Shown: in pieces, positions 1-64,000 of the stretch | How positions within the stretch are numbered: position 1 is the stretch's first letter | Layout: each line of letters starts with the position of its first letter | DNA from: Paraescarpia echinospica | Taxonomy: Eukaryota > Annelida > Polychaeta > Sabellida > Siboglinidae | Assembly: GCA_020002185.1 (NCBI GenBank) | Contig: CM034533.1 | Location: 37,246,833-37,310,832 of the forward strand | Direction: 5' to 3' | Length of the DNA: 64,000 nucleotides | Notes under the pieces: generated by a model | Databases searched by the model: none | What the model saw: the letters and a program-made list of their open reading frames with translations, nothing else | What the model was told of the DNA's origin: nothing | Translations under genes and position numbers: made by a program

Positions 1-1170
1 AATGCGGCGTGATCTAACCATGGCCAAGAGTCTCGCCTACATCCTTGTTGCCACAACACAACCCAGCGACAACGTAGGTTGATATAGTGATATAAAACAA
101 TCTTCTACGGCTCCCCGTCCGACCGAACCGACAGCGGAGTAATGCTTAACTGAAGCTCCGGGCTCAGCCCCCTCAATATAATAGTAATTTCGTTCCGATG
201 CCAGTAGCGCCATCCGAATGATGGGCTAGTGGAGTTAATGCACAGATTGTTATTACGGTGGCATCATTGAAAATAAAACGTGGCCGTAGAACATGCGAGA
301 AGAACAATTAACGCCAGATGTCGTGTGAGTTTGAATTGCAGCATGTCACACGCCTTTTCAATATAATGCAACATGTGGCACATTATGTGTAGTATTCGTT
401 TTGCGTACATTTGGTACGGACTAGCGGCAACATAAAGAAAGTTCGGACGCAGGTCACTGGAGATTCTGGGCGACCCACTCAAAATCGCTTGCCGAACCGG
501 GGGTTAAGAAGTACATAATTACTTGAATGCTAGTAATGTGATATCCTTAAAATTGCGTATGCAAGTTTTACGCATGGGATGGTCACACATAGGTGGAAAC
601 AACCATTGAACTTTCCGTAAGTCCAAGGCTCAGATCATAAATACGAAAAGTGTGCATTGACCACAACATTTATAGGCTGTGGTTTTAAATAGAGGAATTA
701 ATTTGTTTGAAATATATAGGGCGTAAACAAATCAAGTACAGTACAGAGTAAGAACGCTTTTGATTGTGTGCTGGGTGTTATATCTACCTAGAATCAAGCG
801 GATGTATTTTATGTGGTTATGTTAACGGTTTCCTCCTGGACCCGTATGTCAAGGGTTCTTATTTGGTTTTAGGGTAAATCAATTTATTTGCAAAGTAAAA
901 CGTTACACTTAACAATCGCAGAAAGCACGCGTGCGCGGCGAATACTTCGGGAACCGGCCCCTGCGCCACGGACTACGTTGCTTTACAACATGACATAGAC
1001 TCTAGCACAATAGGCTTACGTCTACCCTCATATAAACACCATAACAATACGAATATTAGTTGACAATGCTACATTATCACTAGCAGTGTATATCGGTGGA
1101 CGTGAATTTCACTTTCTCTCCGACCTTCGTCATTTTGACCATACTGCGAATATTGCAGCATCTATGTCAT
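1..1170. other. No gene seen
   Basis: AT-rich non-coding sequence. Short open frames exist on both strands, but none has a recognisable domain, splice context or codon bias. Probably intergenic or intron of the host gene. Confidence 0.5.
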
Positions 1171-1365
1171 TTGGCTAATGAGCTACCTTTCCAAAGATGC
1201 CAGTTTGTCCAATTCGATGACGTAATATCTGACACATTATCTGATTCAACTGGCGTCTCGCAGGGGTTAGTATTAGGAACCTTGCTATTTGCTCTGTATA
1301 TAAATGATATTCATCTTGCTACAAATAAATTCAAGGCCATATTTTACGCTGGTCTCTCTCTCTCT
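1171..1365 (+). pseudogene. Fragment of a non-LTR reverse transcriptase
   Basis: A short stretch reads like the palm of a Jockey/CR1-group reverse transcriptase: a degenerate G-V-S-Q-G-L-V-L-G segment (usually GVPQGSVLGP), then L-Y-I-N-D-I, then F-Y-A-G where F/YADD is expected. The catalytic DD is lost. Its sequence differs from the CR1-like LINEs that follow, so it is the remnant of another family, cut off where the LINE A sequence begins. Confidence 0.5.
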
Positions 1366-1383
1366 CAGCAAAAAACAGAAAAC

Positions 1384-2210
1384 ATGACAGGCGTGAAGGT
1401 GACAGGGGAGAAAGTGACCGTAGTGAAGGAGGTAGCCGGGGAAAAGGGACGGGAGAGGAGATAAAAAAATGTGATGGGAGGAAAGAAGAAGGGACGAAAG
1501 GAAGTGAGAGTAAATGTGCTAGAAGAGAAGATGACAGGAGGAAAGGGGACAAGAGAAAACGCGACAGGAAAGAAGGGAATGGAAGAGAATGTGACAGGAG
1601 AGAAGACGACAAGAGAAAAAGACAACAACCATACATATGCAAACCGGAGGAGCAACTCCAAGGCAGTGATTGAGGGGGCAAGGAGAAAAGAGAGAGTGTT
1701 TATGGGCGATTCAATTCTGATAAAAACAGACAAGACTATATGCGAGGGGAAGGACGTTGTTGTATGTCTACCGGGGGCTAGGATAGAGCATGTGACCGAA
1801 AGGGTAGAGAAGGTATTGGGGCATGGCAAGGGAGGGTCTATACTAGTACACGCTGGGACAAACAATGCAGACAAGGAGGGAACAACTGGGATAGTTCAGA
1901 AGTACAGACATCTAGTGAGGAAGCTAAAGAAGACAAGAGTGGAACAGGTTATTCTCTCAGGAATTTTGCCAGTAATGGGAGGAAGGGGGGCAAGATACAG
2001 AAACTGTAAGAGGATGGCGATCAACGCACTAGTTGAGCAGATGTGTGAGGAAGAGGGCGTGGGATTCCTAGATTTATGGGGTACTTTGTTGGGAGAGAAG
2101 ATATGTACATGAGAGATGGCCTCCATCTAAGTGGAAAGGGGGCAGCAGTATTCTCAGAGAATCTGCTGCGATCTGTTGACAGTGGGACAGGTTGCATCTA
2201 TTTAAACTAA
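1384..2210 (+). pseudogene. LINE copy A ORF1, lysine-rich with SGNH esterase segment
   Basis: The N-terminal half is a low-complexity Lys/Glu/Gly/Thr-rich region. The C-terminal half has V-F-M-G-D-S-I (GDS block) and H-A-G-T-N-N (GTNN block), typical of the esterase domain in CR1 ORF1 proteins, and ends with the conserved M-R-D-G-L-H-L-S-G-K block in another frame. An in-frame TAA near 1462 and a frameshift near 2100 show it is broken. In CR1 elements ORF1 binds RNA; the esterase role is not settled. Confidence 0.75.
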
Positions 2211-5080
2211 ATTCGCAGGGGGGACTCGCAGAGAAGCCTGAAACTGGAGGCATACATAAAGGCAGCAAAAATAATTCAGCAAAGAACAGTCTGGAAAACT
2301 GTTCTGAAGCTGGGTATAAATGTGTTTGTTTAAATGCAAGGAGTATAGTAAACAAAAGAAATGAACTAAACATTATGATAGAAGATATTGACCCTCACAT
2401 AATAGGTATAACCGAATCATGGGCAACCACCGATATATCAGATGCCGAATTGGGACTGACGGGATATGTATTGTTTAGGAAAGATAGAATAGGAAGAAGG
2501 GGAGGTGGAGTTATTTTATATATTAAAGAATCTATCCAGGCTTATGAAATAAAATTAGACAGAGAAGCAGATTGCGAAGAAGCTGTTTGGTTACAGGAAA
2601 CTCAACGTTAACGGTTGGATTAGTTTATCGAAGTCCAAACATAAGCATAGAAGAGAATGAAAAAATACAAAACGCTATAAGGGAAGTGAGCAAACGGGAC
2701 TGTGTGTGTTATTATGGGGGATTTTAAACATGGGCATATAAAATAGAAATCTCTACAGAGTATGGGTAGTGAGGACCACAAGTTTTTAGTTTTAGTACAA
2801 GATAGTTTCCTTTCTCAACATGTGCTAGAACCAACCAGGGGAGAGAATGTGTTAGACATAGTTTTGTCCTCACAGAATGAATTAGTTGACAATGTTAAAT
2901 TATGTGAGCCTCTGGGAAGTAGTGATCACAACCAGATACATTTTACCATCAAAGTAAAATCAGAAAGAAATAATAAAAAGCAGTTCAGGAGAAATTTCCA
3001 CAAAGGAAGATATAAGGAAATGAGGAAATATTTAGCAAAGATAGACTGTAATAATACACTGAAGAATAAGACAGCAACAGAATGCTGGAATATCTTAAAG
3101 AATGAAATAGAGTACATCGTAGATAAATTTGTTCCCTTCAAAAAACAAGGGAAACGGACCAGAAAGAAATACTTATCGAAAGAAGCCATTAGAAAAATTA
3201 AGTATAAACAAATGATGTGGAAGTCATATAGACATACTGAAAATGACGAAGACTACAACATTTATAAAGAAGCACTAAACCAAGCTACAGCTGAAATTAG
3301 AAATTCAAAGAGAAGCTATGAACATAAATTAGCTTGTAATATAAAACATGACAGCAAGAGTTTGTACGCGTATGTTCGAAGCAAACAGAAAGTTCAGGAT
3401 AAGGTCGGTCCTCTAGAAGATAGTGCTGGAAATATAATATCAGAAGGGTTTTTAATGGCAGAAGACCTAAATGAGTATTTTAGTTCAGTGTTTACCAGAG
3501 AAGACACTAGTTCACTGCCAGTACCAGAGGCTATGTTCAAGGAGGCAGAATCAGACTATTTAAGACAGTTAATTGTAACCCCAGAAATGGTAGCTAAGAA
3601 AATTAGGGCTATGAAGGAAAATAAATCACCTGGAGTGGATGGTATTCCACCCAAACTACTATTGCAAATTGTACAACAAATTAGCATACCGCTTGCAACA
3701 GTTTTCAACTTGTCATTAGAAGAGGGAGTGGCTCCTTTAGAATGGAAAGAAGCAAACATACCGTTATTTAAAAAAGGTTCGAGAAACAAGTCAAATAATT
3801 ATAGACCAGATAGTTTAACATCGGTGATTTGTAAATTATTAGAAAGACTAATTAAAGATCACATGGTGGATTTTCTTGTTAAACATAACTTGATAAACCC
3901 ATCTCAACATGGGTTTCTAAAAGCGAGGTCATGCTTAACAAATATGTTATGTTTTTTGGAAGATATCACTAAGTGGGTAGATGATGGATCACCAGTAGAT
4001 ATCATCTACTTAGATTTTCAAAAAGCTTTCGACAAAGTGCCACATCAGAGATTACTGGTTAAACTAAAAGCCCATGGCATAGGAAATGGTATAATAAACT
4101 GAATAGAAAAATGGCTGATTGACAGAAGGCAACGGGTAGTTGTTGATGGGGAGGCTTCAAACTGGAAATCAGTTTTGAGTGGGGTTCCACAGGGATCAGT
4201 ACTGGGGCCTATATTATTCTTAATATATATAAACGATTTGGACGATGATATAGCTAGCAAGGTGTTGAAATTTGCAGATGATACAAAAGTGTTTAGAAGG
4301 ATTAAAAGTGATGGGGATAGACAGCATTTACAAGATGATCTTGACAGGTTGATCAAATGGTCTGAAAAGTGGCAAATGTTGTTCAATTTTGGGAAATGTA
4401 AATGCCTTCACACAGGACATGGGAATGAATATGTAGAATATACAATGGGGGGAACTGTACTAAGTACTACTGTAAAAGAAAAAGACTTAGGGCTGACAAT
4501 TAGTGCTGACATGAAGGTTTCAGAGCAGTGTGTAATTGCAGCTTCAAAGGGAAATCAAATCCTTGGATTGATTAGGCGAAATATAGCATATAAAGAAAAA
4601 GAACTAATAATACCGCTGTACAAAACAATAGTTAGGCCTCATTTAGAATATTGTATACAAGCGTGGAGGCCATACCGCAAGAAGGACATAGATATGCTAG
4701 AAAGAGTACAGAGGAGAGCGACTAAAATGATACCAAAACTGAGGGATCTTAGTTATGAAAAACGCCTAAAAGAATGTGGTTTAACAACACTAGAGACCAG
4801 GAGACTGAGAGGAGATCAGATAGAAGTGTTTAAAATATTGAATGGTTATGAAAATATTGATAGAAATATGTTTTTTTCAGTTAAGAAAGATAGAAAGACT
4901 AGAGGACATAAAGTTACATTAGTAAAGGAGCAGTGTAGATTAGACGTGAGAAAGTTCTCATTTTCACAAAGGACTGTGAATGAATGGAACAGATTATCTG
5001 ATGATTGTGTGGGTGCTAGTAGTGTGAATATGTTTAAAAATAAAATCGACACATACCTCAGAAGGGCTGGATATATGTAG
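2192..5080 (+). pseudogene. LINE copy A ORF2, endonuclease and reverse transcriptase
   Basis: Domains in order: APE-type endonuclease (C-L-N-A-R-S-I-V-N-K near 2325, G-I-T-E-S-W near 2410, S-S-D-H-N near 2920), then reverse transcriptase (S-P-G-V-D-G-I-P near 3630, Y-L-D-F-Q-K-A-F-D near 4010, G-V-P-Q-G-S-V-L-G-P near 4180, catalytic F-A-D-D-T near 4270) and the long C-terminal connection domain. Breaks: a small deletion with frameshift between 2590 and 2760, and one TGA at 4100-4102 where the sister copy has TGG. Everything from 2762 to 5080 is otherwise in one frame. It would drive target-primed reverse transcription if intact. Confidence 0.85.
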
Positions 5081-5170
5081 ATAAAAGGGTTGGACTCTCG
5101 ATAAGCCAAAGGGCTTCCTTGTCCACCTGCCATCTAGAGTTAATTCTCTGGATGGCAATCTTGTTAAATC

Positions 5171-5209
5171 TTGTTAAATCTTGATAAGTTTCTAAACAAG
5201 ATTTAACAA
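5171..5209 (+). repeat. Perfect 13-bp hairpin at the LINE copy A 3-prime end
   Basis: The arms TTGTTAAATCTTG (5171-5183) and CAAGATTTAACAA (5197-5209) are exact reverse complements around a 13-base loop. The left arm overlaps the terminal TTGTTAAATC repeat of the LINE, so this may be a recognition stem for the reverse transcriptase or a chance inverted copy at the junction. Confidence 0.6.
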
Positions 5210-5751
5210 ACATCATTATGTGGTATAATATAGGTGATAAAGTAACACACATAAAACTACTTGCATAAGGTAATATCTGGGTAAGCCAGAACCTGCTAGA
5301 CACTTTTATTAGGTAGCATTGTTGTTAAAATTAAGCGTTTGTGATAACCGGACGAACTAAGTTTGTTTATGGAGCTAGTGTCTCATGTATACGCTAGGGT
5401 GCGGTATGACCTAAATAAACAAGGCTGTCTAGCGTAAAGTAATTGATTGTATTTAAATTAGGTCACTACCGGTAACGTTAGCATTTGTGATAGGATAGAT
5501 AGTCAGCTGTGACTATAACCAAAAACTGTAACCGAAATAAACAAGGCAATCATACCTAAAGTGTAACATTTGTGCACAGTAAACAGTCTTCTTAAAGAGT
5601 ACATAGAGATAGTAAATAGAGTAAACGTAGTTCATTAAATTATTTTAAATAGCTAATTAGGTTATTGTTATTAAATTAATTTCTACATGACGCCTTACAA
5701 CGGCAAGTCAAGGCAAAGCGACATTTGGTGTGAGACGACTGCCACAGTGGG

Positions 5752-6880
5752 GTGGATTTTGCCCTATCAGGCTGTGGGAAATCATGGGCAGATACCAAGG
5801 AAGAGGGGTTCACCTTTCAGTACGTGGGATGTTGGAAGGTGGAATGTCTGGAGAAGGAGGTAGCTAGGTTGGTAGATATTGTGCAGGGGATGGAGATGAG
5901 AATCAACAAGGAGACTGGTGGAATGGAGAGAGACGACAGGGAGATAGTTGGAAATACTGTGATACTGAAGGAGCAGAGTAGTGGCAAAAAGACCGAGGAA
6001 AGGAGAATGGGAAGAAAGAAATTGGAGGATCGACGGCAGGAAATCTGACAGGTATGAAGGTGACACGGGAGAAAGTGACCGTAGAGAAAGAGGTTGGAGG
6101 GGAAAAGAGACGGGAGAGGAGTGAATAAAATGCAATGGGAAGAAAGATGACGGGAATAAAGGAAATGAGAGTAAATGTGACAGAAGAGAAGTTGAGAGGG
6201 ACGATGACAGGAGGAAAGGTGACAATAGAAACAGCGTTATAAAAGAATGGAACAGAAGAGATTGTGACAGAAGAACAGAAGACAGGAGAACAAGACTACA
6301 ACCAGACAGATGCAAACCGGAGAAGGAGTTACACTGAGGCAGTGTTTGAGGGGACATTGAGAAAATAGAGAGTGTTCATGGGCGACTCTATTCTGACAAA
6401 AACAGATAAGACACTAGGCAAAGGGGACGACGTCGTTTTTTTTTGCCGGGGGCTTAGAGAGAACATGTGACTGAAAGGGTAGAGAATGTATTGGGGCATG
6501 GCAAGGGAGGGTCTATACTAGTACACGTAGGGACAAATAATGCACACACCGGTGGAATAACTGAGATAGTACAGAAGTACAGACAGTTAGTGAGGAAGTT
6601 AAAGAAGACAAGAGTGGAATAGACTATTCTCTCAGGCGTTTGCCAGTAATGGGTGGAGGGGGACCAACGTATAGAAACTGCAAGAGGATGGCGATCAACG
6701 CATAAGTTGAGCAGATGTGTAAAGAAGAGGGGGTGGGATACTTAGATTTATGGGGATATCTTGTTGGGAGGGCTGATGTGCACATGAGATATGGCCTCCA
6801 TCTAATTGGAAAGGGTGCAGCAGTTTTCTCAGGGAACCTGAGCAATCTGTTGACAGTGGGATTGGATGCATCTATTTAAA
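5752..6880 (+). pseudogene. LINE copy B ORF1
   Basis: The N-terminus has a Cys-containing segment (C-G-K-S-W-A-D-T-K, then C-W-K-V-E-C-L-E-K-E-V) that looks like a degenerate zinc finger followed by a coiled coil, missing from copy A. A Lys/Gly-rich linker and the esterase segment follow (V-F-M-G-D-S-I near 6375, H-V-G-T-N-N near 6525). Several stops and frame changes make it non-functional. Confidence 0.65.
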
Positions 6881-6969
6881 ATAGATTCGCAGGGGGATTC
6901 ACAGAGAAGCCTGAAAGAGAAGGCATGGATAACTAAATAAATAAACAAAGAACAGCCTGGAGAACTGTT

Positions 6970-9860
6970 CTGAATCAGGATATAAATGCGTTTGTTTAAA
7001 TGCAAGGAGAATAGTAATCAATAGAACTGAACTAAACATTCTGGTAGAAGATATTGACCCTCACATAATATGTATAACCGAATCACGGGCCACCACTGAT
7101 ATATCAGATGCCGAATTGGAACTAACAGGAGATGTAATGTTTAGAAAAGATAGACTAGGAAGAAGGGGAGGTGGAGTTATTTTATATGTTAAAGAATCTA
7201 TCCAGGCATTTGACATAAAATTTGAAAGAGAAGCAGATTGCGAAGAAGCTGTTTGGTGTAACAGTTACAGGAAATTCAACGTTAACGGTGGGGTTAGTTT
7301 ATCGAAGTCCAAACATAAGCATAGAAGAGAATGAGAAAATACAAAACGCGATATGGGAAGTTAGCAAAGGGGATTGTATAATTATGGGCCATTTTAACTA
7401 TGTTCTTATACAATGGTAATCTCTACAGAATAAGGGGAGTGAGTACCACAAGTTGTTTTTATTTTAGTACAAGACAGTTTCCTTTCTCAACATGTGCTAG
7501 AGCCAACCTGGGGGTAGAATGTGTTAGATATAGTTTTGTCCTCACAGAATAAAATATTTTACAAATCATGTGAGCCACTGGGAAGTAATGATCACAACCA
7601 GATAATTGTTTTGCCATCAAAGTAAAATCAGAAAGAATAATAAAAAGCAGTACTGGAGAAATGTCAACGACGATACATTTAGCAAATATAGATTGGAACA
7701 ACACACTGAAGAATAAGACAGCTACAGAATGCTGGAATAAGGGAAACGGCCCAGAAAGAAATACTTATCAAAAGAAGCCATTAGAAAAATTCAGTACAAA
7801 TAAATGATGTGGAAGTCATATAGACGTACTGGAAATGACGATGACTACAGCATTTCTAAAGAAGCACTGAACCAAACTACAACTTAAATTAGAAATTCGA
7901 AGAGAAGCTACGATCAAAAAAATAGCTTGTAATATCAAACAAGAAGCAAGATTTGTTATGCATATGTTCAGAGCAAACACAAAGTTCAGGATAAGGTCGG
8001 TCCTCTAACAGATAGTGCTGAAAATATAATATCAGAGGGATTCTTAATGGCAGAAGACCTGAATGAGTATTTTAGCTAGGTGTTAACCAGAGAAGATATT
8101 AGTTCACTGCCAGTACCAGAGGCTAAGTTCAAGGCGGCGAAATCAAACTATTTAGGACAGTTAATTGCAACCTAATAAATGGTAGTGTAGTGCGGAGCTA
8201 CACTATAAATAGTTCGCACACCTGCATTACACCCTAACAATATACCCACACACACACACACACCCTATAAATACCCGTGCTACACAATAGTCAGCAGTCC
8301 ATATTCCCGCCGCCGCCGTGAAGCACAGCCCCTCGTCGAGGAAACGCTCCCGTCGGCCTTCGGTCTCGGCTGCGGGCTACGCCAACATTGTGCTTGCCTA
8401 AGTTCTTGCTGCGCACAATAGTAGCTAAGAAAATAAGGGTTGTGAAGGATACTAAATCACCTGGAGTGGATGGGATTCCGCCTAAACTACTTTTGGAAAT
8501 TGTAGAACAAATTAGCATACCACTTGCAATAGTTTTCAACTTGTTATTATAGGCGAGGGAGTGGTTTCATTAGAATAGAAAGAAGCAAACATTATACCGT
8601 TATTTTTAAAACGTTCCAGAAACAAGTCAGAGAACTACAGACCAGTTAGTTTAACATCAGTAATTTGCAAATTATTAGAAAGATTAATTAAAGATCACAT
8701 GGTGGATGTTCTTTTTAAACATAACTTAGTAAACCCATTTCTTTCAGGTGTGTTATATTTTTTGAAGATATCACTAAGTGGGTAGACGAGGGATCACCAG
8801 TAGATATCATCCACTTATATTTTCAGAATGCTATCGACAAAGTGCCACATCAAAGATTGCTGCTTAAACTAAAGGTCCATGGCATAGGAAATGGTTTAAT
8901 TAAGTGGATAGAAAATGGCTAATTGACAGGAGACAACGGGTAGTACTTGATGGGGAGGTTTCAAACTGGAAATCGGTTTTGAGTGGGATACCACAGTGAT
9001 TAGTACTGGGACCTATATTATTCTTAATATATAGCAACGATTTGGACGATGATATAACAAGCAAGGTGTTGAAATTTGCGGATGATACAAAAGTGTTTAG
9101 AAGGATTAAACGTGATGGAGATAGACAGCATTTACAAGATGATCAGGTTGATAAAATGGTCTGAAAAATGGCAAATGTTGTTCAATTTTGAGAAATGTAA
9201 ATGCCTCTACACAGGACATGGGAACGAAGATGTACAATATACAATGGGAGGTTATGTACTAAGTAATAGTGTAAAAGAAAAGGACTTAGAGTTAACCATT
9301 AGTGCTGATATGAAGGTATTGCCGCTTCAAAGGGAAATCAATTACTTGGATTAATTACGCATAATATAACGTATAAGGAAAAAGAGCTAATAATACCGTT
9401 GTACAAGACAATAGCTAGGCCTCATTTAGAATATTGTATTCAAGCGTGGAAGCCATACCGCAAGAAGGACATAGATATACTAGAAAGAGTAGAAAGGAGA
9501 CCAACTAAAATGATACCAAAACTGAGGATCTTAGTTACGAAATACGCCTAAACGAATGTTGTTTAACAACACTATAGACCAGGAGATTAAAAGGAGATCA
9601 GATAAAAGTGTTTAAAATATTAATTGGTTATGAAAATATTGCTAGACTTTTTTTTCTCAGTTAAGAAAGATAGAAGGACCTGAGGACATGAAGTTACATT
9701 AGTAATGGAGCAGCGTAGATTACATATCAGAAAGTTCTCACTCTCACAAAGGATTGTAAATAAATGGAACATATTATCTCCTGATTGTGTTGGTGCTAGT
9801 AGTGTGGATATGTTTAAAAATAAAATCGACACATACCTTAAAAAGGCGGGAAACTCGTAG
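6970..9860 (+). pseudogene. LINE copy B ORF2
   Basis: The same endonuclease-reverse transcriptase order as copy A is recognisable: C-L-N-A-R-R near 7000, L-V-Y-R-S-P-N near 7300, S-P-G-V-D-G-I-P near 8460, F-A-D-D-T near 9080 and the C-terminal domain to 9860. It is broken by many frameshifts, by a deletion near 7735 and by the LTR-like insertion at 8186. It cannot be translated as one protein. Confidence 0.75.
8186..8417. mobile_element. Possible solo LTR inserted in LINE copy B
   Basis: 232 bp absent from the matching place in LINE A. It begins TGTAGTGCGG and ends GCTGCGCACA (TG...CA). It has two TATAAATA motifs and a GC-rich downstream part, like an LTR promoter. The flanks ATGGTAG and ATAGTAG look like a target duplication with one mismatch, but 7 bp is longer than usual for LTR elements. 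The family is not recognised. Confidence 0.4.
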
Positions 9861-10962
9861 AAAAAAAACGTATTGGACTCTCAATAAACCAAAAGGCTTC
9901 CTTGTCCACCTGCCATCTAGAATTTATTATCTAGGTGGCAATCGTGTTAAATCTTGTTAAATCTTCACTCGTCAAAGTTTGACTTTCATTAATAAATGTG
10001 TGCATAAAAAAACGTTCCTATATTTTTGTCAATCGCTATTTTTTACAAAGCTCTGCTTATCATGATTGTCCTACAAGGCAAAGTTATCAATATATTATCC
10101 CATATTGTCATACTTCGAGAGCCAGAAAATGTATTAGATACCACCTACAAACTTTACTTAGAAAATGCCATCCTGCATTTTGAACACAATGTGCACACAT
10201 AGTTTCTTTGCTTTCTCTACATATACAAAAAATACTTACTAGCACTTTACTAAGATACGTGCACGGACAAAAACTGCTACATATGCAGGTAAGGCCCGTT
10301 TACACGAACAACTAGTTGGCGGACTAGTTGGCCAACTCGGTGTTGCCCAACTGATCCGACAACCTTTGTATTCATTTACACGTGTGACAGATCTCGACAC
10401 AGGGAACAATTGCGACGTTAACCTCGCCTGCGACTACTTACGATTTTGAGCTCTCGGGTAAAAGAAACAGAAAATAAATCGATAGGAGAGTTCCGTGTCT
10501 ACGATAAAAAATAAAGTTGGCATATAAGTAGCAATTTAGTATATATTGCACGTGACGTTGTATGTTGTAGCATGTGGTTTTTAGCATAACTTGATAATCC
10601 TCTCAAACTATGGATCACTATCTTGTCTTTCACATAATCAGGGATATTATTTATAACATGTGGTAAGTTGTATTTAAGACACTTTTTGTAAATTAATGTT
10701 TAGTTCTGAAGGTGTGTAGTTCAGTTGCTCTTCGAGTGTCATATTTGTGTATGCTTGTATTTGGGGTTATCTTGGTTTGTACACCACGATATAGTAGGAA
10801 TGCTTAGTTACGATTATTAGTGCCAGTGGGCGAGGGGCTCTCACGTCAGCGGCACATTTGTAAGCCACTCCCGACAGAAGTTTCTTATTTTATGAAAATT
10901 ATTCTACATGTCTTGTATTTGTTATGTTATCTGTCAAATAAAGATGTTCCAATTCCAGTATA

Positions 10963-11060
10963 TATGTGTGTGCGTGTGCGTGCGTGTGTGTGTGTGCGTA
11001 CGTGCGTGCATGCGTGCGTGTGTGTGTATATATATTATATATATATTATATATATGTATA
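10963..11060. repeat. GT-rich then AT-rich microsatellite
   Basis: Runs of GTGTGC/GTGC pass into TATATATTATATA. Open frames across it are low-complexity artefacts. Confidence 0.9.
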
Positions 11061-11535
11061 TACTGATCCACTCTATCTCTGCTGTACGCAATCATCATAT
11101 TATGCAGATTTCACAAACAATTTTAGAAATCATTCTGCAACGTACCGATATTATTAATCACAACCACTTATTTTATTAATGGCATGGAAACAAACCGTCA
11201 ACTACATTGTTTTTAGTGAAATACTTACAATATCCAATAAATTGAAATATTACCTATGGTCTGCGTTAGCAATCAAAATAATATTTGTTTTAATTTGAGA
11301 AAAATAACTTTGTTGCAAGTTTATAGACGTCATATCTCACTAATGATGTATATAATGTGAAATCCGGCGAAATATGAAAATGTCGCAGAAACGTAGATAC
11401 AGCAGAAACCGTGCAGGTGACAATGTATGATCTGCGAAAAACCTTGATGTTGAAGAAACGGACTTTCCATCCCTCACGAACGATCAACCCATTTGGAAAC
11501 AGCTCATCTATGTTTCGCCCCGGCCGACCTATGAC

Positions 11536-11561
11536 GATGATGATGATGATGATGTGTGTGC

Positions 11562-11613
<52 letters not shown>

Positions 11614-11675
11614 ACGCGCGTGAGCGTGTATGTGTGTGCGTGCGCGTGTGTGTGTGTGTGTGTGTGTGCGCGCGC
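11536..11675. repeat. GAT then GT microsatellite
   Basis: Six GAT units followed by a long interrupted GT tract, ending in GCGCGC. Confidence 0.9.
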
Positions 11676-11836
11676 CTGACACAACTGAAACACATGCCGC
11701 AAGAACAATTGGCTTCTGCGTGTTGGTTAACTTAAATTAATCGCATACAACACGATTTGAGCACAGTTAATGCAAATGTTATATATATTTACTTATTAAA
11801 CTCTTTAATACACCAAGCGTTACATTTTGTTCATAG

Positions 11837-12056
11837 ATTGCTGTATTTGGCTTCGCTGATGACTATATTTGGTCGGCAGCTAATATCGCAGAATGCCTCC
11901 ACGACTCTCTCACACCTGCCAATTCATTCGCTAAGATAGCAATAAGAAAGTTCATCCGTTCGTTTTTGTTGAAAGAGAATAAGAAGACATCGTACGTGGC
12001 AGCACTTGAGAAGGCTTCTAAATACCTAACCGCGCGAAATAAGAGTCTACATTATA
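11837..12056 (+). CDS. CACHD1: CACHD1-like host gene, exon a (VWA domain)
   Basis: After a TTGTTCATAG acceptor the exon opens in phase 0 with I-A-V-F-G-F-A-D-D, which matches the strand of the CACHD1 VWA domain that ends in a V-x-x-A-D-T-like motif. It ends at a GTGAGT donor in phase 1, with the helix S-Y-V-A-A-L-E-K-A before it. Its 1-base end fits the 2-base start of exon b and would continue into K-V-V-V-F-I-S-G. CACHD1 is a type I membrane protein related to alpha2delta calcium-channel subunits. Exons further upstream were not found. The assignment rests on order, phase and similarity judged by eye. Confidence 0.65.
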
Positions 12057-12791
12057 GTGAGTATGTATCTAACATGCATTGTTGTTGTTGTCGATGTTGC
12101 TATTGATGATTACGACGGCGTTCTTGGACTACAACAATAACATGATTGTTGCGTTGTTATATTAACTGGTCGCAACTCATACAGCATGATTTAAAATGTC
12201 CTTCTCTAAACTCGGTAAGCCCACGACAGTTTGCACAAACTGTTTTGTATCCTTTTTCCTTGGAATTGACACCAAATAAAAAGGGACCAACACCTTTTTG
12301 TGTGTCTCTTCAAAAAGACACTGGCCTGGTGGGGGTGAACAAAATTGCCCGTGTTTGGAAACGGCTGTAGATGTACTCAGAACCGTATCGTTTTTATTGA
12401 CAATTCTACGCTAAGATACTGAGCAGAACAGAGTTAGCTTAGAGGTAATATTTATTAATTCGTGCAAAGCGTTGTACCAGACACACTTGGTTATGCTACA
12501 GGTGTTTTAATACATCACACTATTAAAGCGTCGCATTAATTGATGTAGTAATATTAACACAATTATTGATATAACGATGCGAAATACTATTGATAACAAA
12601 TGTTCCCATCGATGAGTTGGTGACTTTACTCTTGTGTATTTAGATGTCGCATGTATGGTGTCGCACATCTCATTTGTACGAGGCAAAGCGCTCTTACTTT
12701 GCGTATAGGTAATGTAGATTCCCCAATTGTTTTAGTTCCATTAATCCAGCAGGTAGCGCTCTGGTGACGGGAAATGTGTATTGTGTTGCAG

Positions 12792-12902
12792 AAAAAGTGG
12801 TTGTATTCATATCTGGCCCAGTTCCGTTGGAGAGCAGTTCTCAAATCATAGCACTAATGGGAATCATGTCAAGCAACGTAGCGATGATGACATTCGATGT
12901 TG
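12792..12902 (+). CDS. CACHD1: CACHD1-like host gene, exon b (VWA domain), first copy
   Basis: 111 nt between a TGTGTTGCAG acceptor and a GTGAGT donor, phase 1 at both ends, so its loss or duplication keeps the frame. It encodes K-V-V-V-F-I-S-G then I-I-A-L-M-G and M-M-T-F-D-V, the later strands of the VWA fold, in the same order as in CACHD1 proteins. A second copy at 27389-27499 differs by one codon (Met to Asn after G-I). Only one copy is expected in the protein. Confidence 0.65.
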
Positions 12903-13384
12903 GTGAGTAGATCCATTTGGATGAGCTGAATGAATGAATGTGTAGGCACTTAGTTATCTGACACTAACGAATTATATAGATCAGTGTGAGAAAACGACTG
13001 TATTATTATTTGATAACTTATATTAGAACAGTTATTTAGATTAGTGACAAAATAAACGTATGTGTGATTATTTTAGCAATTGTGACTAGAACATGTGTGC
13101 AACTGAGTGAAAAGGTAAACGAATATGTGATTATTTGGTCAACTGAAACTAGCTGGAACCGAAATAAACAAGGCGATCATACGTAAAGAGTAACATTTGT
13201 GCACAGCAAACAGTCTTCTTAAATACTACACAGACATAGTGAATAGTGTAAACATAGTTGACTAAACTATTTTAAATAGCTAATTAGATTATTAGTATTA
13301 AATCAATTCTTATATGGCGCCGTACAAGCGGCAAGTCAAGGCAATGCAATACATGGTATGAGGCGACTGCCACAGTTGGGTGGA

Positions 13385-14390
13385 TTTTGCCCTATCCGGC
13401 TGTGGGAAGTCATGGGCAGAGACCAAGGAAGAGGGATTCACCTTTCAGTGCGTGGGGTGTTGGAAGGTGGAATGTCTGAAGAAGGAGGTAGCTAGGTTGG
13501 TAGATATTGTGCATGGGATGTAAATGAGAATCAGCAAGGAGACACTTGGAATGGGGAGAGACGACAGGGAGAGAGTTGGGAATACGGTGAGACTAAAGGA
13601 GTAGAGCAGTAGCAAGAAGACTGAGGAAAGGAGACTGAGAGGAGGAAAAGTGATCAAAGGGGAAGAAATTGGAAGATCGACGGCAGGAAAGGTGACAGGC
13701 GTGAAGGTGAAAGGGGAGAAAGTGACCGTAAAGAAAAGGGTAGGAGGGGAAAAGAGAAGGGAGAGGAGAAACGGAAATGCAATGGGAGAAAAGAAGACGG
13801 GATGAAAGGAAGGGAGAGAAGTTGGAAGGTCACAACAGAAACAGCGTCAGGAAAGAATAGAACAGAAAAGATTGTGACAGGAGAGCAGAAGACAGCGAAA
13901 GAAGACTACAACCAGACAGACGCAAACCGGAGAAGGAGCTACTCTGAGGCAGTGATTGGGTGGGCATTGAGGAAAGAGAAGGTGTTCATGGGTGATTCCA
14001 TTCTGAGAAAGACAGAGAAGACACTAAGCGAAGGGGAGGACGTCGTAGTTTGTTTGCCGGCGGCTAGGATAGAGAATGTGACTGAAAGGGTAGAGAAGGT
14101 GTAGGGGCATGACAGGGGAGGATCTATACTAGTACACTTAGGGACAAATAAAGCAGACAGGGTGGGAACAACTGGGATAGTACAGAAGTACAGACAGTTA
14201 GTGGGGAAATTAAAGCAGAGCAGATGTGTAAAGAAGAGGGGGTGGGATTCGTTGGTTTATGGGGATATTTTGTTGGGAGGGAAGATATGCACATGAGAGA
14301 TGGCCTCCATATATGTGGAAAGGGGGCAGCAGTTTTCTCAGAGAACCTGCTGCAATCTGTTGAAAGTGGGACAGGCAGCATCTAGATATA
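13385..14390 (+). pseudogene. LINE copy C ORF1
   Basis: Same plan as copy B: Cys-containing N-terminus, Lys/Glu-rich linker, then an esterase segment with V-F-M-G-D-S-I near 13985. The GTNN block is G-T-N-K, and a deletion removes the segment around 14210. Stops and frameshifts break it. Mirrored at 27982-28987. Confidence 0.65.
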
Positions 14391-14519
14391 AGATATATTA
14401 TCTTATTTAAACTAGATTCGCAGGGGGATTCACAGAGAATCCTGAAAATGGAGGCATAGATAAAGACAACAGAAATAAAACAGCAAAGAACAGCCTGTAA
14501 AACTGTTCTGAATCAGTAT

Positions 14520-16173
14520 ATAAATGCGTTTGTTTAAATGGAAGGAGCATAGTAAACAAAAGAAGTGAACTAAACATTATGGTAGTAGATATTGACCCTC
14601 ACATAACAGGTATAACCGAATCATGGGCCACCACTGATATATCAGGTGCCGAATTGGGACTAACACGCTAATGTTTAGGAAAGATAGAATAGGAAGAAGT
14701 GGAGGTGGAGTTATTTTATATGTTAAAGAATCTTTCCAGGCTTAAATAAAATTAGAAAGAGAAGCAGATTGCGAAGAAGCATCATAGTTACAGGAAACTC
14801 AACGTTAACGATGGGGATAATTTATCGACGTCCAAACATAAGCATAGAAGAGAATGAGAATGTACAAAACGCTGTAAGGGAAGTTAGTAAACGGGACGGT
14901 ATTATTATGGGAGATTTTAACCATGGTCATATACGACGGAAATCTCTACAGAGTACGGGCCGTGAGGACCACACGTTTTTAGTTTTACTACAAGTTTGTT
15001 TTCTCAACGTGTGCTAGAGCCAACCAAGGGTGACAATGTGTCAGACATAGTTTTGTCCTCACAGAAAGAATTAGTTGGCAATGTCAAATTATGTGAGCCA
15101 CAGGGAAGTAGTGATCCGTCAAAATGAAATCAGAAAGAAATAATAAAAAGCAGTTCAGGAGAAATTTCCACAACAGAAGATATAAGGAAATGGTGATATA
15201 TTTAGCAAAGATAGACTGGAACAACACACTGAAGAATAAGACAGCAACGGAATGCTGGAATATCTTAAAGAGTGAAATTGCGTGCATCGTCGATAAATTT
15301 GTTCCCTTGAAAAAACAAGGGAAGCGGTGCAGAAAAAAATACTTATCAAAAGAAGCCATTACAAAAATTAAGTACAACCAAATGATATGGAAGTAATATA
15401 GACCTACTGGAAATGACGACGACTACAACATTTACAAAGTAGCACTAAACCAAGCTACAACTAAAATTCGAAGAGAAGCTACGAACACAAATTAGCTTGT
15501 AATATAAAACAACACAAGAGTTGTTGTGCATATGCTCGGAGCAAACAGAACGTTCAGGATAACGTCGGTCCTCTGGAAGTGCTGGAAATATAATATCAGA
15601 GGGATTCTTAATGGCAGAAGACCTGTATGAGTATTTAATTTCGGTGTTTACCAGGGAAGATATTAGTTCACTGCCTGTACCAGACGCAAAGTTCAAGGAG
15701 GCGAAATCAGACTATTTAAGACAGTTAATTGTAACCACGGAAATGGTGTCTATGAAAATAAGGACTATGAAGTATAACAAATCACCTGAATTGGATGGGA
15801 TTCCGCCCAAACTACTATTGGAAATTGTAGAATAAATTAACATACCACTAGCAACACTTTTCATCTTCAACTTATCATTAGAAGAGGGAGTGGTTCCTTT
15901 CTTTAAAATGGAAAGAAGCAAACATTATACCGATATTTTAAAAAGGTCCAGAAACAAATCCGCGAACTACAGACCAGTGAATTTAACATCAGTAATTTTC
16001 AAATTATTAGAAAGACTAATCAAAGATCACATGGTGGATTTTCTTCTTAAACATAACTTGTTAAACCCATCTCAACATGGCTTTCTAAAAGCGGGGTCAT
16101 GCTTAACAAATATGTTATGTTTTATTGAAGATGTCACTAAGTGTGTAGACGAGGGATCACCAGTAGATATCAT
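14520..16173 (+). pseudogene. LINE copy C ORF2, 5-prime two thirds
   Basis: Endonuclease pieces (G-I-T-E-S-W near 14620, I-M-G-D-F-N-H-G near 14905) and reverse transcriptase up to S-P-V-D-I-I are recognisable, spread over several frames. The catalytic FADD part is absent because Gypsy-1 interrupts the gene. Confidence 0.75.
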
Positions 16174-17735
16174 TGTCACGGATTAGCGAGGTCTCCGTAC
16201 ACTAGATGGCTCAGTCTAGTAGGGTTCTTATATATCAAGGTCAACGCATATGAGAAAGAACGGTTATCGTGAACAAGCAACAAAGAACGAGGAAAATTTA
16301 ATAAACTTTATTACAAGATATCTTCCTTTTGGCAAATATCTCGATTAACAAAATAAACAGAATAAAGAAATCCCGTAACCAAATCTTAATAGAACATAAT
16401 AAACAATAACACTGAATCTTTCGATTATCGAATTCCACTTCCTTTCTAAGGTGGATTATACCGCTACACGACCATACACTAGGCGCCAAGTGTTATCTAA
16501 GAATAACTCCCATAATATAAATACACAGTATAAGCTAGTCCTCGCGGACTCTCATTACAGTAATCTGTTACAACACACACATATATATATCTATATATGT
16601 GAATACTCCAAGGGTAATAATACCTCACTTCAAAACCACAAATAACTACTAATCATAATACAGCAAATAATATATACGTTCAATCAGAAAATAGACATTT
16701 ACACTGGGCTAGTCCCATCTCGAATATATACGAACGTTTGTTGAAGTCAACACGCCGAGCTCAGAACACAATTAGAACGTTGTATTTCGGCCGCATGAGT
16801 GATGATGCCGGGCACTTGACGATTGCCGTCGTACGCCGCGAATTCTCGTGTCGCGTCCGTTCAATGATCGCAAACGACTGCGAAGTCAGTTGAATACGTT
16901 CAACTGAAAGACGAAGCCGGGCAGTAGACGCTTACCGCCGGCCGCTACGAATTCGATCGAGAGGTCTTGCCCTGTCGCAAACGATCGAGAAGTCGGATGA
17001 ACGGGTTCGCGCGAATGACGACGCCTGGCAGTTTACGTTTACCGCCGGCCGCTGCGAGTCGCATTCGGTCAAGCTTTCTGACGATGTCGCTGTGAGACCG
17101 CTGTTCGAGGATGGTCCGAGCTGGGTGAGCGCGTCGCGATTATCGCTCATCGACGCAAATACGTTGGGGCCGACCGGAACGTTGTCTCGATATACTGCTG
17201 ACGTGGCGGCATGGATTCTTCGAAGCTCGATCGAACAGTCACTCTGGACACTGAATATTACACACACAAAAGCTTGGGAACGTAACACACGTTAACGATT
17301 CCCACCACGCTTTACGACTTGACTTGCCATTCTCTTGGCAGCAGGGCAACCTGTCTCGTTCAACCCTGGATCTGTCCCAGTCCTTCGCCAGCGCCCAGAT
17401 GGCGAAATGCGTACAACAAACGTTTGTATAAGGAGACCTAATTACACATCATATGACAGGTTTCCATCATTTCTATTGGCTAATGCAATATACAATTCAA
17501 ACTAGGCATTGTGGAACACCCTCTCTAAGATTACAGTGAAACCACCTGCTTGCCTAGAAACACTAGCAACAGAATACCACGCTTCACTGAGCGCATCTGC
17601 AACCGAGTTGCTGTAATTACGTAACTAAGGCGGTTGGTTAACAATATGTCTATCTACTTGCTTGACCTTCCTCATTTATAAAATTAAACCTCAGGAAAGT
17701 AGATTTAAACATCCAGAAATAGCAGAAATGCGACA
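16174..17735 (-). repeat. Gypsy-1 3-prime LTR
   Basis: Bounded by TGTCACGGAT at the left and GAAATGCGACA at the right as read on the + strand. Just inside lies TTACCCCCCGCTAAG, whose complement is a purine-rich polypurine tract (AGCGGGGGGTAA) next to the 3-prime LTR, as expected for minus-strand orientation. Contains a short CA/TA microsatellite near 16575. Confidence 0.85.
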
Positions 17736-17894
17736 TTACCCCCCGCTAAGAATCTACTTCCTGAACAAAAGTATTAACGAATAAATTTAATACATTAATT
17801 TAATACATTCACTCGCCGAACTAATAACTATCTAGTTGCACACACAAAAAATCATGACACTTCATTGTCTCAACTAATTTGATGGAACCTACAT

Positions 17895-19070
17895 CTATTC
17901 CATTCGGCTTAGGTAGTCTGCACCTATGTTATCTGTTCTAGGGATTGACTCTACCCGGAAACGATAGGGTTGGACTTTAAGAGCCCACCGCATAACGCGA
18001 TTGTTTGTTAACTTCGCAGTGTTTAGGAATTTCAGGGATCGTTGATCACACTGCACAATGAAACTTCGCCCATATAGGTATAAGTGAAACGCAACTGGGA
18101 ATAAGACTCCGTTATTCTCGTGAAGTAACATTGCTCCGAGTCCGGTATCGGACGCATCTGTGCGCAAGACAAAGGGTTTGTTGACGTCAGACAATTTGAG
18201 GATAGGCGCCTTACACAGGGCCTGCTTCAGTTGAATGAAGGCCTTATCCGCTTCATCATTCCAACTTAAATTGTTAGGCTGTTTTGCCTTTGTGAGATCA
18301 GTCAATGGAGCCACGATTCTGGAATACCCATTAACAAACTTCCGGTAATATCCTGCCAAACCTAGAAAAGACCTCACTTGTTTCTTCGTGGTAGGAATGG
18401 GCGCATTCCTAATCTTGTTTACCTTGTCTTCCTGGGTCTTCACTTCTCCTTGACCTACTTGGTGCCCCAGGAAATCGACGGATTCAAACCCAAGATAACA
18501 CTTCGACGGTTTTATTGTGAGACCCGCTTGTCTCACTCGGACGAACACTGCCCGCAGTGTTGATAAGTGATCGGCCCATGTTGAGGTGTGAATCAATACA
18601 TCGTCAACATAATTGGTAACACCACCGAGGCCATCTAAGAGTATGCGCATCATGCGACTGTACGATGCGCCGGCGTTGACTAGACCGAAAGGCATGACGC
18701 AGAATTGGAACAACCCTTGGGAAGTACAAAATGCGGTTTTCTCCTTATCTTCCGGTTCCATCCTTATTTGCCAGTAGCCTTTGCAGAAATCTAGTTTGGA
18801 CAAGTACCTATCCTGTCCCACCTCAGCCAAGATAGTATCGGGATTTGGCATAGGTTCTGCATCGAATTTAGTAACCTTGTTTAACTGGCGAAAATCTACT
18901 TTATGAATTAGCAACAAAGGCGATGAGTAAGGTGAATGAGATGGCTCAATCACGCCCATTTCTCGCATCTTCTCAACCTCCTGTTTTACCACTCCCAACT
19001 TGGCTAATGGAATAGGGTACGGTTTGCATCTCACGGGACTAGAGGACGTTACCTCAATGGCATGGGACAA
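17895..19070 (-). pseudogene. Gypsy-1 reverse transcriptase and RNase H
   Basis: It starts with the entry segment P-V-R-C-K-P-Y-P-I-P and G-V-I-E-P-S-H-S-P-Y-S-S-P-L. Polymerase motifs include L-D-F-C-K-G-Y-W-Q-I, P-F-G-L-V-N-A-G-A and the catalytic Y-V-D-D. A stretch before D-F-R-Q-L-N-K is missing in both Gypsy copies. The RNase H has R-T-D-A-S-D-T-G but lacks 29 residues (87 bp) found in Gypsy-2, including the E-G-E-C catalytic block, so the domain is dead here. It lies downstream of integrase, not upstream. Confidence 0.85.
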
Positions 19071-19094
19071 GAGACTAGTTTACCCCGGAGTGCT

Positions 19095-20369
19095 CTAAAA
19101 GATGGAAGGAAATTCTTCCATTAGCTGTTTCAAGTCTCGTGTCTGATCAGGTGATAAACTATCACTCACATGGACATCCCCAAGGTTTTCCTTTCTCTCA
19201 GGAATGGGAAAATCTTCATCAGTCTCACATTCAGGTTGTTCTTCGACAACAGCAGCTAAACCTAGCATCTCCACATTACCTCTCTCATAGTATTTCTTCA
19301 TCATGTTGATGTGGAAGAGTTTACGATTATCTCCGATCTTTACCTGATAATCGTTTATCCCCACTCTCTCTATCACCTCATATGGACCCTTCCATTGCAT
19401 GAGCAACTTGTTTGAATCAGTGGGGAGAAGGATGAGGGCTTTGTCTCCTACTTCTAGGGTTCTCACCTTGGCCTTTCGATCAAAGTGTTCCTTATACCGG
19501 TCTTGAGAATTCTTAAGATTCTCTCTAGCTAGTTCGCAAGTTGATTCTATCCGATTACGGAGATCCACTACGTACTGGTACGTTTCTACTAGCTCATCGT
19601 CTGGTTTCTCATTCTCCCATAACTCTCTAAGAATCATCATAGGCCCCCTGACTGTCCTTCCATAGAGTAACTCAAAAGGGGAAAATTCCATGCTCTCCTG
19701 GGGTGCTTCGCGGTATGCAAACATGAGAGGTTCCAGATACGGATCCCAGTCTCGTGGACGTTCAGAGCCCACCCGCCTTAGCATCCGTTTTAAAGTACCG
19801 TTCCATTTCTCTACCAATCCATTTGCCATGGGATGGTAAGGAGAAGAGTGGACTTGTTGGATAGAGAGTAACCTAGCTACCTCGGTCATAGTTTTTGACA
19901 CGAACTGACTGCCATTATCGCTGAGTACTACTTTAGGCAGACCCACCCTTGAGAAAATCTTCAGAAGAGCCTCTGCTGTCGTTTCCGTGTCGATATTCGA
20001 CACCGCTACCGCTTCCGGCTATCTAGTAGCGAAATCTACCAGGGTTAAGATCCATCGATTACCTCTCTCTGTCACTGGGGTTATGGGACCTACCAAATCT
20101 ACCGCTACCTTTTCAAAGGGCGTGTTTACGATGGGGATCATTTGTACGGAAGCCTTAGGGACATTGCCTCGACTGACGGTCCTCTGACAGATGTCACATG
20201 ACTGGCAGAATCTGTGGACATCACCCACTATCCCTGGCCAGTAGAAGTTAAGGAGGATTCTGTCTAGCGACTTCCTAATTCCCTGATGTCCAGATAGGAT
20301 GGTTTCATGTCCTAACGTCATGACTCGATTGCGCAAAACTCGGGGAACTACTAGTTGTTTCAGTCTCAC
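19095..20369 (-). pseudogene. Gypsy-1 integrase
   Basis: N-terminal zinc-binding HHCC (H-E-T-I-L-S-G-H then C-Q-S-C-D-I-C), then the DDE core: V-D-L-V-G-P, S-D-N-G-S-Q-F and the E of N-G-L-V-E-K-W-N-G. A GPY/F module follows (W-K-G-P-Y-E-V-I then L-F-H-I-N-M-M-K). One in-frame TAG interrupts the core right after V-D-F-A-T-R, and a frameshift near 20375 separates it from the protease frame. The sequence runs straight into the reverse transcriptase, which fixes the INT-before-RT order. Confidence 0.85.
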
Positions 20370-20973
20370 CCTCTTTCTCTTTCTGATACAAGCGATAAAG
20401 GAGCCCCCTTTTGATCACGAATTGACTTGTTTGTTCTCCCGTAGGTTTCCCTTTAGTCTCTTCAGCCGAATCAAAGCATTTCTTTAAGGTATCATCCCCT
20501 TTTTGCTCTCTCAAGAAATCATCCACGGATATACTCGCACCAACAACTTGAGGCACTATCAAAGGTTTCGTGGGTTTAGAAAGGCGCTCCCGTTGAGCAC
20601 GGGATTCTACAGCACAACCGGTGACTGGGGTGTCACTCAAGGGGGTCTCAACAGTAACGGGGACACCATCTGACTTGGTTCCTCGAAAAGGAGAACCTTC
20701 ACTTTTATCAACGTTGCCAATGACTAAGTCATAAACGGGGTTGTTTAGACATAGGGCTTCAATTTCTCCTGTGAAAAAGGGAGTTCTCACATAGCACCGG
20801 GCAGTTGGGATTTCAATGACGGATCGGTCCATCAGCATAAGGACTTTGGTTTTCCCAGTTAACTGATCTTCCGGAACTAGGTTACGTCGTACAACGACTC
20901 CGTTACACCCGCTGTCGCGTAGTACTTTCACTGGGATCCCCCCACATACCCCTCTACAACCGGTAAGGTACAA
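20305..20973 (-). CDS. Gypsy-1 aspartic protease and linker
   Basis: A retropepsin-like segment with the active site L-R-D-S-G-C-N-G and the flap-side Y-D-L-V-I-G-N-V motif, then a linker to the integrase. It overlaps the end of gag by 46 nt in the -1 frame, with a slippery heptamer in the overlap. Its final residues come from a wrong frame after the break near 20375. In the element it would cleave Gag and Gag-Pol. Confidence 0.75.
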   Translation of the reverse strand: MYLTGCRGVCGGIPVKVLRDSGCNGVVVRRNLVPEDQLTGKTKVLMLMDRSVIEIPTARCYVRTPFFTGEIEALCLNNPVYDLVIGNVDKSEGSPFRGTKSDGVPVTVETPLSDTPVTGCAVESRAQRERLSKPTKPLIVPQVVGASISVDDFLREQKGDDTLKKCFDSAEETKGKPTGEQTSQFVIKRGLLYRLYQKEKEGETETTSSSPSFAQSSHDVRT

Positions 20974-22207
20974 CTGTTTTCATGTTGTACAACAAGCATA
21001 GCAGTTACGGGGATCTTACATCCACATTGCAAAGTCCCACCCACAGGACATTGGTGACTAGGGGAATTCTGGTTTAGCACAACTGCACAATTCCCAACCA
21101 CTGGTTTCATCCTTTGTGGTGGAGGATTCCTATTCTGCACTCCCACTGTACACTGTCTCGCGATGTGACCTGGCCGATTACAAAGGAAACATGTACGCGG
21201 CGGAGGAACGGGCCGCGGGGAAGGGCTAGAAATAGGGTACCTCCCCTCCCCTGATTTACTTTTCGGGACGGATGAAGGGACGGGAGTTGGTCGGACTCGG
21301 TCTCTACGATTTTCCCGTTTACCATATGATGAATGGGCATCTGTAAATGTTCTCACCAATTCTAACAAATTCTCTTTCCCCACCGGTTTGTGTTCTCTCA
21401 GAAACACGGACAGTTCCCTAGGGCACATAAACAAGAATTGCTCTCTCAGAATGAGTTCCTTAAGACCCTCGAAAGACTCATTAATGTTTGACAAAGAAAT
21501 CCACTGAGTCAAATAATGCTCCATACGAGCAAAATACTGCGACACTGTTTCGGTCGAATTTAGAGAACAGGTGTAAAACTTCTTACGAAAATCGCCTACA
21601 GTCAGTCGGTACCATCCTAGCAATTCTTGCTTTAATTGGTCATAATCGTTGGCCACGGAAATCGGGGAACGGGAATAAACTTCTAGCGCATGACCGGTTA
21701 ACAATGCACTCAGAAAAATAGCGTAATTATCGCGCTCCCAACCCTGGCTTTCCGCACATATCTTTCAAATCGCTGGAGATATGCATCAATCGAATCCCTG
21801 TCTTCGTTAAAACAGGGTAACGGAGGACTACGGACTCCCTTAGTAATGGCTGAAGCATTACTCACCGAATCTCGGTTCTCTAAGGTAGTAGCCTCGTTGT
21901 GGAGCCTGGCCATCTTTTCTTCATGCTCCATTTCACGCGCGCGTATCTCCATATCAGCCTGGAGCCTCTCCTTCTCCATATCAGCCTGGAGCCTCTCTTT
22001 CTCCATATCAGCCTGGAGCCTCTCTTTCTCCATATCAGCCTGGAGCCTCTCTTTCTCCATATCGGCCTGGAGCTTCTCTTTCTCCGCCTCGCGAGCGGCC
22101 TGTCGCTCAGCCCGGGCGGTTCCTTGTTCATCACGAACAAATGCCTGAAGTTCGGGACCTGTTAACCCTAACTTCTCGCCTAACTCAATTAATTGAGCAA
22201 GATCCAT
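20928..22207 (-). pseudogene. Gypsy-1 gag
   Basis: It begins M-D-L-A-Q-L-I-E-L-G-E-K and has a charged coiled coil made of five near-identical 9-residue units (M-E-K-E-R-L-Q-A-D). A capsid-like helical region follows (Y-L-Q-R-F-E-R-Y, then Q-Y-F-A-R-M-E-H-Y-L), a Pro/Arg-rich stretch and a CCHC knuckle (C-F-L-C-N-R-P-G-H-I-A-R-Q-C). A frameshift near 21710 splits the frame. The part beyond about 21170 differs from Gypsy-2 by several percent. Confidence 0.8.
20937..20943 (-). promoter_or_regulatory. Candidate -1 frameshift site, G GGG GGA
   Basis: On the coding strand gag reads GTG GGG GGA TCC CAG TGA, so the heptamer G GGG GGA is in the X-XXY-YYZ register of retroviral -1 slippage sites, with its last base six nucleotides before the gag stop. 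A shift here enters the protease frame exactly. Seen also in Gypsy-2. No downstream structure was tested. Confidence 0.6.
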
Positions 22208-22826
22208 GTTTGCAAACTAGTGCAACACACGAAACAATCACTAAACGGATATCACGTTTAAGTAATACACAAGGTCAATCACCTATAAACCACAAAAGTG
22301 CTAGCTACGCTACAACACTCCACACAATCTTCTCATAAGACTGGAATAATGAAATCACTATACGATTTCATCCACGCCGTGTCAACTATCAACACACGGA
22401 AATTCTGTAAGACTTTAATCTACCCAATGCCAACTCGGCAATTGCAACAAGTAATTCAACTTCCTCGTACAGCTGAAAAATAACAAAGCTCCTACTTACA
22501 ATAATTATACGATTAATTCATGGTCCTTTACTGCTGCAATAAACAAGTCTAATGCCTCAAAACGTGAATGACACATTATAAATATAACGAGAAATATGGG
22601 ACTCAAAATTAAGTCCGGGCAGAAACGACAAGGGGCATGTGAATTACCCTACACTACAGCTACTGGAATAGATGTAGGTTTCGTCTCTAGCCACGGAACA
22701 ACGCTGACACTCCACGGAACCAGAGTGCTACTAAGTTCTCAGGCATGTTCTATGTTGCCGTCACGTGTTACCCGCAATTCATATCGTTGACCGAAGGTGT
22801 TATTTTAATTTCCCCCTCGCCGGAAT

Positions 22827-22844
22827 CCCGCGTACGAGCCCCCA
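22827..22844 (-). promoter_or_regulatory. Primer binding site, tRNA-Pro-like
   Basis: Four bases inside the 5-prime LTR the coding strand reads TGGGGGCTCGTACGCGGG. The first 11 bases equal the classic tRNA-Pro primer site known from murine retroviruses. Later bases diverge. Confidence 0.6.
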
Positions 22845-22848
22845 ATTA

Positions 22849-24371
22849 TGTCACGGATTAGCGAGGTCTCCGTACACTAGATGGCTCAGACTAGTAGGGT
22901 TCTTATATATCAAGGTCAACGCATATGAGAAAGAACGGTTATCGTGAACAAGCAACAAAGAACGTGGAAAATGTAATAAACTCTGCTAAATATCTCGATT
23001 AACAAAATAAACAGAATAAAGAAATCCCGTAACCAAATCTTAATAGAACATAATAAACAATAACACTGAATCTTTCGATTATCAAATTCCACTTCCTTTC
23101 TAAGGTGGATTATACCGCTACACGACCATACACTAGGCGCCAAGTGTTATCTAAGAATAACCCCCATAATATAAATACACAGTATAAGCTAGTCCTCGCG
23201 GACTCTCGTTACAGTAATCTGTTACAACACACACACACATATATATATATATACATATATATATATGTGAATACTTCAAGGGTAATAATACCTCACTTCA
23301 AAACCACAGATAACTACTAATCATAATACAGCAAATAATAGATACGTTCAATCAGAAAATAGACATTTACACTGGGCTAGTCCCATCTCGAATATATACG
23401 AACGTTTGTTGAAGTCAACACGCCGAGCTCAGAACACAATTAGAACGGTGTATCTCGGCCGCATGAGTGATGATGCCGGGCACTTGACGATTGCCGTCGT
23501 ACGCCGCGAATTCTCGAGTCGCGTCCGTTCAATGATCGCACGGTCGCAAACGATTGCGAAGTCAGTTGAATACGTTCAACTGAAAGACGAAGCCGGGCAG
23601 TAGACGCTTACCGCCGGCCGCTACGAATTCGATCGAGAGGTCTTGCCCTGTCGAAAAAGATCGAAAAGTCGGATGAACGGGTTGGCGCGAATGACGACGC
23701 CTGGCAGTATACGTTTACCGCCGGCCGCTGCGAGTCGCATTCGGTCAAGCTTTCTGACGATGTCGCTGTGAGACCGCTGTTCGAGGATGGCCCGAGCTGG
23801 GTGAGCGCGTCGCGATCATCGCTCATCGACGCAGATACGTTGGGGCCGACCGGAACGTTGTCTCAATATACTGCTGACGTGGCGGCATGGATTCTTCGAA
23901 GCTCGATCGAACAGTCACTCTGGACACTGAATATTACACACACAAAAGCTTGGGAACGTAACCCACGTTAACGATTGCCACCACGCTTTACGACTTGACT
24001 TGCCATTCTCTTGGCAGCAGGGCAACCTGTTTCGTTCAACCCTGGATCTGTCCCAGTCCTTCGCCAGCGCCCAGATGGCGAAATGCGTACAACATACGTT
24101 TATATAAGCGGACCTAATTACACGTCATATGACAGGTTTCCATCATTTCTATTGGCTAATGCAATATACAATTCAAACTAGGCATTGTGGAACACCCTCT
24201 AAGATTACAGTGAAACCACCTGCTGGCCTAGAAACGCTAACAACAGAATACCACGCCCCACTGAGCGCATCTGCAACCGATATGTCTATCTACTGGCTTG
24301 ACCTTCCTCATTTATAAAATTAAACCTGAAGAAAGTAGATTTAAACATCCAGACATAACAGAAATGCTACA
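22849..24371 (-). repeat. Gypsy-1 5-prime LTR
   Basis: Runs from TGTCACGGATTA to GAAATGCTACA as read on the + strand. It differs from the 3-prime LTR of the same element by several indels: it lacks the segment around AAGATATCTTCC and it lacks GAGTTGCTGTAATTACG near the end. That is more than expected if both arose in one integration event. Confidence 0.85.
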
Positions 24372-25962
24372 AACACAAACCTGCATTAAACTCTCGTCTG
24401 CTGAGTTCATAAAAGAGACATTGAACATATTATTGCACCATGTGTGACCATTGCGTTTAAAATGTGCCGGGTGTGTTGTATTTTATAACATTGTGTCGTC
24501 TTCTTTTTTGAAATTACTTAAAAAACGGATTTAAATTATTTATTCAGATCACCTTATGATAATGTTAGCGAAATATCGCCATTAAAGGTCACCAACTGAG
24601 CTCGGCTAAAGTTACACGAATAGCGAGGTGAATTATTGGCGAGACTAGATTCCTTTGCAGGATTGTCCGAACGTGACGCTAATTGCGAGGTGGCTGTATT
24701 ACCAGTGATCGTAACGTGAAGCTCGACGGTAGTTAATCCTTTTGTTAACACTAGATTATGAGTATTACTATTTGTTATATTTACTACTATTTTTCGTGAT
24801 GTGATTATTACTTTTGTTCAGCAGATGGATCCTATTTATTCATCTATTGATCTATTAATATGGGTGTTTGCTTTCCCCGCATATGAATGTTTCACTGTTA
24901 TAATGCCAGATACAGGTATAACTTTGTTTCCCATTTGATAGGTGATGCTCTATCCTACATTCGCAACGTGCCTTTCAGTATGTCGCATAATGTCAAGACA
25001 AGAGCGAAGAGAGAATGTAACTATTCCTGTATTTCGTGTGTCCATTGCTTTTACAAATTTACTTAGTGTGGTATTTGCATACATTTTTTCTTACACTTAT
25101 TTTTTTGAAGTTACGTATGTTACTAATTTATATTATTCATGCAGATCAGCTTATAAAAAGTATATGCAACGTAACATCACTATTATGTTCTAGCCAGGGC
25201 AACTTGGGGTGTATATAGTGAGATAACCTTAATAGCCGTATTAGTTTACTACATGTTACCGCTATATATTGTGAGAAATGCCTGTATTACCGATGTGACT
25301 GCACTTTTTATTATTATTGAATTACGATGAGTACTATTTATTATGATTACACTTATTATTTTCTATTATTACGTATTTTGACAAAGACATGATTCCTATG
25401 TTAGCGATTATATTGATATCAATCGACTACAACGTAATGTAACAATGTGTGGATGTCTGTCTGTTAATCACATCAGTGCCAGAAGGAAACCTGTCAACAA
25501 CGACATCGATTGTCAGTGGTTTATACCCGGAACAATATATAAAAGGCAAGTTTGTTGAGTCGTTCTTGGTGAAACACACACGTTCTGTTGCATGAACCTA
25601 CGCTAATAGATACTTCTTAAAATTAACCCTGTGGGCATTTCGTAGTAGAATATGTTAAGAAACGGGTGTAAAGTGATTTGAATTTAAAAAAAAAAAGTGA
25701 TTTTAAATAAAAAAAAAAACTAACAATATAAACCAAACTATGACGATACATTTCCTCTAAAGGAGACATATAGAAACATATATATATAACAGTTTATATA
25801 GTTATTAAGATCAACCACGAACATAGGCATACAGTTACATAACTAAACAAAGTCCTGTTTACCTTACTCCAAACAGCCCAAACTTGAGCTAACGCAGGAG
25901 TTGTGTGGTGCTTGTTTGTGCGCATGCGTTGTGGGTAGTTTGTTTGTTTATTTTATAGGCAC
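24372..25962. other. No gene seen; AT-rich flank up to the gap
   Basis: Non-coding on inspection. Contains a TATA-like ATATATAAAAGG near 25537 and two A-runs near 25690-25720. One minus-strand open frame (24554-24751) has fairly ordinary composition but no recognisable domain. This flank is not LINE sequence, unlike the flank of Gypsy-2. Confidence 0.5.
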
Positions 25963-26962
25963 NNNNNNNNNNNNNNNNNNNNNNNNNNNNNNNNNNNNNN
26001 NNNNNNNNNNNNNNNNNNNNNNNNNNNNNNNNNNNNNNNNNNNNNNNNNNNNNNNNNNNNNNNNNNNNNNNNNNNNNNNNNNNNNNNNNNNNNNNNNNNN
26101 NNNNNNNNNNNNNNNNNNNNNNNNNNNNNNNNNNNNNNNNNNNNNNNNNNNNNNNNNNNNNNNNNNNNNNNNNNNNNNNNNNNNNNNNNNNNNNNNNNNN
26201 NNNNNNNNNNNNNNNNNNNNNNNNNNNNNNNNNNNNNNNNNNNNNNNNNNNNNNNNNNNNNNNNNNNNNNNNNNNNNNNNNNNNNNNNNNNNNNNNNNNN
26301 NNNNNNNNNNNNNNNNNNNNNNNNNNNNNNNNNNNNNNNNNNNNNNNNNNNNNNNNNNNNNNNNNNNNNNNNNNNNNNNNNNNNNNNNNNNNNNNNNNNN
26401 NNNNNNNNNNNNNNNNNNNNNNNNNNNNNNNNNNNNNNNNNNNNNNNNNNNNNNNNNNNNNNNNNNNNNNNNNNNNNNNNNNNNNNNNNNNNNNNNNNNN
26501 NNNNNNNNNNNNNNNNNNNNNNNNNNNNNNNNNNNNNNNNNNNNNNNNNNNNNNNNNNNNNNNNNNNNNNNNNNNNNNNNNNNNNNNNNNNNNNNNNNNN
26601 NNNNNNNNNNNNNNNNNNNNNNNNNNNNNNNNNNNNNNNNNNNNNNNNNNNNNNNNNNNNNNNNNNNNNNNNNNNNNNNNNNNNNNNNNNNNNNNNNNNN
26701 NNNNNNNNNNNNNNNNNNNNNNNNNNNNNNNNNNNNNNNNNNNNNNNNNNNNNNNNNNNNNNNNNNNNNNNNNNNNNNNNNNNNNNNNNNNNNNNNNNNN
26801 NNNNNNNNNNNNNNNNNNNNNNNNNNNNNNNNNNNNNNNNNNNNNNNNNNNNNNNNNNNNNNNNNNNNNNNNNNNNNNNNNNNNNNNNNNNNNNNNNNNN
26901 NNNNNNNNNNNNNNNNNNNNNNNNNNNNNNNNNNNNNNNNNNNNNNNNNNNNNNNNNNNNNN
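25963..26962. other. Assembly gap of 1000 N
   Basis: Exactly 1000 undetermined bases, the usual placeholder for a scaffold join of unknown size. The open frame that spans it is meaningless. Confidence 0.99.
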
Positions 26963-27388
26963 TGTAGATGTACTCAGAACCGTATCGTTTTTATTGACAA
27001 TTCTACGCTAAGATACTGAGCAGAACAGAGTTAGCTTAGAGGTAATATTTATTAATTCGTGCAAAGCGTTGTACCAGACACACTTGGTTATGCTACAGGT
27101 GTTTTAATACATCACACTATTAAAGCGTCGCATTAATTGATGTAGTAATATTAACACAATTATTGATGTAACGATGCGAAATACTATTGATAACAAATGT
27201 TCCCATCGATGAGTTGGTGACTTTACTCTTGTGTATTTAGATGTCGCATGTATGGTGTCGCACATCTCATTTGTACGAGGCAAAGCGCTCTTACTTTGCG
27301 TATAGGTAATGTAGATTCCCCAATTGTTTTAGTTCCATTAATCCAGCAGGTAGCGCTCTGGTGACGGGAAATGTGTATTGTGTTGCAG

Positions 27389-27499
27389 AAAAAGTGGTTG
27401 TATTCATATCTGGCCCAGTTCCGTTGGAGAGCAGTTCTCAAATCATAGCACTAATGGGAATCAATTCAAGCAACGTAGCGATGATGACATTCGATGTTG
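27389..27499 (+). CDS. CACHD1: CACHD1-like host gene, exon b, second copy
   Basis: Same exon as 12792-12902 with intact acceptor and GTGAGT donor, phase 1 at both ends. One codon differs. No copy of exon a lies between the gap and this exon, so this side of the gap starts inside the intron before it. The next matching exon is c at 53287, across a transposon-filled intron of about 25.8 kb. Confidence 0.6.
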
Positions 27500-27741
27500 G
27501 TGAGTAGATCCATTTGGATGAGCTGAATGAATGAATGTGTAGGCACTTAGTTATCTGACACTAACGAATTATATAGATCAGTGTGAGAAAACGACTGTAT
27601 TATTATTTGATAACTTATATTAGAACAGTTATTTAGATTAGTGACAAAATAAACGTATGTGTGATTATTTTAGCAATTGTGACTAGAACATTTGTGCAAC
27701 TGAGTGAAAAGGTAAACGAATATGTGATTATTTGGTCAACT

Positions 27742-30700
27742 GAAACTAGCTGGAACCGAAATAAACAAGGCGATCTTACGTAAAGAGTAACATTTGTGCA
27801 CAGCAAACAGTCTTCTTAAATACTACATAGACATAGTGAATAGTGTAAACATAGTTGACTAAACTATTTTAAATAGCTAATTAGATTATTAGTATTAAAT
27901 AAATTCTTATATGGCGCCGTACAAGCGGCAAGTCAAGGCAATGCGACACATGGTATGAGGCGACTGCCACAGTTGGGTGGATTTTGCCCTATCCGGCTGT
28001 GGGAAGTCATGGGCAGAGACCAAGGAAGAGGGATTCACCTTTCAGTTCGTGGGGTGTTGGAAGGTGGAATGTCTGAAGAAGGAGGTAGCTAGGTTGGTAG
28101 ATATTGTGCATGGGATGTAAATGAGAATCAGCAAGGAGACACTTGGAATGGGGAGAGACGACAGGGAGAGAGTTGGGAATACGGTGAGACTAAAGGAGTA
28201 GAGCAGTGGCAAGAAGACTGAGGAAAGGAGACTGAGAGGAGGAAAAGTGATCAGAGGGGAAGAAATTGGAAGATCGACGGCAGGAAAGGTGACAGGCGTG
28301 AAGGTGAAAGGGGAGAAAGTGACCGTAAAGAAAAGGGTAGGAGGGGAAAAGAGAAGGGAGAGGAGAAACGGAAATGCAATGGGAGGAAAGAAGACGGGAT
28401 GAAAGGAAGGGAGAGAAGTTGGAAGGTCACAACAGAAACAGCGTCAGGAAAGAATGGAACAGAAAAGATTGTGACAGGAGAGCAGAAGACAGCGAAAGAA
28501 GACTACAACCAGACAGACGCAAACCGGAGAAGGAGCTACTCTGAGGCAGTGATTGAGTGGGCATTGAGGAAAGAGAAGGTGTTCATGGGTGATTCTATTC
28601 TGAGAAAGACAGAGAAGACACTAAGCGAAGGGGAGGACGTCGTAGTTTGTTTGCCGGCGGCTAGGATAGAGAATGTGACTGAAAGGGTAGAGAAGGTGTA
28701 GGGGCATGACAGGGGAGGATCTATACTAGTACACTTAGGGACAAATAAAGCAGACAGGGTGGGAACAACTGGGATAGTACAGAAGTACAGACAGTTAGTG
28801 GGGAAATTAAAGCAGAGCAGATGTGTAAAGAAGAGGGGGTGGGATTCGTTGGTTTATGGGGATATTTTGTTGGGAGGGAAGATATGCACATGAGAGATGG
28901 CCTCCATATAAGTGGAAAGGGGGCAGCAGTTTTCTCAGAGAACCTGCTGCAATCTGTTGAAAGTGGGACAGGCAGCATCTAGATATAAGATATATTATCT
29001 TATTTAAACTAGATTCGCAGGGGGATTCACAGAGAATCCTGAAAATGGAGGCATAGATAAAGACAGCAGAAATAAAACAGCAAAGAACAGCCTGTAAAAC
29101 TGTTCTGAATCAGTATATAAATGCGTTTGTTTAAATGGAAGGAGCATAGTAAACAAAAGAAGTGAACTAAACATTATTGTAGTAGATATTGACCCTCACA
29201 TAACAGGTATAACCGAATCATGGGCCACCACTGATATATCAGGTGCCGAATTGGGACTAACACGCTAATGTTTAGGAAAGATAGAATAGGAAGAAGTGGA
29301 GGTGGAGTTATTTTATATGTTAAAGAATCTTTCCAGGCTTAAATAAAATTAGAAAGAGAAGCAGATTGCGAAGAAGCATCATAGTTACAGGAAACTCAAC
29401 GTTAACGATGGGGATAATTTATCGACGTCCAAACATAAGCATAGAAGAGAATGAGAATGTACAAAACGCTGTAAGGGAAGTTAGTAAACGGGACGGTATT
29501 ATTATGGGAGATTTTAACCATGGTCATATACGACGGAAATCTCTACAGAGTACGGGCCGTGAGGACCACACGTTTTTAGTTTTACTACAAGTTTGTTTTC
29601 TCAACGTGTGCTAGAGCCAACCAAGGGTGACAATGTGTCAGACATAGTTTTGTCCTCACAGAAAGAATTAGTTGGCAATGTCAAATTATGTGAGCCACTG
29701 GGAAGTAGTGATCCGTCAAAATGAAATCAGAAAGAAATAATAAAAAGCAGTTCAGGAGAAATTTCCACAACAGAAGATATAAGGAAATGGTGATATATTT
29801 AGCAAAGATAGACTGGAACAACACACTGAAGAATAAGACAGCAACGGAATGCTGGAATATCTTAAAGAGTGAAATTGCGTGCATCGTCGATAAATTTGTT
29901 CCCTTGAAAAAACAAGGGAAGCGGTGCAGAAAAAAATACTTATCAAAAGAAGCCATTAAAAAAATTAAGTACAACCAAATGATATGGAAGTAATATAGAC
30001 CTACTGGAAATGACGACGACTACAACATTTACAAAGTAGCACTAAACCAAGCTACAACTAAAATTCGAAGAGAAGCTACGAACACAAATTAGCTTGTAAT
30101 ATAAAACAACACAAGAGTTGTTGTGCATATGCTCGGAGCAAACAGAACGTTCAGGATAACGTCGGTCCTCTGGAAGTGCTGGAAATATAATATCAGAGGG
30201 ATTCTTAATGGCAGAAGACCTGTATGAGTATTTAATTTCGGTGTTTACCAGGGAAGATATTAGTTCACTGCCTGTACCAGACGGAAAGTTCAAGGAGGCG
30301 AAATCAGACTATTTAAGACAGTTAATTGTAACCCCGGAAATGGTAGCTATGAAAATAAGGACTATGAAGTATAACAAATCACCTGAATTGGATGGGATTC
30401 CGCCCAAACTACTATTGGAAATTGTAGGATAAATTAACATACCACTAGCAACACTTTTCATCTTCAACTTATCATTAGAAGAGGGAGTGGTTCCTTTCTT
30501 TAAAATGGAAAGAAGCAAACATTATACCGATATTTTAAAAAGGTCCAGAAACAAATCCGCGAACTACAGACCAGTGAATTTAACATCAGTAATTTTCAAA
30601 TTATTAGAAAGACTAATCAAAGATCACATGGTGGATTTTCTTCTTAAACATAACTTGTTAAACCCATCTCAACATGGCTTTCTAAAAGCGGGGTCATGTT

Positions 30701-30770
30701 TAACAAATATGTTATGTTTTATTGAAGATGTCACCAAGTGTGTAGACGAGGGATCACCAGTAGATATCAT
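27742..30770 (+). mobile_element. CR1-like LINE, copy D, left part
   Basis: Near-identical twin of LINE C, with the same 5-prime UTR, broken ORF1 (28399-28701 is its longest frame) and broken ORF2 (29366-30770). It is interrupted by Gypsy-2 right after GATATCAT and continues at 51877. Confidence 0.85.
30766..30770. repeat. Gypsy-2 target site duplication, left (ATCAT)
   Basis: Identical to 51877-51881. LINE A gives the empty site, with a single ATCAT followed by CTACTTAG, so these five bases were duplicated on insertion. Confidence 0.85.
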
Positions 30771-32340
30771 TGTCACGGATTAGCGAGGTCTCCGTACACT
30801 AGATGGCTCAGTCTAGTAGGGTTCTTATATATCAAGGTCAACGCATATGAGAAAGAACGGTTATCGTGAACAAGCAACAAAGAACGAGGAAAATTTAATA
30901 AACTTTATTACAAGATATCTTCCTTTTGGCAAATATCTCGATTAACAAAATAAACAGAATAAAGAAATCCCTTAACCAAATCTTAATAGAACATAATAAA
31001 CAATAACACTGAATCTTTCGATTATCGAATTCCACTTCCTTTCTAAGGTGGATTATACCGCTACACGACCATACACTAGGCGCCAAGTGTTATCTAAGAA
31101 TAACTCCCATAATATAAATACACAGTATAAGCTAGTCCTCGCGGACTCTCATTACAGTAATCTGTTACAACACACACATATATATATCTATATATGTGAA
31201 TACTCCAAGGGTAATAATACCTCACTTCAAAACCACAAATAACTACTAATCATAATACAGCAAATAATATATACGTTCAATCAGAAAATAGACATTTACA
31301 CTGGGCTAGTCCCATCTCGAATATATACGAACGTTTGTTGAAGTCAACACGCCGAGCTCAGAACACAATTAGAACGTTGTATCTCGGCCGCATGAGTGAT
31401 GATGCCGGGCACTTGACGATTGCCGTCGTACGCCGCGAATTCTCGTGTCGCGTCCGTTCAATGATCGCACGGTCGCAAACGACTGCGAAGTCAGTTGAAT
31501 ACGTTCAACTGAAAGACGAAGCCGGGCAGTAGACGCTTACCGCCGGCCGCTAGGAATTCGATCGAGAGGTCTTGCCCTGTCGCAAACGATCGAGAAGTCG
31601 GATGAACGGGTTCGCGCGAATGACGACGCCTGGCAGTTTACGTTTACCGCCGGCCGCTGCGAGTCGCATTCGGTCAAGCTTCCTGACGATGTCGCTGTGA
31701 GACCGCTGTTCGAGGATGGTCCGAGCTGGGTGAGCGCGTCGCGATTATCGCTCATCGACGCAAATACGTTGGGGCCGACCGGAACGTTGTCTCGATATAC
31801 TGCTGACGTGGCGGCATGGATTCTTCGAAGCTCGATCGAACAGTCACTCTGGACACTGAATATTACACACACAAAAGCTTGGGAACGTAACCCACGTTAA
31901 CGATTCCCACCACGCTTTACGACTTGACTTGCCATTCTCTTGGCAGCAGGGCAACCTGTCTCGTTTAACCCTGGATCTGTCCCAGTCCTTCGCCAGCGCC
32001 CAGATGGCGAAATGCGTACAACAAACGTTTATATAAGGAGACCTAATTACACATCATATGACAGGTTTCCATCATTTCTATTGGCTAATGCAATATACAA
32101 TTCAAACTAGGCATTGTGGAACACCCTCTCTAAGATTACAGTGAAACCACCTGCTTGCCTAGAAACACTAGCAACAGAATACCACGCTTCACTGAGCGCA
32201 TCTGCAACCGAGTTGCTGTAATTACGTAACTAAGGCGGTTGGTTAACAATATGTCTATCTACTTGCTTGACCTTCCTCATTTATAAAATTAAACCTCAGG
32301 AAAGTAGATTTAAACATCCAGAAATAGCAGAAATGCGACA
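30771..32340 (-). repeat. Gypsy-2 3-prime LTR
   Basis: TGTCACGGAT to AAATGCGACA as read on the + strand, with the same polypurine tract just inside. Differs from the Gypsy-1 counterpart by an 8-bp indel and a few substitutions. Confidence 0.85.
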
Positions 32341-32499
32341 TTACCCCCCGCTAAGAATCTACTTTCTGAACAAAAGTATTAACGAATAAATTTAATACAT
32401 TAATTTAATACATTCACTCGCCGAACTAATAACTATCTAGTTGCACACACAAAAATTCATGACACTTCATTGTCTCAACTAATTTGATGGAACCTATAT

Positions 32500-33762
32500 C
32501 TATTCCATTCGGCTTAGGTAGTCTGCACCTATGTTATCTGTTCTAGGGATTGACTCTACCCGGAAACGATAGGGTTGGACTTTAAGAGCCCACCGCATAA
32601 CGCGATTGTTTGTTAACTTCGCAGTGTTTAGGAATTTCAGGGATCGTTGATCACACTGCACAATGAAACTTCGCCCATATAGGTATAAGTGAAATTTCTC
32701 GAGTCCCCAAACAATTGCCAGACATTCTCCTTCTACTACGGAATGTCGCCTTTGCGTGGGATTGAGCTTCTTGCTCGCAAACGCGACTGGGAATAAGACT
32801 CCGTTATTCTCGTGAAGTAACATTGCTCCGAGTCCGGTATCGGACGCATCTGTGCGCAAGACAAAGGGTTTGTTGACGTCAGACAATTTGAGGATAGGCG
32901 CCTTACACAGGGCCTGCTTCAGTTGAATGAAGGCCTTATCCGCTTCATCATTCCAACTTAAATTGTTAGGCTGTTTTGCCTTTGTGAGATCAGTCAATGG
33001 AGCCACGATTCTGGAATACCCATTAACAAACTTCCGGTAATATCCTGCCAAACCTAGAAAAGACCTCACTTGTTTCTTCGTGGTAGGAATGGGCGCATTC
33101 CTAATCTTGTTTACCTTGTCTTCCTGGGTCTTCACTTCTCCTTGACCTACTTGGTGCCCCAGGAAATCGACGGATTCAAACCCAAGATAACACTTCGACG
33201 GTTTTATTGTGAGACCCGCTTGTCTCACTCGGACGAACACTGCCCGCAGTGTTGATAAGTGATCGGCCCATGTTGAGGTGTGAATCAATACATCGTCAAC
33301 ATAATTGGTAACACCACCGAGGCCATCTAAGAGTATGCGCATCATGCGACTGTACGATGCGCCGGCGTTGACTAGACCGAAAGGCATGACGCAGAATTGG
33401 AACAACCCTTGGGAAGTACAAAATGCGGTTTTCTCCTTATCTTCCGGTTCCATCCTTATTTGCCAGTAGCCTTTGCAGAAATCTAGTTTGGACAAGTACC
33501 TATCTTGTCCCACCTCAGCCAAGATAGTATCGGGATTTGGCATAGGTTCTGCATCGAATTTAGTAACCTTGTTTAACTGGCGAAAATCCAATTTATGAAT
33601 TAGCAACAAAGGCGATGAGTAAGGTGAATGAGATGGCTCAATCACGCCCATTTCTCGCATCTTCTCAACCTCCTGTTTTACCACTCCCAACTTGGCTAAT
33701 GGAATAGGGTACGGTTTGCATCTCACGGGACTAGAGGACGTTACCTCAATGGCATGGGACAA
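32500..33762 (-). pseudogene. Gypsy-2 reverse transcriptase and RNase H
   Basis: As in Gypsy-1 but with the RNase H complete: R-T-D-A-S-D-T-G, the E-G-E-C-L-A-I-V-W-G-L-E-K-F block and the C-terminal D-N-I-G-A-D-Y-L-S-R. The polymerase keeps P-F-G-L-V-N-A-G-A and Y-V-D-D. The segment between L-L-L-I-H-K and D-F-R-Q-L-N-K is shorter than in the family, where a K-D-G-x-x-R-F-C-V run is usual. A stop just upstream separates it from the integrase frame. Confidence 0.85.
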
Positions 33763-33771
33763 GAGACTAGT

Positions 33772-35061
33772 TTACCCCGGAGTGCTCGAAAAGATGGAAG
33801 GAAATTCTTCCATTAGCTGTTTCAAGTCTCGTGTCTGATCAGGTGATAAACTATCACTCACATGGACATCCCCAAGGTTTTCCTTTCTCTCAGGAATGGG
33901 AAAATCTTCATCAGTCTCACATTCAGGTTGTTCTTCGACAACAGCAGCTAAACCTAGCATCTCCACATTACCTCTCTCATAGTATTTCTTCATCATGTTG
34001 ATGTGGAAGAGTTTACGATTATCTCCGATCTTTACCTGATAATCGTTTATCCCCACTCTCTCTATCACCTCATATGGACCCTTCCATTGCATGAGCAACT
34101 TGTTTGAATCAGTGGGGAGAAGGATGAGGGCTTTGTCTCCTACTTCTAGGGTTCTCACCTTGGCCTTTCGATCAAAGTGTTCCTTATACCGGTCTTGAGA
34201 ATTCTTAAGATTCTCTCTAGCTAGTTCGCAAGTTGATTCTATCCGATTACGGAGATCCACTACGTACTGGTACGTTTCTACTAGCTCATCGTCTGGTTTC
34301 TCATTCTCCCATAACTCTCTAAGAATCATCATAGGCCCCCTGACTGTCCTTCCATAGAGTAACTCAAAAGGGGAAAATTCCATGCTCTCCTGGGGTGCTT
34401 CGCGGTATGCAAACATGAGAGGTTCCAGATACGGATCCCAGTCTCGTGGACGTTCAGAGCCCACCCGCCTTAGCATCCGTTTTAAAGTACCGTTCCATTT
34501 CTCTACCAATCCATTTGCCATGGGATGGTAAGGAGAAGAGTGGACTTGTTGGATAGAGAGTAACCTAGCTACCTCGGTCATAGTTTTTGACACGAACTGA
34601 CTGCCATTATCGCTGAGTACTACTTTAGGCAGACCCACCCTTGAGAAAATCTTCAGAAGAGCCTCTGCTGTCGTTTCCGTGTCGATATTCGACACCGCTA
34701 CCGCTTCCGGCTATCTAGTAGCGAAATCTACCAGGGTTAAGATCCATCGATTACCTCTCTCTGTCACTGGGGTTATGGGACCTACCAAATCTACCGCTAC
34801 CTTTTCAAAGGGCGTGTTTACGATGGGGATCATTTGTACGGAAGCCTTAGGGACATTGCCTCGACTGACGGTCCTCTGACAGATGTCACATGACTGGCAG
34901 AATCTGTGGACATCACCCACTATCCCTGGCCAGTAGAAGTTAAGGAGGATTCTGTCTAGCGACTTCCTAATTCCCTGATGTCCAGATAGGATGGTTTCAT
35001 GTCCTAACGTCATGACTCGATTGCGCAAAACTCGGGGAACTACTAGTTGTTTCAGTCTCAC
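33772..35061 (-). pseudogene. Gypsy-2 integrase
   Basis: Zinc-binding HHCC, DDE core and GPY/F module as in Gypsy-1, with the same in-frame TAG after V-D-F-A-T-R. The C-terminal end (M-E-E-F-P-S-I-F-S-S-T-P-G) is the usual leader into a Gypsy reverse transcriptase, which directly supports integrase lying upstream of it. Confidence 0.85.
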
Positions 35062-35665
35062 CCTCTTTCTCTTTCTGATACAAGCGATAAAGGAGCCCCC
35101 TTTTGATCACGAATTGACTTGTTTGTTCTCCCGTAGGTTTCCCTTTAGTCTCTTCAGCCGAATCAAAGCATTTCTTTAAGGTATCATCCCCTTTTTGCTC
35201 TCTCAAGAAATCATCCACGGATATACTCGCACCAACAACTTGAGGCACTATCAAAGGTTTCGTGGGTTTAGAAAGGCGCTCCCGTTGAGCACGGGATTCT
35301 ACAGCACAACCGGTGACTGGGGTGTCACTCAAGGGGGTCTCAACAGTAACGGGGACACCATCTGACTTGGTTCCTCGAAAAGGAGAACCTTCACTTTTAT
35401 CAACGTTGCCAATGATTAAGTCATAAACGGGGTTGTTTAGACATAGGGCTTCAATTTCTCCTGTGAAAAAGGGAGTTCTCACATAGCACCGGGCAGTTGG
35501 GATTTCAATGACGGATCGGTCCATCAGCATAAGGACTTTGGTTTTCCCAGTTAACTGATCTTCCGGAACTAGGTTACGTCGTACAACGACTCCGTTACAC
35601 CCGCTGTCGCGTAGTACTTTCACTGGGATCCCCCCACATACCCCTCTACAACCGGTAAGGTACAA
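34997..35665 (-). CDS. Gypsy-2 aspartic protease and linker
   Basis: Same frame and active site (D-S-G-C-N) as Gypsy-1, one residue different (Y-D-L-I-I-G-N). Overlaps the gag end in the -1 frame. Confidence 0.75.
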   Translation of the reverse strand: MYLTGCRGVCGGIPVKVLRDSGCNGVVVRRNLVPEDQLTGKTKVLMLMDRSVIEIPTARCYVRTPFFTGEIEALCLNNPVYDLIIGNVDKSEGSPFRGTKSDGVPVTVETPLSDTPVTGCAVESRAQRERLSKPTKPLIVPQVVGASISVDDFLREQKGDDTLKKCFDSAEETKGKPTGEQTSQFVIKRGLLYRLYQKEKEGETETTSSSPSFAQSSHDVRT

Positions 35666-36426
35666 CTGTTTTCATGTTGTACAACAAGCATAGCAGTTAC
35701 GGGGATCTTACATCCACATTGCAAAGTCCCACCCACAGGACATTGGTGACTAGGGGAATTCTGGTTTAGCACAACTGCACAATTCCCAACCACTGGTTTC
35801 ATCCTTTGTGGTGGAGGATTCCTATTCTGCACTCCCACTGTACACTGTCTCGCGATGTGACCGGGCCGATTACAAAGGAAACATGTACGCGGCGGAGGAA
35901 CGGGCCGAGGGGTAGGGCTAGAAATGGGGTACTTCCCCTCCCCTGATCTACTTTTCGGGACGGGTGAAGGGACGGGAGTTGGTCGGACTCGGTCTCTACG
36001 ATTTTCCCGTTTACTATATGATGAATGGGCATATGTAAATGTTCTCACCAATTCTAACAAATTCTCTTTCCCTACCGGTTTGCGTTCTTTCAGAAACACG
36101 GACAGTTCCCTAGGGCACATAAACAAGAATTGCTCTCTCAGAATGAGTTCCTTAAGGCCCTCGAAAGACTCATTAATGTTTGACAAAGAAATCCACTGAG
36201 TCAAATAATGCTCCATACGAGCAAAATACTGCGACACCGTTTCGGTGGAATTTAGAGAACAGGTGTAAAACTTCTTACGAAAATCGCCTACAGTCAGTCG
36301 GTACCATCCTAGCAATGATTGCTTTAACTGGTCATAATCGTTGGCCACGGAGATCGGGGAACGGGAATAAACTTCCAGTGCATGACCAGTAAACAATGCG
36401 CTCAGAAATATAGCGTAATTCTCGCG
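35620..36426 (-). pseudogene. Gypsy-2 gag, C-terminal part
   Basis: Capsid-like region, Pro/Arg-rich stretch and CCHC knuckle (C-F-L-C-N-R-P-G-H-I-A-R-Q-C). The gene is cut at CTCGCG by the Polinton left end. The open frame runs on for about 20 codons into the Polinton repeat, which is not part of gag. The N-terminal part is at 49423-49905. Confidence 0.85.
35629..35635 (-). promoter_or_regulatory. Candidate -1 frameshift site, G GGG GGA
   Basis: Same heptamer and register as in Gypsy-1, at the gag/protease overlap. Confidence 0.6.
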
Positions 36427-36722
36427 AGTAGTTACTAGGTTGTTCACAGTACGGGTCATGACCCGAGATCGAAGGAAAGTAGGCAAATATCAAAGGGAAG
36501 ATCAAAGGATTTGTCGGCATGAGGCGCCCAAGAGGCTCTTTTGAGTCTTTACTTATAAAAAACCGTACGGCTTACTTATAAAAAACGTTTGAATGATATT
36601 TTTTGTGGCGCCTGCATTCAGCGCCTCTAGTGAGATAATCGATAATGATAATCGATAATGTGCTGACCTCTAGTGAATAAACACATGATGATAATCGATA
36701 ATGTGCTGACCTAAACAATAAT
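36427..36722. repeat. Polinton left terminal inverted repeat
   Basis: Matches the right end in inverted orientation for about 300 bp: terminal AGTAGTTA, GTTGTTCACAGTACGGGTC, the GGCGCC-containing block and two ATAATGTGCTGACCT units. Small differences show the two ends have drifted. Confidence 0.9.
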
Positions 36723-36766
36723 CGTAGCGCCTCTAGCGAGAAAATAGATAATGACACTTATGTGGT

Positions 36767-36773
36767 TATATAG
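36767..36773 (+). promoter_or_regulatory. TATA-like motif before the NADAR gene
   Basis: TATATAG lies 39 bp before the NADAR ATG, just inside the left repeat. A plausible core promoter for the rightward genes; position and sequence are the only support. Confidence 0.35.
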
Positions 36774-36811
36774 TGGTTACGCGTGAAGCGTAGTCAGTTT
36801 AGATCAGTGGT

Positions 36812-37264
36812 ATGGAGCCTATACGTTTTGGAGGGTCGATGTCGTACCTGTCGAATTTTCATCCGTGTAGAATCGCGGCGTATGGTCGGGGTTTCAAATA
36901 CGTCGAGCACGCTTACCAGTTTAGAAAAGCGATGTTTAACGAAGAAGAAGCAAGCGCGGAGTATATCAAATCGGCGTGGTCGGCCTATGTAGCGAAGCGA
37001 CGAAGTTACGGAATCAAGAAAACGAGAACGGGCGCCGAATGGGACGCTGTTAGAGTCGAGTGTATGAAGAGCCTGTTGATGAGTAAGTTCGGGGCGACGA
37101 AAAAGTTCAAAGACGCCCTATTGGCTACCGGGGGCGCCGAATTGGTGGAGTGGGTACCGTCGAAAGAAGCCTTTTGGGATTGCGGCTACGGGTATAAAGA
37201 AGGTCAGAACATGCTAGGTAAATTGTTGATGGAGGTGCGTCATGAATATAGAAGAAACGAATAA
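36812..37264 (+). CDS. NADAR/YbiA-like domain protein
   Basis: 150 residues with the hallmarks of the NADAR (DUF1768, YbiA/RibX) family in order: Y-L-S-N-F at 12-16, E-H-A-Y-Q-F-R-K-A at 32-40, a central W77-x3-R81, K-F at 92-93, L-L-A-T-G-G-A-E-L-V-E-W at 103-114, F-W at 121-122 and N-M-L-G-K-L-L-M-E-V-R at 133-143. It fills the whole domain and the frame is open. Known members split N-glycosidic bonds: bacterial YbiA acts on riboflavin intermediates, and others remove ADP-ribose from guanine in DNA. It is the first gene inside the left repeat, 36 nt before the ATPase and on the same strand. A role in protecting element DNA or countering host NAD-based defence is inference. Confidence 0.85.
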   Translation: MEPIRFGGSMSYLSNFHPCRIAAYGRGFKYVEHAYQFRKAMFNEEEASAEYIKSAWSAYVAKRRSYGIKKTRTGAEWDAVRVECMKSLLMSKFGATKKFKDALLATGGAELVEWVPSKEAFWDCGYGYKEGQNMLGKLLMEVRHEYRRNE

Positions 37265-37300
37265 AAGTCATCGTTCGTTATCCGCGCACCAGTCGTCGAT

Positions 37301-37927
37301 ATGGACGCGTCGTGGAAGCATCCTTTTACGTGTATAGTGGCTGGCCCTACGGGGTGTGGTAAGACTACTTTCGTCGCTCGTCTGCTAAAGTTCGCTTCTT
37401 CTATGATCGAGCAGCTGCCGGAGAAAATCCTGTGGTGTTACGGCCAGTGGCAAACCGCCTACGACTCTATGACAGCCGGTGTAGAATTCGTAGACGGTTT
37501 GCCTGATCCGAAGCTTTTAGACGCCAAAACGAGGACGCTTCTAGTACTCGATGACCTTATGGAGGAGACCGATAGTCGGGTCACGACCTTGTTTACTAAA
37601 AAAAGTCATCACTGCAACGCGTCCGTCGTACAGCTTCTGCAGAATCTTTTTCCAAGAGGGAAAGAAAATCGCACAATCAGCTTAAATACGCAATTCATGG
37701 TCCTCTTCAAGAACCCCCGGGATGCGGGTCAAGTAGGTCACCTGGCGAAACAGATGTATCCGGGTAGAACCAACTACATGATGGAGGCCTTCAAAGATGC
37801 CACGTCAGCAGCCTACGGTTACCTCCTGGTGGACCTGAAACAGGAAACACCGGAAACCATGCGCCTGCGTACGGCCATTTTTCCCGACGATCGCATTCAG
37901 TACGTCTATGCGCCGACGAGAGTATAA
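37301..37927 (+). CDS. Polinton genome-packaging ATPase (A32/FtsK-HerA type)
   Basis: 208 residues. Walker A G-P-T-G-C-G-K-T at 15-22 and Walker B L-L-V-L-D-D-L-M at 80-87, followed by a sensor-like region with Q-L-L-Q-N-L-F and F-K-N-P-R-D. This is the typical size and layout of the Polinton ATP gene, related to poxvirus A32 packaging ATPases. It would pump DNA into a capsid. The frame is fully open, unlike most neighbours. Confidence 0.92.
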   Translation: MDASWKHPFTCIVAGPTGCGKTTFVARLLKFASSMIEQLPEKILWCYGQWQTAYDSMTAGVEFVDGLPDPKLLDAKTRTLLVLDDLMEETDSRVTTLFTKKSHHCNASVVQLLQNLFPRGKENRTISLNTQFMVLFKNPRDAGQVGHLAKQMYPGRTNYMMEAFKDATSAAYGYLLVDLKQETPETMRLRTAIFPDDRIQYVYAPTRV

Positions 37928-37931
37928 AAAG

Positions 37932-38308
37932 TGGAGCGCGTCGCGGCCGACGTCATTCGTCAGGCTGACAGAGCGCGTGAAGAGGCACATCCTAGCCCTA
38001 CAGCTGTTGCGTAGATAAAAGCGGAATACGGATCTGAGAAAACCCGTAATCGCCCACGCAGATTCCGATCTCATCTGTAGTCTGTGCGACTGCGCGTACA
38101 ACATTCTGAGAGGGAACGTGAAATTGTCGGCGAAACAGAAAAAAGTGCTGACAAAGTACAGGAACCATCTGCGCAAGCTAACGACAAAAAAGTTTCTATC
38201 AAACAGAAGAGGGCCGTCCTGCAAAAGGGGTCGGGCGATTTTCTGACGGTGCTGCTGACGCCTTTGGCGAGCGCCTTTTTGCCCTTCCTCAGACAGGCTA
38301 TAGGTTGA
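37932..38308 (+). pseudogene. Conserved small Polinton protein, broken
   Basis: Two frames together resemble a small basic protein common in animal Polintons: a basic start (E-R-V-K-R-H-I-L-A-L), a C-D-C-A-Y-N-I-L-R-G-N-V core, a Lys-rich stretch (S-A-K-Q-K-K-V-L-T-K-Y-R), then a hydrophobic tail (L-T-V-L-L-T-P-L-A-S-A-F-L). A stop near 38016 and a one-base shift in an A-run near 38185 break it. Probably a minor virion or core protein. Confidence 0.6.
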
Positions 38309-38973
38309 TGCAGCACGCGAAGAAGATGACGCTGGTATATCCCCGGTTGGTGGAGCGTCTACTGCCTTTACTATCGCAACCGATCACGACCACGTCGCCT
38401 GTGATGAGTAGCCTGGACGACGACATGAAAACCGTTCTCGAGCATACGGATTTGTCCGAACGAGAAAAGGTAGCGGCGTACAATTAACTGCTGAGTCGCT
38501 ACAACGCCATGGAGAAGTCTCGAGCGCAGCAACCGACGCGAGTGTCCGTAGTGAACGACGAAGAGTCGACGACGACGACGAAGATCAACCAATCGCCGCT
38601 GCCGCTGCAGCCGGACGATACGGAGAACAAGATCGTGAAGAGCGTACCAAAAAATCTGAAAGAAAAGGCCCGCCTCCTGATGGCAAAACTGAAAACCGAC
38701 CCGTTGATTCGCTCGAGCGATCGAGGGGAGCTCGTATACGACGGTGCGCCTATCGCTGGAAGCAACATGGTAGATCTAGTGAACGATCTCATGCGAAAGA
38801 GGAAGAAGACGCCCGCGCCGGTTGGCTGGGAAGCGTTCGGGGACCATATAAAGCGGTTCAACGTCCCTATGGAGCTCGTCGGTAATCCCCAGCGTCGATC
38901 GTACATACAACGCGCTCAGAAGCGAAAGGCCCGCACTCAATCTCTCGAACGCGCGCCGTGGGTCGCATATTAA
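38308..38973 (+). pseudogene. Conserved Polinton protein of unknown function, one stop
   Basis: ATG follows the previous gene directly. The N-terminus H-A-K-K-M-x-L-V-x-P and the C-terminal block with R-G-E-L-V-Y-D, V-D-L-V-N-D-L-M-R-K-R-K, G-W-E-A-F and V-G-N-P-Q-R match a protein family seen in many animal Polintons, usually near the integrase. One TAA at 38485-38487 interrupts it, at a place where CAA would be expected. Otherwise one frame of about 220 codons. Function not known. Confidence 0.7.
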
Positions 38974-39010
38974 AGAGGTCGAGAAACGCCCGAGCCGCTC
39001 ACAAGCTAGT

Positions 39011-39199
39011 ATGCCCACTCGAAGATCGATACTCGTCGTCGCCCTAGCCGGCGTAGTCGCGGCGGCTTTCGCCCTATACATCTGTATATTGTTCACCGTA
39101 TCGGATTCGTCGACGACGTCGCCAAGGTGGCGGTGTCCCGGCGGTCTCGTGTTGCACAACGAAAGCGCCAACAACAACAACAACGGGACGACCGCTTGA
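39011..39199 (+). CDS. Small membrane protein
   Basis: 62 residues: a short basic N-terminus (P-T-R-R-S), one strong hydrophobic helix at about 7-30, then a Ser/Thr/Asn-rich tail. Looks like a single-pass membrane protein. It overlaps the presumed integrase start in another frame. No family recognised; it could be spurious. Confidence 0.4.
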   Translation: MPTRRSILVVALAGVVAAAFALYICILFTVSDSSTTSPRWRCPGGLVLHNESANNNNNGTTA

Positions 39200-40171
39200 A
39201 ACGCGCCTACTTCGATCCGAAACGGGCAGGCAGTTACGGCGGCGTTCACGAGTTGCGCCGGGCGACTGTAGTACTCAAGCCGATCGTCGAGCGGTGGCTA
39301 TCGGAGCAGGACACCTATACGCTTCACAAACCGGTCAGACGACGTTGCTTTATAGTAGGCGGTCGAAACCAACAGTGGCAAGTCGATCTCGTCGACGTAG
39401 CTAAACTAAAAAAAAGCACAACGATGGTATAGCGTTCCTATTAACGGTCATCGACGTCTTCTCGAAGCGGGCGTGGTGCGTTCCGTTGAAGAGTAAAGCC
39501 GTTCCGGCGCTCATTACGGCCTTCGGGGGCCTGCTGCTGTCGCAGCCGCCGCCGAACGCCCTGCAGACCGACAAGGGGACGGAGTTTCTCAACAGGCCCT
39601 TTCAGAAACTTTTGAAGGCGCACGGCATCCACCATATCGTGACGCACAACGAGGAGACCAAAGCGAGTGTCCTGGAGCGATTCAATCGTAAGCTGAAGAC
39701 ACGCTTCGGGAGGTACTTCACGAAGCATCAGACGCTGAGGTACGTGGAGCCGTTGCAGGACTTCGTGCAGTCGTACAACAACGCCTATCATCGAAGCATC
39801 GGTAGGACGCCGGCGAGCGTCAACGCCGCGAATCAGGAGAGCGTGTGGCAGCGGCTGTACGGCGATTCAAGAAGGGGTACATGGCTAACTGGAGCGAAGA
39901 GCTCTTCACCGTCGTAGAATCGCACCCGTCCGTCCCTCCCGTTTACCGATTGATGGACGACGCCGGAATGATACTGGATGGCACCTTCTACGAACCGGAG
40001 CTACAAAAGGAAGTCGTCTCCAAGGATAAACTGTATCGGGTGGAGGCGGTTCTACAGAGGCGTCGTCGACGACGTGGTAAGGTTGAAGAGGTGCTCGTCA
40101 AATGGTCCGGCTATCCGGCCTCGTTCAACAACTGGATCGACGCCAAGGCGCTCGTGGACTATAAGGGATGA
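39127..40171 (+). pseudogene. Polinton integrase with chromodomain
   Basis: Begins with the conserved D-D-R-L-K-R-A-Y-F-D-P-K segment. DDE catalytic residues are visible: D in W-Q-V-D-L-V-D-V, D in Q-T-D-K-G-T-E-F and E in S-V-L-E-R-F-N-R. The C-terminus has a chromodomain (Y-R-V-E-A-V-L-Q then W-S-G-Y-P-A-S-F-N-N-W). Two frame breaks: one at an A-run near 39412, one near 39865. At the second, the segment that usually links the catalytic core to F-K-K-G-Y is shortened, so this is a deletion and not a simple one-base error. Confidence 0.9.
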
Positions 40172-40380
40172 CTTGGATGCGATACGCGAAGTGCTGGAGA
40201 ATAAAAGGCGGGTGCAGCTGTATCGACAGAGCGCCCAAAGGCGACAACAGCCGTCGTCGACCACGGCGTCGGCACCCCCATCGGCGAACGCGCTCCATAG
40301 CGTCTCTGCGCGATAAAGGAAGGCTACCGTAGCGTCGGACGGCAGTCGCGCTATGACCACCGACGAGAGGACAGCAGCCG

Positions 40381-40695
40381 ATGCCGAATACCGCCGTCGA
40401 CTCAGACGTGTTTGTCGAAGAGCCGGCCGTCGACTCATGCGTGACTGTGGATGCGCCCGATGCCGTCGACGACTCCTCCGTCACGAACATTCCGTGGCGT
40501 CTCTGCGGCAACGAATGCCCTCAAGCCGAGATCACCTCCCTGTGCCAGATCGTCGTCCTGTACACGGTTATCGTCGTCAGTATATACAATCTAACGCGCG
40601 GCCAGGGCGACTCCAACCTATGGACGGCGCTGCTGAGTAGCTGCCTCGGCTACCTACTACCGAGTCCGTCTATGAGACGCGATGGCGTCGTCTGA
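40381..40695 (+). CDS. Small Polinton transmembrane protein
   Basis: 104 residues. An acidic N-terminus, then N-E-C-P-Q-A-E-I, one hydrophobic helix (about 52-72), and the C-terminal L-W-T-A-L-L-S-S-C-L-G-Y-L-L-P motif. The last block recurs in small membrane proteins of many animal Polintons. It ends 14 nt into the penton gene. Function unknown. Confidence 0.65.
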   Translation: MPNTAVDSDVFVEEPAVDSCVTVDAPDAVDDSSVTNIPWRLCGNECPQAEITSLCQIVVLYTVIVVSIYNLTRGQGDSNLWTALLSSCLGYLLPSPSMRRDGVV

Positions 40696-41580
40696 CTTTT
40701 ACTTGACGCTGCCGAGCAACGCGTCTATGAAGGCGCACCCCGAAAACACGTTGACGCACTACACGGCGAATCTGCCGCAAAGCGTCGACCTGTTGGGCCA
40801 GTGGGAATGCGGTCTGGTGACGGTACAGTACCCGCATAGCTGGTACAAAGTTACAGAGGCGGACGCGTACTTCTTTCTGGCCTGTAAGGTGGGGGAGCAG
40901 GACCTGTATGTCGCCTCGGACGGTACTATGATTTACCGGCAGGGCGTCATCTCTCACGGTTTTTAAAACAGCGCCTACGAGTTGATGCACAAAATCAACG
41001 CCGCCCTGATGAAACTGAGCACCGATAAGGTCAAGGCCTGCTTGGAGTACAGCCCCATTTCTAAACGGATGACGCAGCATCTTTCGTCGGGCGTCGAATT
41101 TAACACACCCCTCGGAGTGGCCTGGCGACCGTACTAGGCTTCGAGTCGCACTATATCGTGAACCCCGATCCGCCGAGACATAACGCCGACACCTACGACG
41201 ACCCCGAACGAGGACGCGACGTCGACCCGAGCGTGTACGTCGTCACCTCGCCCGTCGCGTACACCTACGAGTACGAGGGTGAGCGTACGGTGGACATGAA
41301 TCGGGGCGTCGACTGCCTGTACGTGTATATGGACATCGTAGAGCCGCGCATCGTCGGCGACGTATACGCCCCGCTTCTCCGAACCGTGCCCGCCTACGGG
41401 ACGAACTGGCTTATCGTATCGAACGCCTTCGACCGCGTCCAATACGTGCCGCTCCTGCGGCGCCAATTCGATTAGGTCGAGATAGATATAAGAGACGACA
41501 TCGCTCAACCGATACCATTCGAGCAGGGGAAACTCGTGTCGACGCTTCACATCAGACGCTGCAAGTCCAAACTGTACTGA
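40682..41580 (+). pseudogene. Polinton minor capsid (penton-like) protein
   Basis: Starts M-A-S-S-D-F-Y-L-T-L-P-S-N-A-S-M, the well conserved start of Polinton penton proteins (single jelly-roll). Later landmarks: V-Q-Y-P-H-S-W-Y, Y-V-Y-M-D-I-V-E-P, V-Q-Y-V-P-L-L-R-R-Q-F-D and I-D-I-R-D-D. Breaks: TAA at 40964-40966, a frameshift near 41115 and TAG at 41473-41475. It lies directly upstream of two other virion genes. Confidence 0.82.
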
Positions 41581-41585
41581 CGACG

Positions 41586-42017
41586 ATGGCGGCGCTAGCG
41601 AGAGCCGGGCGCAACGCGTACGAGGACTACTACACTCGACAGGTCGGCGGCAACCTGCCGGTGTTCGTCGGCGGCATAGCGCATCGGGGACACGGCCTGG
41701 GCAATCTTTTCTGCAGCCTGTTTCGAAGCGCCATGCCGCTCATCAAGAGAGGGGCCCTGGCGCTGGGGAAGCGCGCTCTCAATACGGGTGTGCGCGTGGC
41801 GTGGGACGTCGTCGCCGGCGACAATTTGAAACAGTCGATAAAGCGACGCGCGAAGGAGGAGGGCGCCGACCATCTCGACGGGCTGTTGAATTCGTCGCCG
41901 ACGCCGAAAAAACGACAACGGCAACGCATAAAACCGCCCGGCGCGTCGGGGACGATCAGTAAGAAGCGGCGCCGTAGAAAGGAACAGACGTCGAGCGATG
42001 ACGTATTCCCCGCGTAG
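41586..42017 (+). CDS. Polinton core/minor virion protein, adenovirus pX/pVI-like
   Basis: 143 residues. The central G-H-G-L-G-N-L-F-C-S-L-F-R-S-A-M-P-L-I-K block is an amphipathic Gly/hydrophobic segment typical of this Polinton protein. The C-terminus is strongly basic (K-K-R-Q-R-Q-R then S-K-K-R-R-R-R-K), fitting DNA or membrane binding. Open frame, 5 nt after the penton stop, and it overlaps the next frame. The analogy to adenovirus core proteins is tentative. Confidence 0.65.
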   Translation: MAALARAGRNAYEDYYTRQVGGNLPVFVGGIAHRGHGLGNLFCSLFRSAMPLIKRGALALGKRALNTGVRVAWDVVAGDNLKQSIKRRAKEEGADHLDGLLNSSPTPKKRQRQRIKPPGASGTISKKRRRRKEQTSSDDVFPA

Positions 42018-42024
42018 AAGAAGA

Positions 42025-43310
42025 ATGGCGTTCGTACATCGACAGTCGTGCGAGGACCTAAAGAGCGAACTGGACCTATTCTGCGTCCCGATGACGCAGA
42101 CAAGCATCGAGAGCGGTCAATGGGTCGATCACCAGCCGCTGACGACCCTCGACGCGGGCGGCCCTATCGAGTTTCTCGTCTCGGGCTCCGGAGACGACTA
42201 TCTCGACCTGGCGAGCGCTAGACTGTACGTGCGATTCAAGGTGGTGCAAGGGGACGGCACCGATCTCACGGACGACAGCGTCGTGGCGCCGGTCAATAAT
42301 TTCCTGCATTCGATGTTCAGTCAAGTCGACGTGTCGCTGAACGGCACGCTCGTGACGCCGTCGACAAATACGTATCCGTACCGGGCCTATATCGAGACCC
42401 TGCTGAGTTACGGTTCCGACGCCAAACAATCGCAGCTCGAGACCGACCTGTGGCGCAAGGACACCGCCGGGCACATGGAGGCGACGGCGCAGGCCAACAA
42501 CGGGTACGCACATCGGCACAACTTCATACACGGCAGCCGCGAGGTGGATATGTTGGGACGCCTGCACGTCGACGTTTTCATGCAAAACCGGTACCTACTG
42601 AACGGCGCCGACGTAAAGGTCCGACTGGTGCGAAGCGAGGACGACTTCGCGCTCATAGGCGCCTTCGTCGATCCGGGGTTCAAAATAGTCCAACTGGAGA
42701 CCTACCTGCAGGTGCGAAAGGCCAAGGTGAACCCGGCCGTCCAGCTCGGTCACATCAAAGCGCTGACTAAGGGGACGGTCAAGTACCCGATGCGTCGCAT
42801 CGTCTGCAAGAAGTTCTCGATACCGCAGGGCACGATGGCTCATACGCACGAGAACGTCTACACGGGGACGCTCCCGAATCGCGTGTTCATGTGCCTAATC
42901 GACAACGACGCCTACAACGGGGCCTACGATAAAAACCCGTTCCACGCGAAGCACAACGATATAAACTTTCTCGCCCTCTACGTCGACAGACGCCAGGTGC
43001 CGAGCAAGCCGCTGCAGCCGGTCTTCGATCGCCGGCTCTACATCCGAAGCTAAACGAACCTCTTCGCCGCGACGGGAAAGCGTGTGAGGACGAGGGGAAC
43101 GACCTGACGCGCAACGACTTCGGCGGCTACACCGTCTTCGGCTTCAATCTGTCGCCCGACTGATCAGACGGCGATCACTTCAACGTCGTGCGTAAGGGGA
43201 ACCTGCTTGTGGAGAGATCCACTTCGCGCAGTCGGACGGTGAACGTGTACGGGGAGTTCGAGACAGTGCTCGAAATCGACAAGAACCGGAACGTCGTGTA
43301 CGACTACTGA
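42025..43310 (+). pseudogene. Polinton major capsid protein (double jelly-roll)
   Basis: From M-A-F-V-H-R-Q-S-C-E, the usual start of the family, through S-E-L-D-L-F, P-V-N-N-F-L-H-S-M-F-S-Q-V-D, Y-P-Y-R-A-Y-I-E-T-L-L-S-Y-G and R-L-H-V-D-V-F-M-Q. Many animal databases label this family F54H12.2-like; it is the major capsid protein of Polintons. The frame is open for 343 codons to 43053. The conserved tail (G-G-Y-T-V-F-G-F-N-L-S-P and onward to 43310) follows after an in-frame TAA and further breaks. Pieces of a related gene appear in the foldback at 56.8-62.9 kb. Confidence 0.88.
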
Positions 43311-43314
43311 GGAG

Positions 43315-43764
43315 ATGGACACGTTTCAGCTGATACGCCGCCTGGCGGTCGACGCGTACACTAAAAACGTCGTCGTCGGCGTCGTGCATAAAGACGAGCT
43401 ACCGAGGCTGCGGCTCACCGCCTACCAGACGGCGTTCGTGTGCAACACCGACGACGGCGACGATCCGTGTGAGCACTGGGTGACCGTCTACGTGGACGCC
43501 GACCGACGAGGCGACTACTTCAATTCGTACGGACTGCCGCCGCGGCACGCCGACTTTCGCGCCTTCCTTCGCCGCAACTGCGACTCGTGGACGTACAACG
43601 ACAAGAGACTGCAGAGCGGCGTATCTAACGTGTGCTGCCAATATTGTGTCGCCTACCTGCTCTAACGATGCCGCGGTATGCCGCTAAGCGGCTTCCAGTG
43701 CCTGTTCGGCTCCGATAGTGTGGCCAACGACTGTCTCCTATTCGACTGGCTAAAGCCGCATTAA
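43315..43764 (+). pseudogene. Adenain-type cysteine protease
   Basis: Similar to Polinton and adenovirus maturation proteases. His54 in C-E-H-W-V-T-V-Y, Gln100 and Cys111 in C-C-Q-Y-C-V-A-Y-L-L are in place. The acidic catalytic position, usually D in F-D-S-F-G, is Asn70 here (Y-F-N-S-Y-G). A TAA at 43663-43665 comes before the conserved C-terminal piece (F-Q-C-L-F-G...V-A-N-D), which continues in frame to 43764. It would cut capsid precursors if active. Confidence 0.82.
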
Positions 43765-44100
43765 ACACTTGCTTATCGCTTGTTATTATTACTAGTAGAC
43801 GACGACGACCGAGTATCCGAAACGACTTTGTCGGACCCGCAGGTCGCGGGCTCCTCGCCGTACTAGGCAGGCAAGTCCGAAGTAGTGAGGTTGTTGTGTA
43901 GTAAATAAAACGATAAAAACTGTACTGCGTGTTGTTCACTCATTTTTTAGTAGTCCCTACATACATACGTACATACCCTACATACATACATACCCTACCC
44001 CTAGGGGGCGCCTCCCTTAGGTAGGTAGGTAGGTAGGTAGGTAGGTTTATACGAGTATCGGCGCCGTAGTTACGCCGTCGTCGAGCACGCGACGTTTGGC
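43765..44100. repeat. Spacer between convergent genes, with TACA and TAGG repeats
   Basis: Holds CATA/TACA repeats (about 43958-43998) and seven GGTA units (about 44018-44047) around CTAGGGGGCGCC. It separates the rightward capsid block from the leftward polymerase, so transcription from both sides ends here. An AATAAA is present at 43903 on the + strand. Confidence 0.7.
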
Positions 44101-47100
44101 TTAGAAGTAGCTAAACGCCGCGCGCTCATGAATGTACGTCAGCACGGACGATTCCTTCACTTGGAAGCCGCGGTTCCAGCCGCCGGCGCTCCGTTGTCCG
44201 CGCAGCACGCCGAGGAAGACGTCCTTGTCGATGTCGTGCTGACGCTTGCTCTGCCCCTTCGTGCTGTACTTGTCGCCGCCGCCGGCGGCGCCGCCGAAAC
44301 AGTGGTAGGTCTTCCTGCAGAGCGCGACGATACAGCGACCGGACCATTCCTCTTTGAAGAAGCCCGGCGTTCGCTTACCGTACCTGCGCCGTTTCGCGCA
44401 ACTTTCGGCGGGCGCGTCCCACGCTCGGCTGGCGAGCCGGCACCGCACGTACGCCTCCGCGTGCGCGTCGCAGTGTTCAGAAGGGAACCACTCTCCGCGG
44501 TGCCGGAAGTAGTGTTCGCGCTTAGCCGTCGCCACGAGCTCGTAGAGGTCGCGTCCCGGGAGGCTCAAATACGCCGAGTCGGTGTCCATCGCGCAGTACT
44601 GGAACAGGGGGCGCAGTACGTAGGCGGCGATGAAGTCGTAGTAAAACTCCAGCATACGCAGTTTGGCGTACTGGTACACGAAGTAGCCAATCTGGATGGA
44701 CAGCGCGTACCGGACGGTTCGCTTGTTCAGCGCCATCTCGCAGAGAGCATCGCGAACGACGACGTCGATCTGCCGGAAGCGTCGATCGTTGATCAGCGTC
44801 GCGGCGCCGGCGGACGTGCAGAACTTGATGTCGCGGTGCAGATCGACCCACGTGATAGTTTTCCCGTAGGAACTGTTCCCGAGAAGCTTGAACGTCGCGC
44901 GGCGGAGACCGTGTCGCCGAAGCGACGAAAGCACGCGATTGGCTCTTACTCGACGATCTGGTACACGCGCTCGACGACGAGTCCGTGCCGCAGATATCAC
45001 CGTAGTAGCGGCGTCGTGAGTAGAATGTTGGTGGAGAAAAAGCTCCCCACCAGCGTCAGCTGAGGTCAGGCGAGGTGCTCGTGCGTTTCGGCGTAGCGAT
45101 GCATGAACGGGCTGAGATCGTCGCGCGCGATGTAGGCGTTCTTGAAGATCGGCTGCATTTCGGCGAAGGCGTCGCGCAGCGCGTCCTGGACGGCGATGTC
45201 GCATTCGACCAGGCCGAACAGAGCGCCGTCGAGCACGGCCTTCAGGATCGTCGACCGCGTAACGGCGCCCTTGCCGTCGGTCCATCTCCGCGGCGGCGGC
45301 GTCGGCGGCGGCCTCGTCGCGCGCCACTGGCACTCCCAAGTCTCGACAACGGTGACGAAGCGGTAAAGGTAGGCCGTGACGGCGGCCGTCTCGGCGTACA
45401 GTTGAGTCATCGGTTTTCCGTTCACCGCGTTCGTCTCCTTCCTCGTGCATGGGCAGCCGTGGAAGAAGCACCCTTGGAACTGGTACGCCGTCCGCGTCTC
45501 GCAACACCAGCCGTCGACCCGGTACTTGCCGACGAGCTTCTCGCGCCCGTTGAGCTGTTGTCGTATGCGCGTCCCCGTACGCTCAGCCTCCCATGTCAGC
45601 CACTCCACGGCCAAGCGGCCGTAGCGGTTCAAGCGTTCCGACCGAAAGTCGTTCTCCACGCGACGGCGCGTGTACCACCCCGTCGGCATGTCCTGCGTGA
45701 TAGCCCATAGGTAGAGGCCGTTCGCGTCGAAGCCGACAATTGAGCGGCAGGGCCGCGCTGTCTCGCCGTACTCTTCTCGCAGAAGAACGGTCACGTCGGC
45801 CTCGTGATAGCGCGCAAATATTGTCGAGGGAGCCGGTGCAGGTCCTTGTTCGGCTCGTTGAAGAGCGTGAAGTGGAGCGTCGACGGCAGGTCGTTGAACA
45901 GGTACAGCAGGGTTAGACCGGGTACGCTGATGGCGTCTTTGAACATGTCGAAGAGGCACTCCCGATAGAAGGCGAACTGTTTGTCGACGCCCTCCAAGAA
46001 CGGCACCACGTCTCTGTTGTTATACCAGACGAGGAAGTCCTGCAGCGTCATCATCCCTTCGTCGCGCCATACCTTCGCGCAACCCTCGTACTCCGCGGTG
46101 GAGATGCCTTCGTGCTTCAGGCGGCTGTAGAAGGCCTCGCGCGGTGGCAGTTCGGTGTCGTCCAGTTTTCGCAGGTCGTCGAGGTACTCGTAGGGAAAGT
46201 GGTCCTTCGTCACCTCGCAGCCGTAGGCCTTCAGAAACTTATCGTAGCTGAAACCGGGGACCAGGTAGTTGGTGATGTCCAGAAACTTGGGCGTCGCCGT
46301 CGTTAGACACATGAAGTTGTTCTGACGCTTCATCTTAAACGCAGACGAGACGCTCTGCGCCTCGCTGATCATGAACAGGGGCGTGAGATACTTGTTGACG
46401 ACGTTCACATCGTATTTACCCGAATTGAAGCCGAGGACGGAGAGACGGCGCAGATGCGTCCACAGTTGGTCGGCGAGCACGGTGTACGGTGTCTTATCAT
46501 GCGACGCCTTCTTCTCAGTCGCGCGAGCTCGCCATTCGTCGTCGAGCGCGGCGATCGCCTCGAAGGTCGCGTATTACGACGGTCGCAGAGCCGCGCACGC
46601 TGCCTCGCTCATGGCCTCCAGGGCGACAATCAGGCGCTTTGCGAGCTCGCTCGAATCGCCGGTTGTGACGAAGCAGCGCGCCGTCTCGTGCCCGGGGACG
46701 TTCGAGGCGACGCTCACGCTCAGTAACTTGTGTCGGGCTATCCATCGGCATTTGGCGCTGTCCGCCGGCAGGTCGCGATCGTCGAAGTAGCACTCGAAGT
46801 CGAACGTCGCCCTGTACGGGTAGTAGCGCAGGCGTTCGTCCACATAGACGCCCTCGTCCTCCAGCCGTTGAAACACGGACGGCGTCGGATGGTAGACGCC
46901 GCCGGGGAAGACGTGGCGAACGCCGCCCTCGCACGTCGCTTCTTGGCGCCGTAGTCGATGAGCGGTCGCGCACAGCGACGCGCCGCACTTACCGCATAGG
47001 TACGAGCGACAGAACATCGAGAAGTCGGCTATATACGAATAGTGCGTCTCGAACAGATTTATGTTGATGGTAGTCGGGTAGCGGTGGAGGGAACGGCGGA

Positions 47101-48056
47101 CCAATTCGGCGGACCCCTCCGCCGTCAGTCGATACACGGTCACGTTGGTTTCGAAGACCTTCTCCAACCAGTCGAGCTCGTTCAGCGGAACGCTGGCGAA
47201 CGCGTAAGGTTGGGGTCGCCGCCGCCGGCGCTGTGGTCGGCGTAGAGTTTCAAGGCCGGGGACGACAAATCGTCTACGCGGTATCTAGCGCCTCGATGCA
47301 GCGCCAGACAGCGGAAGAGGCACAGGTTATCGGTGTACGGCTGATTGTGTCAATCTTTCGCTAGACCGATGAGTGCCTTGTTGTTGCGCAGGTAGTCGGG
47401 GAGTCGCTGCCGCGGCGCGCACCCGATAGGATGGTTGATGATGGCGTTGAGGAAGTAGGCAACGTTCGTCACCGATTCGGCGATCCACCCCGAGTCGGGT
47501 CTCTGCGCTATGACGTACTGAAGAACGTCGGACGACGTCGAGGAATCGTTCGAACGATGCGGCGTCGGTAACGAAGGCGGGCGACTCGAGATAGCGGCCG
47601 CAAGTTACACGAGGAATGGTAGTATTTGTAGCGGCCCGTCTCCTTGTGACGAAGAATAAACCCGAAACTTAAGTTTATTTTAAACGCTCGAGTCTGCTCC
47701 TCGAACTTCAGTCGTATTCGGGCGTCGAATTCTCCCGTGTCCAAACTGTCGGTCATTTCGTAGTTATATCTCGACTGGACGGGACCGCGCACTATAGACG
47801 TGCGGATGCTAGACCAGTGCTCGTGAACGGTACGCCATAGACCGTAGTCGTGCGGTTGTTGTGGTGGTGGCGGCGGCGACGGCGGCGGAATACCGCAAGC
47901 TTGTAGATGCCTCAACATATTATCGCGACGGGAAAACGTTTGATCGCATTTCGGACATCGATGCCGCTCTCTCCGTGAACCGTCGCAGACTTTTAGATGC
48001 CTCATTATACTAGGGCGACTGGCGAAAGATCGACCGCATTTCGGGAATTCGTGCAT
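44101..48056 (-). pseudogene. Protein-primed type B DNA polymerase, N-terminal zinc fingers
   Basis: About 1300 codons spread over several frames. N-terminus: two C2H2/C2HC-type fingers (C-P-K-C-D-Q-T-F-S-R-R-D) and a Pro run. Then F-K-I-N-L-S-F-G-F, Y-K-Y-Y-H-S-S-C-N and the N-L-C-L-F-R-C-L-A block. Exonuclease motifs: F-D-F-E near 46800, G-F-N-S-G-K-Y-D near 46430, Y-N-N-R-D near 46020. Polymerase motifs: A (D-A-N-G-L-Y-L, near 45725), B (K-L-L-G-N-S-S-Y-G-K, near 44880), C (D-T-D-S, near 44585). At least six frame changes and a TGA at 47350-47352 break it. It would replicate the element from its inverted ends. Confidence 0.92.
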
Positions 48057-49100
48057 CGTCGGTGGTAGCGACGCGCGCGCGCCTCTAGTGCGGTAGGTAG
48101 GTGTCGGCAGCGGAGCGAGCGTCCATCCTAGTCGATGCCGGAACGATATTAACTACGACGAAGCACCAACACCGACTATAAGATTCCCGTGGCCCAGAGA
48201 ATTCTACACCGAGTAAATGCCTAGGATAGTAGAAAATGCCTAGTATAGTAGTAGTAACTCACCAATAAAGCACCTTTCAATACAGCCGCAACAGCCTTAT
48301 TTGTTCAACTAGCTTTCGTTATGATTTCTCCGCGCTAGGCCAATACATCCAGCAGCCGCAGCATTTGTCTATATTCAAACTATTGCGTACACATTAATAA
48401 CGCAGCATCAGCCAGCTAGCTTTCGTTATAAAATTATCAGCCAGCTACAGCCATCCGCGCTAGGCCGATAAAATCAACTTCTATACAAGGCGACGACTAC
48501 GCCACTGATAGCTGCTAAAGAATGCAAGGCACCACCAGGTAAAGAATGCGACGTCACTGCCTAGCGCATACACCATAATAACGCAGCGTTAGCCAGTTAA
48601 CTTTCATTATAAAATGCTCCGCGCAGCGCCAGCCTAACGCAGGGCCTATAAAGCCAACTTTAATACAGCTGTAGAAGCGACAACAACAGCTTAATCATAA
48701 TACCACCACTACCCGAAGAATGCCGAAATACGATATCCCATTTGGCCGTGAGGCATGACGCTGACGCCAGCTGATAACCTATGATCTTTCCAGTGCAGCC
48801 GGTAGCCAACTGATGCAAGCTGTTCTGCAGCGCAGGCGGCCTAATTGCCCTAACCGGAGAACTTCATATAGCTTGCACAGGAACATAAACTAAATAAATA
48901 AAATATTCTCAATACAGTGTACTTCATTTTAGCAGCGAATTTCACTAGACAAGCTACTATTCAGCCACACGTTTTCATACACACTCATATAACCACAACA
49001 CATCACCATATGCCCGTATAACCACACACATATAACCATATAATCAATCCATATAACCACACACATAACCACATATTCAATCAATCAATCAATCAATTAT
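48057..49100. other. Right subterminal non-coding region of the Polinton
   Basis: Between the polymerase start and the right repeat. No gene seen. Contains degenerate repeats and an ATATAACCACA-rich stretch (about 48980-49080) that echoes the TGTGGTTATATAG near the left end, so promoter elements may be shared by both ends. Confidence 0.55.
48230..48680. repeat. Degenerate tandem repeat, about 3 units
   Basis: Three diverged units, each with a CTTTCGTTATRA/CTTTCATTATAA block followed by CCGCGC-TAGGCC and an AA-TCAACTT/AGCCAACTT-TA-TACA end. Unit size is roughly 130-150 bp. Confidence 0.6.
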
Positions 49101-49422
49101 TGATTAGGTCAGCACATTATCGTTTATTCACTAGAGGTCAGCACATTATCAATTATCAGTATCGATTATTTATTCACTAGAGGTCAGCACATTATCGATT
49201 ATTATTATCGATTATCTCACTAGAGGCGCTGAATGCAGGCGCCACAAAAATATAATTCAAACGTTTTTTTATAAGTAATCTGTACTGTTTTTTATAATTA
49301 AAGACTCAAAATAGCCTCATGGGCGCCTCATGCCGACAAATCCTTTGATCTTCCCTTTGATCTTTGCGAATTTATTTTGATCTCGGGTCTTGACCCGTAC
49401 TGTGAACAACCTAATAACTACT
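49101..49422. repeat. Polinton right terminal inverted repeat
   Basis: Inverted match of the left end, slightly longer because the AGGTCAGCACATTATCG unit occurs three times instead of two. It ends CTAATAACTACT. Confidence 0.9.
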
Positions 49423-49905
49423 GTCGCGCTCCCAACCCTGGTTTTCCGCATATCTTTCAAAGCGCTGGAGATAGGCATCAATCGAATCCCTGTCTTCGTT
49501 CAAACAGGGTAACGGAGGACAACGGACTCCCTTAGTAATGGCTGATGCATTACTCACCGAATCTTGGTTCTCTTAGGTAGTAGCCTCGTTGTGGAGCCTG
49601 GCCATCTTTTCTTCAAGCTCCATTTCGCGCGCGCGCATATCGGCCTGCGTTGCCGCCTCTTTTTCTCGGAGCTCGGCCTGGAGCCTCTCTTTCTCCATAT
49701 CGGTCTGGAGCCTCTCTTTCTCCATATCGGCCTGCCTTGCCGCCTCCTTTTCTCGGAGCTCGGCTTGGAGCCTCTCTTTCTCCGCCTCGCGAGCGGCCTG
49801 TCGCTCAGCCCGGGCGGTTCCTTGTTCATCACGAACAAATGCCTGAAGTTCGGGACCTGTTAACCCTAACTTCTCGCCTAACTCAATTAATTGAGCAAGA
49901 TCCAT
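49423..49905 (-). pseudogene. Gypsy-2 gag, N-terminal part
   Basis: Starts M-D-L-A-Q-L-I-E-L-G-E-K and has a coiled coil with a different repeat make-up from Gypsy-1: E-R-L-Q-A-E-L-R-E-K-E-A-A units mixed with D-M-E-K-E-R-L-Q. It is broken by a stop near 49575 and cut at GTCGCG by the Polinton right end. Confidence 0.8.
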
Positions 49906-50530
49906 GTTTGCAAACTAGTGCAACACACGAAACAATCACTAAAAGAAACGGATATCACGTTTAAGTAATACACAAGGTCAATCACCTGTAAACCACAAAA
50001 GTGCCAGCTACGCTACAACACTCCACACAATCTTCTCATAAGACTGGAATAATGAAATCACTAAACGATTTTAACCACGCCGTGTCAACTATCGACACAC
50101 GGAAATTCTGTAAGACTTTAATCTGCCCAATGCCAACTCGGCAATTGCAACAAGTAATTCAACTTCCTCGTACAGCTAAAAAATAACAAACCCTACTTAC
50201 AATAATTATACGATTAATTCATGTTCTTTTACTGTTGCAATAAACATGTCTAATGCCTCAAAACGTGAATGATACACTATAAATATAACGAGAAATATGG
50301 GACTCAGAAGAATTATGTCCGGGCAGAAACGACAAGGGGCATGTGAATTACCCTACACTACAGCTACTGGAATAGATGTATGTTTCGTCTCTAGGCACGG
50401 AACAACGCTGACACTCCACGGAACCAGAATGCAGCTAAGTTCTCAGGCATGTTCTATGTTGCCGTCACGTGTTACCCGCAATTCATAGCGTTGACCGAAG
50501 GTGTTATTTTAATTTCCCCCTCGCCGGAAT

Positions 50531-50548
50531 CCCGCGTATGAGCCCCCA
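50531..50548 (-). promoter_or_regulatory. Gypsy-2 primer binding site, tRNA-Pro-like
   Basis: Same site as in Gypsy-1 with one base changed; TGGGGGCTCAT instead of TGGGGGCTCGT. Confidence 0.5.
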
Positions 50549-50552
50549 ATTA

Positions 50553-51876
50553 TGCCACGGATTAGCGAGGTCTCCGTACACTAGATGGCTCAGTCTAGTA
50601 GGGTTCTTATATATCAAGGTCAACGCATATGAGAAAGAACGGTTATCGTGAACAAGCAACAAAGAACGAGGAAAATTTAATAAACCTTATTACAAGATAT
50701 CTTCCTTTTGGCAAATATCTATATATATATGTGAATACTTCAAGGGTAATAATACCTCACTTCAAAACCACAAATAACTACTAATCATAATACAGCAAAT
50801 AATAGATACGTTCAATCAGAAAATATACATTTACACTGGGCTAGTCCCATCTCGAATATATACGAACGTTTGTTGAAGTCAACACGCCGAGCTCAGAACA
50901 CAATTAGGACGTTGTATCTCGGCCGCATGAGTGATGATGCCGGGCACTTGACGATTGCCGTCGTACGCCGCGAATTATCGAGTCGCGTCCGTTCAATGAT
51001 CGCACGGTCGCAAACGATTGCGAAGTCGGTTGAATAAGTTCAACTGAAAGACGAAGCCGGGCAGTAGACGCTTACCGCCGGCCGCTACGAATTCGATCGA
51101 GAGGTCTTGCCCTGTCGCAAACGATCGAGAAGTCGGATGAACGGGTTCGCGCGAATGACGACGCCTGGCAGTTTACGTTTACCGCCGGCCGCTGCGAGTC
51201 GCATTCGGTCAAGCTTCCTGACGATGTCGCTGTGAGACCGCTGTTCGAGGATGGTCCGAGCTGGGTGAGCGCGTCGCGATTATCGCTCATCGACGCAAAT
51301 ACGTTGGGGCTGACTGGAACGTTGTCTCGATATACTGCTGACGTGGCGGCATGGATTCTTCGAAGCTCGATCGAACAGTCATTCTGGACACTGAATATTA
51401 CACACACACAAAAGCTTGCGAATGTAACCCACGTGAACGATTCCCACCACGCTTTACGACTTGACTTATCATTCTCTTGGCAGCAGGGCAACCTGTCTCG
51501 TTCAACCCTGGATTTGTCCCAGTCCTTCACTAGCGCCCAGATGGCGAAAGCGTACAACAAACTTTTATATAAGCAGACCTAATTACACATCATATGACAG
51601 GTTTCCATCATTTCTATTGGCTAATGCAATATACAATTCAAACTAGGCATTGTGGAACACCCTCTCTAAGATTACAGTGAAACCACCTGCTTGCCTAGAA
51701 ACACTAGCAACAGAATACCACGCTTCACTGAGCGCATCTGCAACCGAGTTGCTGTAATTACGTAACTAAGGCGGTTGGTTAACAATATGTCTATCTACTG
51801 GCTTGACCTTCCTCATTTATAAAATTAAACCTCAGGAAAGTAGATTTAAACATCCAGAAATAGCAGAAATGCTACA
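50553..51876 (-). repeat. Gypsy-2 5-prime LTR, internally deleted
   Basis: Starts TGCCACGG (one base off the usual TGTCACGG) and ends GAAATGCTACA. It lacks about 220 bp after GGCAAATATCT relative to the other LTRs. Confidence 0.85.
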
Positions 51877-51881
51877 ATCAT
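51877..51881. repeat. Gypsy-2 target site duplication, right (ATCAT)
   Basis: Partner of 30766-30770. Confidence 0.85.
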
Positions 51882-53045
51882 CTACTTAGATTTTCAGAAA
51901 GCTTTCAACAAAGTGCCACATCAAAGATTACTGCTTAAACAAAAGGTCCATGACATAAGAAATGGTTTAATTAAGTGGATAGAAAAATGACTAATTGACA
52001 GAAGATAACGGGTAGTAGTTGATGGGGAGGCTTCTAACTGGAAATCAGTTTTGAGTGAGGTACCACAGGGATCAGTACTGTGAACTGTATTATTCTAAAT
52101 ATATATGAACGATTTATGATATAACAAGCAAGGTGTTGAAATTTGTGGATGATACAAAAAAATTTAGAAGGATTAAACGTGATGGAGATAGACAGCATTT
52201 ACAAGATGATTTTGATAGGTTGATAAAATTATCTGAAATATGGCAAATGTTGTTCAATTTTTTGAAATGTAAATGCCTCCACACAGGACATGGGATCGAA
52301 GATGTACAATTTATATATATACGGGGTTCTGTACTAAGTACGAGTGTAAAAGAAAAGGACTTAGGTTTAACCATTAGTGCTGGTATGAAGGTTTCAGAGC
52401 TCTGCGTTATTGCCTCTTCAAAGGGAAATCAAATCCTTGGATTATTTAGGCGAAATATAACGTATTAAGCAAAAAGAGTTAATAATACTGCTATATAAAA
52501 TAATAGTTAGGCCTTATTTAGAATATTGTATTCGAGCGCGGAGGCCATATCACAGGAAGGACATAGATATGCTAGAAAGAGTACAGAGGAGAGCATCTAA
52601 AATTACACCAAAACTAAGGGATCTTAGTTACGAAATTCGCCTAAACGAATGTGGTTTAACAACACCAGAGACCAGGAGATTGAGATGAGATTATATAGAA
52701 GTTTTTAAAATATTGAATGGTTATGAAAATATTGATAGAAATATTTTTTCTCAGTTAAGAAAGATAGAAGAACCAAAGGACATGAAGTTACATTAGTAAA
52801 GGAGCAGTGTAGATTAGATATAAGAAAGTTCGTAATCTCACAAAGGACTGTAAATGAATGGAACATATTATCTCCTGATTGTATTGGTGCTAGTAACCGA
52901 ATATGTTTGAAAATAAAATCGACACATACCTAAAAAGGGCGGGATACACGCAGATAAAAAATATTGGACTCTCGATAAGCCAAAAGGCTTCCTTGTCCAC
53001 CTGCCATATATATAGAGTTAATTTTCTGGATGTCAATCTTGTTAG
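51877..53045 (+). mobile_element. CR1-like LINE, copy D, right part
   Basis: Resumes exactly where 30770 stopped (ATCAT duplicated): L-D-F-Q-K-A-F near 51890, a degenerate FADD (F-V-D-D-T near 52140), the C-terminal domain with several frameshifts, then the 3-prime UTR (AAGGCTTCCTTGTCCACCTGCC). It ends near the AATCTTGTTA at about 53045, and host intron follows. Confidence 0.85.
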
Positions 53046-53286
53046 TTATATCGACGAGTGATATGTAAATTAAAGTAAGTTATGTTGGTAAACTGATACT
53101 TCATCTAGTGTGTGGTTAAGGACAGAAGGAATGACTGAATAAGTGAATTATTGAATAAATGAGACGATTGATAGCTGATCGGTTTGATGATGTGTCTATG
53201 TATGCAAAATATGTGTGTGGCATAGTTTGTCCTCGTGTTTGAGCCGAGGAAGGAGATATTAAACAAGATATTTGTTTTGCACACAG

Positions 53287-53333
53287 ATAGTTCCGTGTCG
53301 GACAACCAAGTACTACAGACCATGGCCAAGCAG
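53287..53333 (+). CDS. CACHD1: CACHD1-like host gene, exon c
   Basis: 47 nt after a TTGTTTTGCACACAG acceptor. It starts with the 2 bases needed to finish the split codon of exon b and encodes S-S-V-S-D-N-Q-V-L-Q-T-M-A-K-Q, similar to the CACHD1 stretch of L-x-x-L-A-E-Q type after the VWA fold. It ends in phase 0 at CAG|GCAAGC, a GC-AG type donor; no GT donor in the right phase is present. The continuation N-G-V-Y in exon d fits the family pattern. Confidence 0.55.
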
Positions 53334-53614
53334 GCAAGCCTGAAAACAATTTGGCTTAAGTAGACTTAAATATATACATATGCTGACAGGTTACGTACGT
53401 TTTAGCTTCGCATGGCGCAAATGTTGGTGGCGTCGTCTAATGTCAGTAGTACTGGTGGTGTAATGGCAACAGTGCGCGTGGTGACATCAGGGCCATCTGG
53501 TGATTATTTTAGCCTTGACACCAATGCAGTAGTGCTGGTAGTGGCATCACTGGCTCAGATTGCAGTAATGATGCCGGAACTTTAGTTGTAGACTAGTGCT
53601 TGTGACGCCGGATC

Positions 53615-53658
<44 letters not shown>

Positions 53659-53870
53659 ATAGTAGTAGTAGTAGTAGTAGTAGTAATAGTAGTAGTAGTA
53701 GTAGTTATATTAGTAGTAGTAGTAATAGTAGTAGTAGTAGTAGTAGTAGTTATAGTAGTAGTAGTAGTAATATTAGTATTAGTAGTAGTAGTAGTAGTAG
53801 TAGAAGTGGTAGTGGTAGTGGTAGTGGTAGTGGTAGTGGTAGTGTTAGTGGTAGTGGTAGTGGTAGTAGC
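53615..53870. repeat. TAG/GTAGTG trinucleotide microsatellite
   Basis: About 85 units of TAG with interruptions, passing into GGTAGT. It lies in the intron between exons c and d. Its long open frames (poly-Val or poly-Thr) are artefacts. Confidence 0.95.
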
Positions 53871-54095
53871 AGGACCTGTGATGTTTGGATGTATGTATAG
53901 AGACAGTGTGAAATAATCTTTCAGTTTTGTTAACGTAGAATAACGTTGATTGATGTTTTCTTTTTCCAATGATAAATTTATGTTTACCCCATTCCCAATA
54001 GCCTTACGCTAATCACGTACTAGGTCACCACACTCCACAATTAAATACTAGTCGTGTCCACACCAATAATGATTATGTAAAAACTGTTGTTGTAG

Positions 54096-54225
54096 AATGG
54101 TGTATACACTAAGATTGATCACAAAAAACCACTGACTGATCAGTTGAACGCCTACTTCCAACACTTGAGAAACACTGTTACAGATGAGCCGGTCATTCCC
54201 GTACCGCACCACAGCTTCAATCTAG
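54096..54225 (+). CDS. CACHD1: CACHD1-like host gene, exon d
   Basis: 130 nt between a TGTTGTAG acceptor and a GTAAGT donor, starting in phase 0 and ending in phase 1. Encodes P-L-T-D-Q-L-N-A-Y-F-Q-H-L then D-E-P-V-I-P-V-P, matching the linker between VWA and the first Cache domain of CACHD1. Its last base joins exon e to make a Gly codon. Confidence 0.65.
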
Positions 54226-55517
54226 GTAAGTCAGTTGGTGTTGAATGCGAGAGGTGTATATTATTTATACTAAGCTAACGGAAAATAATTAGGAATACTG
54301 GCTTGATCTGTGCTAAATTCTGTTCTGCAGTATGTGACTTGTTTTAATGATGTCCAAGTCAGTGAAAACACGTAATCAAAATACTAATAATAAAACAAAA
54401 TATTAACATGTATCTTTGTAAAAAAAAATCTTATTTGCACATCAGTGTTTCTTCTTTGACGATGCACATTTAACCATTATAAATAGTTTACAATACATAT
54501 ATATGATTGGTGGAAACCTCCTAAAATAAAAGTATTACTATTATTAGGGTCTGGAACTTTTCAACTTTGGAAAACACAATACAATGTGTCCCATTTTGGA
54601 GTGTATGTGCCGCACAATAAAACCCTGGGCGATTGTTTGCTTCTTACTACCTTTTTAAAAGGTGGCAAGTAATAAATCCGCTCCTCATATTAAAACAGTG
54701 TCGTTTTTTATTTGTCTTTTATACTTTTTAGCTTAACTTACTGATGTCTATATTTATCTTAGTTTTGTATTTATTGTAATATATTTAACTTAGTTTATTA
54801 ATTATAATAGTAATTAAAACTAGCTCTGTGACGTAATTTGAGTATCAATACAAAATGGATAGTGGCGGTAACGCTGGCGGAGTGGTAAAATGTGTTTGTA
54901 AGCATGACAACGTCATTGTTGTGTTCGTCATTTCACGTGTCGACTTGTATAAGTTAACATGTCAAGCATGAGCAATTTCTCTAGACAAAGAAAGGATTAA
55001 AAATGTAGTACAGTGACCTATGATTGTGTGTTGACATTCCAATAACAGTATATGATGCAATTATAATTAAAACCTTTGTGTAAGTCAGAAATCCTTGGTG
55101 CAAGACAGTACTTTTAAAATATATTAACTTTATTGGTTATATAGTGTGCTGTTACATTTGGTTCCACTGTGATATAGAGATTTAGTGCAGCTCTAAATAA
55201 CACAATTATTCCTGGCTTTATCCAAGGTATATCTTTTTTGACAGCGTCTTTTCGTTAATCGCAAATACTTACCTGAAAAGAAATGTTATAATATTCTTTC
55301 TACCAACTTGCTAAACTAGCGTTATCCGTTCAATCGGTTCCTGCAATAAGTCAACGTGTAGATTTATATAATTCTTTAATAATATGAAAACTCACCCAAC
55401 CAGTACACTGACAGCAATACACAGTTTACATATAACAGATAAAGTTATTTTAAAGTGTTTGCCACATGTTTAACATACTGACACACAATTAGTTTGCAAC
55501 TATTTGTATCCGTCTAG

Positions 55518-55791
55518 GTCTTCTCGTGAGTGCCTCTCTGCCCGTTGTTATCAACGACCGCTTTGTAGGCGTTGTAGCAGTCGAAGTCAATCTCGATGAG
55601 GTACTGAGAAAAGAAACGCACCTCGACAGTGATGACTATTCATACTATTTCATGATTGCCAGAAATGGCGACACCTTCTACCATCCAATGCTGCCACGTT
55701 CCACTGTTACGGTGGAGCAGCCCATCATGGTATTCATCGGTCTCCTAGAGAAGGAAGCGCTGGCTGTGGGCATTCTGGCTAGTATGATGAG
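55518..55791 (+). CDS. CACHD1: CACHD1-like host gene, exon e (first Cache domain)
   Basis: After a TATCCGTCTAG acceptor the frame reads L-L-V-S-A-S-L-P-V-V, F-V-G-V-V-A-V-E-V-N-L-D-E-V-L, Y-Y-F-M-I-A-R-N-G and Y-H-P-M-L-P-R, the strand-by-strand pattern of the CACHD1 Cache domain, where small ligands bind in other Cache proteins. A possible AG|GTACGG donor ends it in phase 2. Alternatively the exon reads on: another frame (from about 55798 to 55970) has S-V-V-A-S-I-A and N-R-S-V-F-L-I-A-T-V-A, which would fit the family after a one-base shift. I cannot decide between the two. Confidence 0.75.
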
Positions 55792-55804
55792 GTACGGTCT
55801 GTAG

Positions 55805-56810
55805 TGGCCAGCATTGCTCTCTATATTGGTTTCTACCTTGACGCAGAAGCTGTCCCTCTCCACTCTTGGAGTCGATGCTGGCATCATACACCAAGGGAGA
55901 CAGCGATTTCTTTCTTGAACCGTTCTGTCTTTCTGATTGCAACTGTTGCCTACGCGAAATCGTTTCTATAGCAGTTGGTGGTGGTTTGTAGGAATGACTG
56001 CCGTGGCCAACTGTGTTTGAGGATGGAGTTGTTGTTAGTAGTAATATAGGTACAAATCAAGGTACGTTGGAGTGGGTTGCAGCAAAAGCATAATTGTCCC
56101 ATGTTAAAGATACGGAAAGTAGTTCCGGTTTTACTTTTTTCCTATTTTTCACTCCGTTTCAGTACTTGTTATTGTTATAACCGTTACCATGTTTTGGAGC
56201 GGGACGTAACAAAAGCCAAATTTCTCCATGTTAAAAGATAGGGAAATAGTTCCGGTTCCTTCAGCGGCTTATCCGACCTGTGCCAATGCGCCCCAACGCG
56301 CCCTCAGTTTCAGTAGCGTTATTGTAGCGTTTACCCGTTTTTTTTCACTCCGTTTCAGTATTTTTTCAGTACTTTTCAGGTACAATAACATAATATACCG
56401 AACAGCATTTGAAGCTGCCACACACGACACTGGGACATATTTATCAATAAAATCAAGGTCTCCCTATCCCTATGTATCAATGCTATAGGCTTTACATACA
56501 ATAGTTTATTGCCTGGTTGCAAACTGGTTTAAACTGGTATTCTCTGTGCTAGTCTGAACTTGTGTAGAACCGACACCCTAACACTAACTGTAACCCTAAC
56601 CTTAGTCAAACAAGGTCTCAGTTCTTAGGCTAAGCCTCGGCTGGTCAAGTAGCACCCGTGACGCAAAATGTGTTAAAAACTTAAATTCGTGTCTCTTATG
56701 TATGCGACCTTCTCATCACCCTATTTCCGGGTACCACACAGCTTTATCACGAGTGTATGTGCATAACCTGTACTCTTTCTATATTGAAGACGGACACAGT
56801 GTAATTGTTT
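55805..56810. other. Mostly non-coding; a two-copy repeat
   Basis: Apart from the possible exon e continuation to about 55970, no gene seen. Two diverged copies of a block (about 56080-56170 and 56205-56385) share CATGTTAAA-GATA-GG-AA-TAGTTCCGGTT and TCACTCCGTTTCAGTA. Confidence 0.5.
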
Positions 56811-56929
56811 ACAGGAGCGTCGTTATTTTGACCTAATTAAATTTATTATATTATGCCCTCGGATACTATGAACCAGGTCATATGATTAGCCAATAATAAT
56901 TATCGTTACATAGTAGCCTATTGCAACGA

Positions 56930-57132
56930 CGCCGTTCAGCAGGTACCAGTCTTGCATGGACACGTCCGCGTGCAGCCGCCTCAGCAGGTACCAGTCTTGC
57001 ATGGACACGTCCGCGTGCAGCCGCTTCGGCAGGTACCAGTCTTGCATGGACACGTCCGCGTGCAGCCGCTTCGGCAGGTACCAGTCTTGCATGGACACGT
57101 CCGCGTGCAGCCGCCTCAGCAGCTCCACTTCG
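56930..57132 (-). pseudogene. Capsid-gene fragment, left arm, with in-frame 45-bp repeats
   Basis: The minus strand reads the R-L-H-A-D-V-S-M-Q-D-W-Y-L block of the Polinton major capsid protein four times in a row, then L-N-G-V. The intact Polinton at 42.6 kb has it once (R-L-H-V-D-V-F-M-Q-N-R-Y-L-L-N-G). It continues the fragment at 57660-57965 after removal of the LINE insertion. Confidence 0.75.
56940..57119. repeat. 45-bp tandem repeat, four units
   Basis: Each unit starts CAGGTACCAGTCTTGCATGG and ends CAGCCGC-TC-G. Units differ at one to three bases. 45 is divisible by three, so the reading frame is kept. Confidence 0.95.
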
Positions 57133-57655
57133 CGATTCTTGTTTTTTAACGTTAGAAACAAGGAGACAAGGAGAAAGATTGCCCGACTCACAATGTTTTT
57201 CAAGATCTCAAGTGGCCTCGTAAACATATCCATCCTAAACCTGACAGCACCAACTAGAAGATCTAGACATCACCATAGCAAGACATTCCAGGTACCATCT
57301 TCTAGAACAGACTACAGGAAATTGTCATTCTTTCCGAGGACCATTCCAATCACCATTCCAGATTGGAATGGACTTCCAGAGGCAGTAGTGTCAGCTCCCA
57401 GCCTTGGCTGCCTCAAGGTTAGGATTGCTGCCCACTTCAGTCCCCAATAAGCAAAACCAGCACTCCCCCCACTCACCCTATCCATATTTCATTATTTCCC
57501 TTCATCTGTCCAACCCCCCAGAAATTAATTTCTTCAACTGCAAACTATATTCTCTTATTGAACTCTTGTCTACCTTTTCCGATGCGCATCCCCTGCAAAT
57601 ATACCAACAATAATCTTCAAAACGTTGAAGTTGGTTGATTAATCGGAAGAAAAAG
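57133..57655 (+). mobile_element. 5-prime truncated LINE fragment in the left arm
   Basis: The + strand reads the C-terminal tail of a non-LTR reverse transcriptase: R-S-R-H-H-H, F-F-P-R-T-I-P, D-W-N-G-L-P-E-A-V-V-S-A-P-S-L, with a stop at 57448. A 3-prime UTR ends in GGAAGAAAAAGAAG. This sequence interrupts the capsid-gene fragment and is absent from the right arm. It is a different LINE family from copies A-D. Confidence 0.7.
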
Positions 57656-57659
57656 AAGA

Positions 57660-57965
57660 TGTATCGCGCCGATGCTGATAGCCTTTAGTAATTTTCTCCG
57701 ACTGTCTCCATCTTTCCGTTGGTGTCCCTTCACCATTGACCACCTTCGAACTGGGTCTTCTTGACGTCTGCGCCGTAGCTCAACAACGTTCCAATGTAGG
57801 CCCGGTACGGGTACGGGTTGGTCGAGGGGTCAAGAGGGTGCCATTCAACAACAGGTCGACTTGACTGAACAGCGAGTGCAAACAAAAAGTTGTTGACTGG
57901 CCCCACGGGACTAACATCGTTGAGGTCCGCGCCGTCTGCTTTCACATCTTTCGCTCGCAATTGCA
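57660..57965 (-). pseudogene. Capsid-gene fragment, left arm, upstream part
   Basis: The minus strand reads A-D-G-A-D-L-N-D-V-S-P-V-G-P-V-N-N-F-L, then P-S-T-N-P-Y-P-Y-R-A-Y-I-G-T-L-L-S-Y-G-A-D, matching the N-terminal third of the Polinton major capsid protein. It ends in K-G-Y-Q-H-R where the LINE fragment enters. Confidence 0.8.
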
Positions 57966-58019
57966 GTATAATGCTCGACGTATGAACACGTGAGCGTTGT
58001 ACATTCTTGCCAGCTTAAT

Positions 58020-58560
58020 GCATCACTCAGGTAAAATTCAGGAAATTCAACATGATTGACAAGTAAAATTCAACAAATTCTGCAAATGCATCAAGACAGA
58101 CTGTTCAAATTCAAGGAATTTAGCTAATTAATCAAGATAGACAGGCAAAATTCAGGAAATTCAACAAATTCAGCGAGATTGACAGGTAAAATTCAGGAAA
58201 TTAAGCAAATTAATCAAGACAAACAGGTAAAATTAATTAAATTCAGCGAATTCATCAAGACAGACAAGAAAAATTCAAGAAATTAAGCAAATTCATCAAG
58301 ATCGACAGGTAAAATTAACGTCAATCAGCACAATCATCATGTAAGACAGGTAAAATTTAGGAAATTCTGGAAATTCAGCGAGATAGACAGGTAAAATTCA
58401 GGCAATTCAGCAAATTAATCAAGATAGATAGATAAATTAATTAAATTCAGCAAATTAATCAAGACAGACAGGAAAAATTCAGGAAATTCAACAAATTCAG
58501 CAAGATAAACAGATAACATTAAGAAAATACAGCAAATTCAGCAAGATAATTGAACAAATT
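58020..58560. repeat. AT-rich satellite, left arm
   Basis: Imperfect units around AAGATAGACAGGTAAAATTC, AGGAAATTCAGCAAATT. The complement is in the right arm (about 59960-60360). Confidence 0.85.
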
Positions 58561-58563
58561 CAG

Positions 58564-58683
58564 CATTTCAGCACAGTAGACTTGTAACATTTCAGCACGG
58601 TAGACTTGTAACATTTCAGCACGGTAGACTTGTAACATTTCAGCACGGTAGACTTGTAACATTTCAGCACGGTAGACTTGTAA
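58564..58683. repeat. 24-bp tandem repeat, five units
   Basis: Units CATTTCAGCACGGTAGACTTGTAA, nearly identical. The right arm has only a single degenerate counterpart. Confidence 0.9.
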
Positions 58684-59959
58684 CATTTTCATAGTTTAGT
58701 GTGTGCCGCCACCACATTTGTTGCGTTTCAGCACGGTAGACTTGTACAACATTCTTACGTTAACGTTTAGAAGTGATACATTCTTGCCAACTTAGCACAT
58801 TATCGAGGTAACTTCGTACACAATTAGCTTACCAACACTATAGACTTGTACAACTTTCTTACTTTAACGCGTATGTGTCGTAAATGCGTGCCAGTTTAAT
58901 GGATTTTTAGCGTGTGAATGCGTGAACGTCGATAATTGTTGCCACTTTAGTACTTTACCGGTGCAGCTTCGTAAAACAATTGAGCTTACCAACATAATAG
59001 ACTTGTACAACCTTTTTAATTTAATGCGTGTGTCGTAAATTCTTGTCAGTATAGTTGATTTTTAGCGTAGGAATGCGTGAACGTCTTAAATCTTGCCATT
59101 TTAGTACATTACCGAGGTATCTTCGTAAACATTTAGCTGTCCAACACTGTAGAATTGTACAACTTTCTTACTTTAACGCGTATGTGTCCTAAATTCGTAC
59201 CAGTGTAGTGGATTTTTAACGTATGAACGCGTATGTGTCATAAATTCTTGCCACTTCAACTTTCTTACTTTAACGCTTTTGAGTCGTAAATTAGTGGTGT
59301 GGTGGTGACACAGGTCTGTGTGATAACTGTCCGCAGTGTACCACAAGAAATTCACGCTAGAGTCTTGTCTATAGAGAGGCTATTTACCAGCAGGGGAGGT
59401 TTATGCATTCGGCTCCCTTTTCTCCCCTGTGAAGGGGCTAGCTGGCGGTCATAGCTGGAAGCGAGTGCGTGAAGCGCATGCACTACAAACTTCTCACTAC
59501 ACTACGACACTACGACACTCGACACATCACACAGACCTGTGTCACCGCCACACCACTAATTTACGACACTTACGCGTTAAAGTAAGACAGTTATACAAGT
59601 CTATTGTATCGGTAAACTAAATTGTTTACGAAGTTACCTCGGTAATGTACTAAAGTGGCAAGAATGTATGACGTTCAAGCGTTCATACGCTAAAAATTCA
59701 TTGCACTGGCACGAATTTACGACACATACGCTTTAAAGTAAGACAGATGTACAAGTATATATAGTGTTGGTAAGCTAATTTGTTTACTACGTTACGTCGG
59801 TAATGCACTAAAGTGGCAAGAATATTTACGACGTTCAAGCGATCATACGCTAAAAATTCACTGCAATGGCAAGAATTTTCGACACATACGCTTTGAAGTA
59901 AGAAAGTTGTACAAGTCTACCTTGATGAAACGCTAAAATGTGGTGGCGGTACACGTTAA

Positions 59960-60360
59960 ACTATAAATATTTTATTTGTCTATCTTGGTGAATTTGCAGA
60001 TTTTCCTGAATTATATTCTATATGGATTAATTCGCTGAATTTCCTGAATTGTACTTGTCTATATTGATTAATTTGCTGAATTTCATATGTCTATCTTGAT
60101 GAATTGGCCGAATTTACTTAATTTTACCTGTCTGTATTGATGAATTTGCTGAATTTCCTTAATTTTACTGTTTATCTTCCTGAATATCCTTAATTTTACC
60201 GGTCTATCTTGCTGTGTTTGTTTAATTTGCTGAATTTTACCTCTCTATCTTGATGAATTTCCTGAATTGTACCTGTCTATCTTGGTTAATTTGCTGAATT
60301 TTTTTAATTTTACCTGTGTATGTTGTTGAATTTGCTGAATTGTCTTAATTTTTCCTCGGC
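59960..60360. repeat. AT-rich satellite, right arm
   Basis: Units such as TTGATGAATTTGCTGAATTT and CCTGAATTTTACCTGTCTAT, inverted relative to the left arm satellite. Confidence 0.85.
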
Positions 60361-60479
60361 GATTCACTAAACTGGCAAGAATTTACGATGTTCACGTGAT
60401 CATACGCTAAAATTCTAAGGCGTTAATTCGGTAATGCACTACACTGGCACGAACTTACGACACTCACGTGTTCATACGT

Positions 60480-60713
60480 TCGTGCGAGCCAAAGTGTTGA
60501 AAGCGGACGGCGCGGACCTCAACGACGTTAGTCCCGTGATAAATGGCACCCTCGTGACCCCTCGACCAATACGTACCCGTACAGGGCTTCATTGTAACGT
60601 TGTTGAGTTACGGCGCAGACGCCAAGAGCCAGTTCGAGGGTGGTGTATGGTGTATGGTGTAAGGACACCAATGGAAAGATGGACACAGTCGGGGAAAATA
60701 ACAAAAGGATATC
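60480..60713 (+). pseudogene. Capsid-gene fragment, right arm, upstream part
   Basis: The + strand reads V-R-A-K-V-L-K-A-D-G-A-D-L-N-D-V-S-P-V, then (after a deletion of the V-N-N-F-L region) N-G-T-L-V-T-P and a frame-shifted Y-P-Y-R piece. It continues to G-K-M-D-T-V, where the LTR element interrupts it. Confidence 0.8.
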
Positions 60714-60874
60714 TGTTACATCTGTTCAGGCCTCACTGTATAGACGCTAGCATATTCAGGCAGAACAGAGACGATAGTTCTACTAAACCAACTTTATTAA
60801 ACGTGGCTGCTGCGACAAGGGAGCGGCCTGTTATTCTACTTTCTGGGGAGACGTCATTAAGTAATATTGTTACA
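60714..60874 (-). repeat. LTR, left (3-prime)
   Basis: 161 bp, nearly identical to 62470-62633. Confidence 0.9.
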
Positions 60875-61329
60875 TCCCCTCCGTTTTACAAACATGTACT
60901 CAACCAAAACGTACTAACGTATTAAAGTAACCAACTCATTACGTCTATGGATCAGCATCAATGTTTCGTAGTGGTATAAATAAAATAAAGTTGCCAAAAC
61001 CTGAATGCAACATAACTGAATCACGAAATGTTCCAGCTAACACTAAACACTACATAACACACTATTTCACAACAGCAGCAACATTCCTGATGTCATGCTA
61101 AAGCCAAAATGGCATGGTCAACATGCAAATGCTCAATTATGAGAATAGCACCAGACAACATGTCATGCTCATACGAACATGACAAACATGAACATATGGA
61201 ATAGGATGGAACATCCACAAGACAACACACTTGCGTGTCTTCATCAATCATGTCTGTACTCATCAATGTTCATGTAAGTATCATCAGCTGTTCATTTAGA
61301 CACAACATAGTCCTTGTATGAACACATGG

Positions 61330-62391
61330 TTGGAGCATCCACAATTTGGAGCATCCACAACAGTTGATCCACAGTCAACCTGCATCTTCACCGACTGCTT
61401 TTCGACCAGCATGTTGCACAAAATGGGGCCATCTTGTGAGGAGAGTGCGTGCACATCGGCAGTGACTCAGCTGATATCGCCAAAGCTAGCACCGGAGCTA
61501 TCCGAGTCTAACCCATCTTGTACACTGTGAACAGTCTTAGGGCATTGCACGGAGCCTCTGAAATGGTTTCGACCCCTACATGCATCACACGTCTTGCCCC
61601 ATGCAGGGCAGAGTTCTTTCTTCATGGGGTGCGTTTTGCAGCAGAATTTGCATTTTCGCTGACTAGCAGATTTTCTTCCACCGAATGTCGACTTGGCAGT
61701 GTAGCGTCTGTATCTGGTGTCGACCCGGTTCACTGCTTCTGTTTTATTCAGAATTGTGCATTGTTCTTCAGCCTCTTGCATGCACCGGCAGATGTCTACT
61801 GCTCTGGGTAGATCAAGTTGCGATTGTGCAATGAGTTTGTTGCGAATTGTATTACTCTTTACACCGAGGATTATCCTGTCAACAATCAGCTTGTCTCGCA
61901 TACAATTGCAAAACCCACAGGTTTTTGCTAGATTTTTCAACACTGAGTAGAATTGTTCAAACGACTCGTTTTCCTGATTTCGGGTGTTAAACTTATACCT
62001 TTCAAAGAATTCTTTTACTTCGCCCAAGATATGTTCGTCAAATTTTCTGATGATTTCAGCAGGCTTGACCCGTTCTTCTTCCGTCAAATCCATACCATTG
62101 AAGACGCGTAGTGCGTCTTTCACAATACAGTGTAGAAGAAGTGCCGTCACATATCTGTCTGGCATAGTCAGTGTCGAGTCCAGACACGATTAGATAGTTT
62201 TTCCACATTTGCTTCCACAACTTCCAGTTATCGACCTGATTGGTTTCCATTTCCAATGCAGGTGGAGGCGAGCCACTGGGCAAGTTCACATAGATGTGAT
62301 TCTGAGACCGAGGGTCTTCGACATTTGGAGCAGCCACAGCAGGTGCCCCGACAGCGGCCACGGCCGTTACAGTTGAATCATCGTCAGCCAT
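61330..62391 (-). pseudogene. Gypsy-type gag with zinc knuckles, and protease start
   Basis: Starts M-A-D-D-D-S-T-V, has an Ala/Val/Pro-rich head and N-W-K-L-W-K-Q-M-W. After a frameshift near 62150 come a capsid-like helical domain (F-F-E-R-Y-K-F-N-T-R, F-E-Q-F-Y-S-V-L-K-N-L) and Cys-rich knuckles (C-K-F-C-C-K-T-H then C-P-A-W-G-K-T-C-D-A-C). Downstream K-M-Q-V-D-C-G-S-T-V looks like a protease active site (usually D-S-G-A/S). Typical of K02A2.6/Mag-type Gypsy gag. Confidence 0.8.
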
Positions 62392-62469
62392 AGTTCACTC
62401 TTTAACACAAATGTCACTTTTGACAGGACTGCCTTGCCATATTCAGTTACCTTCTCACCGACGCCACCA

Positions 62470-62633
62470 TGTTACAACATCTGTTCAGGCCTCACTGTAT
62501 AGACGCTAGCATATTCAGGCAGAACAGAGACGATAGTTCTAGTAAACCAACTTTATTAAACGTGGCTGCTGCGACAAGGGAGCGGCCTGTTATTCTACTT
62601 TCTGGGGAGACGTTATTAAGTGATATTGTTACA
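62470..62633 (-). repeat. LTR, right (5-prime)
   Basis: 164 bp; differs from the left LTR by a 3-bp indel near its start and a few substitutions, so the insertion looks young. Confidence 0.9.
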
Positions 62634-62760
62634 GTATCAGCATCGGCACGAATACAACACGACGAGTCGTGAAGTGGAGCTGCTGAAGCGGTTGCACGTG
62701 GATGTGTTCATGCAGGAATGGTACATGCGGTATGGCGTCGTTGCAATAAGCTACCATATA
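62634..62760 (+). pseudogene. Capsid-gene fragment, right arm, downstream part
   Basis: The + strand reads S-R-E-V-E-L-L-K-R-L-H-V-D-V-F-M-Q-E-W-Y, matching S-R-E-V-D-M-L-G-R-L-H-V-D-V-F-M-Q of the Polinton major capsid protein, a single copy of the block amplified in the left arm. Confidence 0.8.
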
Positions 62761-62856
62761 ACGATGATTATTATTGTCTAATCACAGAGCCTGGTCCATA
62801 GTATCCGATGGCATAATATAAGAAATTTAATTAGGTGAAAATAACGACGCTCCTGT

Positions 62857-63190
62857 TTGTGTGTGACACGGAAAATTGTGTCCTCTGTGATATTGTTACT
62901 TACTTAAATACTTCGTATTTGAAAAATTATTTATATCAAATACAGACCGTTAAATTAACTTATATAATGCAGCAAGACCTTCCAACGAGTGGATGATAGT
63001 ATGTGAAGTTAGTCACACGTTCGACTGCTAGAGGGGTTTTCATCAATGTCTAAATGTAAATACATAGAATAGGATAGTTTCAATTAAAGCAGGACGGAAA
63101 CTCGGTTGCCTCCATTTCATTTGTGCTTAAATAAACGTTTTGTATACCACATGAGTTATTTACCACTCGTACCTTCTTATACTAATTTGT
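62857..63190. other. No gene seen
   Basis: AT-rich flank between the foldback and the minisatellite. Nothing recognisable. Confidence 0.5.
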
Positions 63191-63660
63191 GTTGAAATAA
63201 AGGTGTTGCATGAATTATATACCATGCGTACCTATTTAATGACGTTGTGGGACTATATACACGTATGCAAGTTCCGAATGCCTAGACCGAACTACTACCA
63301 GTTTGACCGATTTGCCACGCGTATTTATTTAATAACCTTATTGAAGATACTACATACACGTCCGCAAGTTCCAAATGCCTCCTACTTTGATCGAATTACT
63401 ACCAGTTCGACCGGTTTATCACGCGCACATATTTAATGACGTCATTTTTTGTAACTATATACTACCGCATAAGTTCAAAATTCCTGCTACTTTGACCAAA
63501 TTACTATCAGTTCGACCGATTTACCACGAGCACTTATTTAATGACGTCATTTATGAGACTATGTACAAGCGCACAAGTTCACAAAGCACGCTAGTTTGAC
63601 CGAAATACTACCAGTTTGACCTAATAACCATGCGTACTTATTTAATGACGTCATTGATTA
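63190..63660. repeat. Minisatellite of about 103 bp with TGACGTCA
   Basis: Four to five diverged units, each with TACCACGCGTA-like start, TTATTTAATGACGTCATT, a TATATACACG-like middle, CAAGTTCCAAATGCC and TTGACCGAATTACTACCAGTTCGACC. TGACGTCA is intact in at least three units. Confidence 0.85.
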
Positions 63661-64000
63661 CCGTTTTCTTCGTTTTGAGAAAAAGTCACTTTGATGCTTC
63701 ATCTTCAAACTTTAAATAACAACTTGTAAATTAGGATGAATTATATATTTAAAACCCAAAGTTATACAGAATTGGCAAACTCTGAAATATTTGTTGCATA
63801 TGTTTTACACAAAATGTGATTTTAACTGATTTCGTTATCAAAACGCTATAAATTCATACAGCGCGCGCCGTCACTCCGCGTAGCTGCACGTGGGACATTG
63901 CGGTGCTGATTGGTTGAACATGGATATATATCACGTTTTCATAAATAAAAACACACATGGCGCTGATCGCGTTTTGAAAACAAACGCTCTTTTGTGCACG
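63661..64000. other. No gene seen
   Basis: AT-rich, then a GCGCGCGCCGTCACTCCGCG stretch near 63860 with CACGTG and GATTGGTTG nearby. It could be a promoter of something beyond the window; no coding evidence. Confidence 0.4.

What the first reader, a model, noticed from the sequence alone, without database searches (positions are those of the whole stretch)
36812..37264. A NADAR/YbiA-like gene as first cargo gene of a Polinton
The gene sits just inside the left inverted repeat, on the same strand as the packaging ATPase and 36 nt upstream of it. Its frame is intact while most structural and replication genes nearby are broken. NADAR enzymes act on N-glycosidic bonds, including removal of ADP-ribose from guanine in DNA in DarT-NADAR systems. 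A mobile element with exposed linear DNA could gain from reversing ADP-ribosylation or blunting NAD-based defence. I do not know whether NADAR has been reported from Polintons.
Basis: partly seen in the sequence, partly recalled or inferred. Interest (0 to 1): 0.82.

Follow-up and report, generated by a model that had tools for sequence, protein, structure and literature searches.

The report
ADP-ribose-removing enzyme gene in Polintons
Virus-like jumping elements (Polintons) in an animal-type genome often carry, beside their DNA-packaging gene, an enzyme gene of a family known to strip ADP-ribose from DNA and RNA bases, possibly to undo a chemical attack on their genomes.

Summary
Observation confirmed and enlarged. 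The ORF at 36812-37264 is a NADAR domain (PF08719, E 3.3e-24) inside a 12,996-bp Polinton (36427-49422) inserted in a Gypsy gag gene, 36 nt before the packaging ATPase. It is not a lone capture: the same 1.08-Gb genome gave 2,556 first-look NADAR candidates, and 150 of 150 scored passed the cut-off. The ATPase lies beside NADAR in 16 of 20 loci read with 3 kb flanks and in 13 of 30 with 1.5 kb flanks. Two NADAR lineages here and a third on a tubeworm-associated contig (NADAR beside the Polinton polymerase) form one clade apart from the other NADARs sampled. dN/dS is 0.25-0.36 (diverged lineage A pairs; lineage B), and six aligned active-site residues are kept in 51 of 51 copies. An abundant ATPase subfamily shows no NADAR upstream in 4 of 4 places, so the gene is not universal. 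Most likely it reverses guanine ADP-ribosylation of element nucleic acid; that step is inferred. No DarT match in the host. The window copy has G123D, unlike the other 50 copies. Open-paper searches found no NADAR in Polintons.

The parts
36427..36681 (.). left terminal inverted repeat of the Polinton
   Evidence: (I3, I9); outer end AGTAGTTACTAGG at 36427; inner limit approximate
36812..37264 (+). NADAR gene, 150 aa; aligned active-site residues E32, K39, K62, W77, R81, E113, W122; G123D in this copy
   Evidence: residue mapping to the Phytophthora enzyme
37301..37927 (+). packaging ATPase (Pox_A32 / Adeno_IVa2 type), frame intact
   Evidence: Pox_A32 25.5 bits, cut-off 22.8
37962..38955 (+). 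two small Polinton proteins of unknown role (called PXa and PXb here), damaged
   Evidence: tblastn with ORFs of L129
39196..40171 (+). retrovirus-like integrase with chromodomain, in three frames
   Evidence: rve 39.7 bits, Chromo 33.7 bits
40685..41577 (+). probable penton protein, damaged (name recalled from Polinton gene order)
   Evidence: no Pfam name for the piece 41104-41472 or for the L129 relative
41619..42038 (+). small virion-type ORF (protein VI-like; name recalled)
42025..43307 (+). probable major capsid protein, frame broken at least once (name recalled; no library names it)
   Evidence: no Pfam hit, no PDB sequence hit for its L129 relative
43315..43755 (+). adenovirus-type protease
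   Evidence: the relative in L129 matches Peptidase_C5 at E 7.7e-4, below the cut-off
44050..48008 (-). type B DNA polymerase with N-terminal zinc fingers, broken (5 apparent frame changes, 6 stops)
   Evidence: the relative in L129 is DNA_pol_B_2; zinc finger; 'protein-primed' is recalled
49169..49422 (.). right terminal inverted repeat
   Evidence: inner limit approximate
35620..36426 (-). Gypsy gag, part on one side of the insertion
   Evidence: (SCAN, zf-CCHC)
49423..49914 (-). Gypsy gag, part on the other side of the insertion

Best explanation
The gene is a standing accessory gene of a group of animal-type Polintons, carried in tandem just upstream of the packaging ATPase in two lineages and kept by purifying selection while elements were active. 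SHOWN by sequence: NADAR fold and residues, Polinton membership, amplification in the host genome, a recurrent NADAR-ATPase order in two lineages of this genome, a third lineage elsewhere, and dN/dS below 1. INFERRED: the protein is an ADP-ribosyl N-glycosidase that removes ADP-ribose from guanine in the element's DNA (exposed as single strand during replication) or mRNA, cancelling a host or rival ADP-ribosyltransferase; being encoded next to the ATPase, it would be made with the packaging genes. Confidence: about 0.95 for the gene being a maintained Polinton gene, about 0.4-0.45 for guanine de-ADP-ribosylation as counter-defence.
For: Pfam and fold. 150 of 150 scored candidates over the cut-off in the own genome. 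ATPase beside NADAR in 16 of 20 loci with 3 kb flanks (two only as a fragment) and 13 of 30 loci with 1.5 kb flanks. 20 of 49 ATPase places have a listed NADAR directly upstream on the same strand, gap 22-41 nt from the end of the 150-codon match. Six contig lengths shared between the NADAR and ATPase database rows compared, 0.005 expected in a jitter simulation. NADAR and a polymerase N-terminus on one 4.1-kb contig filed with a tubeworm symbiont. One clade of these NADARs: FastTree 0.998, ultrafast bootstrap 94. dN/dS 0.25-0.30 for lineage A pairs with dS 0.3-1.0 and 0.36 in lineage B. E32, K39, K62, W77, E113 and W122 in 51 of 51 copies. Published activity: the NADARs tested in the passages read reverse guanine ADP-ribosylation on DNA and RNA (PMC11543638; PMC11125620; PMC11833690). 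Invertebrate guanine-N2 ADP-ribosyltransferases exist (pierisin, clam CARP-1; PMC11209040). NADAR-like folds in giant viruses, yellow head and gill-associated virus.
Against: No DarT match in the host genome (six-frame search without introns); other guanine-modifying transferases could not be searched. 101 of the 150 ATPase rows, by my sorting, form a subfamily with no NADAR upstream in 4 of 4 places read, so some Polintons amplify without it. 6 of 30 and 1 of 20 NADAR loci show no other Polinton gene within the flanks read. R79 of the Phytophthora enzyme, which binds the pyrophosphate, is not conserved (Y66 here; Lys in lineage B). The window copy itself has G123D. Close lineage A pairs have higher dN/dS (0.50 below dS 0.1, 0.40 at dS 0.1-0.3), which I read as dead copies drifting. 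Copies came from a list ranked by fit to the NADAR profile, which biases NADAR dN/dS downward. No activity was measured.
Confidence: 0.5

Rival explanations
1. NADAR acts on small metabolites: a YbiA-like N-glycosidase that clears reactive nucleotide intermediates or recycles NAD/ADP-ribose, giving infected cells more NAD or nucleotides. Its link to the ATPase is only an expression arrangement.
For: Bacterial and plant NADARs are described as N-glycosidases removing reactive riboflavin intermediates (PMC11543638 passage). E. coli YbiA is the best PDB sequence hit.
Against: The NADARs tested in the passages read also act on guanine-ADP-ribose. A metabolic housekeeping role gives no clear reason for placement in a compact element of 13 kb.
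Confidence: 0.2
2. NADAR counters protein-directed or NAD-directed host immunity (for example PARP-type antiviral ADP-ribosylation or NAD depletion) by binding or removing ADP-ribose, rather than acting on nucleic acid.
For: NADAR-like folds occur in RNA viruses of invertebrates (yellow head and gill-associated virus) and in giant viruses, which need not share a DNA target.
Against: No protein substrate is known to me for NADAR; in the passages I read the known reversals are of guanine modification.
Confidence: 0.18
3. A toxin-antitoxin-like pair: NADAR neutralises an ADP-ribosyltransferase encoded by the element itself or by another Polinton.
For: DarT-NADAR and YarT-YbiA are such pairs in bacteria (PMC11125620 passages). 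Damaged ORFs of unknown function remain in the element.
Against: No transferase among the element pieces scanned with Pfam and no DarT match in the whole genome.
Confidence: 0.07
4. Chance capture of a host gene with no function in the element.
For: The window copy is in a damaged element and carries G123D.
Against: Recurrent gene with conserved placement in many diverged copies and dN/dS well below 1 in diverged pairs.
Confidence: 0.03

Closest known systems
YbiA subfamily of the NADAR superfamily (PF08719)
   Same: Fold, core residues, and the Glu (E113) that marks the YbiA subfamily; compact 150 aa without an extension (lineage A)
   Different: Encoded by a eukaryotic integrating virus-like element; lineage B has an added N-terminal region; the R79 equivalent is lost
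DarT1-NADAR toxin-antitoxin (BC4488 subfamily)
   Same: Predicted guanine de-ADP-ribosylation
   Different: No DarT partner found; the subfamily residue is Glu, not Asp
NADAR domains of retrotransposons (Ectocarpus Gypsy Pol, Crassostrea Tx1 LINE ORF1; PMC12477816, passages read)
   Same: NADAR domain acquired by eukaryotic mobile elements
   Different: There it is part of Pol or ORF1 of a retroelement; here it is a separate gene of a DNA element beside the packaging ATPase
NADARs of giant viruses, phages and invertebrate nidoviruses
   Same: Virus-encoded NADAR
   Different: Different virus groups; the Polinton genes form their own clade apart from the bacterial, IMG/VR and unnamed database NADARs sampled; giant-virus and nidovirus NADARs were not in that tree
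Animal NADARs (arthropods, nematodes, molluscs and others; PMC11125620 passage)
   Same: NADAR in animal genomes; some of those reported could themselves lie in mobile elements (my inference)
   Different: Not compared here; no named animal host NADAR was in the trees
Polinton/Maverick elements
   Same: Inverted ends, 6-bp target flanks, integrase, ATPase, protease, type B polymerase
   Different: An added NADAR gene, which I found in no paper searched

Membership tests
NADAR superfamily (PF08719) | profile match over the curated cut-off | tested here: met
   86.4 bits against a cut-off of 35.1
NADAR superfamily (PF08719) | YbiA fold | tested here: met
   pLDDT 93.7; TM 0.82 to 2b3w and to 8bau
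NADAR superfamily (PF08719) | ADP-ribose-binding and catalytic residues (Phytophthora E43, K50, K75, W89, R93, E125, W133) | tested here: met
   Window E32, K39, K62, W77, R81, E113, W122 by the alignment and the residues named; 51 of 51 copies keep all but R81, which 48 of 51 keep. R79 is not conserved.
NADAR superfamily (PF08719) | hydrolysis of guanine-linked ADP-ribose | not testable with these tools
   needs purified protein
YbiA subfamily | Glu in the last strand (Asp in BC4488, His in phage gp30.3) | tested here: met
   E113; definition from PMC11125620
DarT-NADAR system | adjacent DarT | tested here: not met
   no transferase among the element pieces scanned; no DarT match in the own genome
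Polinton/Maverick | long terminal inverted repeats and 6-bp target duplication | tested here: met
   36427 and 49422 with CTCGCG/GTCGCG, 5 of 6 matching
Polinton/Maverick | integrase, ATPase, protease and type B DNA polymerase | tested here: met
   (protease below the Pfam cut-off in the L129 relative)
Polinton/Maverick | double jelly-roll major capsid protein | tested here: inconclusive
   ORF homologous to one in another Polinton; no Pfam or PDB sequence hit; not modelled

The most novel reading that the evidence does not exclude
Polintons of an animal are locked in a nucleic-acid ADP-ribosylation conflict: the host (or competing elements) ADP-ribosylates guanines of element DNA or RNA, and NADAR is a dedicated eraser placed next to the packaging motor in two lineages of one genome and recruited at another position (near the polymerase) in a third. 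This would be a eukaryotic counterpart of phage anti-DarT defence.
Probability: 0.35. Interest if true: 0.88.

Novelty: new variant of a known kind. Interest (0 to 1): 0.64.

Why it matters
The physiological role of NADARs in animals is stated to be unclear (PMC11125620 passage). A gene kept beside the packaging ATPase of abundant virus-like elements gives a concrete biological setting. It predicts that guanine ADP-ribosylation is used against mobile DNA or RNA in invertebrates, which can be tested directly in vitro and by looking for the modification in element DNA.

Tried and rejected
Intact frame as evidence of selection: rejected, because a 450-bp gene survives by chance often enough (one search counts; my Poisson estimate). 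Chance capture: rejected. IMG/VR as a source of related Polintons: the ATPase gave no confirmed relative, by single protein or by alignment; the 80 NADAR loci kept there (of 186) plus the 44, searched with the window's Polinton pieces at E 1e-5, gave one hit, on L081. DarT as the opponent: no match in the own genome.

First values for lineage B NADAR (dN/dS near 0.8-1 or above) and the trees were wrong, because the lineage B query was cut out of frame. They were replaced (dN/dS; its tree step timed out; trees). Lineage A values and the residue counts used the correct frame. The lineage B marker was the same off-frame peptide, so its percentages there mean little, but in-frame NADAR was found in all 50 loci and positions agree for the first 30.

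Host identity: the 1.08-Gb genome has very large contigs and resembles the tubeworm Paraescarpia echinospica (1.09 Gb, 14 pseudochromosomes, N50 67.53 Mb; PMC8476170 passages), but by my arithmetic on the contig lengths shown the N50 is near 71.4 Mb, and the contig count (3,111) does not fit either, so no name is claimed. Other-species evidence for lineage B is weak: P0215 is 89% identical to own copies. Whether the third lineage is present in the own genome did not complete.

Literature seen: PMC11543638 passages plus section 12; PMC11125620, PMC12477816, PMC11209040, PMC8476170 and PMC11833690 passages only; the rest as search listings. 'Not in print' rests in an open-licence library only.

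Full report
WHAT IS THERE. The ORF at 36812-37264 (+) encodes 150 aa. Pfam finds one family, NADAR PF08719, 86.4 bits, E 3.3e-24; PHROGs finds phrog_1017 at E 1.3e-31. The predicted structure is confident (mean pLDDT 93.7), and only two PDB entries match it at E <= 0.001: E. coli YbiA 2b3w and the Phytophthora NADAR-ADP-ribose complex 8bau. Mapping the residues named in PMC11543638 section 12 through the printed alignment gives E43=E32, K50=K39, K75=K62, W89=W77, R93=R81, E125=E113, W133=W122; R79 becomes Y66.

THE ELEMENT. The inverted ends start at 36427 and end at 49422, 12,996 bp, flanked by CTCGCG/GTCGCG, and on both sides lies a Gypsy gag reading frame. Gene order: NADAR, ATPase (Pox_A32 hit), two small ORFs, integrase plus chromodomain, probable penton, a small virion-type ORF, probable capsid, protease, and on the other strand the polymerase. 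The polymerase and protease names are supported by relatives in L129 (DNA_pol_B_2 over the cut-off, Peptidase_C5 below it). Capsid, penton and protein VI names are recalled from Polinton gene order and come from no call. The polymerase shows 5 apparent frame changes and 6 stops; integrase, capsid, penton and the small ORFs show one to a few lesions each, some of whose 'stops' may be natural ends. NADAR and ATPase are open.

NOT A SINGLE COPY. In the own genome (1.08 Gb, 3,111 contigs) the NADAR profile gave 2,556 first-look candidates, of which 150 were scored and 150 passed the cut-off. The window protein as query gave 2,978 candidates; the 150 scored are the window itself and 149 others at 80-92% identity. 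Candidate numbers are not confirmed copies. Of the 30 best NADAR loci (1.5 kb flanks) 13 show the ATPase, 11 show only other Polinton-type ORFs (one of them the source of the query used) and 6 show none. Of 20 further loci (3 kb flanks; every second rank from 32 to 70; 60 were planned and 40 could not be fetched) 16 show the ATPase (two of them only a fragment), 3 show other Polinton genes, and 1 (L165) shows none. The lineage B ATPase query came from L137. Starting from ATPases, 20 of 49 places compared have a listed NADAR directly upstream on the same strand with a gap of 22-41 nt. The 49 are rows sorted out by eye; the 101 other rows, at 88% identity with a 226-227-aa frame (one 1,903 aa), were left out, and one row of that look (C2:70220213) was kept. 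They were compared with the 150 NADAR rows and 9 of the 150. Both lists are capped, so 20 of 49 is a lower bound.

THE EXCEPTION. For that abundant ATPase subfamily I read about 860 nt upstream of 4 copies and found no NADAR in 4 of 4. So NADAR is common but not universal in the Polintons of this genome.

OTHER GENOMES. Database searches gave relatives at 70% and 62% on short contigs, one of 62% on an 802-nt contig filed as a Chromatiales bacterium, two of 53%, and many near 41% on long contigs (120 of 5,621 listed). So NADAR and Polinton ATPase lie on the same contigs there; the distance between them is unknown. A 4.1-kb contig filed with the symbiont of the tubeworm Escarpia laminata has NADAR and, downstream on the same strand, a stretch 39.6% identical to the N-terminal zinc-finger part of the window polymerase (E 4e-34). 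There NADAR sits at the polymerase side of the element, a different place. That this contig is animal DNA misfiled with the symbiont is my inference.

PHYLOGENY. From 306 aligned NADARs (rows with too few aligned columns were dropped; the number was not printed) the window falls in a 77-tip clade (support 0.968, midpoint root). It is made only of long-contig proteins, the Escarpia contig (entered twice, L081 and L125) and the short-contig relatives. With own copies added in the correct frame, all such NADARs form one clade (FastTree 0.998, 32 tips; ultrafast bootstrap 94, 24 tips of a 47-sequence tree). Its sub-clades are A (window; 0.935, bootstrap only 68), B (own copies with an N-terminal extension; 0.998, 100) and C (Escarpia and others; 0.982, 100). 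The outside sequences are bacterial genomes, IMG/VR contigs and mostly unnamed database proteins. Animal host, giant-virus and nidovirus NADARs were not in the tree, so the donor is open.

SELECTION. Lineage A, 12 copies: dN/dS 0.30 (31 pairs, dS 0.3-0.6) and 0.25 (13 pairs, dS 0.6-1.0), but 0.50 (7 pairs, dS below 0.1) and 0.40 (15 pairs, dS 0.1-0.3). The ATPase in 7 of these copies gives 0.25 and 0.20 in the two wider bins and 0.45 (4 pairs) and 0.33 (1 pair) in the narrower ones. Changes shared by two or more copies give 0.19 for NADAR and 0.07 for ATPase, singletons 0.37 and 0.29, as expected if selection acted while elements were active and faded in dead copies. Lineage B, 39 copies: pairwise mean dN/dS 0.36, shared 0.36, singletons 0.45 (replacing out-of-frame values). 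The copies include some stop codons (4 in lineage A NADAR, 9 in its ATPase, 4 in lineage B NADAR). Copies were taken from a list ranked by fit to the NADAR profile, which lowers NADAR dN/dS; the ATPase values do not suffer from this directly. E32, K39, K62, W77, E113 and W122 are present in 51 of 51 copies and R81 in 48 of 51. Residue 123 is Gly in 50 of 51, the exception being the window.

HOW IT MAY WORK. The NADARs tested in the passages I read remove ADP-ribose from guanine in DNA and in RNA (PMC11543638, PMC11125620, PMC11833690). Invertebrates have guanine-N2 ADP-ribosyltransferases: pierisins of butterflies and CARP-1 of clams, the latter without a receptor-binding domain (PMC11209040). 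A Polinton that replicates by protein priming exposes single-stranded DNA (recalled). The simplest mechanism is therefore an eraser that keeps element DNA or mRNA free of guanine-ADP-ribose. What is missing: the opponent. DarT had no match in the host, and the pierisin-type search did not complete. RNA viruses of invertebrates and giant viruses also carry NADAR-like folds, which suggests a benefit shared by unrelated viruses.

WHAT IS KNOWN. NADARs are reported in phages, in giant viruses and nidoviruses, in retrotransposons and in many animals. A search for NADAR with Polinton found 0 papers. NADAR with Maverick found 2 papers, unrelated by their titles. YbiA with virophage found 0. The six-term search showed no paper holding both a NADAR term and a Polinton term among the 15 of 16 listed. 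The library holds open-licence papers only.

Noticed in passing
G000 ATPase hits, for example C3:39087300, C12:5369192, C9:3041354, C1:69863517: An abundant, near-identical Polinton ATPase subfamily (101 of 150 rows by my sorting, 88% identity to the window's, mostly 226-227-aa frames), with no NADAR upstream in 4 of 4 places; it looks like a recent amplification of its own kind.
   Followed up: partly
G000:C6:17053790-17054410: One ATPase copy lies in a 1,903-aa open frame, far longer than any other row.
   Followed up: no
L135, L141: L135 carries a second, damaged NADAR between the first one and the ATPase; L141 has a second NADAR fragment on the other strand.
   Followed up: no
L137, L150, L157 and other lineage B loci: Lineage B NADARs have an N-terminal extension with repeated KTPNYH..AAFSDSDVDEP units (about 287-aa frames).
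   Followed up: no
L132, L152, L171, L177, L179: A sub-group of lineage B has NADAR within 3 kb of protease and capsid ORFs on the opposite strand or in another order, a rearranged Polinton layout.
   Followed up: partly
L081, L129-L131 (contigs filed with the Escarpia laminata symbiont): Polinton contigs are included in a bacterial genome bin (probable animal DNA), including one of 11.8 kb with long open Polinton genes.
   Followed up: partly
window 17898-22216 and 32503-36426: Two Gypsy elements whose ORFs look near-identical by eye, one of them carrying the Polinton in its gag.
   Followed up: no
window 57993-60393: Tandem arrays with units of about 41 and 24 nt and mutually inverted copies.
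   Followed up: no
BFVD hits: A NADAR-like fold inside replicase polyproteins of yellow head, gill-associated and nido-like viruses of invertebrates.
   Followed up: no
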